Assembly: GCA_017519005.1 (NCBI GenBank)
Contig: JAFWTG010000054.1
Location: forward strand, 1-47,465
Length of the DNA stretch: 47,465 nt
From: Oscillospiraceae bacterium
Lineage (GTDB): Bacteria > Bacillota > Clostridia > Oscillospirales > Oscillospiraceae
Direction of reading: 5' to 3'
Translations under genes and position numbers: made by a program
Part shown: piece after piece, positions 1-47,465 of the stretch
Layout of the letters: each line of letters starts with the position of its first letter
How positions within the stretch are numbered: the first letter of the stretch is position 1
The notes under the pieces: model-generated
What the model saw: the letters and a program-made list of their open reading frames with translations, nothing else
The model's database searches: none
What the model was told of the DNA's origin: nothing

Positions 1-3
1 ATT

Positions 4-120
4 GTTCGATTCGTTCCGGCTGGAATCGCGCCATACTTCGTTGTCGTCCTTGCCGGGCGTCAAGCCCGCCTGCGTCCTCCGCCTCGTCTGGCGCGATTCC
101 CACTCGGAACGCTTTCGAAC
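4..120. repeat. Imperfect long inverted repeat (dispersed palindromic element candidate)
   Basis: The arms at 4-33 and 89-120 are reverse complements of each other with a few mismatches and small gaps; the inner part of each arm carries the core GAATCGCGCCA or its complement. The spacer holds a smaller GGGC/GCCC hairpin near 57-69. No gene is visible here, and the structure lies just outside the terminator of the NRPS operon. Its form resembles the non-coding palindromic repeats scattered through clostridial genomes, but only one copy is in this window, so the family assignment is an inference. Confidence 0.55.
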
Positions 121-149
121 CCTTCAATCAAATATTAGTATAAAAACAG

Positions 150-194
150 AAAAACACGCTCCGTTGACCGATTCGGTCAGCGGAGCGTGTTTTT
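150..194 (-). terminator. Intrinsic terminator of the MATE-NRPS-STAS-phosphatase operon
   Basis: A stem of about 20 bp (AAAAACACGCTCCG..CC paired with GG..CGGAGCGTGTTTTT, one wobble pair) closes on a five-base loop at 170-174. On the minus strand it is followed by a T-rich tract. It starts 8 bp past the stop codon of the phosphatase gene, and the symmetric A and T runs could let it work in both directions. Confidence 0.9.
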
Positions 195-202
195 GTTGCC
201 GA

Positions 203-2158
203 TTATTCCGTGGAGAACCACAGGCTCAGGCGGTTTTCGTCCGCCCGGCGCTCGTAGGTCATGGAGCGGGCGGTCTGGTGGATGATGCCCAGGCCCATGC
301 CGCCCTCGCTCATAGACTCAAAGGATTCCGGCTCCTTGGGCTCCACCGTGGGATCGAAGGGAATGCCGTCGTCGGAGAAGTCCGCCCGCAGCTGCTCGCC
401 CTCCAGGCGGCAGCGGAAGCGGAGCCGCTTGGCGCCGGAGTAGGAGACGACGTTGGTCAGCAGCTCGTCGCAGGCCAGCAGGGCAAGGCGGGCCGCCGGG
501 CTCTGGCCCAGCAGGGAGAAGACCCGTTTCTTGACGGTCTCAAAGGACGCCAGCTCCAGGGGCAGCTCCTCCCAGTCGGAGTCGCTGTTCTGCATGCGGC
601 GCAGGGCCAGAATGGCCTGATCGTCAAACTGGTCGCCGCCGCCCACGAAGGCGTCCAGGGCGGCAGACACCGCATCCAGCGTCCCGGCGGCGGTGCTGCC
701 GGCAGGCAGGGACGCGCCCAGCGCCAGGAGCCGCTCCTCCCCGAAGAAGCCGGAGCGCTCGCTGCGGGCCTCCGTGAGACCGTCGGTATAGAGCAGGATT
801 CCGGCGCCGGGGGCGAAGCGCATTTGCTCCTCCACGATGCCCGCGTCCTCAAAGAGGCCCAAGGCGATGCCCGGTTCCGGGCTCAACAGCTCCGCGTCGG
901 CGCCGAAGAGCAGGGGCCGGGTGTGGCCGGCGTTGGCATAGCGGAACTCGCCGGTGGCCGGGTCCAGAACGCCCACGAAGACCGTGGCGAAGAGCCCCTC
1001 GGGGTTCATGCCGCAGAGCGCGTCGTTGGCCGCGTTGAGCGCCGCCGCGGGCCCCAGGCCGGAGAGCAGCTTCTCCCGCAGCAGGGTCTTGGCGGAGGAC
1101 ATGAACATGGCCGCGGAGACGCCCTTGCCAGAGACGTCGCCCACCAGCGCGCAGACCTTGCCGTCCCGGTCAAAGCAGTCGTAGAAGTCGCCGCCCACCA
1201 TGCGGGTGGGGCGGGAGATGGCGGCAAGCTCCCAGCCGGGACCCTTCAGGTCTGTGCGCTCGGGCACGAGACCCTGTTGGATGCGCCGGGCCACCTCCAT
1301 CTGCACGTCCGCCTCCAGCTGCTGCTTGGTCAGATCGCCGATGCGGGCCAGATAGTCGTTGATGTCGCTGCGCATCTTCTCAAAGGATTCGGAGATCTCC
1401 AAGATCTCTCCCACGGAGTTGATCGCCAGCGGCTCCGGGTTCTTGTCCCGGTCCGCCACGAAGGAGTTCATCCGGGCGGAGATCTTCCGAATGGGCTGGA
1501 CGACCCGCCGCGTCACCAGAAGCAGCAGAACCACGTAGGCCAGCAGCATGGACAGCAGAATGGGGATCAGCTGCCGCATCGTCCGCTGGAACAGGAGCCT
1601 CTGCGTCACCTGGAAGCCGAAGTCGGCGCCGATCATGGCGGCGATCTCGCCGTTCACGTCCCGATAGGGGACGATCCAGGTCAGCTCCTTCCCGTTTTCA
1701 TTATCGGTGGTGACGAGGGCCGCGTCCAGTTCGCCGTCCAGGATTCGATGCTCATCCTTCCCCAGCTGGACCTCGATCTGCGTGCCGGAAGCGCGGGTCT
1801 CCTGGACGGTTTTGTCGGCCTCGTCGTCGGAGGCCACGCAGACCAGGTACGTGATGGACTGTCGGTCCTCCGCCACGACGTAGACGTAGAGATAGTCCAT
1901 CTCAAAAACCTGGCACAGCTTGCGCATGGTGTCGCGGTCAAAGGCGTAGGCCATCCCGAAGCCCTTGCGGGACGTGCCGAAGCCGGAATGAGAGAGGCTT
2001 CGCTGCGTCAGCGCGGCGCAGTCCATCGCCCGGATTTTGCGTTCCTCCAAAGAACTCTTGCGGAAATCATACCAGCTCCACAGGCAGGTGGCGGCCACGG
2101 AGACCGCCAGAACCACCGCGAAGCTGAGCGCCAGCCAGCGGCGCAGCGTGCGGGTCAT
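203..2158 (-). CDS. Membrane SpoIIE/PP2C-type phosphatase fused to a HATPase (anti-sigma kinase-like) domain
   Basis: This 651-residue protein is a likely sensor of a partner-switching system. TM1 lies near residues 10-30, followed by an extracytoplasmic region to about 195, TM2 to about 215, a HAMP-like linker (RRVVQPIRKIS), a PP2C/SpoIIE domain around 275-500 with GGDFYDCFD and GDVSGKGVSAAMF, and a C-terminal GHKL ATPase with N-box CDELLTNVVSY, FSDDGIPFDP and GGMGLGI. In the known scheme the phosphatase dephosphorylates a STAS antagonist and the HATPase phosphorylates it or binds a target; here both sit in one chain. The gene overlaps the preceding STAS gene by 4 bp (ATGA), so the two are translationally coupled. 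No sigma factor gene is nearby, so the final target is unknown. Confidence 0.88.
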   Translation of the reverse strand: MTRTLRRWLALSFAVVLAVSVAATCLWSWYDFRKSSLEERKIRAMDCAALTQRSLSHSGFGTSRKGFGMAYAFDRDTMRKLCQVFEMDYLYVYVVAEDRQSITYLVCVASDDEADKTVQETRASGTQIEVQLGKDEHRILDGELDAALVTTDNENGKELTWIVPYRDVNGEIAAMIGADFGFQVTQRLLFQRTMRQLIPILLSMLLAYVVLLLLVTRRVVQPIRKISARMNSFVADRDKNPEPLAINSVGEILEISESFEKMRSDINDYLARIGDLTKQQLEADVQMEVARRIQQGLVPERTDLKGPGWELAAISRPTRMVGGDFYDCFDRDGKVCALVGDVSGKGVSAAMFMSSAKTLLREKLLSGLGPAAALNAANDALCGMNPEGLFATVFVGVLDPATGEFRYANAGHTRPLLFGADAELLSPEPGIALGLFEDAGIVEEQMRFAPGAGILLYTDGLTEARSERSGFFGEERLLALGASLPAGSTAAGTLDAVSAALDAFVGGGDQFDDQAILALRRMQNSDSDWEELPLELASFETVKKRVFSLLGQSPAARLALLACDELLTNVVSYSGAKRLRFRCRLEGEQLRADFSDDGIPFDPTVEPKEPESFESMSEGGMGLGIIHQTARSMTYERRADENRLSLWFSTE

Positions 2159-2448
2159 GCCTCGATGCGGAGACGGCGATCCAGACCTGTCATGCGGATC
2201 ACGTTTTGGATCTCGCTGCTGACGTTCCGAAGCGTCAGATTTCCGCGCAGCTTCTTGTGGGCGGCTACCAGCTGCCGCAGGCCGGCGGAGGAGACGTACT
2301 CCACCTCGGCCAGGTCCAGGGTCAAAGCCTCGGTCTCAGGAGCCAGCTCATTCAGCGCGGCCTCCAGCTCGGGAGCGGATTGGGTGTCCAGCCAGCCGCT
2401 GAGCTTCCATTCCGCCCGGGCGCCTTCCGTGTTTTTTTCAATGGTCAT
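2155..2448 (-). CDS. STAS-domain anti-sigma-factor antagonist
   Basis: A single 97-residue STAS domain of SpoIIAA/RsbV type. The segment VEYVSSAGLRQLV carries the serine that is phosphorylated in this family. It lies 30 bp after the NRPS stop codon and overlaps the phosphatase/HATPase gene by 4 bp, which makes it the obvious substrate of that protein. A ribosome site (AGGAGGAATTGCA before the ATG) supports the start. By family, its phosphorylation state decides whether it captures an anti-sigma-like partner. Its place inside a biosynthetic operon suggests feedback control of the pathway or of its export, which is an inference. Confidence 0.88.
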   Translation of the reverse strand: MTIEKNTEGARAEWKLSGWLDTQSAPELEAALNELAPETEALTLDLAEVEYVSSAGLRQLVAAHKKLRGNLTLRNVSSEIQNVIRMTGLDRRLRIEA

Positions 2449-2478
2449 TGCAATTCCTCCTTTGTTGTGTCGGGACGA

Positions 2479-5400
2479 TCAAAGATCTTCTTCAAACATT
2501 TCCAGCTCGTCCAGAGCCTTCAGCATCTGGACGATGTAGGTCTCGCCGGTGACGGGCCACTTGAAGCCCAGCCGGTAGAGCGCGTTGGTGGTGAAATCAC
2601 AGTCCGCGCCCAGGATGTAGCGCCGCTCCGCGCCTTCCTTGCTTTCGTAGGCGATCAAAGCGCCGCCGGCGCTGCCGGCCTGCGCCATGCGCTGGGCGAA
2701 CTCCTCGTCCTCCACGGTCTCCATGTCGAAGCCGTAGGCCCGCATGGCGTAGAGAATGTCCGCAAAGGTGACGGTGTGATTGTTGATGGGGTGGAAGACC
2801 GTGAATGCCTTGTCCGTTCCGGCCAGCAGCAGAATGGCCTCGGCGGTCATGTCGATCTCGGAGAAGTCCGTGACCGCGTTGAGCAGGGAGTAGGGGATCG
2901 CGCCAATGGCCTTGTAGCTGGCCAGGGAGCGGATAAAGGCGTTGCTGCGGAAGTTCACCTGGAACTCGCCGTCGGAATGGCGGCCCATCAGGTTGCCCAG
3001 ACGGGCGATCTTGGCGTCAAGCCCCCGGCCCACGGCCTCCAGAATAGCCCGCTCCGCCTTGAACTTGGAGTGGATGTAGGCGTTGTCCAGCAGCTGGCCC
3101 CGATAGAGTTCCCGCTCGCTGATGCACCAGTCTCTGGGCGGCTCGCCGTCCAGACCCTCGCCTGCCACGCTGACCGTGGAGGTCAGCACCAGCCGGCGGC
3201 CGGTCTTCTCGCACAGGGCAATCAGGTTTTCCACACCCCGGACGTTGACCTGCTCCAGGCTGTCGTCCTTGACGAAGTGCTTCACCAGGGCGGCGCAGTT
3301 GATGCAGGTGTCGAAGGGAACCTGTGCGGCGGCGGCCACGGCAGCCGCGTCCGTCACGTCGCCGGGGACGACGGCCACCCGGCCCTCGTCCAGCCAGCGA
3401 TCCAGCGGCTCCTCAAAGTAGTAGTAGTACAGCTCCTTCAGCCGGGCCAGGGGCTGCTCGCCCCGCAGCAGGCAGTAGGCGGTGCCGTCGTAGTTGTGCA
3501 GGTATTCCCGCAGCACGTGGATGCCCAGGAAGCCGGAGGCGCCTGCCAGCAGGATGCTGCCGATCTCGCCCCTGCGGATCTCCCGCAGGTAGTCGGCGCT
3601 GTTGTGGGAGAGGTCCAGGGCGCTGTAGTCGTAGCTCCGGATCTCGTCCTGGGCGTCCGCGTCGGCGGCCTGTCCCTCCCCGGCGGCCATGGCCGCCAGG
3701 GCCTTGGGCGTCTGCGCCTTGAAGATGTCGGCGTAGACGATGGGATAGCCCTTGTCCGCCGCGTTCATGGCGATGATGGCGGCGGAGAGGGAGGTGCCGC
3801 CCAGCTCGAAGAAGTTGCCGTCGGCGCTGACCTTATCCAGGTTCAGCAGCTCCGCGAACCAGCCGCAGAAGTCGGCCTCCACGGCGTTGCCCGGCGCCAC
3901 GTAGGCGCTGAGGTCCGGCTTGTACTCCACCTTGGGCAGGCGCTTCTTGTCGATCTTGCCGTTCTGGGTAAGGGGCATTTCCGGCAGCTGCATCAGCACG
4001 CCGGGGACCATGTAGGCCGTCAGGGTCTTGGAGATCACGGCCTTAACCTCGGCGGGGTCCAGCTCCCGGCTGGCGGTGTAGTAGCCCGCCAGGAAGCGGT
4101 TGTTCTCCTCGCCGGTCATCACGACGATGCTGGTCAGCACGTCTGGGCAAGCGTTGATGGCGCTTTCAATCTCGCCCAGCTCCACCCGCAGGCCGCGGAG
4201 CTTCACCTGGTTGTCGGTGCGGCCCCGGAAGCGGAGCCGTCCGTCGGAGGTCCAGGCGGCCACGTCGCCGGTGCGGTAGGCCTTGTGCCCGTTCAGCGTG
4301 AAGAATTTTTCCGCGGTCAGCTCGGGCCGGGCCACGTAGCCCAGGCCCACGCCGTCGCCGGCGATCACCAGCTCGCCCGGGACCAGCGGCGGCAGGATAG
4401 CGCCCTGCTCGTCGAGGATATAGGCCTGCACGTTGGAGGCCGGACGGCCGATGGTGATCATGCCGGGGTCCGTCACCTGGTCCATGGTGCAGCTGATGGT
4501 GGCCTCGGTGGGGCCGTAGCCGTTCATGATGTAGGCCTCGGGGTTGAGGGCCAGAATCTTGCCGTAGAGGGCGGCGGGGAAGGCCTCCGCGCCGAAGTCG
4601 TAGGACTTCACGTTTTGCAGGGCCTCCTTCATCACCGGCAGACCGATGCAGTTGGAGAGGAAGGAGGGGGTGCAGCTCATCATGTCCACGCGGTTTTCCG
4701 TCATAAAGCGGGCCAGGGCGGCGGGATTGTGGATCTCCTCCTCGGTGGTCATGCAGACGGTCATGCCGTGGGCCAGGGGGATGAATTCCTCCATGACGGA
4801 GACGTCGAAGGTGATGGCGGCCAGAGCCAGGGAGACGCTGGCCCGCTCCGTATAGCCCAGAATCTCCGGGTTCTTCTCATTGGCGTCCAGGAAGTTCAGC
4901 AGGTTGCGCTGGGTGAGCAGCACGCCCTTGGGCTTGCCGGTGGAGCCGGAGGTAAAGATGCAGTAGGCCAGGTCGTCCGGCTGTACGGGCAGATCGGGGT
5001 TCTCCGGGTTCGGGTTCTTCAGCAGCTCCTCCACCGCCACCACCGGGCAGGCCAGGGAGCGCAGGAAGCTCTCCCGCTCCGCCAGCAGGGCCTCGGTGAC
5101 CACCAGCACGGCGGATTCGGAGTCCTCCGCCATCACCCGCACCCGCTCGTCGGGGTAGCTCGGATCAATGGAGAGGAAGGCGGCCCCGGCCTTCAGGATG
5201 CCCTGGCGGACCATATAGACGTATTCGCAGCGGGGCAGCATCAGCGAGACGATGCGGCCCACGGCGCCCAGCGCCATCAGCGCGTGGGCAATGCGGTTGG
5301 CGCTCTCGTTCAGCTCGCCGTAGCTGACCCGGGCGCTGGGGGTGATGACGGCCATCCGCTCGGGATGCTTCGCCGCGTTCTCCTCCAGGAGGCAGCGCAC

Positions 5401-8400
5401 GGGGCGGAAGGGTACGGGCCAGTCGGTTGCGTTGATCTCCCGGAGGAAGGACTCGCCCGCCGGGGAGAGCAGCTTCAGCTCCTTCAGGGTCTGTCCGGCC
5501 AGCATCCCCTGAAGGATCATGCCGTAGAGCTCGGCCATCCAGCGGGTCTGCGCCTCGGTGAAGAGATCCTCCCGGTACTCGAAGGAGACGCTGTAGACCC
5601 CGTCCTTCTTCCACACGTCCACGCTCATGGGCGCCTTGGCGTCCTCAAAGGGCTGGGGAATCTCGGCGGCCTTCTGGCCGGCTACGGTGAAGCCGGTGAA
5701 GGCGTCGCCCTGGTAGGCGAAGAGCACGTCGGCGTTCACGTCGTAATCCCGCACCGCCTCGGCGAAGGAATACAGATCGTTGGCGGTCAGCTCCTGGATG
5801 CGCTTCTGCACGTCCCGGATGAAGTCGCAGGCGTTCCGGTTCGGGTCCGCGAAGAGGTAGATGGGGTAGGTCTTCACCAGCATACCCATGATTCGCAGGG
5901 TCTCGGTCCGGGTGCGGCCGTTGTAGATGGAGGCGAAGAGCGCCTCGTCGGAGCCGTTCATCCGGGCCAGCAGATAGCCGAAGGCCGCGGTGAAGAGGGC
6001 GTTTTCGGTCAGCTTGTGCTCCTTGCAGAAGGCCAGGACCCGCTCCGGCGTCACGTCGGGCAGTCCGTGCTCCGCCGCCGCGGCCCTGCCGGTGCCTTCC
6101 TTGGGGGCGGCGCGCTCCGGCGCGGGCAGAGAGGCGACGCTGACGCCGCTGAAGATGCCGTCATAGACGGCCTTGGCCTTGGCCAGAGCGTCGGTCTCGC
6201 GGCGCTGCTTCTCGTCCAGAGCCAGCTGCAGGCCGTTGTAGCTCTCGGGCTTCAGGGTTTCGCCCTGCCAGGCCCGCTCAATGTCCTCCATCAGTACGGC
6301 CACGGAGCTGCCGTCCATGAGAATGTGGTGGAAGACCATGTGGAGGTACAGGGCGTCGGCGGTCCGGATCAAGCGGAAGCGGAAGAGCGGGGCCCGGGCC
6401 AGCTTGAAGACCACAGACTCAAAGCGAAGCTGCCGCTCCAGCGCCTCGCCGTCCAGCGGGGAGTCCTCAATGGGGAGCTCCCATTCCAGCTCGGGATGGG
6501 CGATCATCTCCGCGCCGCCGGTCTTGGAGGGCTCCACGGAGCACTTCATGGCGGGGTGGGCCTCCACGGCGGCCCGGATGGCCGCGGCCAGGCGCTGGGC
6601 GTCGGTGTCCCGGCTGAGCTTCAGCAGGAAGGGAATGTTGTATTTATCGCTGGTTTCATCCATCCGGCACTCCAGATAGATGCCCAGCTGGGTCTGGGTC
6701 AGAGGCGCGGAGCGGATTTCCTCCGGGGCGGCCTCGGGGGCCTCCTCCGCGGGCTTTGCCCCGCGCCAGTGGGCCACCAGGGCGTTTTCAATGTCCAGGA
6801 CCCGCATGCCCTGGAGCAGCTCGCTGACCTCGGGGCTGTAGCCGTAGGCCTGTTCCAGCTCCACCATCAGCTGCATGGTGGAGATCGAGGTGAGGCCGGC
6901 GTCGGTCAGCACCGTGCCGACGCCGAAGCCGGTGCTGCCGATGACCCCCGCGCAGAGCTTCATCAGCTCCTGCTCCAGGGCGGTCAGCTCCCGGTCTGCG
7001 CCGTGCTCCTCCTCGGCGGGCTTCCGCTCGGGCTTGGGCAGGCGGCGCTTGTCAACCTTCTGGTTCTGGTTCAGGGGGATGGCGTCCAGCTCCATGATGA
7101 CGGCGGGGACCATGTAGGGCGGCTTGCGCTGGCGGATGAAGCTCTCCAGCTCGCCGGGGGCGACGCTCTGTCCCTGCTTTACGACGATATAGGCCGCCAC
7201 GTATTTGCCGCTGCCGCTCTCGTTGTCGAAGGCCTGGACGGTCACGTCCTCCACGGCCGGGAAGTCCCGGATCACCGCCTCGATCTCCGAGAGCTCGATG
7301 CGGAAGCCGCGGATCTTGACCTGGCCGTCGCTGCGGCCGATGAAGTCGATCTCGCCGTTGGGAAGGAAGCGGACTGTGTCGCCGATGTGATAGACCCGGT
7401 CGCGGCCCTCCTCGCTGCAGAAGGGATTGGCAGTGAAGCTCTCGGCGTTCTTCTCGGGCCGGTTCAGATAGCCCCGGCCCACGCCGCGGCCGGCGATCCA
7501 CAGCTCGCCCGGCACGCAGGGGGGCACGCGCCGGCCCTGCTTGTCCACCACGTAGAGGGCGGCGTTGGCAAAGGAAGCGCCGATGGGAATGCGCAGATAG
7601 TCCCGATCCACCAGCTTCCTGGTGACAAAGATGGTGCATTCCGTGGGACCGTAGACGTTATAAAGCTCCAGCCCCTCCTGGGGGGAGGTGGGCGCCAGCT
7701 TTTCGCCGCCCACCGACAGGGCCCGCAGGCAGGCGGGCCGATAGGGCGACACGGCAAACTGCCGTCCCACCTGGGTGGTCATAAAGGCCACGCTTACGTT
7801 GTGCTCCGCCCAGTAGGCGCCCAGGGCGGGCAGGTTCAGCCGAAGCTCCTCGGGCACTACGCAGACGCAGCCGCCGCCGGTGAGGGCGGGGTAGAGGTCC
7901 ATCATGTTGGCGTCGAAGCCGTAGCTGGCGTAGGCGCCGTGGACGGTGCCCTCCGTCATTCCGTAGGCCTCGCGGTACCAGCGGCAGAAGTTGACCAGAT
8001 TGCCGTGCTCCAGGATCACGCCCTTGGGCACGCCGGTGGAGCCGGAGGTATAGAGCAGGGTGAAGGCGTCATGGCCGTCGGGGGTCGGGAGCGTCTCTCC
8101 CGCAGGCAGCTTCGGCAGCGCGGGGACCTCCTTCGTCAGCAGGAATTCGCCGTCCCAGCCGGCCAGCAGGCCGGTCAGGTCCTCGTCGGCGATGACCAGG
8201 GCGGCCGCGGCGTCCTGGACCATGAAGACCAGACGCTCGGGGGGATAGGAGGGGTCCAGCGGCTGATAGGCCGCGCCGGATTTCAGCACCGCCAGGGAGG
8301 CGATGACCATATATTCGTTTCGATGGATCAGAACGGAGACCACGCCGCCGCGCCTGATGCCCCGCTGCCGCAGGGCCCAGGCGATCCGGTCGGAGGCCTC

Positions 8401-9801
8401 GTCGATCTCCCCGTAGCGCAGGGTCAGATCCTTGATGATCAGGGCGGGGGCGTTGGGCAGCTTTTTCGCCTGGGCGCGGAAGAGGGAGATCACGTCGTTG
8501 GGGCCGCTGATCGGCTCCTGGCCGGGGATGAAGCTGTCCAGCAGGGCCAGCTGCTCCTTCGAGGTGACGTCGATCTCCTGGAAGCGTTCCCGACAGAGGA
8601 ACTCCAGGACCGTTTTGTCAAAGGAGGCGGCAAAGCTGGCGATGCTCTCCGGCTCGTAGAGGTCGGTCCGGTAGGAGAGCCGCAGCAGATAGCCGCCCCG
8701 GCTCCGGAACACCTCCGCCAGCAGCTCGTCCTTGGGGTCGTCGCTCTGGACGACCTCCGGAACGAGACTCCCGCCCAGGAACTCCATCTTCGTCTCCAGG
8801 TCGCCCTGGTAGGCGAAGAGCGTCGGAACGCTGAGGCGGAAGCGGGAGCAGGCGTCCGCGAAGGAGAAAAGGCCGTTTTCCCGGCTCCCGCGGAGCTGTT
8901 CGTCCAGGGCCTTCAGATGCTCGGCCACGGATTCCTCGCCGCGGAAGCGCTCCAGCACCGGGAAGGTCTTGACGAACATACCGATGTCGTTCAGAGTCTC
9001 CGGGCTGCGTCCGTTGTGGATGGAGGCGTAGAGGGCCTCCTCCGTGCCGGAGAAGCGGCTGAGCAGCCAGCCGTAGACGCCGGTAAAGAAGCTGCTGGTT
9101 TTCACGCCCAGGCCGTGGACAAAGTCGGAAAGGGCCTTGGCGTCCACGGTCAGCGGCAGGGTCAGGAAGGCGTTCTTCGGCTCGCCGCTCTCCTTGTCGT
9201 GGATGGGGGCGCTGCAGAGCTCCGCGTCGGAGAGCAGGGCGTCGTACCAGGCCTCCGCCTTCGTGAAGGCCTCCGTCTGGCGGGCCTCCTGCTCCCGGCG
9301 GGCCAGGTCCGCGGCGCTGAGGGTTTCACCCAGAGGGGCTTCCCCGGCGTAGGCGCGGTTGAGCTCGCGGATCAGGACCGCCGTGGAGCTGCCGTCAAAG
9401 AGAATGTGGTGGAAGTCCACGAAGAGATAATCCCGCTCGCTTCCGTGGAGAATGTTCAGGCGGTACAGCGGCTCCTCCGGGTCGGAGAAGGGACGCACCA
9501 GCCGGGAGAGCTCCGGCTCGCCGCGGCTCTCGTCGATGCTGACCGGAAGCTCCTCCGGCCTGCCGCTGGGCGTCAGCCGCTTCACGCTTCCGTCCGCCTC
9601 CATGCGGAAGCGGGACAGCACGCAGGGATGCGCCCGCAGCGTGTCCCGCAGGGCGGCGCGAAGCCGCTCCGTGTCCGTCCCCTCCGGGAGGGGGAAGAGG
9701 AAGGGAAGGTTGTAGGCCGTTCCCTGCGGATTTTTCCGCCAATCCAGATAGATCCCCAGTTCCGTCATGGAAACGGGAGAGACGATCCATTCCATGCTCA
9801 T
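2479..9801 (-). CDS. Dimodular nonribosomal peptide synthetase, C-A-T-C-A-T-R, with terminal thioester reductase
   Basis: This 2440-residue enzyme has condensation domain 1 with HHILFDG near residue 131; adenylation domain 1 with YTSGSTGVPKG near 584; carrier 1 with the phosphopantetheine serine in GLTSIS near 972; condensation domain 2 with HHILMDG near 1159; adenylation domain 2 with FTSGSTGKPKG near 1619; carrier 2 with ELGGTSLS near 2003; and a reductase with GASGFLG near 2088 and YIHSK near 2243. There is no thioesterase, so the dipeptidyl thioester should be released reductively as an aldehyde. The leading C domain suggests N-acylation of the first residue. Related gut clostridial enzymes make dipeptide aldehydes that can cyclise to (dihydro)pyrazinones. 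The ATG overlaps the MATE stop codon, with AGGAGG 8 bases before it. No phosphopantetheinyl transferase is in the window. Confidence 0.93.
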   Translation of the reverse strand: MSMEWIVSPVSMTELGIYLDWRKNPQGTAYNLPFLFPLPEGTDTERLRAALRDTLRAHPCVLSRFRMEADGSVKRLTPSGRPEELPVSIDESRGEPELSRLVRPFSDPEEPLYRLNILHGSERDYLFVDFHHILFDGSSTAVLIRELNRAYAGEAPLGETLSAADLARREQEARQTEAFTKAEAWYDALLSDAELCSAPIHDKESGEPKNAFLTLPLTVDAKALSDFVHGLGVKTSSFFTGVYGWLLSRFSGTEEALYASIHNGRSPETLNDIGMFVKTFPVLERFRGEESVAEHLKALDEQLRGSRENGLFSFADACSRFRLSVPTLFAYQGDLETKMEFLGGSLVPEVVQSDDPKDELLAEVFRSRGGYLLRLSYRTDLYEPESIASFAASFDKTVLEFLCRERFQEIDVTSKEQLALLDSFIPGQEPISGPNDVISLFRAQAKKLPNAPALIIKDLTLRYGEIDEASDRIAWALRQRGIRRGGVVSVLIHRNEYMVIASLAVLKSGAAYQPLDPSYPPERLVFMVQDAAAALVIADEDLTGLLAGWDGEFLLTKEVPALPKLPAGETLPTPDGHDAFTLLYTSGSTGVPKGVILEHGNLVNFCRWYREAYGMTEGTVHGAYASYGFDANMMDLYPALTGGGCVCVVPEELRLNLPALGAYWAEHNVSVAFMTTQVGRQFAVSPYRPACLRALSVGGEKLAPTSPQEGLELYNVYGPTECTIFVTRKLVDRDYLRIPIGASFANAALYVVDKQGRRVPPCVPGELWIAGRGVGRGYLNRPEKNAESFTANPFCSEEGRDRVYHIGDTVRFLPNGEIDFIGRSDGQVKIRGFRIELSEIEAVIRDFPAVEDVTVQAFDNESGSGKYVAAYIVVKQGQSVAPGELESFIRQRKPPYMVPAVIMELDAIPLNQNQKVDKRRLPKPERKPAEEEHGADRELTALEQELMKLCAGVIGSTGFGVGTVLTDAGLTSISTMQLMVELEQAYGYSPEVSELLQGMRVLDIENALVAHWRGAKPAEEAPEAAPEEIRSAPLTQTQLGIYLECRMDETSDKYNIPFLLKLSRDTDAQRLAAAIRAAVEAHPAMKCSVEPSKTGGAEMIAHPELEWELPIEDSPLDGEALERQLRFESVVFKLARAPLFRFRLIRTADALYLHMVFHHILMDGSSVAVLMEDIERAWQGETLKPESYNGLQLALDEKQRRETDALAKAKAVYDGIFSGVSVASLPAPERAAPKEGTGRAAAAEHGLPDVTPERVLAFCKEHKLTENALFTAAFGYLLARMNGSDEALFASIYNGRTRTETLRIMGMLVKTYPIYLFADPNRNACDFIRDVQKRIQELTANDLYSFAEAVRDYDVNADVLFAYQGDAFTGFTVAGQKAAEIPQPFEDAKAPMSVDVWKKDGVYSVSFEYREDLFTEAQTRWMAELYGMILQGMLAGQTLKELKLLSPAGESFLREINATDWPVPFRPVRCLLEENAAKHPERMAVITPSARVSYGELNESANRIAHALMALGAVGRIVSLMLPRCEYVYMVRQGILKAGAAFLSIDPSYPDERVRVMAEDSESAVLVVTEALLAERESFLRSLACPVVAVEELLKNPNPENPDLPVQPDDLAYCIFTSGSTGKPKGVLLTQRNLLNFLDANEKNPEILGYTERASVSLALAAITFDVSVMEEFIPLAHGMTVCMTTEEEIHNPAALARFMTENRVDMMSCTPSFLSNCIGLPVMKEALQNVKSYDFGAEAFPAALYGKILALNPEAYIMNGYGPTEATISCTMDQVTDPGMITIGRPASNVQAYILDEQGAILPPLVPGELVIAGDGVGLGYVARPELTAEKFFTLNGHKAYRTGDVAAWTSDGRLRFRGRTDNQVKLRGLRVELGEIESAINACPDVLTSIVVMTGEENNRFLAGYYTASRELDPAEVKAVISKTLTAYMVPGVLMQLPEMPLTQNGKIDKKRLPKVEYKPDLSAYVAPGNAVEADFCGWFAELLNLDKVSADGNFFELGGTSLSAAIIAMNAADKGYPIVYADIFKAQTPKALAAMAAGEGQAADADAQDEIRSYDYSALDLSHNSADYLREIRRGEIGSILLAGASGFLGIHVLREYLHNYDGTAYCLLRGEQPLARLKELYYYYFEEPLDRWLDEGRVAVVPGDVTDAAAVAAAAQVPFDTCINCAALVKHFVKDDSLEQVNVRGVENLIALCEKTGRRLVLTSTVSVAGEGLDGEPPRDWCISERELYRGQLLDNAYIHSKFKAERAILEAVGRGLDAKIARLGNLMGRHSDGEFQVNFRSNAFIRSLASYKAIGAIPYSLLNAVTDFSEIDMTAEAILLLAGTDKAFTVFHPINNHTVTFADILYAMRAYGFDMETVEDEEFAQRMAQAGSAGGALIAYESKEGAERRYILGADCDFTTNALYRLGFKWPVTGETYIVQMLKALDELEMFEEDL

Positions 9802-11156
9802 TGTGTGCTCCTCCTTCTATGTTGAGCTTGTTTCAGCAAGCTGAAGCTGACGATCAGCGCCAGGGCCTGGGCCGCGACCCAGCTGAACCAGATGCCCTCG
9901 GTGCCGAAGCAGGCCACCAGCAGCAGCAGCGCGGCGATCAGGAAGACCGAGCCGCTGCACAGAGAGATCAGCAGGGCCCTGCCGACCTTCTCCTGGGCCT
10001 GGAAGTAGTACATGATGATGCTGTTGAGCCCGATCAGCGGGATCGAGAGGGCGTAGATGCGGATACCGGACAGGGACAGGGACAGCAGCGCTCCCTCCCG
10101 GATGGAAAAGAGCCTGGAGATGAGGCCGGCCCCGACAGCATACAGGACCGCCAGCCCCAGGGTGCCGATCAGCTCCAGCCGGACGCCGTGGCGGAAGGCC
10201 TGCCGGATGCGCTCCGGGAGCTTCGCGCCGGTGGCGGCGGCCAGGATGGGCTGCGCAGCCTGCCCCACGCCGTCATAGACCGCCATGGAGGTCATGGACA
10301 GCTGGGTAATCACGCCGAAGACCGTCACGTAATCCTCGCTGCCCACCCGAATGACGGTGTTGTTGAAAATATTGGTGGAGACGGTCATTCCCAACTGGGA
10401 GGCCGCCAGCGGGATCCCGGCCCGCCACATCCGGAGCCCCCGGCCCCGCAGGCAGCCGCGCAGGAATCGCAGTGTGTTTTGTTTGCTGAGGAAATGGGTC
10501 AGGTTCACCCCCATGCCGACAGTATAGGCCAGGCAGGTAGCCAGGGCAGCGCCCCGGGGACCCAGCTTCAGCGGACCCACAAAGAGAATGTCCAGCGCCA
10601 GGTTCGTCACCGCGCAGGAAAGCGTTGCCGCCAGGACCCGGTTCGGGTCGTTGTCCACGCGGACGAAGAAGAGCAGATGGACGTAGACCATCAGAGGAAT
10701 CATAAAGAAGAACAGGACGTGAACGTATTCCGTCGTATCCTTCGCCAGGGCCTCATTGGCGCCGAGGAGCTTCACCACGGGGCCCGTGAAGAGCAGCCCC
10801 ACCAGGGTCAGCAGGCCGCCGCAGACCAGCATGTGGATCACGGAGGCGGAGAAATAGCGCTGGGCCTCGTCCCTGCTGCCCTCGCCCAGATACTGGGCGT
10901 AGAGGGTGGAAGCGCCGGAGGCGATCAGCATGCCCAGGGTGTTGACCAGCATATACACGGGCATACAGAGCGACACCACCGCCATCATTCCCGGCCCCAG
11001 GTAATGGGTGAGGATGATCGCGTCGATCAGGGAGGCCACCGTCGCCGTCAGCAAAGAGCCAATGGCGGAGGGAAGAAGCCGTCGGTACAAAGCCCGGATC
11101 GGGTCGTTGACGTAGTCGATTTCCCGCGCCGCCGCTGTTGATCGTTTGAAGCGCAT
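9798..11156 (-). CDS. MATE-family efflux transporter
   Basis: This is an approximately 452-residue polytopic membrane protein with the MATE start pattern: PIRALYRRLLPSAIGSLL, then LIDAIILTHYLGPGMMAVVSL, and about twelve hydrophobic segments in two halves. MATE proteins export cationic or small organic compounds using Na+ or H+. It is the first gene of the operon and overlaps the NRPS start by 4 bp, which points to export of, or self-protection from, the NRPS product. The ATG at 11156 is preferred because GGGAG lies 10 bases upstream; an in-frame ATG at 11165 is only one base from that site. Confidence 0.9.
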   Translation of the reverse strand: MRFKRSTAAAREIDYVNDPIRALYRRLLPSAIGSLLTATVASLIDAIILTHYLGPGMMAVVSLCMPVYMLVNTLGMLIASGASTLYAQYLGEGSRDEAQRYFSASVIHMLVCGGLLTLVGLLFTGPVVKLLGANEALAKDTTEYVHVLFFFMIPLMVYVHLLFFVRVDNDPNRVLAATLSCAVTNLALDILFVGPLKLGPRGAALATCLAYTVGMGVNLTHFLSKQNTLRFLRGCLRGRGLRMWRAGIPLAASQLGMTVSTNIFNNTVIRVGSEDYVTVFGVITQLSMTSMAVYDGVGQAAQPILAAATGAKLPERIRQAFRHGVRLELIGTLGLAVLYAVGAGLISRLFSIREGALLSLSLSGIRIYALSIPLIGLNSIIMYYFQAQEKVGRALLISLCSGSVFLIAALLLLVACFGTEGIWFSWVAAQALALIVSFSLLKQAQHRRRSTQ

Positions 11157-11219
11157 TGTGTACATACTCCCTTTCCGTTCACACTTGGGCGGACCGCCGG
11201 ACGGGCCGGCCCAGCTAAT

Positions 11220-11248
11220 ATTATATCATAACGCGCAGGAATTGTCAC
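11220..11248 (-). promoter_or_regulatory. Sigma-A promoter of the MATE-NRPS operon
   Basis: On the minus strand, GTGACA (-35, 11248-11243) and TATAAT (-10, 11225-11220) are separated by exactly 17 bases. Transcription would start near 11213, giving a leader of about 57 nt before the MATE start codon. No other promoter of this quality was seen within the operon. Confidence 0.75.
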
Positions 11249-11328
11249 GCACTATTATACATTTTTTATGCATGCATTTCCGCCTGCTTCCGGAAGCTCC
11301 GTTTTTGTCTCCGGGCCGTCTCCGCCCC

Positions 11329-11357
11329 TTGCAATTCCGGGCCGCTTGTGTTATGAT
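11329..11357 (+). promoter_or_regulatory. Sigma-A promoter of the GtrII-like gene
   Basis: TTGCAA (11329-11334) and TATGAT (11352-11357) are spaced by 17 bases. The predicted start near 11364 leaves a short leader with the ribosome site AAGGGAGGGGG directly before the ATG at 11389. It diverges from the NRPS operon promoter about 80 bp away. Confidence 0.65.
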
Positions 11358-11388
11358 GGATAAAACCAATCAAAAGGGAGGGGGTCCC

Positions 11389-13017
11389 ATGCAGGATCAA
11401 TCCGCCAAAACCGGGCTGTGGAAGGCCCTTCCGCCGGCGGTCCGTTCGGCCTTCGTCTGCTGCTTTGCCGCGGGCTTTCTGGCCCATATCTTTGCCTTTA
11501 CGAACATTATCCCCAACTCCGACGGCGTCTCCCGGGTCTTCGACGCCCAGCAGATGACCATCTCCGGCCGCTGGTTCCTGCACTACGCCTCCATGTGGAA
11601 CGGCTTCGTCCAGGCACCGGCTGTGATCGGCTTCTTTTCGCTGCTCTTCCTGTCTCTGGCCGCCGCTCTGACCGCCTCCATGCTGAAGCTGAACAGTCCT
11701 CTGCTGGGGGGCCTGACCGGCGCGCTGATGTCGGTTTTCCCCTCGGTGGCCTACACCTTTCTCTATCTTTTCACCGCCTCGGCCTACTGCTTCGGCCTGC
11801 TGCTGGCGGTGCTGGCGGTGTGGCTCACGCAGCGTTATCGCTTCGGCTTTCTCTTCGCGGCCCCGCTCCTGGCCTGCGCCGTGGGGACCTACCAGGCCTA
11901 TCTGGCCGCGGCGGCGGCCCTGGCGCTGATCTGCGTGATTCGCTTCGCCCTGGAGGAGGGAAAACGCGTCCGGGAAATCTTTCTCACGGGCCTGCGGCAG
12001 CTGGGCCTGCTGGCCCTGGGGCTGGGACTCTACTGGCTGATCCTGCAGCTCTTCCTGAAGCTCAAGGATCTGACCCTGCTGAACTACAAGGGCATCGGCA
12101 GCTTCGGCGAGAGCTTCTCCCTGGGAGCGCTCCCCGGCATGCTTGCCTCGGCCTATTCGGATTGCTTCCGGTATTTCTTCGTCCCCCACAGCGTCTGCAG
12201 CTATACGACCCCCGTGGCCGCTGCGGCCAACGGTCTGCTGGCGCTGGTCGGTCTATGGGGCTTCGTCCGGCTGCTCCGGCGCGGCGTTTTTGCCAAGCGG
12301 CCCGGAGCCCTGGGCCTGACGCTGGCACTCTTCCTCCTGCTGCCCCTGGCGCTGGATCTGACGGTGCTGATGGACAAGCCCATGCCCATCATGCGCTACG
12401 CGCTGGTGTTTGCCTACGTGCTGGCGCTGGCCCTGGCGGACCTGGCGCTGGCCGCCCCGGAGCGCCCGGCGGAGCGGAGCAGACAGAAGCAGCGCAGCCC
12501 GGCCCGCCGGAGCGCTGCGCTGCGCTGGGCGGCGGTCTGCGCCGCAGCCCTGAGCCTGATCGTCAGCTTCAACGTGATCAACCTGGCCTACACCGTCTCC
12601 GCGCAGGCGCACCGCTCCACCGAGTCCTTCGCGGCGCGGCTGGTGGAGCGGGTGGAGTCCGCCCCCGGCTACGAGCAGGGCATGCAGGTGATCGTCATCG
12701 GCGGCTTCCCCAGCCGGATCTACCGAAACGACGTGGAGGCCTTCGCGCTGGTGGAGGATTACAGCAACCTCTCCAGCTCTGTGATGCCCCTGAACAAGCA
12801 CGTCTACTACTACCTCAACGACTGGCTGAACGTCCCCTGGCCGGAGCCCGACGAAAAGACCATGAAGGCCGTCTCCGCCAGCGCCGAATTCCAGGCCATG
12901 CCCCTCTACCCCAGCGACGGCAGCGTCGTGGTCTCCGACGGCCGGGTGATCGTCAAGCTGGCCTCGCGGTACACGCCAAAGCAGCCCTACGAGATCGCCT
13001 ACGAAAACCGCAGATAA
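11389..13017 (+). CDS. GtrII-like (glucosyltransferase domain) polytopic membrane protein
   Basis: A 542-residue membrane protein with about ten to twelve hydrophobic segments in residues 15-460 and a soluble C-terminal portion of about 100 residues. The early segment NIIPNSDGVSRVFDAQQM followed by SGRWFLHY matches the 'glucosyltransferase domain-containing' (GtrII) family, membrane enzymes thought to move sugars from lipid carriers to surface polysaccharide. The ATG at 11389 follows a strong GGGAGGGGG ribosome site; an in-frame ATG at 11146 would run through the promoter and is rejected. It is a lone gene with its own promoter and terminator. The sugar donor and acceptor cannot be read from the sequence. 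Confidence 0.75.
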   Translation: MQDQSAKTGLWKALPPAVRSAFVCCFAAGFLAHIFAFTNIIPNSDGVSRVFDAQQMTISGRWFLHYASMWNGFVQAPAVIGFFSLLFLSLAAALTASMLKLNSPLLGGLTGALMSVFPSVAYTFLYLFTASAYCFGLLLAVLAVWLTQRYRFGFLFAAPLLACAVGTYQAYLAAAAALALICVIRFALEEGKRVREIFLTGLRQLGLLALGLGLYWLILQLFLKLKDLTLLNYKGIGSFGESFSLGALPGMLASAYSDCFRYFFVPHSVCSYTTPVAAAANGLLALVGLWGFVRLLRRGVFAKRPGALGLTLALFLLLPLALDLTVLMDKPMPIMRYALVFAYVLALALADLALAAPERPAERSRQKQRSPARRSAALRWAAVCAAALSLIVSFNVINLAYTVSAQAHRSTESFAARLVERVESAPGYEQGMQVIVIGGFPSRIYRNDVEAFALVEDYSNLSSSVMPLNKHVYYYLNDWLNVPWPEPDEKTMKAVSASAEFQAMPLYPSDGSVVVSDGRVIVKLASRYTPKQPYEIAYENRR

Positions 13018-13020
13018 CGA

Positions 13021-13061
13021 ACGCCAAGGCCGCCGGCACAGCCGGCGGCCTTGGCGTTTTC
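13021..13061 (+). terminator. Intrinsic terminator after the GtrII-like gene
   Basis: CGCCAAGGCCGCCGGC pairs perfectly with GCCGGCGGCCTTGGCG across a three-base loop, and TTTTC follows on the plus strand. The convergent Na/Pi gene ends at 13097, so the hairpin may also stop transcripts from that side, although the T-tract there is poor. Confidence 0.9.
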
Positions 13062-13096
13062 AGAAAAAGGGAAGGATTGACTGCCCGCCGGACCGG

Positions 13097-14926
13097 TCAG
13101 GGCAGGGCCTGTGCGCCCGTCTGGGGCTCCGCGGCGGGACGGTCCAGCAGGGCGAAGTAGCGGTCCCTGGCCCGCTGGTAGGCGGCGTCGAAGGCCTCGT
13201 CGCCGCCGGCATGGAGCTTGTCAAAGTAGAGATGCTCGTGGTCGGCCAGTTCCGGATAGACGCGCACCAGGGTTGCGATGCCCACGTTGGAGCAGACGGC
13301 GCCGATCCGGCGGAACTCCACCATCAGGTTCGTGTAGGTGGAATCGGCGTAAACGTTGCACTCGCCGGTGCTCATGCGCTTCAGGTGGTTCCGCTTCAGC
13401 ACGTTGAGCAGGTCCGCGGAAACCTGGACCAGGGGCTCGATCCGCTGGGCGGCGTCCACGTCGCGCTTGCGGAAGGTCTGGTCCGTCTCGTCCAGAATGT
13501 TCATGATGGCGCTCTCCAGCACCGCCAGCTCCGAGAGCGCGGCGGCGGAGAGATGGGTGCCGTTCTTGTGGAGGGTGGCCGCCAGCTCCGCGATGTTCAC
13601 CGCGTGGTCGCCCAGGCGCTCAAATTCCGAGGTGACCTTGTAATACTGGTCCATGATGGCCACGTGGTCCTGCATCTGCAGGTGGGGCAGGAAGCTCACC
13701 AGATACTTGCTGATGCAGTCCGTCATCCGGTCGATCTCGTCCTCCTCCGCCAGAATTGTCTGATGGAGGGCGGGGTCGTATTTGTTCAGCAGCCGGAAGG
13801 ACTTCTCCGTGTTGCTCCGGGAGGCGGTAAAGACCGTCAGCAGCAGGTGATAGCAGCTCTGGAAGGCAAGGGCGGGTGTGTCAAAGAAGACCGGGTTCAG
13901 AGCGTCGGTGACGGTCTTGTACTTGCTTTCCTTCACCGGGGCGTTCTTCACGATCCGCAGGCTCATGCGCTCAAAGACGCGCAGCATGGGGATCATGGGC
14001 AGGGCGCAGGCCAGGTTGAAGACGGTGTTGGTGTTGGCGATGATGCCGGAGTTGACGGTCCGCTCCCAGAGCCCGTCCAGCAGGCCCAGCTGGTGGGCAA
14101 GGGTAACGCCAAGCAGGACCATGGCGGATTTGCAGAGGTTATAGAGAATGTTCACCACGCCAACACGCCGCGCCTCGGGCTTGGCGCCGATCCAGCAGAC
14201 GATGGCCGTGGTGACGCAGTCGCCCAGGTAGACGCCCACGATCAGCGCATAGATCGACTTGAAGGCCAGCAGGCCCGTGGCTGAAAAGGCCTGCAGGATG
14301 CCGATGGTGGCGGAGGAGCTCTGAAGCACGAAGGCCACGCCGGCGCCGGTGAGATACCCCAGGAAGGGGCTGTCGCCCAGGCTGGCGAAGAGCTTTTCGA
14401 AGGCGCCGGACTCCGCCAGATTGTTGACGGCGCCGGTCATATTCAGAAGGCCCGAGAAGAGGATGCCGAAGCCGATGGCGATGCTGCCGACGGACTTGGA
14501 GTTTTTGATGAAGCTGCCCATAATCAGCACCATACCGATGATCAGGGCGATGGGGGCCAGGGTGGAGGGCTGCAAAAAGCGCAGGAAGGTGGAACCGGAG
14601 GCGTCCACGTCCAGCAGCCGGATGATCTGCCCGGTGACGGTGGTGCCCACGTTGGCGCCCACGATGATGCCGAGAGACTGGCGCAGGCTCAGAATGCCCG
14701 CGCTGACGAGGCCGGCGGTGATGACGATGGTCGCGGTGGAGGACTGGATGAGCGCCGTCACCAGCATGCCCAGAAGAAAGGCCTTGAAGGCGTTGTCTGT
14801 CACCTTGCCCATCACGCGCTTCAGCGTGCCGGAAGAGTTTTCCTTCAGAGAGTCGCCCATGAGCCGCATGCCGTAGAGGAACATGGCCAGGCCGCCCAGC
14901 AGGGAGATTACGTCAAATATATCCAT
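13097..14926 (-). CDS. Na/Pi cotransporter family protein with C-terminal PhoU-like domain
   Basis: A 609-residue protein. The N-terminal half is a membrane domain with two inverted repeats that carry the family signatures, QSSTATIVI near residue 61 and QSSSATIGI in the second repeat, plus GANVGTTVTGQ. The C-terminal part (about 340-590) is helical and PhoU-like (LLNKYDPALHQTILAEEDEI, FERLGDHAVNIAEL). Known relatives take up phosphate with sodium, and the PhoU-like tail probably gates or senses. No strong Shine-Dalgarno sequence precedes the ATG. The gene is monocistronic between a good promoter (15012-15040) and the hairpin at 13021-13061. Substrates other than phosphate cannot be excluded. 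Confidence 0.9.
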   Translation of the reverse strand: MDIFDVISLLGGLAMFLYGMRLMGDSLKENSSGTLKRVMGKVTDNAFKAFLLGMLVTALIQSSTATIVITAGLVSAGILSLRQSLGIIVGANVGTTVTGQIIRLLDVDASGSTFLRFLQPSTLAPIALIIGMVLIMGSFIKNSKSVGSIAIGFGILFSGLLNMTGAVNNLAESGAFEKLFASLGDSPFLGYLTGAGVAFVLQSSSATIGILQAFSATGLLAFKSIYALIVGVYLGDCVTTAIVCWIGAKPEARRVGVVNILYNLCKSAMVLLGVTLAHQLGLLDGLWERTVNSGIIANTNTVFNLACALPMIPMLRVFERMSLRIVKNAPVKESKYKTVTDALNPVFFDTPALAFQSCYHLLLTVFTASRSNTEKSFRLLNKYDPALHQTILAEEDEIDRMTDCISKYLVSFLPHLQMQDHVAIMDQYYKVTSEFERLGDHAVNIAELAATLHKNGTHLSAAALSELAVLESAIMNILDETDQTFRKRDVDAAQRIEPLVQVSADLLNVLKRNHLKRMSTGECNVYADSTYTNLMVEFRRIGAVCSNVGIATLVRVYPELADHEHLYFDKLHAGGDEAFDAAYQRARDRYFALLDRPAAEPQTGAQALP

Positions 14927-15011
14927 AAAACTGTCACTTTCTTTTTTTCAATCTGCCGCACCCGGTTCCCGCAGGAAAATCCTTGGAACAACGGGACCGG
15001 AATTCGCCGGT

Positions 15012-15040
15012 ATTGTACTACATCGGCCTATGGATTTCAA
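15012..15040 (-). promoter_or_regulatory. Promoter of the Na/Pi cotransporter gene
   Basis: On the minus strand, TTGAAA (15040-15035) and TACAAT (15017-15012) are 17 bases apart. The leader would be about 80 nt and contains a short CCGG..CCGG hairpin. No Pho-box-like direct repeats were recognised. Confidence 0.65.
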
Positions 15041-15140
15041 CAAAAACTTTTGGTTTCCGGCCGGAAGCCTCCATTTTTTTCGAACCCGACAAAGCAGACG
15101 GAAAAAAAGAAAAATAATTCGTGCATTCCGAAATAAGCTG

Positions 15141-15149
15141 TGATATAAT
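15141..15149 (+). promoter_or_regulatory. Extended -10 promoter of the partner-switching operon
   Basis: TGATATAAT is a TGn extension directly joined to a perfect TATAAT. No good -35 lies at the right distance, as is common for extended -10 promoters. Transcription would start near 15156, about 40 bases before the ATG at 15195. It diverges from the Na/Pi promoter, about 100 bp away. Confidence 0.6.
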
Positions 15150-15194
15150 TACACTGGTAAAATGTACCAAAGCAAATTGCTGTCGGAGGTGCGT

Positions 15195-17072
15195 ATGAGA
15201 AAGAGTAACCGCTCGCTGATACTGAAGCTGAACGTTCTGATTACCGCCATCGTGCTGATCGTTTCGACGGTGCTGGTCACGATCAGCTACAGCTCCTATT
15301 CGAAGTCGGTCTACGCGCCGTTTTATTCCAGACTGGATAAGGCCAAGCGCATATTGAGCGAAATTGACATGAGCAGGTCGTTTGATCATATCTACCAGTG
15401 TTCGCAGGCAGACGGGTTTGCGGCGTTTCGCGCCGAGGCGTTGAAGCAGAAACCCGAGGACCCGGATATGGATGAATGGCTGAAACAGTTTCTGGTCTCC
15501 AGCCTGAACGACGAGCTGATGCAAAAATCTGAGTACGATGCCAGAATGGAGGAGCTGACTGCGGAGGCCGAGCGGGCAGGGATCGCGGAGGAGAACCTGG
15601 AGGAATGGATTCGGGAACGGGACCCCGCGATCGCCTCTGTCCTTTTCGACGTGAACAACGAGTATTTCCAATCCAGCTATTCGTTGAGTTCCATTTTGGA
15701 GCAGTCCGGATGCTCCCACATAACGGTCTACGCGGAGGACGCCGGCGGATACGTTCAGTTGATTGAATGTTTTGACACCTATTCGAGCTTCACACATGAT
15801 GATTCGCTCATCTGGACCTTCCAAAAATACGGCGAGCGGTATCTGAACGTCGAAGCAATCAGAGCATTCAGGGAGAAGCAGACGGACGAAGCCTTTCGGT
15901 ATGATTCCGAGGACGGCGCGGAGTTGGCCAGAATCATTTCGTTCGAACGGGACGGGCGGCAATTCTACATCGTCTTCGCCTGCGGGATCACGGAAGTGTT
16001 GGACGGGCAGCGCGCCTTTCTCTTCAGGAGTCTTGCGCTGATCGGACTCATGGTAGTCGTGGCCATTGCCATCAGCCTGCTGATCCTGCGCCGCATCGCC
16101 ACCAAGCCTCTGCGGGAGCTGACGGAGGCCGTGGGCGAGTTCAACGTCAAAGAGGACGGCACCGGGGAAGAACGGGTCATTGAACTGGACATCAAATCCC
16201 GGGACGAGATCGGAGACCTCTACCGCAACTTCCGCGCCATGCAGACCCGTATCATCGAGAACACGGAAAGTCTCACCCGGATGACCGCCGAAAAGGAGCG
16301 CATCTCCACGGAGTTGGATCTGGCGACCCGCATCCAGGAGGATATGCTGCCCAACGTCTTCCCGCCCTTCCCGGATCGAAAGGAATTCGATATCTACGCC
16401 AGCATGGACCCGGCCAGGGCGGTCGGCGGCGATTTCTACGACTTCTTCCTGATCGACGACGATCATCTGGCCCTGGTCATGGCGGACGTTTCCGGCAAGG
16501 GCATCCCCGGGGCCCTGTTCATGATGATCTCCAAGATCATGGTACAGAACGTAGCCATGACCGGACTCTCCCCGGCAAAGACGCTGGAGGCGGTGAACCG
16601 CCAGATCCTGGTCAACAACCGGGAGGAGATGTTCGTCACCGTCTGGCTGGGCATTCTGGAGATCTCCTCGGGCAGACTGACTGCCGCCAACGCAGGGCAC
16701 GAGTACCCGGTGCTGATGCAGCCGGGGAGCGGCTTCAGCCTCTTTAAGGACAAGCACGGCTTCGTGATCGGCGCAATAGAGGGGATGGAGTATCAGGATT
16801 ACGAGCTGCAGCTGCGGCCCGGCGCGAAGCTCTTTGTCTATACCGACGGCTTGCCGGAGGCCGCTGACCGGGAGGACAGACAGTTCGGCATCGAAAGAAT
16901 GCTGATCGCGCTGAACCGGGGCCGCAACGGTACGCCGGAGCAGATCCTGGGCTGCGTCCGGGAGGCGGTGGACGCTTTCGTGGGCGAGGCCGAGCAATTT
17001 GACGATTTGACGATGCTCTGTCTGGAGTATCGGGGCAAGGAGGATACGGAACATGAAGGAACTGACGGTTGA
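15195..17072 (+). CDS. HAMP-linked SpoIIE/RsbU-type PP2C phosphatase, membrane sensor
   Basis: This 625-residue sensor phosphatase has TM1 near residues 12-34, a large extracytoplasmic region to about 275, TM2 to about 300, a HAMP domain with a coiled segment to about 385, and a PP2C/SpoIIE domain with GGDFYDFFLIDDDH near 410 and MADVSGKGIPGALF. Metal-binding aspartates are present, and an LYTDG-like segment (FVYTDGLPEA) lies near the end. By family it removes phosphate from a STAS protein when an external signal is sensed. The ATG at 15195 has GGAGGT five bases upstream; an in-frame ATG at 15162 has no ribosome site. Its end overlaps the HATPase gene by 20 bp. Confidence 0.9.
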   Translation: MRKSNRSLILKLNVLITAIVLIVSTVLVTISYSSYSKSVYAPFYSRLDKAKRILSEIDMSRSFDHIYQCSQADGFAAFRAEALKQKPEDPDMDEWLKQFLVSSLNDELMQKSEYDARMEELTAEAERAGIAEENLEEWIRERDPAIASVLFDVNNEYFQSSYSLSSILEQSGCSHITVYAEDAGGYVQLIECFDTYSSFTHDDSLIWTFQKYGERYLNVEAIRAFREKQTDEAFRYDSEDGAELARIISFERDGRQFYIVFACGITEVLDGQRAFLFRSLALIGLMVVVAIAISLLILRRIATKPLRELTEAVGEFNVKEDGTGEERVIELDIKSRDEIGDLYRNFRAMQTRIIENTESLTRMTAEKERISTELDLATRIQEDMLPNVFPPFPDRKEFDIYASMDPARAVGGDFYDFFLIDDDHLALVMADVSGKGIPGALFMMISKIMVQNVAMTGLSPAKTLEAVNRQILVNNREEMFVTVWLGILEISSGRLTAANAGHEYPVLMQPGSGFSLFKDKHGFVIGAIEGMEYQDYELQLRPGAKLFVYTDGLPEAADREDRQFGIERMLIALNRGRNGTPEQILGCVREAVDAFVGEAEQFDDLTMLCLEYRGKEDTEHEGTDG

Positions 17073-17460
17073 GGCGACCATCGGGAATATTCCCGCCGTT
17101 ACGGATTTTGTGGACGAGGAGCTGGAGACGCTGGGCTGTTCCCCGCGGATCCAGGCGCAAATCAATATCGCCATCGACGAGCTGTTCAGCAACATTGCCC
17201 ATTACGCCTACAATCCTTCCACCGGTCCGGCCACCGTCCAGGTGGAGGTGGAGAAAAACCCCCTGGCCGTGGTTGTGACCTTCATCGACCGGGGCAAGCG
17301 CTACGATCCGCTCAGCGCCCGGGAACCGGATCTGAGTCTGGACCTGGCGCAGCGTCCCGTGGGCGGCCTCGGCATTTTCCTGGTCCGCAAGACGATGGAC
17401 AACGTGAGCTACGAATACAGGGACGGGCGCAACATCCTTCGCATCAAAAAACAGATCTGA
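17053..17460 (+). CDS. HATPase-domain serine kinase / anti-sigma-type switch protein
   Basis: A 135-residue protein made of one GHKL ATPase domain of SpoIIAB/RsbW type. The N-box AIDELFSNIAHYAY, the G1 segment IDRGKRYDP and the G2 segment VGGLGIFLVRK are all intact. By family it phosphorylates the partner STAS domain and may bind a sigma factor or another target. It overlaps the phosphatase gene by 20 bp and lies 14 bp before the STAS-kinase gene, so all three are surely one transcript. No sigma factor is encoded nearby. Confidence 0.9.
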   Translation: MKELTVEATIGNIPAVTDFVDEELETLGCSPRIQAQINIAIDELFSNIAHYAYNPSTGPATVQVEVEKNPLAVVVTFIDRGKRYDPLSAREPDLSLDLAQRPVGGLGIFLVRKTMDNVSYEYRDGRNILRIKKQI

Positions 17461-17474
17461 TACTGGAGCTTGCT

Positions 17475-18650
17475 ATGAACTACAATTACGAAGACCGGGT
17501 TCTGAGAATCTGTCCGGAGGGACGCATCGACGCCGCTGGAACGAACGAGCTGACGGAGCAGATGAAGCGCCTGCTGGACGCGCATCCCGCAGAGCGGGTC
17601 GAGCTGGACCTGGAACGGGTGGTATATATTTCCAGCGCTGGCCTGCGGGTGATCCTGCGGCTGCGGCAGGCGGTTCCGAATACCGCCTTGGTGAACGTTT
17701 CCTCGGAGGTTTACGAAATTCTGGACGTGACCGGCTTTACAGAGATAATGGAGGTCCGGCGGGCCTACCGGACCGTCTCGGTGGAGGGCTGCGAGATCGT
17801 CGGCTGCGGTGTCAACGGCAGAGTCTACCGGCTTTCGCAGGACACGGTGGTCAAGGTCTATCAGAATCCCCAGGCCCTGGAGGAAATGCAGCGGGAGCGG
17901 GAGCTGGCTCGCACGGCCTTCGTGCTGGGGGTCCCCACGGTCATCCCCTACGACGTGGTCAAAATCCAGGGCGGCGGCTACGGCTCCGTCTATGAGCTGC
18001 TGAACGCCACCAATTTTGCCAAGCTGCTGATCCGGGGAGAGAGAACGCTGGACGAGGTGGCCTGCATGAGCGTCGAGCTGCTGAAGATCATCCACGGCAC
18101 GACGGTCAACCCGGACACGACGCCCTCCGCGCGGGAGCAGGCCCTGAGCTGGGCGGAGGATCTGAAGCGCGTTCTGCCCGCGGCGCAGTATGAGGCACTG
18201 CGCGGGCTGATCGCCGCCGTTCCCGAGGACAACCGCCTCCTGCACGGGGATTATCATATCCGAAACGTCACGCGGCAGGGCGAGGAAAACCTGATTCTGG
18301 ACCTGGATACCCTCTGCCACGGCCATCCGATCTTTGAGCTGGGCTCCATGTACAACGCCTACCGGGGCTTTTCCGAGCTGGAGCCCGGGGCTGTGGAGCG
18401 CTACCTGGGCATTGATCTGGAGACTGCCCATGCATTCTGGCGCAGGACCCTGGAGCGCTATCTGGACACGGAGGACGACCAACGGATTCGCGAAGTGGAG
18501 GACAAGGCCGCGGTGCTGGGCTTTACCCGGCTGCTGCGCCGCAGAATCCGCCGCGGCGGCTTCGACAGCGAGCAGGGCCGTGCCGAGATCGAGCGCTGCC
18601 AAGCCCTCCTGGCGGAACGGCTGTCCCGGGTGGAGAGTCTGGTTTTTTGA
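17475..18650 (+). CDS. STAS domain fused to an aminoglycoside-phosphotransferase-like kinase domain
   Basis: A 391-residue two-domain protein. Residues 1 to about 100 form a STAS antagonist domain with the phosphorylatable serine region VVYISSAGLRVIL. Residues about 110-390 form an APH/choline-kinase-like fold with a glycine-rich VGCGVNGRVYRLS, a candidate ATP lysine in VVKVYQ, the catalytic loop LLHGDYHIRNV and the metal aspartate in LDLDTLCHGHP. Stand-alone kinases of this type occur in clostridia and Fibrobacter; their substrate is unknown to me. The fusion puts a second, different kinase onto the switch protein. The third gene of the operon, it ends at a strong terminator. Confidence 0.85.
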   Translation: MNYNYEDRVLRICPEGRIDAAGTNELTEQMKRLLDAHPAERVELDLERVVYISSAGLRVILRLRQAVPNTALVNVSSEVYEILDVTGFTEIMEVRRAYRTVSVEGCEIVGCGVNGRVYRLSQDTVVKVYQNPQALEEMQRERELARTAFVLGVPTVIPYDVVKIQGGGYGSVYELLNATNFAKLLIRGERTLDEVACMSVELLKIIHGTTVNPDTTPSAREQALSWAEDLKRVLPAAQYEALRGLIAAVPEDNRLLHGDYHIRNVTRQGEENLILDLDTLCHGHPIFELGSMYNAYRGFSELEPGAVERYLGIDLETAHAFWRRTLERYLDTEDDQRIREVEDKAAVLGFTRLLRRRIRRGGFDSEQGRAEIERCQALLAERLSRVESLVF

Positions 18651-18657
18651 ACGACAG

Positions 18658-18698
18658 GAAAACCGGGCGCACAGGCTGATGCCTGGCGCCCGGTTTTG
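18658..18698. terminator. Bidirectional intrinsic terminator between convergent genes
   Basis: AAAACCGGGCGC pairs with GCGCCCGGTTTT around an inner CAGGC/GCCTG extension. A-rich and T-rich flanks on both sides suit both the STAS-kinase gene (plus) and the PAS-CPBP gene (minus), which end 8 and 11 bp from it. Confidence 0.88.
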
Positions 18699-18708
18699 CG
18701 TGCCGCGT

Positions 18709-19740
18709 TCAATGATCAATCAGACAGAGCAGCGTTCCGCTGACGCCGAAGACCCAGTGTACGATCCAGACGCCCAGAATATTCTGCTGCTTTTCATAGA
18801 GGATGCCCTCCAGCCCCGCCAGGATGGCGGCCCCGGCCATGAACAGGAAGCCGTGGTGGATGTGCAGGGCGGCAAAAATCAGAGAGGAGAGGAAGATCGC
18901 CAGCACAGCCGGGTGCTTGACCACGGTGATGCGCTTGAGATTTCCCTGAATGACGCTGCGGGCCAGGAATTCCTGAATTCCCGCGGTGAGAACGTAGAGA
19001 ATCTGCCGCAGACCGAAACGGCGGATATCGAGGAAGGGAGCTTCCGGCTCGAAGCAGTCGGGCTTGATCAGGCGGCAGACCAGCTTGAGCGCGACCAGGA
19101 ACAGGAAAGCCCCTGCCGCGACAATCAAGGCGACCCGGAAGGTTTTCCGCGCCGTGCGGTTGGTGACGCCCAGATCATGCCAGGTCAGGCTCGTGCAGGC
19201 CAGAATGAAGACCAGCATGATGATGCCCAGCAGCTCCACGCCGTGGGTCATGAAGTCCGCCGAGATCGGCCGACCCAGGTATTCCCAGAGCGCGTAGATC
19301 AGGATCCAAAGGCTGAAGCCGATGAGGAAGGTCGTAAAGGTGTTGGAGGAATCCCGGAGCTTTCGCGTCGCCTCCTCGGCCGCCGTTTCGTCGCTGAGGG
19401 TGATGACAAGCTGCGAGCCGTCCGAGTCCCGGATAAAGGAGCTGGACAGGATGAAGACGTATCGCTTTCCGGAGGGGGCCACGTAGGGCACCTTTTTTAC
19501 CGTCGTCTCGCCCTTGTTGTACAGGGCCGCAAAGATGGCGTCGTTGAAGCTCTCGTTGCTGCCGCCGTCGCTCAGAAGCGAAAAGCGTGCGCCAGACTCC
19601 CGGTAGCCCTCGTCCACCTCCAGCATGCTGGCAGCGGGACCGTTGACGTAGACGATATTGCCCTTGCCGTCGAGCACCAGGACCGCGTCGTGCATATCGC
19701 GCAGGACCTGCTCTGAAAATGAATGTCGAAGCTCCTCCAA
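18709..19740 (-). CDS. PAS domain fused to a CPBP-type intramembrane protease-like domain
   Basis: A protein of about 343 residues. Residues 1-115 look like a PAS sensor (DAVLVLDGKGNIVYVNGPAA), followed by about eight membrane segments. The second half shows CPBP/Abi features: QEFLAR where the family has EExxxR, FAALH for FxxxH, and a late HWVFG. CPBP proteins cut proteins within the membrane or act in bacteriocin immunity. The first glutamate of the motif is glutamine here, so catalysis is doubtful. The start is TTG at 19740 with AAAAGGAG eight bases upstream; the open frame extends further back but without homology or a ribosome site. It is convergent with the partner-switching operon. Confidence 0.75.
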   Translation of the reverse strand: MEELRHSFSEQVLRDMHDAVLVLDGKGNIVYVNGPAASMLEVDEGYRESGARFSLLSDGGSNESFNDAIFAALYNKGETTVKKVPYVAPSGKRYVFILSSSFIRDSDGSQLVITLSDETAAEEATRKLRDSSNTFTTFLIGFSLWILIYALWEYLGRPISADFMTHGVELLGIIMLVFILACTSLTWHDLGVTNRTARKTFRVALIVAAGAFLFLVALKLVCRLIKPDCFEPEAPFLDIRRFGLRQILYVLTAGIQEFLARSVIQGNLKRITVVKHPAVLAIFLSSLIFAALHIHHGFLFMAGAAILAGLEGILYEKQQNILGVWIVHWVFGVSGTLLCLIDH

Positions 19741-19776
19741 ATCGCTCACTCCTTTTATTCGTTTTTTCTCTCCTAC

Positions 19777-19805
19777 ACTATACCACGGGTCGGGGGGATT
19801 CGCAA
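19777..19805 (-). promoter_or_regulatory. Promoter of the PAS-CPBP gene
   Basis: On the minus strand, TTGCGA (19805-19800) and TATAGT (19782-19777) are 17 bases apart, about 40 bases before the TTG start. The hairpin GCTCGTC/GACGAGC at 19828-19851, just upstream, could end the uvrA transcript but lacks a T-tract. Confidence 0.5.
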
Positions 19806-19886
19806 CAGAAATCTTCGCGTCGGAGAGGCTCGTCCCGGGGTGGAGACGAGCGCTGCCTGCCCCGATCCGGCGGCTCTCCGCTTCGG

Positions 19887-22166
19887 TCAATCGCTCGGCT
19901 CGGGCTCGCAGAAGCTGCGCAGGAAGCGGCCAGTTTTGGAGGCGCCGCAGTCCAGAAGCTGTGCGGGGGTCCCCTGGAAGATCAGATTCCCGCCGTCGGC
20001 GCCTCCGTCGGGACCCAGATCGATGATCCAGTCCGCCTGGGCGATCAGCTCCGGGCGCTGCTCCACGATGACGACGGTGTTGCCGTCGCTGACCAGCTTC
20101 CGCAGCAGGGCCAGCAGCTTCTCCACGTCCTGCGCGTGCAGACCGGTGCTGGGTTCGTCCAGCACGTAGATCTGCCCGGCCTTGTGGAGCTCGCCGGCCA
20201 GCTTCACCCGCTGGACCTCGCCGCCGGAGAGGGTGCCGGTGGGCTGACCCAGGGTGAGATACTCCAGGCCCACGTCCAGCATGCACTGCAGGCGCTTGCG
20301 GATTTTGGCGCTCTCAAAGAACTCGTAGGCCTCCGCGATGGTCAGGTCCATGACCTGCTCGATGTTGAGGCCGTGATAGCGGTAGGAAAGGGCTGTGGGG
20401 TTGTAGCGGCGGCCGCCGCACTCCTCGCAGGTGACGGTCACAGGCTCGGCAAAGGCCATCTCATAGCTGATCTGGCCGGTACCCCTGCAGATGGGGCAGC
20501 CGCCCTCGGAGTTGAAGCTGAACCAGCCCGCGCCGACGCCGTTTTCTTTTGCGAAGAGCCTGCGGATCTCGTCCATCACGCCCGTGTAGGTGGCGGGGGT
20601 GGAGCGGATGGAGGTGCCGATGGGCTTCTGGTCGATGACGATGGCGTCGGGCCGGGCAGCCGGGAAGTCACAGCGCATCAGCGAGCTCTTGCCGCTGCCT
20701 GCCACGCCGGTGACGGCGGTGAGAACGCCCTTTGGGATCGTCACGTCGAAATGCTTCAGATTGTGGCTGTGGGCGTTGCAGACGGGATAGCCCTCGGTCC
20801 AGGGGAGGGGGTTCCGATTGAGGCGGATTCGCTGCCGGATTGCCCGGGCGGTGGGCGTGTCGGCGCTTCGCAGCGCCTCCGGGCTGCCTGCGAAGATCAG
20901 CCGGCCGCCCCGGCTTCCGGCCCCCGGGCCAAGCTCGATGACGTGGTCCGCCAGGGCCAGCATCTGCCGGGAGTGCTCCACCACCAGCACGTTGTTGTGC
21001 TTGTTCCGCAGCTCCAGCAGCATCCGGCCGATGCGCTCCGCGTCGGCGGGATGCAGGCCCGCGGTGGGCTCGTCGAAGACGTAGGTGAGATTGTTGAGAT
21101 AGCCTCCCAGATTCCGCACGATCTTGATGCGCTGGGCCTCGCCGCCGGAGAGGGTCTCCGTCTTGCGGGAGAGGGAGAGGTAGCCGATGCCCAGCTCCAC
21201 CATGCGTTCCAGATAGGCGGCGATCTGCCGGGCCAGGGAGGCGCCGCGGGGGTCGTCGATGCCGTTCAGGAAGGGAAGCAGCTCCGCGGCGCTCATGTCC
21301 ATGCAGTCCACGATGTTCTTCCCGTTGATTTTGGAGGCCAGAGCCTTGGGGTTCAGGCCGGAGCCGCCGCAGGTCTTGCAGAAGCCGTGCCGCACATGGG
21401 TCAGGATTTCGTCCTGGAGAGACTTTTTCAGCTTCGTGATGTCCCGCTTCAGATAGACCCGTTCAAAGCGGGGGTACACGCCCTCATAGGGCAGATAGTC
21501 CATGCGCCCGATATTATTGCACTTGAACTCCACCGAAATGGGCTCGTCGGGGCCGTACTGCAGGACCTTCCACTCCTCCGGGCTGAAGTCCCGGAGCTTT
21601 TTATAGGGGTCCAGCAGGGGATTGTTCTGATAGTAAACCGTCTGCCAGCCGGAGGAGAACTGACTGAACAGGATCGCACCCTCCGCCAGGGTCTTGTCCG
21701 GGTCGAAGAAGCTCTCTTTTATCAGCTCTGTCTGCTCCCCGAGGCCGGTGCAGTCCGGACACATCCCGGCGGGATGGTTGAAGGAGTAGGCCATGGAGCC
21801 TCCGGCGCTGGGCTGTCCGACCCGGGAGAAGAGCAGACGCAGCAGGGGCGCGGCGTCCACCGCCGTGCCCACCGTGGAGCGGGAGTTGGAGCCGATGGGC
21901 CGCTGGTCCACCACGATGGCCGGGGTCAGATTGCGGATCTCGTCCACCTTGGGCCGGTCGTAGTGGGGCATTTTGTTCCGCAGAAAGAGGGGATAGCTCT
22001 GCTGCCACTCCCGCTCGGATTCCACGGCCACGGTGTCGAAGGCCAGGGAGCTCTTGCCGGAGCCGGAAACGCCCGCAAAAATCACCAGCTTCCCCTTTGG
22101 AATCGTCACGTCAAGATGCTTCAGGTTGTTCTCGGCCGCGCCGAGGATTACGATATCGTCCGTCAT
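19887..22166 (-). CDS. Short UvrA-like ABC ATPase lacking the UvrB-binding domain
   Basis: A protein of about 759 residues with two ABC ATPase halves: Walker A GVSGSGKSS and GVAGSGKSS, signatures SGGEAQRIKI and SGGEVQRVKLA, and zinc-binding pairs CPDC, CKTC, CPIC and CEEC. After RLLFSRVGQP the sequence jumps straight to SFNHPAGMCPDC. In canonical UvrA about 115 residues with the UvrB-binding domain lie between these points, so this belongs to the short class II group, often linked to drug tolerance rather than nucleotide excision repair. The ATG at 22166 has AGAGG nine bases upstream; an ATG at 22220 has none. The Fe-S subunit gene ends 59 bp upstream, so readthrough from that operon is possible. 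Confidence 0.88.
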   Translation of the reverse strand: MTDDIVILGAAENNLKHLDVTIPKGKLVIFAGVSGSGKSSLAFDTVAVESEREWQQSYPLFLRNKMPHYDRPKVDEIRNLTPAIVVDQRPIGSNSRSTVGTAVDAAPLLRLLFSRVGQPSAGGSMAYSFNHPAGMCPDCTGLGEQTELIKESFFDPDKTLAEGAILFSQFSSGWQTVYYQNNPLLDPYKKLRDFSPEEWKVLQYGPDEPISVEFKCNNIGRMDYLPYEGVYPRFERVYLKRDITKLKKSLQDEILTHVRHGFCKTCGGSGLNPKALASKINGKNIVDCMDMSAAELLPFLNGIDDPRGASLARQIAAYLERMVELGIGYLSLSRKTETLSGGEAQRIKIVRNLGGYLNNLTYVFDEPTAGLHPADAERIGRMLLELRNKHNNVLVVEHSRQMLALADHVIELGPGAGSRGGRLIFAGSPEALRSADTPTARAIRQRIRLNRNPLPWTEGYPVCNAHSHNLKHFDVTIPKGVLTAVTGVAGSGKSSLMRCDFPAARPDAIVIDQKPIGTSIRSTPATYTGVMDEIRRLFAKENGVGAGWFSFNSEGGCPICRGTGQISYEMAFAEPVTVTCEECGGRRYNPTALSYRYHGLNIEQVMDLTIAEAYEFFESAKIRKRLQCMLDVGLEYLTLGQPTGTLSGGEVQRVKLAGELHKAGQIYVLDEPSTGLHAQDVEKLLALLRKLVSDGNTVVIVEQRPELIAQADWIIDLGPDGGADGGNLIFQGTPAQLLDCGASKTGRFLRSFCEPEPSD

Positions 22167-22225
22167 GCCTTGCGTCCTCTCAGCTTCGCAAACGGGAATG
22201 GATGGGTCCAACGCTGTCATTTCAT

Positions 22226-22720
22226 TCAGAAGTCGATGGGAAGGCCCAGACGGCGGTACATGGTCTTTTTGACGGCACGAAGGATATTCTCGTAGCCGGT
22301 GCAGCGGCAGAGGTGGCCGCTGAGCAGCTTGCGCAGCTCCTCGTCGGAGTAGAGCTTGCCGGCCTCCAGGATCTCCACCGCAGTCATGATAAAGCCTGGC
22401 GTGCAGAAGCCGCACTGGATGGCGGTCTCGTCCAGAAAGGCCTGCTGGATGTCGGAGAGCTCCCCGTTGGGACCGGTCAGGCCCTCGAGGGTGCGGATCT
22501 GCTTCCCCTCGGCCCAGACTGCCAGATAGATGCAGGAGTTGAAGGCCTCGCCGTCAATCAGCACGTTGCAGGCCCCGCACTCGCCCACCTCGCAGCCCTT
22601 TTTCACGGAGGTCAGCCGGAAGTCGTTGCGGAGCATGTCCGTCAGAGAGGCCCGCACGTCCACGACCTTCTCCACATCCTTGCCGTTGAGATTGAAATGG
22701 ACAATCTTATATTGACTCAT
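22226..22720 (-). CDS. Molybdenum hydroxylase 2Fe-2S subunit (xanthine dehydrogenase type)
   Basis: A 164-residue two-cluster ferredoxin subunit. The plant-type 2Fe-2S motif is GCEVGECGACNVLIDG plus a later Cys in NSCIYL, and the helical 2Fe-2S domain has CGFCTPGFIM and CRCTGYENI. It passes electrons from the molybdenum subunit to FAD. It overlaps the FAD-subunit gene by 4 bp and is the last of the three hydroxylase genes. The substrate could be xanthine or another purine or N-heterocycle; the sequence alone does not decide. Confidence 0.93.
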   Translation of the reverse strand: MSQYKIVHFNLNGKDVEKVVDVRASLTDMLRNDFRLTSVKKGCEVGECGACNVLIDGEAFNSCIYLAVWAEGKQIRTLEGLTGPNGELSDIQQAFLDETAIQCGFCTPGFIMTAVEILEAGKLYSDEELRKLLSGHLCRCTGYENILRAVKKTMYRRLGLPIDF

Positions 22721-23607
22721 TCGATCACACCTCCCGCCCGTTCAATGGATTCCGTCAGGGCCCGCCGGGCCATTTCCACGGCGATGTGCTGGCGGAAGGC
22801 CTTGCTGGAGCGCCAGGAATCCCGGGGATTGATGTCCAGCAGCACGGCCAGGGCAAATTCGTCGATCATCTCCCGGGTGGGCCGGGAGCCGTTGGCCACG
22901 GCCTCCGCCGAGGGGACCCGCATGGGGACCGGGCCGGCCACGCCGTAGGCGATGCGGCAGCGGCGGATATATTTCCTGTCGGGGCTCAGCCGCACGTTCA
23001 CGGAGCAGCCCAGGGAGGCGATCTCCATGGCGTTGCGCATGCCGTATTTGATGTACTTGCCGAAACAGTTTTCGTAGCTCTCCTTCGGGATCAGAATGGC
23101 GGTCTGAATCTCGCCATCCTCGGCCCGGATGTCCACGACGCCGGCCTTGAGATAGAAGTCCTTAATGGGCAGGCGGCGGACGCCGTTTTTGCCCGTCAGC
23201 TCCACCACGGCCTCCCAGGCGTGGAGGGTGGAGGCGGAGTCGGCGGAGGTGACGCCGTTGCAGGTGTTGCCGCCGATGGTGCCGATGTTGCGGATCTGGG
23301 GGGAGCCCACCTGATCCACGGCCTCGCCCAGCACGTTGACGTATTTCTGAATGATGGGGTCCCGGGTGATGTGGGAGAAGCTGGTCAGCGAACCGATGCG
23401 GACGTTGTCCTCCTCGTCGACGGACACGCCCCGCAGCGCGTCCAGCATATAGATGGAGATCAGCTCCTTGCCGGCCCGCTTGCCCTCCCGCATCTGCACC
23501 AGCACGTCGGAGCCGCCGGCAATGATTTGAGCCTCGGGATGCTCCAGCCGCAGCCGGACCGCGTCCTGAACGCTCTGCGCCTCATAGAGCGCTTTCATAT
23601 CGTACAT
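22717..23607 (-). CDS. Molybdenum hydroxylase FAD-binding subunit
   Basis: A 296-residue FAD subunit of the xanthine dehydrogenase/CO dehydrogenase medium-chain type. The FAD-binding segments AQIIAGGSDVLVQMREGKR (about residues 25-43) and TIGGNTCNGVTSADSA (about 110-125) are present, followed by the C-terminal domain. It takes electrons from the 2Fe-2S subunit. It begins 4 bp after the large-subunit stop codon and overlaps the Fe-S gene by 4 bp, so expression is tightly coupled. Confidence 0.92.
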   Translation of the reverse strand: MYDMKALYEAQSVQDAVRLRLEHPEAQIIAGGSDVLVQMREGKRAGKELISIYMLDALRGVSVDEEDNVRIGSLTSFSHITRDPIIQKYVNVLGEAVDQVGSPQIRNIGTIGGNTCNGVTSADSASTLHAWEAVVELTGKNGVRRLPIKDFYLKAGVVDIRAEDGEIQTAILIPKESYENCFGKYIKYGMRNAMEIASLGCSVNVRLSPDRKYIRRCRIAYGVAGPVPMRVPSAEAVANGSRPTREMIDEFALAVLLDINPRDSWRSSKAFRQHIAVEMARRALTESIERAGGVIE

Positions 23608-23611
23608 TGCG

Positions 23612-25936
23612 TTATACCTCCTCTCTCCAGGGATCGTGAATCAGCCCCGCCTTTGTAAACTCCGCGAACAGAGTGTGCGGATTGATGGGCAGCTTGTCCA
23701 CGGCCACGCCGGTGGCCTGCAGGATCGCGTTGCGGATGGCGGGCGCGCCGGAGCAGGCGGGCGGCTCGCCCAAGGCCTTGGTCCCGAAGGGGGAGGTGGG
23801 CTCGGGGTTCTCAATGAAGTCCGCCTCCAGCCGGGGATGATCCATAAAGGTGGAGAGCTTGTAGTCCAGCAGATTGTTGTTCAGGGGCCGGCCGGTCTTT
23901 TCGTCGAAAAGCAGCTGCTCCGACAGGCCGAAGCCGATGGCCATGGACTGCCCGCCGTGGACCTGGGCCTCGGCCAGGGCCGGGTTGATCAGACTGCCGC
24001 AGTCGTGGACGTTGACGATCCGCTTCACCTGCGCCTTGCACATCTGGATATCCACCTCCACCTCGGCAAAGGTGCAGCCGAAGGAGTAGGCGTTGTTGCG
24101 GATGGTGTAGGTGCTCTCGGCGGTGATATGCTCGGAGTGGACCGGGTCGTACTGGGCGGTCATGGCCAGCTCCTTCAGGCTCATGAGCACCGCGCCGTCC
24201 ACCTTGCGGACGATCTTGCCGTCTGCGATGTCCATGACCTCCGGGCTCTGGCGGGTGAGGGCCTGGGCGTATTTCAGGATTTTTTCCTTCAGCAGTCCCG
24301 CCGTCTGCCGGATAGAGAAGCCGGCCACATAGGTCTGCCGGGAGGCGTAGGCTCCCAGGCCGGTGGGGGTGATATCCGTGTCCTGGCAGGAAACCACGTG
24401 TACGTCCCGGTAGCTGGCCAGGCCGATGGCCTCGGCGGCCATCTGGGCGTAGGCGGTATCTGCGCCCTGGCCGATTTCCGTCTCGCCGCACTGCATGGTA
24501 ACGCTGCCGTCCAGGTTCAGCAGCATGCGGTTGGAGGAGGTCTCCAGGGAGATGGGATAGACCGCCGTGTTGTACCAGAAGGTGGCCACGCCGATGCCCC
24601 GGCGGATATTGCCGGACTCGTGGCTGTATTCCTCCCGCTTCCGGGCGTAATCGATGAGCTGTGCGCCTCGGTCCATGCACTGACGGAAGCTGTCATAGTA
24701 GTTGGTGTTGCCGGAGAAGGCGTCGTGGAAGCCCTGGGGCATGACGTTCAGCCGCCGGAATTCCACCGGGTCCATGCCCATGGCTCTGGCACAGTCCTCG
24801 ATGTTGGCCTCGTCGGCAAAGCTGGCCTGGGGCATGCCGTAGCCCCGCATAGCGCCTGCGGCGGGCCGGTTGGTGTAGACGGTCCAGGCGTCGCCCTCCA
24901 TGTTCTCGCAGGGATAATGCTGGGGGAAGGAGTTGACGGCCTTGGCCGCGATGGAATGTCCGTGGGAGGCGTAAGCGCCCTGGTTGGACCAGAGCTCCAC
25001 CTTTCGGGCGGCGATGGTGGCGTCGGGCCGGAGCCAGGTGACGATGTGGAAGCGGATGGCATGGCGGACCCGGTTGGAGACGAAGGTCTCCTCTCTGGCG
25101 CAGTCGATCCGCACGGGCCGGCCTCCCACCTGGGTGCAGCACCAGGCGCAGAGAGGCTCGTAGAGGGCGTCCTGCTTGTTGCCGAAGCCGCCGCCGATGT
25201 AGGGCTTTACGATCTGAATATCCGCCCAGGGGCGGCCCAAGGCCTGACCCACGACGCGACGGATGATGTGGGGGATCTGGGTGGAGGAGACCACCGTGAT
25301 CCGTCCGTTTTCCATCCAGGCGAAGCAGCCGTGGTTCTCGATATGGGCGTGCTGAACGGTGGGGGTCTCGTACCAGCCCTCCACCTTCACCAGCCCGGGC
25401 TCGCGGATGGCGGCCCGGTAGTCGCCCCTGCGGTAGTCCGTGTGCTTGAGAATATTGTTGGGGAAGCGCTCGTGGAGCTGGGGCGCGCCGGGCTCCATGG
25501 CCTTCTGGGCGTCCAGGACAAAGGGCAGCTCCTCATACTCCACCGTCAGGGCGCGGACGCCCTGATTGGCCGCCACCTCGTTCTCCGCGATGACCACCGC
25601 CACGTCGTCGCCCCAGTAGCGGACGTGCCGGTTCAGCAGGTGCCGGTCTGCCACGTCCTGGTGCCCCGGGTCCATGGACCAGGGGTGACCGGCGGTGGGG
25701 AAGGGCAGGTCGGGCACGTCGAAGCAGCTGAGGACCTTCACCACGCCGGGGATGGCCTCGGCCCGGGATTTGTCCACGGCCTTGACGATGGCGTGCGCCT
25801 TCTCCGCGTGCTTGATCCGCACGTAAAGGGCTTCCGGCGGCATTCGGTCCTCGTAATACTTGGTCCGGCCGGTGACCTTGTCATAGCCGTCCACGCGGAT
25901 CTCGCTTCTGCCGACCTTATGCAAGGATTCATTCAT
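23612..25936 (-). CDS. Molybdenum hydroxylase large (molybdopterin-binding) subunit
   Basis: A 774-residue catalytic subunit of the xanthine dehydrogenase family. It has the N-terminal aldehyde oxidase/XDH hammerhead domain (GRTKYYEDRMPPEALYVR), the cofactor segments GGGFGNKQDALYEPL and AMRGYGMPQ, and a C-terminal ALGEPPACSGAPAIRNAI whose Glu corresponds to the catalytic base. The ATG at 25936 is chosen because AAAGGAGGCGG lies just upstream; an earlier in-frame start adds 19 unrelated residues. It is the first gene of the operon. No molybdenum cofactor or insertion genes are in the window. Purine degradation is the usual role, but the substrate is inferred. Confidence 0.93.
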   Translation of the reverse strand: MNESLHKVGRSEIRVDGYDKVTGRTKYYEDRMPPEALYVRIKHAEKAHAIVKAVDKSRAEAIPGVVKVLSCFDVPDLPFPTAGHPWSMDPGHQDVADRHLLNRHVRYWGDDVAVVIAENEVAANQGVRALTVEYEELPFVLDAQKAMEPGAPQLHERFPNNILKHTDYRRGDYRAAIREPGLVKVEGWYETPTVQHAHIENHGCFAWMENGRITVVSSTQIPHIIRRVVGQALGRPWADIQIVKPYIGGGFGNKQDALYEPLCAWCCTQVGGRPVRIDCAREETFVSNRVRHAIRFHIVTWLRPDATIAARKVELWSNQGAYASHGHSIAAKAVNSFPQHYPCENMEGDAWTVYTNRPAAGAMRGYGMPQASFADEANIEDCARAMGMDPVEFRRLNVMPQGFHDAFSGNTNYYDSFRQCMDRGAQLIDYARKREEYSHESGNIRRGIGVATFWYNTAVYPISLETSSNRMLLNLDGSVTMQCGETEIGQGADTAYAQMAAEAIGLASYRDVHVVSCQDTDITPTGLGAYASRQTYVAGFSIRQTAGLLKEKILKYAQALTRQSPEVMDIADGKIVRKVDGAVLMSLKELAMTAQYDPVHSEHITAESTYTIRNNAYSFGCTFAEVEVDIQMCKAQVKRIVNVHDCGSLINPALAEAQVHGGQSMAIGFGLSEQLLFDEKTGRPLNNNLLDYKLSTFMDHPRLEADFIENPEPTSPFGTKALGEPPACSGAPAIRNAILQATGVAVDKLPINPHTLFAEFTKAGLIHDPWREEV

Positions 25937-25997
25937 AAAACTGACCGCCTCCTTTGGAAAAGGGTCCGCGTTTCGCGGTGCATACTTATACAAAATA

Positions 25998-26006
25998 ATT
26001 GTAGCA
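25998..26006 (-). promoter_or_regulatory. Putative extended -10 promoter of the molybdenum hydroxylase operon
   Basis: TGCTACAAT on the minus strand is an extended -10 element. No good -35 is seen. The leader would be about 55 nt to the ATG at 25936. Confidence 0.4.
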
Positions 26007-26070
26007 CAAATTGGCGGAATAGTACAGCCCTTTTCAAAATATTTTCGCGTTCTCCGCCGCGGGGAACAGG

Positions 26071-26084
26071 CGGAGGCGCCTCCG
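26071..26084. promoter_or_regulatory. Perfect 14-bp palindrome next to a -10-like hexamer
   Basis: CGGAGGCGCCTCCG is a perfect palindrome followed immediately by TATAGA (26085-26090), ahead of the ATPase gene. It could be an operator, but also a chance GC-rich palindrome; no regulator is encoded beside it. Confidence 0.3.
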
Positions 26085-26108
26085 TATAGAATGAAGGGAA
26101 GGAGGCTG

Positions 26109-27170
26109 ATGAGCTTGACGGAAACTTACTTCCTCGGGGCGAATACCCCCGAGGGCTTTCGGTCGGAATCCGGGAGCCTGCAGAGCGACCCCCGGATTAA
26201 GCGGCTGCTGATCCTGAAGGGCGGCTCCGGCTGCGGGAAATCCACGCTGATGAAGACTCTGGGGGCCAGGGCCGAGGAATACGGCTGGTCCGTGGAGCGG
26301 ATTCTCTGCTCCTCGGACCCGGACTCTCTGGACGGCCTGGTGATTCCGGAGCTGGGCCTGGCCCTGGTGGACGGCACCGCGCCGCACGTGGTGGAGCCGA
26401 AGCTCTGCGGCTGCGGGGCAAACTACTTAAACCTGGGCAGATACTACCGGGAATCGGAGCTTCGGCCGTTGATCCCCGCCATCCGGGCGGCCAAGGCGGC
26501 TAACGCCGCCTGCTACGGCCCCGCCTATGGCTGTCTTCAGGCCGCTGCCGCGCTGCTGCGGGCCAGGCGGGAGCTTCTGGGCCGGACGCGGATTCAAGCG
26601 GTGACAGAGGAAGCCCTGGGGCAGCTTTCAGAGGGAAGGCTGCCCCAGGGCAAGGGACAGGGAAGAGAGCGGCGCATCTATCTCAGCGGCGTGACGCCGG
26701 AGGGCCTGATGACCCTGGATCCGGGAGAGGGCCGGATCTGGAGCATCCAGGACGGGTACGGCGCGGGCGGGGCGCTGCTGCGGGAGCTGGCCGAGCGCCG
26801 GAAGGCGGCGGGGGAGGACGTGACGCTGGCGATGGACCCCATGGAGCCGGACGCCGTCGCCGCGGTTCTGCTGCCTGCGCGGGGCGTCGGCTGGCTGCGG
26901 CTCCATCCGGCCTTCCCGGCTCCCCGCCGGACCCTGCTGCGCCTGGACCTGGACGCTGCCCTGGAGGCGGAGCTGCCGGCGGAGCTCCTGACGGGCCTGC
27001 GGGAGATGGCAGGCCTGGAGCGTCGCCTGCTGGAGGAGGCTGTGGCCTGGCTGCGAATGGCCAAGGCCCGCCACGACCTGATCGAGGAGCTCTACCGCCC
27101 CGCCGTGGACTTTGCCGGCGTGACGCGGGAGGCGGAGCTGCTCTGCCGGGAGCTGTTTACCGAGAGCTGA
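26109..27170 (+). CDS. Two-lobed P-loop ATPase of unknown function
   Basis: A protein of about 353 residues. The N-terminal lobe has an intact Walker A, GGSGCGKST, near residues 38-46. A second lobe begins near residue 210, where IWSIQDGYGAGGALLREL aligns with the first P-loop region but lacks the GKS/T residues. The same layout of strand, loop and DP(M/D) segment follows in both lobes, suggesting an internal duplication. Relatives are conserved hypothetical ATPases of Bacillota. The start is uncertain: ATG at 26109 lies three bases after AGGAGG, TTG at 26115 fits that site better, and ATG at 26091 has none. No partner genes are evident. Confidence 0.7.
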   Translation: MSLTETYFLGANTPEGFRSESGSLQSDPRIKRLLILKGGSGCGKSTLMKTLGARAEEYGWSVERILCSSDPDSLDGLVIPELGLALVDGTAPHVVEPKLCGCGANYLNLGRYYRESELRPLIPAIRAAKAANAACYGPAYGCLQAAAALLRARRELLGRTRIQAVTEEALGQLSEGRLPQGKGQGRERRIYLSGVTPEGLMTLDPGEGRIWSIQDGYGAGGALLRELAERRKAAGEDVTLAMDPMEPDAVAAVLLPARGVGWLRLHPAFPAPRRTLLRLDLDAALEAELPAELLTGLREMAGLERRLLEEAVAWLRMAKARHDLIEELYRPAVDFAGVTREAELLCRELFTES

Positions 27171-27267
27171 AAATGTCGCCTGCCAGGCGACCAAACGGAG
27201 CGCTCCGTATGGTTTAATGGAATCGTAAACCGAAACAAACAAAATCAATCATACGGAGGGTTTTATC

Positions 27268-27921
27268 ATGCAGAACGAAACGAACAACATCACCGAGCTG
27301 GTTTTCATCCTGGACCGCAGCGGCTCCATGGCGGGGCTGGAGGACGACACCATCGGCGGCTTCAACGCCATGCTGGAGAAGCAGAAGAAAGAGGACGGCC
27401 TTTGCTGGGTCTCCACGGTGCTGTTCGCCAACGAGTCCCAGGTGGTCCACGATCGGGTGCGGCTGGAGGAGGTCCGGCCCATGACCCGGGACGACTACGT
27501 GGTGGGAGGCTGTACCGCCCTGATCGACGCCATCGGCGACGCCATTCACCACGTTGGCAGCATCCACAAATACGCCCGCCGCGAGGACGTCCCCGCCCAC
27601 ACGGTCTTCGTCATCACCACCGACGGCATGGAAAACGCCAGCCGCAAGTACAGCGCCGGGGAGGTACGGCGCCTGATCGGGCAGAAAAAGGAGGCGGCCG
27701 GCTGGGAGTTCCTCTTCATCGGCGCCAACATCGACGCGGTGGAGACTGCGGGCCGCATCGGGATCGCCCCGGAGCGGGCGGTGAACTACAGGGCCGACAA
27801 GCGGGGGACCCGGGTGCTCTACGACTGCGTCAGCGGCGTGGTGGGGGCGTTCCGGAAGAACGCCTCCGTGGAGCCCTGCTGGTCCGCGGCCATCCGGGAG
27901 GACTACGAAAACCGGAAATAA
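27268..27921 (+). CDS. VWA-domain protein
   Basis: A 217-residue soluble von Willebrand factor A domain with a complete MIDAS: FILDRSGSMAG near residue 15, the Thr in GGCTALIDAIG near 76 and TTDGMEN near 112. There is no signal peptide or membrane segment, so it acts in the cytosol. Such proteins bind metal-dependent protein ligands, often AAA+ ATPases or tellurium-resistance-like proteins, none of which is found here. CGGAGGG precedes the ATG. It is a single gene with a terminator 8 bp after the stop codon; the partner is unknown. Confidence 0.85.
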   Translation: MQNETNNITELVFILDRSGSMAGLEDDTIGGFNAMLEKQKKEDGLCWVSTVLFANESQVVHDRVRLEEVRPMTRDDYVVGGCTALIDAIGDAIHHVGSIHKYARREDVPAHTVFVITTDGMENASRKYSAGEVRRLIGQKKEAAGWEFLFIGANIDAVETAGRIGIAPERAVNYRADKRGTRVLYDCVSGVVGAFRKNASVEPCWSAAIREDYENRK

Positions 27922-27929
27922 TCCCAGGC

Positions 27930-27973
27930 AAAGCCCGACCCCGATGGCCGCGCGGCCATCGGGGTCGGGCTTT
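27930..27973. terminator. Intrinsic terminator shared by convergent genes
   Basis: AAAGCCCGACCCCGATGGCC pairs perfectly with GGCCATCGGGGTCGGGCTTT around a four-base GC-rich loop. The tail is only three T on either side, but the stem is very stable, and the hairpin sits between the VWA gene (plus) and the macro-domain gene (minus). Confidence 0.8.
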
Positions 27974-27983
27974 GAGGAAGCGG

Positions 27984-29147
27984 CTACGCGCCCAGCAGGT
28001 TCTGGTCGAAGGTGAACAGGGCCTCGTTGATCTCGAAGATATCATAGTTGCCGCTGCCGATGAAGTATTCGATGATGACGTCGAACTTGCTGCTGGGGGA
28101 GAGGGCGAAGCCCGCCTTCATCAGCAGCTCCCGGGTCTCCTCCAAAGGCAGCTCCAGGGCGATGGCGAAGGCGATGGCCGTGGGCTTGGAGGGGCGGTAG
28201 TTGAGGTCGGAGCGGATCTTGGAGAAGAGCTTCCGGTCCACGTTGGCCCGCTTGTAGCAGGCGGCGTCCGTCAGCCCCTTCTCGTCGATCTTCCGCAGCA
28301 GCATCTGGGAGAAGCTCTCGTCCAGGCAGCGCAGCCTGGCGTCCAGCTCCGCGGGCGTCTCCGCGGGGCGTGGCGCGGCGTTCCCATAGAAGGCGGCCCC
28401 GGGAATGCCGGCCCCCGTCAGGGACGGAGCGGCTTCCTCCCGGGCGGCCTCGGTGTCCTGCGCCGCGCGCTCTTTTTTACGCCGCGGCCGGGGGAACAGG
28501 GCCTTTTTCTGCTTCTTCGGCGGCGGGGCGGCGGGTGCGGCCAGGCCGGCGGGCAGGGGGGCGGCGCTGCAGGCCGGCCGGTCTTCGGCGGAAGGCCGCG
28601 GGAAGGCCGCGCCGGACAGACTGGGGAGGCGGGGCTCCAGCAGGGAGCGGAGCCGGGGGAAGCGGCGACTGGAAGCCCGGAGGGCGGCGTCGTCGAAGAC
28701 CGTCAGGATGACCGTCATCTCGTGCTCCCGCAGGAAGTCCGCGATCTCCCGGACGGCGACGTGGAAGGCCTCGTCCTTCGGATAGCCGTAGACTCCCGCG
28801 GAGATCAGCGGAAAGGCCACGCTCTCACAGCCCTGCTCCAGGGCCAGGGCCAGGGAGCTTCGGTAGCAGGCCCGCAGCAGGGACTCTTCGTTTCGTACCC
28901 CGCCCTGCCAGATGGGACCGACGGTGTGGATGATCCATTTGGCGGGCAGGCCAAAGCCCGGGCTCAGCTTCGCCTCGCCCGTGCGGCAGCCGCCCAGCCC
29001 GGCGCAGTATTCCCGCAGTTCCGGCCCGGCGGCCCGGTGGATAGCCCCGTCCACCCCGCCGCCTCCCAACAGGGAGGAATTGGCGGCGTTGACGACGGCG
29101 TCCACCCGCAGCTTTGTCAGATCAGCCCGGATGATTTGAAATGGCAT
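27984..29147 (-). CDS. Macro-domain protein with a long linker and C-terminal conserved helical domain
   Basis: A 387-residue protein. Residues 1 to about 165 are a macro domain (ADP-ribose binding) with VDAVVNAANSSLLGGGGVDGAIH and FPLISAGVYGYP, the residues typical of O-acetyl-ADP-ribose or ADP-ribosyl hydrolases. Residues about 175-260 are low-complexity, rich in Pro, Ala, Arg and Lys. Residues about 265-387 are a conserved helical domain (LDESFSQMLLRKIDEKG, VDRKLFSKIRSD, ALELPLEETRELLMKAG) that resembles a Cro-like helix-turn-helix. The domain pair recurs in clostridial proteins. It begins 12 bp after queH, with AAGGAG before the ATG. The function of the tail is unknown. Confidence 0.82.
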   Translation of the reverse strand: MPFQIIRADLTKLRVDAVVNAANSSLLGGGGVDGAIHRAAGPELREYCAGLGGCRTGEAKLSPGFGLPAKWIIHTVGPIWQGGVRNEESLLRACYRSSLALALEQGCESVAFPLISAGVYGYPKDEAFHVAVREIADFLREHEMTVILTVFDDAALRASSRRFPRLRSLLEPRLPSLSGAAFPRPSAEDRPACSAAPLPAGLAAPAAPPPKKQKKALFPRPRRKKERAAQDTEAAREEAAPSLTGAGIPGAAFYGNAAPRPAETPAELDARLRCLDESFSQMLLRKIDEKGLTDAACYKRANVDRKLFSKIRSDLNYRPSKPTAIAFAIALELPLEETRELLMKAGFALSPSSKFDVIIEYFIGSGNYDIFEINEALFTFDQNLLGA

Positions 29148-29159
29148 GGCGCACGCTCC

Positions 29160-29705
29160 TTATCGAATGATCCGCGACGGCTTCAGATAGCGCTCCTGCT
29201 CGGAGAAGACGCAGCCGCAGTACTTTTGAATGTAGAAGCCCAGCTCCCGCGCCCGCTCCTGGCCAGCCCGGAAGAGGGGCCGGAAGTCCCGGTACTGAAA
29301 GCGAACGTGGAATTCGTCCGCGGCCCGCTCAGCGACCTCCTTGAGCAGCTCGTGGTTCTGATAGGGGGAGATGAAGAGACTGGAGCTAAAGCTGTCGAAG
29401 CCGTTGGCGGCGGCGTACTCGGCGGCGGAAAAGAGCCGCATCTCGTAGCATTTGACGCAGCGCTTGTCAATGTCCTCCGCCACGGCCCGGACGAAGGGCC
29501 GCAGGCCGTAGTCGTCCCGCTCGACCAGAGGCAGGCTGATGGAGGCCGCGTAGTCCCGCAGGCAGTTGCGCCGGGAGCGGTACTCCGTGAAGGGGTGGAT
29601 GTTGGGGTTGTACCAGTAAGCGGTCAGCTCCTGGCCGTCGGCGCGCAGGGCGTCGATGCACTGGTTGGCGCAGGGCGCGCAGCAGACGTGCAGCAAGGTT
29701 TTCAT
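29160..29705 (-). CDS. queH: Epoxyqueuosine reductase QueH
   Basis: A 181-residue enzyme of the QueH (formerly DUF208) family, which reduces epoxyqueuosine to queuosine in tRNA. The conserved cysteine sets are present: HVCCAPCANQC at the N-terminus, CVKCYEMRL in the middle and YCGCVFSEQER near the end, which bind an Fe-S cluster and a second metal site. The ATG at 29705 is preferred, with GAGGTG at a good distance; a GTG at 29714 would overlap that site. It is the first gene of a two-gene operon with the macro-domain protein, behind a near-perfect promoter. Confidence 0.92.
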   Translation of the reverse strand: MKTLLHVCCAPCANQCIDALRADGQELTAYWYNPNIHPFTEYRSRRNCLRDYAASISLPLVERDDYGLRPFVRAVAEDIDKRCVKCYEMRLFSAAEYAAANGFDSFSSSLFISPYQNHELLKEVAERAADEFHVRFQYRDFRPLFRAGQERARELGFYIQKYCGCVFSEQERYLKPSRIIR

Positions 29706-29734
29706 GGCAGGCACCTCGTTTGATTTCTGCCTCT

Positions 29735-29763
29735 ATTGTAACGCAGGGAGGAAGCGCTGTCAA
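29735..29763 (-). promoter_or_regulatory. Promoter of queH-macro operon
   Basis: TTGACA (29763-29758) and TACAAT (29740-29735) on the minus strand are 17 bases apart. The -35 begins four bases from the argF terminator hairpin, so the two units are packed without spare sequence. Confidence 0.8.
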
Positions 29764-29766
29764 CTA

Positions 29767-29811
29767 CCAACGAAAAGCTGCCGGGCTTCCTGCCCGGCAG
29801 CTTTTCGTTGG
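29767..29811 (-). terminator. Intrinsic terminator of arcA-argF
   Basis: CCAACGAAAAGCTGCCGGGC pairs perfectly with GCCCGGCAGCTTTTCGTTGG, leaving a five-base loop. It lies 17 bp after the argF stop codon. The T-run TTTT is within the stem's distal part. Confidence 0.85.
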
Positions 29812-29827
29812 AAAGAGCTGAAAAGAA

Positions 29828-30820
29828 TCAGCAGAGGGTGGCGTAGACCACAGCCTTGATGGTGTGCATGCGGTTCTCGGCCTCGTCGAATACTACGGAC
29901 TGCTTGGACTCGAAGACCTCGTCGGTGACCTCCATCTCGGTGATGCCGAACTTCTTGGCGATGTCGGCGCCGATGGTGGTCTTGGTGTCGTGGAAGGAGG
30001 GCAGGCAGTGCATGAAGATTGCGGTGGGCTTGGCGTTGGCCATGAGCTCCTTGTTGACCTGGTAGGCCTGCAGCAGGGCGATGCGCTTGGCCCAGATCTC
30101 GTCGGGCTCACCCATGGAGACCCAGATATCGGTGTAGATGACGTCGGCGCCGGCGGAGCCTTCCTTGGGATCCTCGGTCATGCGGATGGTGCTGCCATGC
30201 TCGGCGGCGATCTTCCTGCACTCGGCCACCAGACTCTCCTCCGGCCACAGCTCCTTGGGGCCGCAGGCGGTGAAGTTCATGCCCAGCTTGGCGGAGATGA
30301 CCATCAGAGAGTTGGCCACGTTGTTCCGGGCGTCGCCCATGAAGGTGAAGTTCTTGCCCTTTACGTCGCCCAGCTTCTCCTCAATGGTCAGCACGTCGGC
30401 CAGCATCTGCGTGGGATGGAACTGATTGGTCAGGCCGTTCCAGACGGGAACGCCGGCGTAGTGGGCCAGCTCTTCCACGATGCTCTGGTCAAAGCCACGG
30501 TACTCAATGCCGTCGTACATCCGGCCCAGGACGCGGGCGGTATCGGCGATGGACTCCTTCTTGCCCATCTGAGAGCTGCCGGGGTCCAGATAGGTGACGC
30601 CGCAGCCCAGATCCATGCCGGCCACCTCAAAGGAGCAGCGGGTACGGGTGGAGGTTTTTTCGAACAGCAGAACGATGTTCTTGCCGGCCAGGTACCGGTG
30701 GGGCTCGCCGGCCATCTTTTTGCGCTTGAACTCATGGGCGAGGTCCAGCAGATAGCGGATCTCCTCGGGGGTGTAGTCGAGCAGCTTCAAAAAATTGCGT
30801 CCTCTGAGATTGACAGGCAT
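29828..30820 (-). CDS. argF: Ornithine carbamoyltransferase (probably catabolic, arginine deiminase pathway)
   Basis: A 330-residue enzyme with the carbamoyl phosphate site [15 protein letters not shown] near residue 55, HPTQMLAD for ornithine and carbamoyl phosphate, and the [10 protein letters not shown] loop near residue 270. It interconverts citrulline plus phosphate with ornithine and carbamoyl phosphate. Placement directly after arcA, in the same operon, favours the breakdown direction, in which carbamoyl phosphate feeds ATP formation; carbamate kinase and the arginine/ornithine antiporter are not in the window. The ATG at 30820 has AAAAGGAG upstream; earlier in-frame starts lack one. 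The name arcB would also fit. Confidence 0.93.
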
Positions 30821-30883
30821 GGTAATTCTCCTTTTTGTAGTGAGGTGATATTGGCACAATCGCAAGGATTGTTGCTTACGGAA

Positions 30884-30914
30884 CGGGCGGGCGCTCGGTG
30901 AGCGCGCCTGTTAC
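30884..30914. repeat. Variant copy of the GTA..GGGGCG hairpin repeat at the arcA stop codon
   Basis: GGCGCTC, a three-base loop and GAGCGCGCC form a hairpin that begins at the arcA stop codon. Read on the minus strand it matches the element at 40569-40605 (GTA, a few bases, GGCG, CTCAC/ATTGAG, CGCCCGCC) with small changes. It lies in the 90-bp arcA-argF spacer and could affect relative expression of the two genes. Confidence 0.5.
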
Positions 30915-32128
30915 AGCGGGGCTCGGTTCAGGGGCATGCTCATGCAGCGGGGACCGCCGCGGCCGCGGCTGAGCTCGCCGGAGGGAATCTTCAGCACGGT
31001 GATGCCGTTCTCCTCGAAGATCCGGTTGGTGACCACGTTGCGGTTATAGGCCACCACCTTGCCTGGGGCCACGCAGAGCGTGTTGGAGCCGTCGTTCCAC
31101 TGCTCCCGCTGGGCGACCACGTTGTCGCCGCCGCCGCAGAGGATGAGCCGGATGTTTTCCCGGTGCAGATGGTACTCCAGCGCCTCCCGGAGATTGTCGC
31201 CCATGTCCCGGATGTGGAGCCGCCCCTTGGCGGCGGGGCTGATTTCGAAAATCCGAAGGCTGTCCAGCATGTCGGGGAAGACCACGAACGTATCGTGATC
31301 CACTTGGGTCAGCACGGTGTCCAGGTGCATGGTGGCCCGCATGCAGGGAATCTCCAGAGCCAGGACCGTGCGGACCGTGGCCTCCTCGTCGGCAAAGAGC
31401 TTCCTGGCGATGTTCTCCACGGCCTCGGGGGTGGTGCGCTGGGAGATGCCGATGGCCACCACCTCGGGCGAGAGGTTCAGCACGTCGCCGCCCTCCAGGG
31501 AGTAGTGCTCGGTGCCGTTGGCGTAGAGGTGGATCTTTCCACTGAACTCGGGGTGATACTTGAAGATATAGCGGGCGAAAATGGTCTCCTGGCAGCGGGT
31601 GACGGAGTACATCCGGTTGATGGCCACGCCCTCGCCGATGGACTCAAAGGGGTCCCGGGTGAAGTAGAGGTTGGGCATGGGCTCCAGGACAAAGTTGTTC
31701 TGCCGGTTCAGCATGGCGGGCAGCGTGAACTTGGGGGAAGCGCCCAGCTCCCGAAAGGAGACGCCGGCCATGGTTTTGAGAATCAGCTCCTTGTCGTCGG
31801 GGATGGCCAGCAGGTACTCGTAGAGCTCCCGCCGGTAATCCACGTTGGGGGAGAAGGTGACGAACTCCTTCAGGAACTCCTCCCGCAGACCGGGATTGGC
31901 CTTCAGAGTATCGGCGGCCAGATCCTCCAGATAGACCACCTCGGAGCCGTTCTCCCGCAAGACCTGGGCGAAGCGGTCATGCTCCTGCTGGGCCACCTCC
32001 AGATAGGGAATGTCGTCAAAGAGCAGGCGGTCCAGGGTGTTGGGGGTCAGGTGCTCCAGCTCCTGCCCGGGCCGGTGCAGCATCACGCGCTTCAGCGGTG
32101 CGATCTCACTTTTGACATAGATAGGCAT
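30911..32128 (-). CDS. arcA: Arginine deiminase
   Basis: A 405-residue enzyme converting arginine to citrulline and ammonia. Family motifs are FTRDPFESIGEG near residue 160, EGGDVLNLS near 210, MHLDTVLTQVD near 265 and the catalytic cysteine in GRGGPRCMSMPLNR at the C-terminus. The length is normal. The ATG at 32128 follows AAAAGGAG. It is the first gene of the arcA-argF operon under a perfect consensus promoter, and supplies acid resistance and ATP in family members. Confidence 0.96.
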   Translation of the reverse strand: MPIYVKSEIAPLKRVMLHRPGQELEHLTPNTLDRLLFDDIPYLEVAQQEHDRFAQVLRENGSEVVYLEDLAADTLKANPGLREEFLKEFVTFSPNVDYRRELYEYLLAIPDDKELILKTMAGVSFRELGASPKFTLPAMLNRQNNFVLEPMPNLYFTRDPFESIGEGVAINRMYSVTRCQETIFARYIFKYHPEFSGKIHLYANGTEHYSLEGGDVLNLSPEVVAIGISQRTTPEAVENIARKLFADEEATVRTVLALEIPCMRATMHLDTVLTQVDHDTFVVFPDMLDSLRIFEISPAAKGRLHIRDMGDNLREALEYHLHRENIRLILCGGGDNVVAQREQWNDGSNTLCVAPGKVVAYNRNVVTNRIFEENGITVLKIPSGELSRGRGGPRCMSMPLNRAPL

Positions 32129-32168
32129 AAAAATCTCCTTTTCATCGGGGCCATTGTTCTCCACAAGA

Positions 32169-32197
32169 ATTATATACTGAATTATATGAATTGTCAA
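32169..32197 (-). promoter_or_regulatory. Perfect-consensus promoter of arcA-argF
   Basis: TTGACA (32197-32192), a 17-base AT-rich spacer and TATAAT (32174-32169): all twelve consensus bases are present. The -35 overlaps the last codons of the phosphoesterase gene. No clear ArgR-type operator was identified, although the spacer is AT-rich. Confidence 0.88.
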
Positions 32198-32790
32198 TCG
32201 TCGATTTCCAGCTCATAGCGCCCGCAGGCGTTGATGATGGTGGTATCGCCGTACTGCTGGATTCGCTGCGAAAAGGTGCTGTAGTTCAGATGCTGATGGC
32301 CGTGGATCAGGTATTTCGGGTGGTATTCGTCCATCAGGCGCACGAAGCACTCGAAGCCCCGATGGGCGGGGTCGTCCCCGTCCCCGAAGCCCCTGGGGGG
32401 CGCGTGGGTCAGGATGATGTCCACGCCGCCGGCCCGGCGCACGGCCCGGCGGGTCTTGCGGATCATCCGCGCCATCTGCTTCTCCGTGTATTGGTAGGGC
32501 GTGCCGCTGTAGAGGGCGCTGCCCCCGAAGCCCAGGATGCGCAGCCCCTTGCATACCGTCAGCTTCGCGTCCAGACAGTCGCAGCCCTCGGGCTCGTCCG
32601 TATCGTAGCGGACGTCGTGGTTGCCGTGGACGTAGAACAGAGGCCGGTTGGCCATGGTCACCAGAAAGCGGAGATAGGCGGGCTTCAGATCTCCGGCCGA
32701 GAGGATGATATCGTAGCCGGACAGGCGTCCGGGCTGGTAGTAATCCCAGAGATAGGGTTCCTCGACGTCTGAAATCAGCAGAAGCTTCAC
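32194..32790 (-). CDS. Calcineurin-like metallophosphoesterase
   Basis: A 198-residue YfcE-like phosphoesterase. The metal-binding series is present: LLISDVE at the start, SAGDLK, YVHGNHDVRYD, LTHAPP and LIHGHQHLN. It hydrolyses phosphodiesters or monoesters; the substrate is unknown. The canonical DxH of the first motif is D-V-E here, a notable change. It overlaps the ParB/BMP fusion gene by 4 bp, so the two are co-translated and may act together. Confidence 0.85.
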   Translation of the reverse strand: MKLLLISDVEEPYLWDYYQPGRLSGYDIILSAGDLKPAYLRFLVTMANRPLFYVHGNHDVRYDTDEPEGCDCLDAKLTVCKGLRILGFGGSALYSGTPYQYTEKQMARMIRKTRRAVRRAGGVDIILTHAPPRGFGDGDDPAHRGFECFVRLMDEYHPKYLIHGHQHLNYSTFSQRIQQYGDTTIINACGRYELEIDD

Positions 32791-34739
32791 AGCTGTTTTC
32801 CCTCTTTCACGGGGCTGCTCAGATCGTCCCGGTAGAGGCCCAGCAGGCGGACCATCTCCCGGGCGCCGGGCAGCAGTTCCTCGTAGCCGGGAATCGTCCC
32901 GACCACGTTCTCACAGAGCCAATCCATCTTCACCAGCTCCTCGGGGCTGAGGCCGTGCTCGCCCTCGCAGCGCAGCACGCCGTTCTGATCGAAGATCCGG
33001 CTGCGGAAGGGGTCCACGCTGCCGTTGGACAAGCCTTGCTTGAGCAGCAGGGCCAGGCTTCTCACGCCGTAGGGCAGGGCGTCGGAGAGGACCACGTCCA
33101 TGACACCGCTGTCCATGCCGAACCAGAGATTCACGGCCTTGTCGGCGGGGCCGGTCTCCAGCCTGCCCTTCAGGGCGGAGCGGACCAGCTTTTCGTAGAG
33201 CGCGCCCCAGTTCCAGATGGGCTTGGAGAGGGGCGTCAGCTCCCCCTTCTCATTTTCCATATAGGTGCCCCACTCGAAGCCCCACTGGGGATCGTTGGGA
33301 CCCACGGTGTCCCGGTTGGAGATCACGCTGACGCCCCGGTTCCGCAGCTCCTGTACGCAGTCGCGGCGGCAGCAGGACCAGAGCAGCTCCACCCGGGCCC
33401 GGGGATTCACCATCCGCACGCCCAGGGCGAAGGCGTTGATGGCCACGGGCTCTCCGAAGATGGGGTAGCTGGCCACGTAGCCAACCCGGTCGTTGGCGGC
33501 CATGGCGCCGGCCACGGCGCCGGTGATGAACTTGCTCTCGTAGACCCGGCTGTAGTACATGGTGACGCCGGTGTAGGGCTGGGAGAGGGCGCAGTTGAAG
33601 ACCTTGACGTTCGGATTCAGGGCGGCCAGCTTCCGGCAGGCGTCGATCATGGGGGGCGTGGTGGCGAAGATCAGCTCCGCCCCGTCCTCCACGGCGCCCT
33701 CCATCGCGGCGAAATAATCCCGCTCGCGGGCAATGTAGACCGTGGCCTCCACCCGGTCGCCCAGGGCGGCCTCCATGTCCTGGCGGCCCTGGTCATGGGC
33801 GCGGGTCCAGGCGCTGGTCTTGGGGTCGAAGCCGTAGATAAAGGCCACGCGGACCTTGTCCGGCTGGCTGACCGCGGTGATCAGCTTGGAAACCAGACTC
33901 TTGGGCTCCTTCTCGGGCAGCTCGGGCTGGACTTCAATGGCCGGGGCCTCCGGCTCGCTCTGGAGCTTCATGTCGGGCCAGAGCTTGGCGATCCGGTCCA
34001 CCAGATCGCTCATGCTGGCCTCCTTGATGTCGGAGAAGTGGAAGACCTGGAGCCAGACCAGCAGGGCCTCGGCCGGCGTGGCGGGCTGGACCTTCATCTT
34101 GCCGTAGGCGTCCTGGAAGCGGGCGAAGCCGGAGCGGAAGCTGCGGCGTTCCTCCTCGGTCCAGACGTGATCCTCGGCCATGCCCAGGGCGGCCTGGAGC
34201 TTGGCGAAGCCGCCTGGCTTGTCAAAGTGCAGCCCGTAGAGCCCGGAGAGGCTGAAGAACTGCAGAAATTCGTAGTAGCGCTGGATCTCCGGGTCCTCGG
34301 TGTGCATGGGCAGGACGCGGATCACGTTGGCCGCCACGGTGGGGGCGTCGTAGCTCTTCAGGACGCTGACCCGCTTGTTGCCCTCCTGGACGTAGAATTT
34401 GCCCAGGAATTCGTAGGCCAGGATCGGGTCCCGGATGCCCTCCTCCGCGTGGGCCTCGCAGAGGCGGATCCACTTGGTGCCGAATTCGGTGTCCGGCTCC
34501 AGCAGGGGCATGAAATTGCCGGCCAGGGCCGCGGTGCGGCCCTCGGAGACGGTCCCCACGATCAGCTCCGCGGGGATATTCATCACGCCCAGCTCCTGGC
34601 GTCCGGCCAGCTCGTAGTCCGCCTCGATTCTGTCCAGCACGGCAGGGTAGGGGTCCAGGTTCTGGGCAAGGGCGTTTTTCAGATATTTCTGGCCGCTTTT
34701 CAGGGCCTTGTTGTATTGTTCAATGGCTTCATAGCTCAT
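32787..34739 (-). CDS. Cytosolic fusion of a ParB-like domain and a BMP/PnrA-type ligand-binding domain
   Basis: A 650-residue protein without signal peptide, lipobox or membrane segment. Residues about 55-150 resemble a ParB/sulfiredoxin-like fold (IPAELIVGTVSEGRTAA, FYVQEGNKRVSVLKS), followed by a helical region to about 290. Residues about 295-585 match the BMP family (KVRVAFIYGFDPKTSAW, MYYSRVYESKFITGAVAG), which in lipoproteins binds purine nucleosides for ABC uptake. Here it must act inside the cell, perhaps as a nucleoside sensor. It is coupled by a 4-bp overlap to the phosphoesterase. The function is not known to me; annotation as a transport protein would be misleading. Confidence 0.75.
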   Translation of the reverse strand: MSYEAIEQYNKALKSGQKYLKNALAQNLDPYPAVLDRIEADYELAGRQELGVMNIPAELIVGTVSEGRTAALAGNFMPLLEPDTEFGTKWIRLCEAHAEEGIRDPILAYEFLGKFYVQEGNKRVSVLKSYDAPTVAANVIRVLPMHTEDPEIQRYYEFLQFFSLSGLYGLHFDKPGGFAKLQAALGMAEDHVWTEEERRSFRSGFARFQDAYGKMKVQPATPAEALLVWLQVFHFSDIKEASMSDLVDRIAKLWPDMKLQSEPEAPAIEVQPELPEKEPKSLVSKLITAVSQPDKVRVAFIYGFDPKTSAWTRAHDQGRQDMEAALGDRVEATVYIARERDYFAAMEGAVEDGAELIFATTPPMIDACRKLAALNPNVKVFNCALSQPYTGVTMYYSRVYESKFITGAVAGAMAANDRVGYVASYPIFGEPVAINAFALGVRMVNPRARVELLWSCCRRDCVQELRNRGVSVISNRDTVGPNDPQWGFEWGTYMENEKGELTPLSKPIWNWGALYEKLVRSALKGRLETGPADKAVNLWFGMDSGVMDVVLSDALPYGVRSLALLLKQGLSNGSVDPFRSRIFDQNGVLRCEGEHGLSPEELVKMDWLCENVVGTIPGYEELLPGAREMVRLLGLYRDDLSSPVKEGKQL

Positions 34740-34772
34740 AGGGATTCCTCCAGTATTTCTGATGCTGCGTCT

Positions 34773-34781
34773 ATTATACCA
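34773..34781 (-). promoter_or_regulatory. Extended -10 promoter of the ParB-BMP/phosphoesterase operon
   Basis: TGGTATAAT on the minus strand is an extended -10 with perfect TATAAT. A weak -35 (TTGCGG, 34801-34796) falls inside the neighbouring terminator hairpin with 17-base spacing. The start is about 27 bases before the ATG at 34739. Confidence 0.65.
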
Positions 34782-34821
34782 AAAATCAGCGGCTTCCGCA
34801 AGCGGAAGCCGCTGATTTTTG
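34781..34821 (-). terminator. Intrinsic terminator of the flavodiiron gene, overlapping the next promoter
   Basis: AAAAATCAGCGGCTTCCG pairs perfectly with CGGAAGCCGCTGATTTTT around a CAAG/CTTG loop. On the minus strand the trailing TTTTT runs into the TGGTATAAT promoter of the next gene. Confidence 0.92.
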
Positions 34822-34843
34822 CACGAAATGCCTGATTTTTCTG

Positions 34844-36640
34844 TCAGCTCAGCTTTTCGAAGTCGGCGGCGCCGTGCTTGCAGAGCGGGCAGATGAAGTC
34901 GTCGGGCAGCTCCTCGCCCTCGTAGACGTAGCCGCAGACCTTGCAGACCCAGCCCTTCTTCACGTCGGTCTCGGGCTTGGGCTTCACGTTTGCCTGGTAG
35001 TAGTTGTAGGTGACGGTCTCCTTGGAGGAGAGAACCCGGGCCTCGGACACGGTGCAGATGAACATGCCGTGGGTGTCCAGATCCACGTACTGCTCCACCT
35101 TCAGGGACATGAAGGCGTTGATGTACTTGTCCAGGAAGATCAGACCGTTGTCGGAGCGCAGGTACTCCGCTTCGGGGAACTTGTTGACGTCCCGGCCGGA
35201 CTGGAAGCCGAAGTGCTGGAAGGTGGAGAAGGGAACCTCGACGGACAGGCAGTTGACGTTCATCATGCCGGTCTTCTTCACCAGCTCATGGGTGTAATTG
35301 GCCTTGTTGATGCACACGGCGATGCGGTTCGGGGTGTTGGTGACCTGGGTGACGGTGTTGACGATGCAGCCGTTGTCCTTGTCGCCGTCCCGGGCGGTGA
35401 CCACGTAGAGGCCGTAGCCGATCTTGAACAGGGCGGTGAGGTCGGACTTGTTGGCGGTCTCGTCGTGCTGGGCCAGGTAGTCCTTGCAGAGCTCCTCGGC
35501 CAGCGCCTCGATCTCGGCCTCGCTCTCGGCGCTGAGGCCGCCCTTCAGATGGACGGTGGTGTTGGCGTAGCTCAGGTTCTTGCAGCCCTCCAGCATGCCC
35601 TTCATGACCTTGGCGGCCATGGGAGCCCAGGAGCCGTTTTCGATAAAGGCCACGGTGCGCTTCTGAAAATTCCGCTCGGTCAGGTGCTCGATGAACTCCC
35701 GCATGAAGGGGAAGATTCCGGCGTTGTAGGTGGTGGTGGCGAATACGATCCGGCCGTACTGGAAGGCCTTCTCCACGGCCTCAGCCATGTCCTCCCGGGC
35801 CAGATCCAGGAACTCGACCTTGGGGCAGCCCTTCTCCTTGAGCTTCCGGACCAGGAGCTCGGCGGCCTTTCTGGTGTGGCCGTAGACGGAGGTATAAGCA
35901 ACCACGATGCCGTCAGATTCCACGGCGTAGCTGGACCAGATGTTGTAGAGCTTCAGATAGTGGCCCAGATTCTCGGTCAGCACGGGGCCGTGGAGGGGGC
36001 AGATGGTCTGAATATCCAGGTTGGCGGCCTTCTTCAGAACGGCCTGGACCTGGGGACCGTACTTGCCCACAATGCCGATGAAATAGCGGCGGGCCTCGCA
36101 GTCCCAGCCCTCGGGGTCCTCCACGTCGTTGGCGCCGAACTTGCCGAAGCCGTCGGCGGAGAAGAGGACCTTGTCCCGGGCGTCGTAGGTCATGATGACC
36201 TCGGGCCAGTGGACCATGGGGGCCTGGACGAAGTGCAGCACGTGCTCGCCCAGCTCCAGGGTGTCACCCTCCTTCACCACGATGCGGCGGTCCTCAAACT
36301 CGGTGCCGAAGAAGTTCTTCATCATGGGGAAGGCCTTGGCGGAGCTGACCACGACGGCCTTGGGGTAGGTCTCCATAAAGAGCTGGATGTTGGCGCTGTG
36401 GTCGGGCTCCATGTGCTGGACCACCAGGTAGTCGGGCTGCCGTCCGCCCAGCTCGGCGGCCAGGTTGGTGAGCCACTGACGGCCGAACTTCTGGTCCACG
36501 GTGTCCATGACGGCAACCTTGCTGTCCAGAATGGCGTAGGAGTTGTAGGCCATGCCCAGAGGCACCTTGTACTGCCCCTCGAAGAGGTCAACCTGATGGT
36601 CGTTGACGCCGATGTAGCGGATGTCCTTGGTTACGTTCAT
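34844..36640 (-). CDS. Flavodiiron protein with fused flavodoxin, flavin reductase and rubredoxin domains
   Basis: A 598-residue four-domain protein. The metallo-beta-lactamase diiron domain (1 to about 245) has HMEPDHSAN and later His/Asp ligands (APMVHWPEV, FSADGFGKFG, PLHGPVL). A flavodoxin domain follows from about 248 (VAYTSVYGHTRKA), a flavin-reductase-like FMN domain from about 405 (IGYGLYVVTARDGDKDNG), and a rubredoxin from about 567 (CKVCGY, CPLCKHG). Such proteins reduce O2 to water or NO to N2O; with the extra domains, electron transfer from NAD(P)H may be handled in one chain. AAAAGGAG precedes the ATG. It is monocistronic with a strong terminator. Confidence 0.93.
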   Translation of the reverse strand: MNVTKDIRYIGVNDHQVDLFEGQYKVPLGMAYNSYAILDSKVAVMDTVDQKFGRQWLTNLAAELGGRQPDYLVVQHMEPDHSANIQLFMETYPKAVVVSSAKAFPMMKNFFGTEFEDRRIVVKEGDTLELGEHVLHFVQAPMVHWPEVIMTYDARDKVLFSADGFGKFGANDVEDPEGWDCEARRYFIGIVGKYGPQVQAVLKKAANLDIQTICPLHGPVLTENLGHYLKLYNIWSSYAVESDGIVVAYTSVYGHTRKAAELLVRKLKEKGCPKVEFLDLAREDMAEAVEKAFQYGRIVFATTTYNAGIFPFMREFIEHLTERNFQKRTVAFIENGSWAPMAAKVMKGMLEGCKNLSYANTTVHLKGGLSAESEAEIEALAEELCKDYLAQHDETANKSDLTALFKIGYGLYVVTARDGDKDNGCIVNTVTQVTNTPNRIAVCINKANYTHELVKKTGMMNVNCLSVEVPFSTFQHFGFQSGRDVNKFPEAEYLRSDNGLIFLDKYINAFMSLKVEQYVDLDTHGMFICTVSEARVLSSKETVTYNYYQANVKPKPETDVKKGWVCKVCGYVYEGEELPDDFICPLCKHGAADFEKLS

Positions 36641-36703
36641 GATGTGTCTCCTTTTATTATAAAGTTTTATTATGCAAACTTGTACAATCTCTCTGACGTT
36701 TGA

Positions 36704-37007
36704 GGCATCAGGGATCAGACATCAGGCATCAGGCATCAGACACCGCCTGTCTTGTTTTGGATCGTCCAACGCCGTTCCCCGTTCGATTGGTTTCTGGATA
36801 GGCATCAGGGATCAGGCATCAGGCACCGCCTGAAGAATCTTCCAAATAATGATGCCTTGGAACCCGTTCTAAACGAAGATAAAGAGAGAATACCCGGGGT
36901 CCCGCATGTAATCTCTAAACCTGCCGAACGGGGTATAAAGGAATTGTTTTGAACAACGCAGCAGGCGGTGTCTGATGCCTATTGCCTATTGCCTGTTGCC
37001 TGTTGCC
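36704..37007. repeat. MITE-like element with long inverted ends made of short tandem repeats
   Basis: The left end is a run of GGCATCAG-type units (36704-36749) and the right end is its reverse complement built from GCC-TATTGCC/TGTTGCC units (36962-37007). GGCATCAGACACCGCCTG at 36732-36749 is perfectly inverted at 36962-36979. A third partial copy of the left end lies at 36799-36832. The interior holds no open frame of note. This, with the flavodiiron leader at 36641-36703, accounts for the gene-free stretch 36641-37010. The flavodiiron promoter should lie in the AT-rich 36656-36690, but no convincing -35/-10 pair was found. Confidence 0.75.
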
Positions 37008-37010
37008 TTC

Positions 37011-37640
37011 TCAGAATCCCAGGCTGTCGTTCACCAGGATCACGTGAATCCGGTCCGCGTGGCGGGAATAGCGGGTGATGAGGAATTGACAGCAGACAGT
37101 GTCCGGGCTCTTGCAGTCCATGCAGGAGCCGGTCCTGGCGCAGGGCGTGTTCAGCCCGAAGCGCTGGGCGTTGATGGGGGCGGCTACGTTCCGGGCGCGC
37201 TTCATGGCGTGGTCGAGATCCTTGCAGACCTTGTTCATGCCCGCGATCACCAGGACCTTCCTCGGCCCCTGGGCGATGGCGGAGACCCGGTTGGCGTTGC
37301 CGTCGATGTTCACCAGCACGCCGTCCTCGGTCATGGCGTTGGCGGAGCTCAGGAACACGTCGGCGTCGTAGGCGGCCAGCATGGCGGCCCGCTTGTCGGC
37401 GGCCTTGTCCCGGTCGATAAACTGATAGTCCTGGCCCTTCACGGCCTCCACCAGGCCAATCTCATGGGCGCTCATGGCCCCGCCCATGGCGACGGTGCTG
37501 CCCTTGGGGATCAGGGAGAGGGCGATCTCCAGAGCCTCCTCCCGGGAGGCGGCGTAGTACCCCTTCATGTTCCGGGACTCCAGGCCCTTGATGACCTTCT
37601 GGGCCAGAAGCTCGTTGCGTTTGACGATATTCTTGTCCAT
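37011..37640 (-). CDS. LUD-domain protein (lactate utilisation family, LutC-like fold)
   Basis: A 209-residue protein of the LUD family (old DUF162). Typical segments are AMGGAMSAHEIGLVEAVKG, VFLSSANAMTEDGVLVNIDG and GPRKVLVIAGMNKV. The C-terminus adds a cysteine-rich segment (TPCARTGSCMDCKSPDTVCC) that could bind a metal or an Fe-S cluster. Relatives work with Fe-S partners in lactate oxidation, but no LutA/LutB genes are here, so that role is doubtful. The ATG at 37640 has GGAGGT upstream. It lies 35 bp after the third membrane paralog and is probably in its operon; the repeat element starts directly past its stop codon. Confidence 0.85.
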   Translation of the reverse strand: MDKNIVKRNELLAQKVIKGLESRNMKGYYAASREEALEIALSLIPKGSTVAMGGAMSAHEIGLVEAVKGQDYQFIDRDKAADKRAAMLAAYDADVFLSSANAMTEDGVLVNIDGNANRVSAIAQGPRKVLVIAGMNKVCKDLDHAMKRARNVAAPINAQRFGLNTPCARTGSCMDCKSPDTVCCQFLITRYSRHADRIHVILVNDSLGF

Positions 37641-37675
37641 ATGCATACCTCCGTGATGTTGATTGTTTTATGACT

Positions 37676-38368
37676 TCATTCCGCTGCGGCTCCGAATACA
37701 GGACCGGACGGCTCGGGACCCTGCTCGATCTGTCTGCTCAGCAGCAGCCGCTCCGTCTGCAGCAGATACCGGAGATACAAAACGGTGCAGACAATAGAGA
37801 GCAGCGAGTTCGTACAGATCAGGATCGGGACTAAGAAGCTGCCGGAGCCGCTGCGCGGGAAGAACCTGGAAGCGATGGAGATCGCCAGGGCGCAGCAGTG
37901 GAGGAGCAGAAGCAGACGGAACAGGCGGTTGCCGCGCTCTGCCATTTCCAGAGTCTTTAAGCGGACGGCAAGCCTTGCGATGCTCTGAATGATATAGTAT
38001 AGGGCGAAGAGGGAGACAATATTCGACGCGAGATCCAGAATGAGATCCAGCGGGGTGTCTTCCCCGAGGAAGCGTTCGATAAAGCCGTTGACGAAACCAA
38101 TCACCAGCCCGGTGATGAGGACCTTCATCGCCTTATGGAAGCTTCTCTCGTCCCTGGACGCCTGGCTGACGCCGCTGAGCTCCAGTACCAGGATCGCGAT
38201 GGAGAGTCCGAGCACGGCCAGAGCCAGAAGCACAAGGAGGACGGAGAGCCCGCGGCTCTCGTCCAGCTGCATGAGCAGCATCAGGATCGAGACCGCAGTG
38301 GTGATAATGCCAAGGATCTGCGCGTTCCGAAGCTTTCTCACGCCGTAATACGCGTTCAGCAGTCTCAT
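37676..38368 (-). CDS. Tandem paralog 3: small polytopic membrane protein of unknown function
   Basis: A protein of about 230 residues with about five or six hydrophobic segments and no signal peptide or catalytic motif. Shared marks with the two genes upstream are the N-terminal LLNAYYGVRKLRNAQIL, the loop ASRDERSFHKA before a membrane segment, and MAERGNRLFRLLLLLHCCAL in the second half. AGGAG lies 11 bases before the ATG at 38368, a slightly long distance. It is third in a head-to-tail array on the minus strand. I do not recognise the family. Confidence 0.7.
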   Translation of the reverse strand: MRLLNAYYGVRKLRNAQILGIITTAVSILMLLMQLDESRGLSVLLVLLALAVLGLSIAILVLELSGVSQASRDERSFHKAMKVLITGLVIGFVNGFIERFLGEDTPLDLILDLASNIVSLFALYYIIQSIARLAVRLKTLEMAERGNRLFRLLLLLHCCALAISIASRFFPRSGSGSFLVPILICTNSLLSIVCTVLYLRYLLQTERLLLSRQIEQGPEPSGPVFGAAAE

Positions 38369-38427
38369 TTTGCAGCGGTCTCCTTTCAAATCCGGGTCAG
38401 AAGCCGTCTGCCGCCGCAGTCTTGCGT

Positions 38428-39066
38428 TTACTCGGCGTGACCGGCGTGGTGCAGCATCTTCTCCGCCTGGCCGGTGCAGCCCAGGAAGAGGCTGACCTCC
38501 ACCAGCTCCATGGTGAGAATCATGGTGTGGAGGATGGCGTGCAGGGTCTCAAAGCGTTCGCCGTGGACAAATATGGCCGAAATGAATTCCAACCCCATGG
38601 CCCCCAGAGAGAGCAGGACCACCGCCCGGACCAGGGAGCGCTCCCGGGCCAGCAGGACGGCGTCGCCCAACTCCCGGCCCAGACGCATAATGGCGTGGAT
38701 AACGGTGACGGAGCAGTAGATCGTGGGAACGATGGTCAGAAGCTCCAGGGCGGTGCGCAGCAGCTCGCCTTCGCCGATGAAGAGCACGACGAAGCTCAGA
38801 AGCAGCGCCAGGACCATGCCGTTGCTGGCCTTCAGAAACAGCCGTTCGTCCTTCGCCGCTCGGATGATGCCCGCCAGCTCCAGGGCCAGCGCTGCCACGC
38901 CCAGGACCAGGATGATCCAGGTAAAGGGGTCCAGCAGCGTCTCGGGGTCCTCCACAAGCTGCTCCAGAATCAGCATTCCCAGCGAGCAGACCGTCAGCAC
39001 CAGCGTGACCAGCTCCGCCCAGTGAATGATTTTGATGCCCCGCAGGGCGTTCGGATAGTGCTTCAT
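38428..39066 (-). CDS. Tandem paralog 2: small polytopic membrane protein of unknown function
   Basis: A 212-residue membrane protein with the same plan: HYPNALRGIKIIHWAEL at the N-terminus, the loop AAKDERLFLKA, and LARERSLVRAVVLLSLGAMGLEFIS in the second half. The C-terminus ends in a histidine-rich HHAGHAE. GGAGG precedes the ATG by nine bases. It is 31 bp after paralog 1 and 59 bp before paralog 3, so all three are likely one transcript. The function is unknown. Confidence 0.7.
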   Translation of the reverse strand: MKHYPNALRGIKIIHWAELVTLVLTVCSLGMLILEQLVEDPETLLDPFTWIILVLGVAALALELAGIIRAAKDERLFLKASNGMVLALLLSFVVLFIGEGELLRTALELLTIVPTIYCSVTVIHAIMRLGRELGDAVLLARERSLVRAVVLLSLGAMGLEFISAIFVHGERFETLHAILHTMILTMELVEVSLFLGCTGQAEKMLHHAGHAE

Positions 39067-39097
39067 CGCTGGATTCCTCCGTTGTCAGAGATTGAGA

Positions 39098-39772
39098 TCA
39101 GAGATTCGGGAATTGGTCTTCGAAAATCAGGGTCTGTGCATCCGCCTGCTGAAGCATCGTAAGCGTGCGGCTGTAGTAGCGGAAGAGCATGACGGTCTGC
39201 GCGACGGCAAGGCCCAGCACCGCCAGCGACAGAATCAGCACGAAGGTTCCGCTTCCGTAGGTTCTGGGAAGAATCGAGTTGATCAGGTCCAAGCCGATGC
39301 CGCAGCAGGCGACGATCAGAATGAAGTGATACAGCCTTCTGCCGCGATCCGTCATGTCCACCTGATGCAGCCGTCTGGAGAGATTCATGATGCCCTTGAT
39401 GATGAAGAGTCCGCAGCAAAGGGAGGCAATGGACGCGGCAAGCTTCAGAGGGACGGCAATCACGGCCGGATCGTCTCCGTAGACGGCGCTGAGGAAAGAA
39501 AGCACCAGGGCGGTGATGATCGATACGCGGGCCTTTTCGAAGCTCGTCTCGTCCTTGGCAGCCTGGAAGATGCCCACCAGCTGAAGAATCAGCGCGGCGA
39601 TGCTGCCCAGACCGGCAAACAGTGCGATCACGAGAACGAAGCCTGTGAGGCTTCGCTGTTTGTCAACAGCGGCAGCGATCACCAGCAGGCCCGATAATAC
39701 GGCGGAGATCAGATTCAGGATTTCGGAAGTATATATATTTTTGACGCCCTTATACGCGTTTGGAAATCTCAC
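39098..39772 (-). CDS. Tandem paralog 1: small polytopic membrane protein of unknown function
   Basis: A 224-residue membrane protein starting with GTG at 39772, with AAAGGAG eight bases upstream. The shared marks are FPNAYKGVKNIYTSEIL, the loop AAKDETSFEKA and MTDRGRRLYHFILIVACCGIGLDLIN followed by PRTYGSGTFVLIL, which parallels PRSGSGSFLVPIL in paralog 3. It lies 59 bp after the carbonic anhydrase. The function is unknown; possible roles as envelope or stress membrane proteins are only guesses. Confidence 0.7.
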   Translation of the reverse strand: MRFPNAYKGVKNIYTSEILNLISAVLSGLLVIAAAVDKQRSLTGFVLVIALFAGLGSIAALILQLVGIFQAAKDETSFEKARVSIITALVLSFLSAVYGDDPAVIAVPLKLAASIASLCCGLFIIKGIMNLSRRLHQVDMTDRGRRLYHFILIVACCGIGLDLINSILPRTYGSGTFVLILSLAVLGLAVAQTVMLFRYYSRTLTMLQQADAQTLIFEDQFPNL

Positions 39773-39831
39773 GATCAGAGCTCCTTTCAGATTCGTCTGT
39801 CAAACGCTAGTCGGCACTCCTTTGCGATTGT

Positions 39832-40482
39832 TCACTCGGCAGACCCTTCCGGCAGCAGCAGCTCCACGGCGCCGCTGCGGATATCGTAGACGGCTCCGGC
39901 GAAGGCCAGCTTCCCCCGGTCGGCCAGGTCCCGCAGGACCTCGCTCTCGCCCAGGGCCTCCAGGCTGTGGAGCAGATTGTTGCGCTCCGCCTGCCGGGGA
40001 TCGTGGGCGTGGCCGACGCCGACGCGGACCTCCGCGATCAGCTCGCCCAGGGCGCCGTGCTCCGGGTGCTTCTGCAGGGCGGCCACCACCGCGCCGCAGC
40101 CCCGGTGGGCCATGATGAGAATCAGGGACACGTGCAGATGGGCGGCGGCGTATTCCAGGCTGCCCAGAGCCGTCGGACTCATGACGTTGCCCGCGTTGCG
40201 GATCACGAAGAGGTCCCCGATCCCGGCGCTGAAGATATGCTCCGGCGGGACGCGCGAATCGGCGCAGCAGAGCACCGCGGCGTAGGGGTGCTGGCCCTCG
40301 TGCGCCGTGGTGAGGCGAATGTGATCCGTCAGCTCCGTGGGATTGTGGGAGCGCTCCAGATACTGGGCGTTGCCCCGCATGAGACAGCGCAGGCTGGCCT
40401 CCGCCTCGGGGCAGAAGGGCAGCTCCTCGCCCATGGCAAGCTGGCCTCCGCAGGCCAGGACGTCCGAATAGCTGTGTTCCAT
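39832..40482 (-). CDS. Beta-class carbonic anhydrase
   Basis: A 216-residue enzyme interconverting CO2 and bicarbonate. The zinc ligands and dyad are seen in CCADSRVPPEH (Cys, Asp, Arg) near residue 72 and AHRGCGAV (His, Cys) near residue 125, with NAGNV between them. GGAGGCGATCCC precedes the ATG. It is the first gene of the minus-strand group that continues with the membrane paralogs. The glycine cleavage operon, which releases CO2, diverges on the other side. Confidence 0.93.
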   Translation of the reverse strand: MEHSYSDVLACGGQLAMGEELPFCPEAEASLRCLMRGNAQYLERSHNPTELTDHIRLTTAHEGQHPYAAVLCCADSRVPPEHIFSAGIGDLFVIRNAGNVMSPTALGSLEYAAAHLHVSLILIMAHRGCGAVVAALQKHPEHGALGELIAEVRVGVGHAHDPRQAERNNLLHSLEALGESEVLRDLADRGKLAFAGAVYDIRSGAVELLLPEGSAE

Positions 40483-40503
40483 GGGATCGCCTCCTTGTTT
40501 CGG

Positions 40504-40605
40504 AATCAGGGATTAAGGATTATGGATCAGGGTTAGGAAAGGGGATAGGGAACAGGGGGTTGTACGCCGTAGGGGCGCTCATTGAGCGCCCGCCGAGCCC
40601 CGCTC
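40504..40605. repeat. Short G-rich tandem repeats followed by the GTAGGGGCG hairpin repeat
   Basis: Bases 40504-40556 are degenerate units of the type ATCAGGGATTA/GGGAACAGG. At 40569-40605 GTAGGGGCGCTCATTGAGCGCCCGCCG forms a hairpin (GGGCGCTC, ATT, GAGCGCCC). The same pairing of GGGAACAGG units with a GTAGGGGCG hairpin recurs at 46208-46305, inside lplA. Confidence 0.7.
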
Positions 40606-40611
40606 GATATG

Positions 40612-40790
40612 AGATTGAGAGTTGAAAATTGAAAATTGAAAGTTGAAAATGGAGGAGTTTTCCAAATTGCCATTTGGAAAACGATAAAGAATGGACTCGA
40701 AACGGTTTCCTTTTCAATTCCATCGTTCAAATGGCAATTTGAACGATACCACAATTTTCAATTTTCAATTTTTTATTTTCAATTCATCGC
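40612..40790. repeat. AT-rich MITE-like element with inverted TTGAAAAT ends
   Basis: The left end is tandem (A)TTGAAAATTG units (40618-40648) and the right end is inverted ATTTTCAATTTTCAA (40762-40785). Inside are two hairpins, TTTTCCAAAT-TGCC-ATTTGGAAAA near 40658-40681 and CGTTCAAAT-GGCA-ATTTGAACG near 40724-40745, themselves inverted to each other. Several small frames open here, but they only translate the repeat. With the riboswitch this fills the gene-free stretch 40483-41193. Confidence 0.75.
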
Positions 40791-40817
40791 AGGGACGGCA
40801 ACTGTCCCTTTTGCATC
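40791..40817 (+). terminator. Small GGGAC/GTCCC hairpin with TTTT
   Basis: AGGGACGGCAACTGTCCCTTTT folds into a short stem with four T. No plus-strand gene ends here, so it may be part of the repeat block, or may shield the gcv promoter from readthrough. Confidence 0.35.
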
Positions 40818-40882
40818 TTCATTATACGGCTTCGGATGGCCTGCGTCAATATGAAAAATTGGTTTCTTTGACCAAATAATTC

Positions 40883-40912
40883 TTGACAATGCGCGGGGGA
40901 ATATGGTAACTT
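40883..40912 (+). promoter_or_regulatory. Promoter of the glycine cleavage operon
   Basis: A perfect TTGACA (40883-40888) and TAACTT (40907-40912) are 18 bases apart. The predicted start near 40919 gives a long leader of about 275 nt holding the glycine riboswitch. Confidence 0.6.
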
Positions 40913-40961
40913 GTAATAAGGAAAAGCATGGTTCATTGCTGATTCCATACAGTCGGATGAT

Positions 40962-41118
40962 GGACCCGGGAGAGTCCGCCGCGGCGGCGCCGAAGGGGAT
41001 CGCAAAAGCTCTCAGGCAAAAGGATCGGGTCCGGACGAAACACCGTAAAGTGCGCCCCCGCGCACGCCGTAGGTGCAACCCGCTCTCAGGCGGGGAATCT
41101 CTCAGGCTTCAAACGGTG
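40962..41118 (+). promoter_or_regulatory. Tandem glycine riboswitch (gcvT type)
   Basis: Aptamer 1 (40962-41032) is closed by GGACCCG/CGGGTCC and has the conserved GGGAGAGTCC, CGCCGAAGGGG and GCTCTCAGGCAAAAGGA. Aptamer 2 (41041-41118) is closed by CACCGT/ACGGTG and has CGCCGTAGGTGCAA and TCTCTCAGGCTTCAAAC, a more divergent set. The 3' strand of its P1 helix shares bases with the left arm of the terminator at 41114-41150. Glycine binding would hold that strand and let transcription continue: an ON switch, as known for gcvT riboswitches. Confidence 0.92.
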
Positions 41119-41150
41119 GCACGCTCTTTGGGGCCGTGCCGCCGTTTTTT
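41114..41150 (+). terminator. Riboswitch-controlled intrinsic terminator
   Basis: CGGTGGCACG pairs with CGTGCCGCCG (one G-T wobble), followed by TTTTTT at 41145-41150. It overlaps the aptamer 2 closing helix by five bases, so the two structures exclude each other. It lies 44 bases before the gcvT ATG. Confidence 0.9.
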
Positions 41151-41193
41151 GATGATACAACAAGATATTTTTCAATACACAGGAGGTAATTCC

Positions 41194-42429
41194 ATGAGCG
41201 AACTCAAACGCACCCAACTGTACAACGCCCATATCGCCGCCGGTGCGACGATGGTGGACTTCGGCGGCTGGGAAATGCCCATCCAGTATCCCAGCGGGAT
41301 CGTGGCGGAGCATCTCTACACCCGGAAGTGCTGCGGCATCTTCGACGTCTCCCACATGGGCAGACTGCTGATCGAGGGTCCCGAGCGGGTCAAATTCCTG
41401 CAGCACGTGCTGACCAGCAACGTGGAGGCCCTGACGCTGAACAAGGCCCAGTACTGCATCATCCCCAACGAGAACGGCAGCGCCGTGGACGACGCCTACC
41501 TCTATGAGTTCGAGGAGGACCGTTTCCTGCTGGTGGTCAACGCCTCCAACACCGATAAGGACCTGGCCTGGCTTGCGCCCATCGTCAAAAACTACGACTG
41601 CCAGATCCGCAACATCACCGGCGAGACCATCTCTATTGCCGTCCAGGGTCCCGAGAGCGGCAAGATGCTGGCGAAGCTGGCCGGCGTCGAGGAGGTCACC
41701 GCCCCTGCCCGCAACAACCTGTCCATCCTGGATATGGAAGGCCATCAGGTCTGGGTCGCCCGCACCGGCTACACCGGCGAGCCCATCGGCTACGAGATTT
41801 TCCTGAAGAACGAGGACGCCGACTGGGCCTGGAACCGCCTGCTGGAGCTGGGCGCGAAGCCCGCCGGCCTGGGCGCCCGCGACACCCTCCGCATGGAGGC
41901 CATGCTGCCCCTCTACGGCGACGAGCTGGGCGTGGACGAGGAGGGCAAAGAAATGCCCATCTTCGCCCTGGCGCTGGCCCGCTTTGCCGTGTCCTTCGAC
42001 GAGCGCAAGGGCGACTTCATCGGCCGCGAGGCCCTGGCCCGGCAGGCCGAGGCCCAGACCGCCTTCCGCGAGAAGCGCGGCACCGCCGCCGACCTGGAGA
42101 TCCTGCCCAAGCGGGTCCGCCCCATCACCCTGCTGGACCGCGGCGTCATGCGTCACGGCATGGAGATCTATCAGAACGGCGAGAAGATCGGCTACGTCAC
42201 CTCCGCCACCATGATCCCCTACTACAAGACCGAGGGCGAGGGCCCCGAGGCCCGGCTGCTGGATGAGACCGGCAAGCGCGCCATCGGCATCGCCTACATC
42301 AAGGCCGATGTGCTCACCAACTCCGAGGTGGAGGTGGACGTCCGCGGCAAGCGCCTGAAGGCCGTCATCCCCCTGAAGCACGTGGCCAACAACCAGCCCC
42401 CCATCGTGATTCCCGTCGTTGTCAAGTAA
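41194..42429 (+). CDS. gcvT: Glycine cleavage system T protein (aminomethyltransferase)
   Basis: A 411-residue T protein that moves the methylene group of glycine from H protein to tetrahydrofolate and releases ammonia. Typical segments are [37 protein letters not shown] and [18 protein letters not shown]. It is longer than the usual 360-370 residues, with an extra stretch around [20 protein letters not shown]. The ATG at 41194 has AGGAGG eight bases upstream; the frame is open further 5' only through the riboswitch. It is the first gene of the gcv operon. Confidence 0.95.
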
Positions 42430-42491
42430 ACCCGCCTTTCCGAAGGCAGACCATACAAACAATTAAATTATTTTTGAGGAGGATTTTTATC

Positions 42492-42869
42492 ATGACCATC
42501 AATCCCGATCTGAAGTACACCAAGTCCCATGAGTGGATCAAGGAAGAAAACGGCGTCGCCCTTGTCGGCATCACCGATTTTGCCCAGGACGCGCTGGGCG
42601 ACGTGGTGTTCGTCAACCTGCCTGAGGCGGGCGATGAGGTCGTCGCCGGCGAGTCCTTCGGCGACGTGGAGTCCGTCAAGGCTGTCTCCGATCTGGTGAG
42701 CCCCGTTTCCGGCATTGTGCAGGCGGTCAACGAGGAGCTGATGGACGCCCCCGAGATGCTGAACTCCGATCCCTACGGCGCCTGGATCATCAAGGTCGAG
42801 CAGATCAACGACTACGAAGCCCTGCTGGACGCCGACGATTACGAGGCCTTCTGCGCTGAGGAGGGCTAA
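42492..42869 (+). CDS. gcvH: Glycine cleavage system H protein
   Basis: A 125-residue lipoyl carrier. The N-terminal [13 protein letters not shown] and the lipoylation segment [19 protein letters not shown] with the target Lys near residue 63 are intact. It shuttles the aminomethyl group between P and T proteins. AGGAGG precedes the ATG. Its stop codon is followed directly by the gcvPA ATG (TAAATG). Its lipoyl group may be supplied by the lplA gene at the end of the operon. Confidence 0.96.
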
Positions 42870-44185
<1,316 letters not shown>

Positions 44186-44189
<4 letters not shown>

Positions 44190-45583
44190 AGCTGATTTTT
44201 GAGAAGAGCGTTCCCGGCCGCCACAGCAGCCTCCTGCCCCCCTGCGACGTTCCAGCCTTTGAGCTGCCCGAGTCCCGTCAGGAGCCTCTGGAGCTGCCCG
44301 AGCTCTGCGAAAACGACGTCTCCCGCCACTACACCCAGCTCTGCCAGCGGGTCCACGGCGTCAACTGCGGCTTCTACCCCCTGGGCTCCTGCACCATGAA
44401 GTACAATCCCCGCATCGACGAGGAGGCCGCCGCTCTGCCCGGCTTCACCAATATTCATCCCCTGGCGCCCAAGGCATCCGTGAAGGGCAGCCTGGAGGTG
44501 CTGGAGCTGGCAGCCAAGTACCTGTGCGAGATCTCCGGCATGGACGGCATGACCTTCCAGCCCGCCGCCGGCGCCCACGGTGAGTTCACCGGCGTGCTGC
44601 TGATCAAGCAGTACCACGACGCCCGGGGCGATAAGGCCCGCACCAAGATCATCGTTCCCGACTCCGCCCACGGCACCAACCCCGCCACCGCCGCCATGTG
44701 CGGCTACGACGTGGTGAACGTGGCCTCGGCCCCCGACGGCTGCGTGGATCTGGAGGCCCTGAAGGCTGCCCTGGGTCCCGACACCGCGGGCCTGATGCTC
44801 ACCAACCCCAACACCGTGGGCCTCTTTGACAAGAATATCCTGGAGATCACCCGCCTCGTCCACGAGGCCGGCGGCCTGTGCTACTACGACGGCGCCAACC
44901 TGAACGCCGTCATGGGCCACGTCCGGCCCGGCAACATGGGCTTCGACTGCATCCACATGAACCTGCACAAGACCTTCGCCACCCCCCACGGCGGCGGCGG
45001 TCCCGGCGCGGGCGTGGTGGGCTGCAAGGAGTTCCTCAAGCAGTTCCTGCCCAAGTCCGCCCTCATGGAGGACGGCAAGGGCATCCAGGTCCGGGGCTTT
45101 GCCGGCAACTTCCTGGTGGTGGTCCGGGCCCTGGCCTACCTGCTGACCCTGGGCAAGGAGGGCGTCCCCGAGGCCTCCACCAACGCCGTGCTCAACGCCA
45201 ACTATCTGATGGAGAAGATCAAGGGCAGCTTCACCCCCGCCTTTGACCGGGTCTGCATGCACGAGTTCGTGCTGGACCTCTCCGAGTTCAAGAAGGAGAC
45301 CGGCGTCTCCGCTCTGGACGTGGCCAAGTCCCTGATCGACAACGGCATGCACCCGCCCACAATGTACTTCCCGCTGATCGTCCACGAGGCTCTGATGCTG
45401 GAGCCCACTGAGACCGAGAGCCGGGAGACTCTGGACGAGGCCGCCGCGATCTTCCGCAAGCTCTACGACCTGGCCCACACCGACCCCGACTACATGCACC
45501 ACGCGCCCCATCACGCCCAGATCGGCCGTCCCGACGAGGTGGCCGCGGCCCGGAACCCTGTGGTCCGCTGGACCAAGGCATGA
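44186..45583 (+). CDS. gcvPB: Glycine dehydrogenase (decarboxylating) subunit 2
   Basis: A 465-residue C-terminal half of the P protein, with the PLP lysine in HMNLHKTFATPHGGGGPG near residue 263 and FYPLGSCTMKYNPRI near the N-terminus. The ATG at 44186 overlaps the gcvPA stop codon (ATGA) and has GGAGGTG upstream. It overlaps lplA by 4 bp. Splitting of P into two chains is normal for Bacillota. Confidence 0.96.
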
Positions 45584-46719
45584 TCGAGCGGCTGCTGGTC
45601 TGCCGGGCCGGGGGAACGGACCCCTATGAAAACCTCGCCCTGGAGGAAGCGCTGCTGAACCGGGTGGGGGAGGGGGAGCTGATCCTCTACCTCTGGCAGA
45701 ATGAACGCACCGTGGTCATCGGAAAAAATCAAAATCCCTGGAAGGAATGCAGGACCGCCCTCCTCGCCGAGGAGGGCGGTCACCTGGCCCGCCGCCTCTC
45801 CGGCGGCGGCGCTGTTTTTCATGACCTGGGGAACCTGAACTTCACCTTTCTGATGCCCGCGCAGGACTACGACCTGCCCCGCCAGCTTACGGTCATCCAG
45901 CGGGCCTGCCGAAGCCTGGGCATCCCGGCGGAGCGCTCCGGCCGCAACGACCTGCTGGCCGACGGGAGAAAGTTTTCCGGCAACGCCTTTTACAAGCACA
46001 ACGGCAAGGCCTACCACCACGGCACTCTCATGGTGGACGTGGATCTGGACCGGGTCCAGCGCTATCTGAGCCCCTCCAAGGCCAAGCTGGCCGCCAAGGG
46101 GGTGGAGTCCGTCCGCTCCCGGGTGGTCAATCTGCGGGAGTTTGTGCCGACGCTCACCGTCGAACAGCTGGCCGACGCCTTGATTGCTGCCTTGGCGGAG
46201 GTCTACTCCGAGGGAACAGGGAACAGGGAACAGGGAACAGGGGACAGGCAACAGGCAACAGGGAATGAAACGCCCGTAGGGGCGGTCATTGACCGCCCGC
46301 CGATCCGCGAAAACCTTCCTGATCTGTCATTGCGAGACCAGTCCGCAGACTGGTCGTGGCAATCCGTCTCCCCGGGTCCCGTCCAAATGCTGAACGTGGA
46401 CGATCCGGACCTCCTCTCCTTGACGGAAAAATACGCCTCCGACGCCTGGCTCTACGGCCCGAAGCTGCCCTTCACCCTCTCCGTGGAGGACCGATTCCCC
46501 TGGGGCGGGATTGAGCTGCAGCTGAACGTCAATGAGGGCGTCATCCAAACCGCGAAGGTCTACACCGACGCCATGGATGAAACCCTGGCCGAAAGGCTGG
46601 AGCGGAGATTGATCGGCAGCGCTTTCCGCGGGGAAGCGTTGGAGGAGCGCCTTCAAGGCGCTGCTCTGCCGGACCGGCAAGCAGCGGATCTGCGATCCCT
46701 GCTGCGCAAAGCCCTGTAG
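45580..46719 (+). CDS. lplA: Lipoate-protein ligase A carrying an in-frame repeat insertion
   Basis: A 379-residue ligase that attaches lipoate to H protein via lipoyl-AMP. The catalytic domain has ARRLSGGGAVFHDLGNLNFTF and the lysine in DGRKFSGNAFYKHNGK. After ALIAALAEVYSEG the frame runs through about 57 residues encoded by repeats (46208-46380) and then resumes at MLNVDDPDLLSLTEKYAS, the small C-terminal accessory domain. The insertion falls between domains and keeps the frame, so the enzyme may still work with a long flexible linker. The start overlaps gcvPB by 4 bp. Lipoamide dehydrogenase (L protein) is not in the window. Confidence 0.9.
   Translation: MIERLLVCRAGGTDPYENLALEEALLNRVGEGELILYLWQNERTVVIGKNQNPWKECRTALLAEEGGHLARRLSGGGAVFHDLGNLNFTFLMPAQDYDLPRQLTVIQRACRSLGIPAERSGRNDLLADGRKFSGNAFYKHNGKAYHHGTLMVDVDLDRVQRYLSPSKAKLAAKGVESVRSRVVNLREFVPTLTVEQLADALIAALAEVYSEGTGNREQGTGDRQQATGNETPVGAVIDRPPIRENLPDLSLRDQSADWSWQSVSPGPVQMLNVDDPDLLSLTEKYASDAWLYGPKLPFTLSVEDRFPWGGIELQLNVNEGVIQTAKVYTDAMDETLAERLERRLIGSAFRGEALEERLQGAALPDRQAADLRSLLRKAL
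46208..46380. repeat. Composite repeat insertion inside lplA
   Basis: Three repeat types lie side by side. Bases 46210-46264 are tandem GGGAACA/GGCAACA heptamers. At 46276-46305 GTAGGGGCGGTCATTGACCGCCCGCCGA is a hairpin repeat also found at 40569. At 46326-46365 GTCATTGCGAGACCAGTC and GACTGGTCGTGGCAATCC flank a CGCA loop, the form of a widespread bacterial GTCATTGCGA..GGCAATCC palindrome. The block has no stop codon in the lplA frame. Confidence 0.85.
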
Positions 46720-46720
46720 C

Positions 46721-46737
46721 GGCGCACAGTGTGCGCC
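46721..46737. repeat. Short palindrome between lplA and the acetyltransferase
   Basis: GGCGCACA and TGTGCGCC surround a single G. It starts right after the lplA stop codon, has no T-tract, and is preceded by GTAGC, recalling the GTAGGGGCG hairpin repeats, but the match is too short for certainty. Confidence 0.4.
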
Positions 46738-46772
46738 ATACCGATGTCGGCATGTCGAGAAAGGAGAACGCT

Positions 46773-47348
46773 ATGATCCCGGAAATCGACGTCAGCAGCG
46801 TGACGCTGCGGACCCCGCGGCTGATTCTTCGCCCCTGGCGGCAGACGGATCTGGAGGATTTTTATGCGTACGCCTCCGTACCGGGGGTTGGTCCCATGGC
46901 GGGCTGGAACCCCCATGAGAACCGGGAGGAATCCCAAAGGGTTCTGGATCGCTTCATCAGCGGCAGGAAGACCTTCGCCCTGGAATATCAGGGCAGGGTC
47001 GTCGGCTCCCTGGGCGTGGAGCGCTACGACGAGGAACAATACCCGGAATTTGCCGCGCAGCGGGTCCGATCGCTGGGCTTCGTCCTGGCGAAGGACTGCT
47101 GGGGCCAGGGCCTGATGCCGGAGGCGGCCAACGCGGTCATCCGCTGGCTCTTCGAGGAAATGGACCTGGACCTCATTCTCTGCGGTCATTTTCTGTGGAA
47201 TCGGCAGTCCCTGCGGGTCCAGGAAAAGTGCGGCTTCCGCCATTACGATTACGGCGTTTTCCACACCAAAACCGGCAAAACCGAGGACCACGAGCTCCGC
47301 ATCCTGACCCAGGAGGACTGGCTGCGCCTGCGGGACAAGAGCCTGTGA
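46773..47348 (+). CDS. GNAT-family N-acetyltransferase (RimJ/RimL-like)
   Basis: A 191-residue acetyl-CoA-dependent transferase. TLRTPRLILRPWRQTDLEDF marks the start of the RimJ/RimL group, GFVLAKDCWGQGLMPEA is the acetyl-CoA loop region, and NRQSLRVQEKCGFRHYDYG is the typical late segment. The ATG at 46773 has AAAGGAG eight bases upstream; an earlier in-frame ATG has no ribosome site. The acceptor may be a ribosomal protein N-terminus or a small molecule. It lies 53 bp after lplA and may be read from the gcv operon. Confidence 0.88.
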   Translation: MIPEIDVSSVTLRTPRLILRPWRQTDLEDFYAYASVPGVGPMAGWNPHENREESQRVLDRFISGRKTFALEYQGRVVGSLGVERYDEEQYPEFAAQRVRSLGFVLAKDCWGQGLMPEAANAVIRWLFEEMDLDLILCGHFLWNRQSLRVQEKCGFRHYDYGVFHTKTGKTEDHELRILTQEDWLRLRDKSL

Positions 47349-47379
47349 CAACAGCGCAAATCGGGATTTGACGAGATGC

Positions 47380-47460
47380 TGCGTAGGGCGGCCAGACCCC
47401 TGGCCGCCGCGATAACCGCCAGCGTGACGGCGGCGGCCTGGGGTCAGGCCGCCCTACGCA
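47380..47460. repeat. Long inverted repeat with 31-bp arms
   Basis: The arms 47380-47410 and 47430-47460 are reverse complements with only two mismatched positions, each beginning TGCGTAGGGCGGCC and ending GGCCGCCGC, around a 19-base loop. It has no T-tract directly after the stem and no coding content. It may be a dispersed hairpin element of the same broad type as the GTAGGGGCG repeats, and may also stop transcription after the acetyltransferase. Confidence 0.8.
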
Positions 47461-47465
47461 AGAAC

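Follow-up and report, generated by a model that had tools for sequence, protein, structure and literature searches.

An NRPS-exporter gene unit with a STAS protein and a membrane SpoIIE-HATPase from an Oscillospiraceae bacterium, and MATE-HATPase fusions at related loci that point to export as a candidate output of partner switching

The window, which denotes the whole stretch of 47,465 bp analysed here and constitutes an entire contig of an Oscillospiraceae genome, carries on its minus strand (positions 203–11165) a four-gene unit comprising a MATE exporter, a non-ribosomal peptide synthetase (NRPS) with a C-A-T-C-A-T-R layout, a STAS protein and a membrane SpoIIE-HATPase fusion (Table 1). 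These four products had been named in an earlier note made from the sequence alone, and the open reading frame coordinates and Pfam domains agree with it. The coordinates likewise reproduce the junctions it described: the MATE and NRPS genes overlap by 4 bp, as do the STAS and phosphatase genes, and a 30-bp gap containing an AGGAGG site separates the NRPS and STAS genes. This spacing suggests that the four genes are co-transcribed as one operon, which forms part of an overall explanation that we hold at about an even chance. The note had further placed one promoter and one terminator at the ends of the unit. The hairpin after the phosphatase gene bears out the terminator, none of 200 shuffled sequences folding as well; a consensus terminator scan did not list this hairpin, the U run of which is base-paired in the predicted structure. 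The promoter claim stands in part, inasmuch as a single candidate site precedes the exporter gene; this consensus match is a lead only, because three such sigma-70-type sites occur in 14 kb versus 1.4 in shuffles. Since the window is the whole contig, only about 140 bp are visible beyond the terminator.

Table 1. Features of the four-gene unit, in window coordinates
Feature	Position	Strand	Basis
Hairpin terminator after the phosphatase gene	141..194	-	Fold -34.8 kcal/mol, z -6.1
Membrane SpoIIE-HATPase fusion, 651 aa	203..2158	-	Pfam HAMP, SpoIIE and HATPase_c_2
HATPase_c_2 domain, kinase type	221..481	-	N box DELLTN, G1 DDGIPFDP, G2 GGMGL
SpoIIE/PP2C phosphatase domain with conserved Asp residues	596..1165	-	PF07228, 162.4 bits
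Predicted extracytoplasmic sensor region, aa 27–196	1571..2080	-	Hydropathy
STAS protein, anti-sigma-antagonist type, 97 aa	2155..2448	-	Pfam STAS and NCBIfam
NRPS C-A-T-C-A-T-R, 2440 aa, AusA-like	2479..9801	-	Pfam and NCBIfam
MATE exporter, 455 aa, without HATPase domain	9798..11165	-	MatE (Pfam), 131.4 bits
Promoter-like site GTGACA-17-TATAAT, TG before -10	11220..11248	-	11 of 12 matches, consensus only

The exporter contains the MatE repeats according to Pfam and exceeds the TIGR00797 cut-off (150.0 versus 147.4); it ends at 455 aa without a Pfam HATPase match and is thus not a MATE-HATPase fusion. In the NRPS, Pfam recognized Condensation, AMP-binding and PP-binding twice each together with NAD_binding_4, corresponding to a dimodular layout with a terminal reductase, and detected no extra domain. 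Inspection of the translation by eye located HHxxxDG twice, a carrier Ser twice and a reductase YxxxK, which we take to be the signatures of the respective domains. AusA and the gut peptide-aldehyde/pyrazinone synthetases (aureusimine, ruminopeptin) are dimodular C-A-T-C-A-T-R enzymes. The window NRPS shares this layout, and AusA (NF047350) is its best NCBIfam model, but its score of 999.7 bits lies below the cut-off of 2500. A search of the open-licence literature returned no partner switch described for AusA or the gut peptide-aldehyde NRPSs.

The STAS protein passes the general model TIGR00377 (56.4 versus 53.45 bits) and fails the SpoIIAA equivalog TIGR02886 (29.5 versus 114.75 bits). Its predicted phospho-acceptor is Ser54, within YVSSAGLR, this being presumably the residue equivalent to the acceptor of SpoIIAA; a Ser occupies the position in 55/55 aligned STAS proteins. 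Hydropathy places two membrane spans in the SpoIIE-HATPase fusion, at about residues 8–26 and 197–215, with some 170 residues between them, consistent with the extracytoplasmic sensor region that the earlier note had proposed. Pfam recognized no sensor family in this protein, and a weak dCache_1 match appeared in one of 11 aligned proteins (best E 0.0011); single-sequence relatives of the sensor region occurred only in phosphatases of NRPS loci. Of 44 aligned phosphatase rows, 43 keep the Asp residues of GDVSGKG, DGLTEA and FDDQ (the remaining row has a gap) and 40 keep that of GGDFYD, and the window phosphatase keeps every one of them. Its HATPase domain exceeds the PF13581 cut-off (42.1 versus 27.4 bits). 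As a whole, the phosphatase fails the SiaA equivalog NF038263 (49.7 versus 700 bits), and its best sequence match among solved structures is Rv1364c (PDB 3ke6), which we take to be a multidomain partner-switching protein with STAS and PAS in the same chain. Both proteins have a SpoIIE-type phosphatase, whereas in the window the STAS protein is separate and a membrane sensor is present. A plasmid origin was rejected, the phosphatase having a single weak plasmid match (29.1% identity over 60%).

The earlier note had considered that homologous NRPS loci might always lack the switch genes, and this does not hold. Among 80 NRPS relatives with fetched flanks, STAS was found in the flanks of 46 and SpoIIE in those of 39, nearly all on the NRPS strand (47/48 STAS and 39/40 SpoIIE), and STAS density within 2.5 kb was 20-fold that at 6–10 kb. 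Where at least 6 kb were available on both sides, STAS, SpoIIE or HATPase occurred in 40 of 45 loci, representing 17 of 20 sequence clusters; the other five loci had full flanks and no switch parts. The control was distance within the same loci. A chance neighbourhood was rejected on the strength of the distance fall-off, the strand bias and the sequence-cluster counts. Switch-bearing loci carry the labels Bacillota, Bacteroidota and Spirochaetota, and the association holds in two layouts and over NRPS identities between about 34 and 73%. Three loci (L013, L014 and L016) have a four-gene order identical to that of the window, and both STAS and SpoIIE adjoin the NRPS wherever else a full-length NRPS occurs in the genus, at two loci. 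No switch genes were seen at two close NRPS relatives, L012 (64%) and L015 (60%), one flank being short in each, nor in the short stretches of the distant synthetase loci L164–L166.

A MATE-HATPase fusion serves as the exporter at 36 of the 80 NRPS loci and lies less than 100 bp from the NRPS in 32 of them. Cultured commensals with such a fusion include Sporofaciens musculi (L053) and Petralouisia muris (L075). All five fusions examined with Pfam scored above both cut-offs, two of them barely for HATPase_c_2 (29.3 and 28.6 versus 27.4). Misassembly was rejected as an explanation of the fusion, which recurs in these 36 loci and in loci from 17 further genomes of the order (20/20 fetched, preselected by frame length and score). 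In a tree, the MATE-fused HATPases all fall on one side of a branch with an SH-aLRT of 97. Furthermore, the GGxG motif of the ATP lid is present in 58/58 phosphatase-fused, free-standing or STAS-APH-fused HATPases versus 5/65 MATE-fused ones. With its separate clade and degenerate ATP lid, the MATE-fused HATPase resembles a receiver of STAS more closely than it does a kinase. Loss of kinase function is nevertheless unsure, because those five match GGxG and 47/65 match the N-box pattern; the register-free pattern count behind these figures softens an apparent near-total loss of the G2 glycines. The 20 further loci do not test the lid contrast independently, since a profile of the same HATPase domain was used to find them and they were selected on frame length and score.

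The neighbours of the STAS gene (less than 150 bp away, same strand) were SpoIIE-HATPase in 25/66 cases, MATE-HATPase in 14/66, NRPS in 13/66 and plain MATE in 0/66. Among SpoIIE-bearing loci, SpoIIE is itself fused to HATPase in 13 of 14 with a plain MATE versus 2 of 16 with a fused MATE (p 2e-5, uncorrected for kinship). At 11 of the 36 fused-MATE loci, neither STAS nor SpoIIE lies within the fetched stretch, and in nine loci STAS and SpoIIE-HATPase are present while the stretch fetched contains no MATE; both counts speak against the exporter as the general effector. The MATE of locus L025 was rejected as a plain MATE, its gene ending at the contig edge; it stood in one tree and, in the locus table, among SpoIIE-less loci, outside the 14 plain-MATE loci. 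The open-licence literature searched yielded no title or abstract describing this module or a MATE-HATPase fusion.

RsbU-RsbV-RsbW and SpoIIE-SpoIIAA-SpoIIAB are the familiar partner-switching modules, and the mechanism is best known for controlling transcription. The window shares with them a PP2C (SpoIIE) phosphatase, a STAS protein with a conserved Ser and HATPase_c_2 kinase motifs; unlike them, it unites the kinase domain and the phosphatase domain within a single membrane protein, links the module to a synthetase and an exporter, and has no linked sigma target. As the earlier note had maintained, Pfam found no sigma gene among the four operon genes, and no SigF-like gene occurred in the 80 NRPS and 20 MATE-HATPase loci (one query family, which an ECF sigma factor could escape). 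Outputs other than sigma factors have precedents. SiaABCD of Pseudomonas aeruginosa is described as a partner switch in which SiaC directly binds the diguanylate cyclase SiaD (PMC7647112, PMC8457831); it resembles the present case in its non-sigma effector and differs in that the effector is a cyclase rather than a synthetase/exporter pair, and in that relatives of the window fuse HATPase to MATE. Similarly, BtrU/BtrV/BtrW of Bordetella is tied to a type III secretion system (PMC8256260), a secretion link shared with the window, where the transporter is instead a small-molecule exporter.

These data are best read in terms of a switch that targets export or assembly and not a sigma factor, the exporter carrying the putative receiver in many relatives. 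From gene order, conservation and the motif and clade differences, we infer a route of phosphorylation, STAS binding and gating of export. Judging from their intact motifs, the HATPase domain would phosphorylate Ser54 of the STAS protein and the SpoIIE domain would strip the phosphate from it, while the predicted extracytoplasmic region would favour one activity or the other. The unphosphorylated STAS protein would then leave the kinase domain for an effector of the same pathway rather than an anti-sigma factor. That a sensor enzyme sets STAS phosphorylation and STAS then binds such an effector, with the exporter as the best family-wide candidate, appears evenly balanced between right and wrong. 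The C-terminus of MATE proteins is cytoplasmic, as would be the HATPase fused to it; in the relatives, STAS may bind this domain as its receiver and thereby gate export. Of the outputs listed in the earlier note (NRPS, exporter or distant regulator), export therefore becomes a prime candidate. For the window, exporter gating is an extrapolation, because its MATE lacks the HATPase. With a plain MATE and the HATPase on the phosphatase, STAS would have to touch MATE or NRPS directly or, alternatively, act in trans; one possible target is the MATE-HATPase that contig C4 of the window genome encodes (both domains checked). More tentatively, and a little short of an even chance, we propose a new class of partner-switching output: small-molecule exporters of the MATE type gated by STAS on a degenerate, receiver-type HATPase at their C-terminus, the state of STAS being set by a sensor phosphatase together with a kinase-type HATPase, and the window as a case in which the receiver was lost or never joined and the kinase resides on the sensor.

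In a classical output, STAS would titrate an anti-sigma factor or some other regulator of transcription encoded elsewhere, and the operon would do no more than house the sensor. Sets of STAS, HATPase and SpoIIE have this role in the textbooks, and the window genome has nine HATPase_c_2 matches, seven above the cut-off, as well as a STAS-HATPase-sigma set on contig C13, away from the NRPS operon. Against it stand the lack of SigF-like genes in the 100 related loci, within the scope of that search, and the repeated joining of HATPase to the exporter instead, so that we consider this output unlikely, with perhaps one chance in four. Direct action of STAS on the NRPS, turning assembly on or off, seems less likely again. 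The STAS genes adjoining an NRPS lie directly upstream of it in L022, L024 and L027. At L163, where the 20-kb stretch contains no MATE, a C-A-T-R synthetase is flanked by STAS and SpoIIE-HATPase genes, an arrangement that fits control of synthesis better than of export. However, the window NRPS shows no extra domain, and STAS, SpoIIE or another HATPase accompanies MATE-HATPase in 13 of the 20 stretches without an NRPS hit.

Accidental neighbourhood or hitch-hiking on a mobile block, with no functional coupling, would suit an accessory NRPS, which only 3 of the 24 genomes from this genus carry. It would also suit a phosphatase whose nearest relatives lie in NRPS loci of other lineages (36–46% identity), 99 related genomes giving only 30–34% partial matches apart from the window; this suggests block transfer. 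The spread over three phyla by label, two layouts and that range of NRPS identities, with the same strand and tight spacing, nevertheless makes a lack of coupling very improbable.

If STAS gates exporters or synthetases directly, a reactive metabolite could be released on a signal without new transcription, and a metabolite exporter may open and close via protein phosphorylation rather than gene expression. The MATE-HATPase fusion would offer a simple handle on STAS gating and could serve in genome mining to flag exporters of bioactive gut metabolites outside NRPS loci as well.

Within the genus, a MATE-type HATPase match in a frame of 585–665 aa occurs in 11 of 24 genomes, both domains having been checked in the window genome only. 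It is present in 3/3 genomes with the NRPS versus 8/21 without, a difference that is not significant (p 0.08). GH3-type synthetase neighbours were also found at MATE-HATPase loci beyond NRPS.

The operon, which encodes a MATE exporter, an NRPS of C-A-T-C-A-T-R architecture, a STAS protein and a membrane SpoIIE-HATPase fusion, lies on the minus strand at the end of contig C58 (the window), part of a draft genome of 2.29 Mb in 141 contigs. Pfam assignments were obtained for all of its parts, and the gene junctions described in an earlier note agree with the coordinates. Its promoter is predicted from a consensus match, and its hairpin terminator is strong and absent from the list of a consensus terminator scan. 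The STAS serine at what we take to be the Ser58-like position of SpoIIAA was Ser in all 55 aligned STAS proteins. The phosphatase aspartates of GDVSGKG, DGLTEA and FDDQ were kept in 43 of 44 aligned rows, with a gap in the remaining one; for the GGDFYD aspartate the count was 40 of 44. The N box, G1 and G2 are all retained in the aligned window HATPase, and hydropathy gives the window phosphatase two membrane spans separated by approximately 170 residues and followed by a HAMP domain.

STAS and phosphatase genes also accompany many related NRPS genes elsewhere. One scan of genome contigs yielded 288 NRPS relatives, the best 80 of which were retained as loci and searched with HMMs built from proteins of the window. 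In the fetched flanks, STAS was found in 46 and SpoIIE in 39 of these best 80 loci, and at least one of STAS, SpoIIE and HATPase in 61, with many flanks cut by contig ends and with incomplete HMMs (the HATPase HMM missed a SpoIIAB-like gene of L116, a locus of the window's genome, that Pfam detected). Where both flanks extended 6 kb or more, 40 of 45 loci of this set carried a switch part (STAS in 29, SpoIIE in 27); after clustering at 60% NRPS identity, the figures were 17 of 20 and, for STAS, 12 of 20. By phylum label of the record, which may be wrong for MAGs, at least one part was present in 37/48 Bacillota, 20/26 Bacteroidota, 3/3 Spirochaetota, 1/2 unlabelled and 0/1 archaeal loci of the best 80. 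Within the same NRPS loci, STAS density was 0.096-0.100 per kb within 2.5 kb vs 0.005 per kb at 6-10 kb, and 47 of 48 STAS and 39 of 40 SpoIIE matches shared the NRPS strand. The window's genome as a whole has 11 SpoIIE and 5 STAS_2 matches (four of the latter above cut-off), so that, by rough arithmetic, a randomly placed point would have a STAS gene no more than 10 kb away in about 4% of cases.

The order MATE-NRPS-STAS-SpoIIE-HATPase was identical in L013, L014 and L016 (NRPS identity 72, 73 and 69%, respectively). Full-length NRPS genes occurred in 3 of 24 genomes of the window's genus, and in the two other loci (42-43% identity) the NRPS is likewise adjoined by STAS and SpoIIE-HATPase genes. 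No switch genes were found in the fetched flanks of L012 (64%) and L015 (60%), one flank being short in each, or in L045, L057, L061, L081 and L088 despite full flanks. Of four more distantly related synthetase loci of the order, L163 alone carried switch genes, with no MATE within its fetched stretch; L164-L166 (stretches of 5.8-11.5 kb) carried none.

In 36 of the best 80 loci, the exporter was a MATE with a C-terminal HATPase (about residues 480-600), located in 32 of the 36 at most 100 bp from the NRPS on the same strand. All five fusion proteins tested with Pfam, one of them from contig C4 of the window's own genome, exceeded the MatE and HATPase_c_2 cut-offs, two narrowly for the latter. 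The MATE-type HATPase profile matched 46/245 genomes of the order at the loose threshold of E 1e-12, which includes other HATPases, 11/24 genomes of the genus at 1e-15, and 6/299 genomes of the phylum at 1e-20, the window's own being one of these. Twenty loci from 17 genomes, chosen by score and frame length (stretches of 6.8-19.9 kb), all proved to be MATE-HATPase fusions. STAS, SpoIIE or another HATPase gene was present in 13 of them (on the opposite strand in L146 and L155), and the A, C and R domains of the window NRPS had no match in any of the 20, which favours the exporter over the NRPS as a recurring partner of the switch. One of the 20 holds a GH3 synthetase; such pairs with MATE-HATPase genes (L157 and L052 in the table) possibly represent a second class of exported product.

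Among loci with both MATE and SpoIIE, a plain MATE paired with SpoIIE-HATPase in 13 of 14 cases and a fused MATE with separate SpoIIE and free HATPase in 14 of 16 (p 2e-5, shared ancestry ignored). Nine more loci, whose fetched stretches lacked a MATE, carried STAS and SpoIIE-HATPase, and 11 of the 36 fused-MATE loci had neither STAS nor SpoIIE in the fetched stretch. Across 66 STAS cases, taking in both window sets, L113-L118 and L143-L162, STAS adjoined SpoIIE-HATPase in 25, MATE-HATPase in 14 and the NRPS in 13 (overlapping classes) and a plain MATE in none; in 13 cases it adjoined no searched gene. In the midpoint-rooted MATE tree, 11 plain Bacteroidota exporters and three fused Prevotella exporters formed a supported group nested among the other fused MATEs, suggesting that the plain ones lost the HATPase domain. 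The four window-type plain MATEs grouped apart from these, on a long branch of unsure placement.

The lid was compared as a guide to whether MATE-fused HATPases are receivers or kinases: GGxG was present in 58/58 phosphatase-fused, free-standing or STAS-APH-fused domains vs 5/65 MATE-fused ones, after omission of a partial free-standing row and of two rows belonging to other classes. The five came from the 45 rows of the NRPS-linked set plus the window's genome, and none from the 20 later-fetched loci, which were found by a profile of the same domain and are not independent for this contrast. The N-box pattern was retained in 53/53 phosphatase-fused and free-standing, 5/5 STAS-APH-fused and 47/65 MATE-fused rows. 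Among the 45 MATE-fused rows of the alignment, 42 kept the catalytic-type Glu; the first G2 glycine was kept in 0/45 and the second in 1/45, with a GG pair in another register in 18. A branch with SH-aLRT 97 set the MATE-fused domains apart from the others, in a quick tree of a short domain.

A single-sequence search with the predicted extracytoplasmic region of the window phosphatase against 68 SpoIIE ORFs, in a set that covered the genome's 11 SpoIIE-matching loci within the limits of their fetched stretches, found relatives only in NRPS-locus phosphatases (L013, L014, L016, L037, L055, L058 and, weakly, L091 at E 0.051). This region may sense something tied to the NRPS pathway, or may merely travel with it.

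Partner switches whose output is not a sigma factor are already known from SiaABCD (PMC7647112, PMC8457831) and Bordetella Btr (PMC8256260). In the open-licence literature searched, neither MATE-HATPase fusions nor partner switches of peptide-aldehyde-type NRPS loci were found described.

Further features of the window and of other loci are collected in the table. The APH-fold domain recurs with the partner switch, in L144 and in the window's STAS-APH fusion.

Coordinates of the operon and of additional features in the window and in fetched loci
Source	Position	Strand	Feature	Remarks
Window	203-11165	-	MATE, NRPS, STAS and SpoIIE-HATPase genes	
Window	13097-14926	-	PhoU-domain Na/Pi cotransporter	Flanks second partner-switch set
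Window	15162-18650	+	Second partner-switch set	HAMP-containing SpoIIE of 636 aa, HATPase of 135 aa and kinase-like STAS-APH fusion of 391 aa
Window	40957-41037	+	Glycine riboswitch aptamer	58.7 bits
L052	16469-19951	+	GH3-family synthetase gene and MATE-HATPase gene	Directly adjoining
L116 (contig C13, window's genome)	3772-5770	+	Consecutive STAS, HATPase and sigma-70 genes	SpoIIA-like
L144	9437-11038	+	Single-chain STAS-APH-HATPase protein	Adjoins MATE-HATPase
L157	2198-5621	+	GH3-family synthetase gene and MATE-HATPase gene	Directly adjoining
L163	9225-15660	+	Tightly packed STAS, C-A-T-R synthetase, SpoIIE and HATPase genes	SDF symporter upstream, PAD-type deiminase downstream
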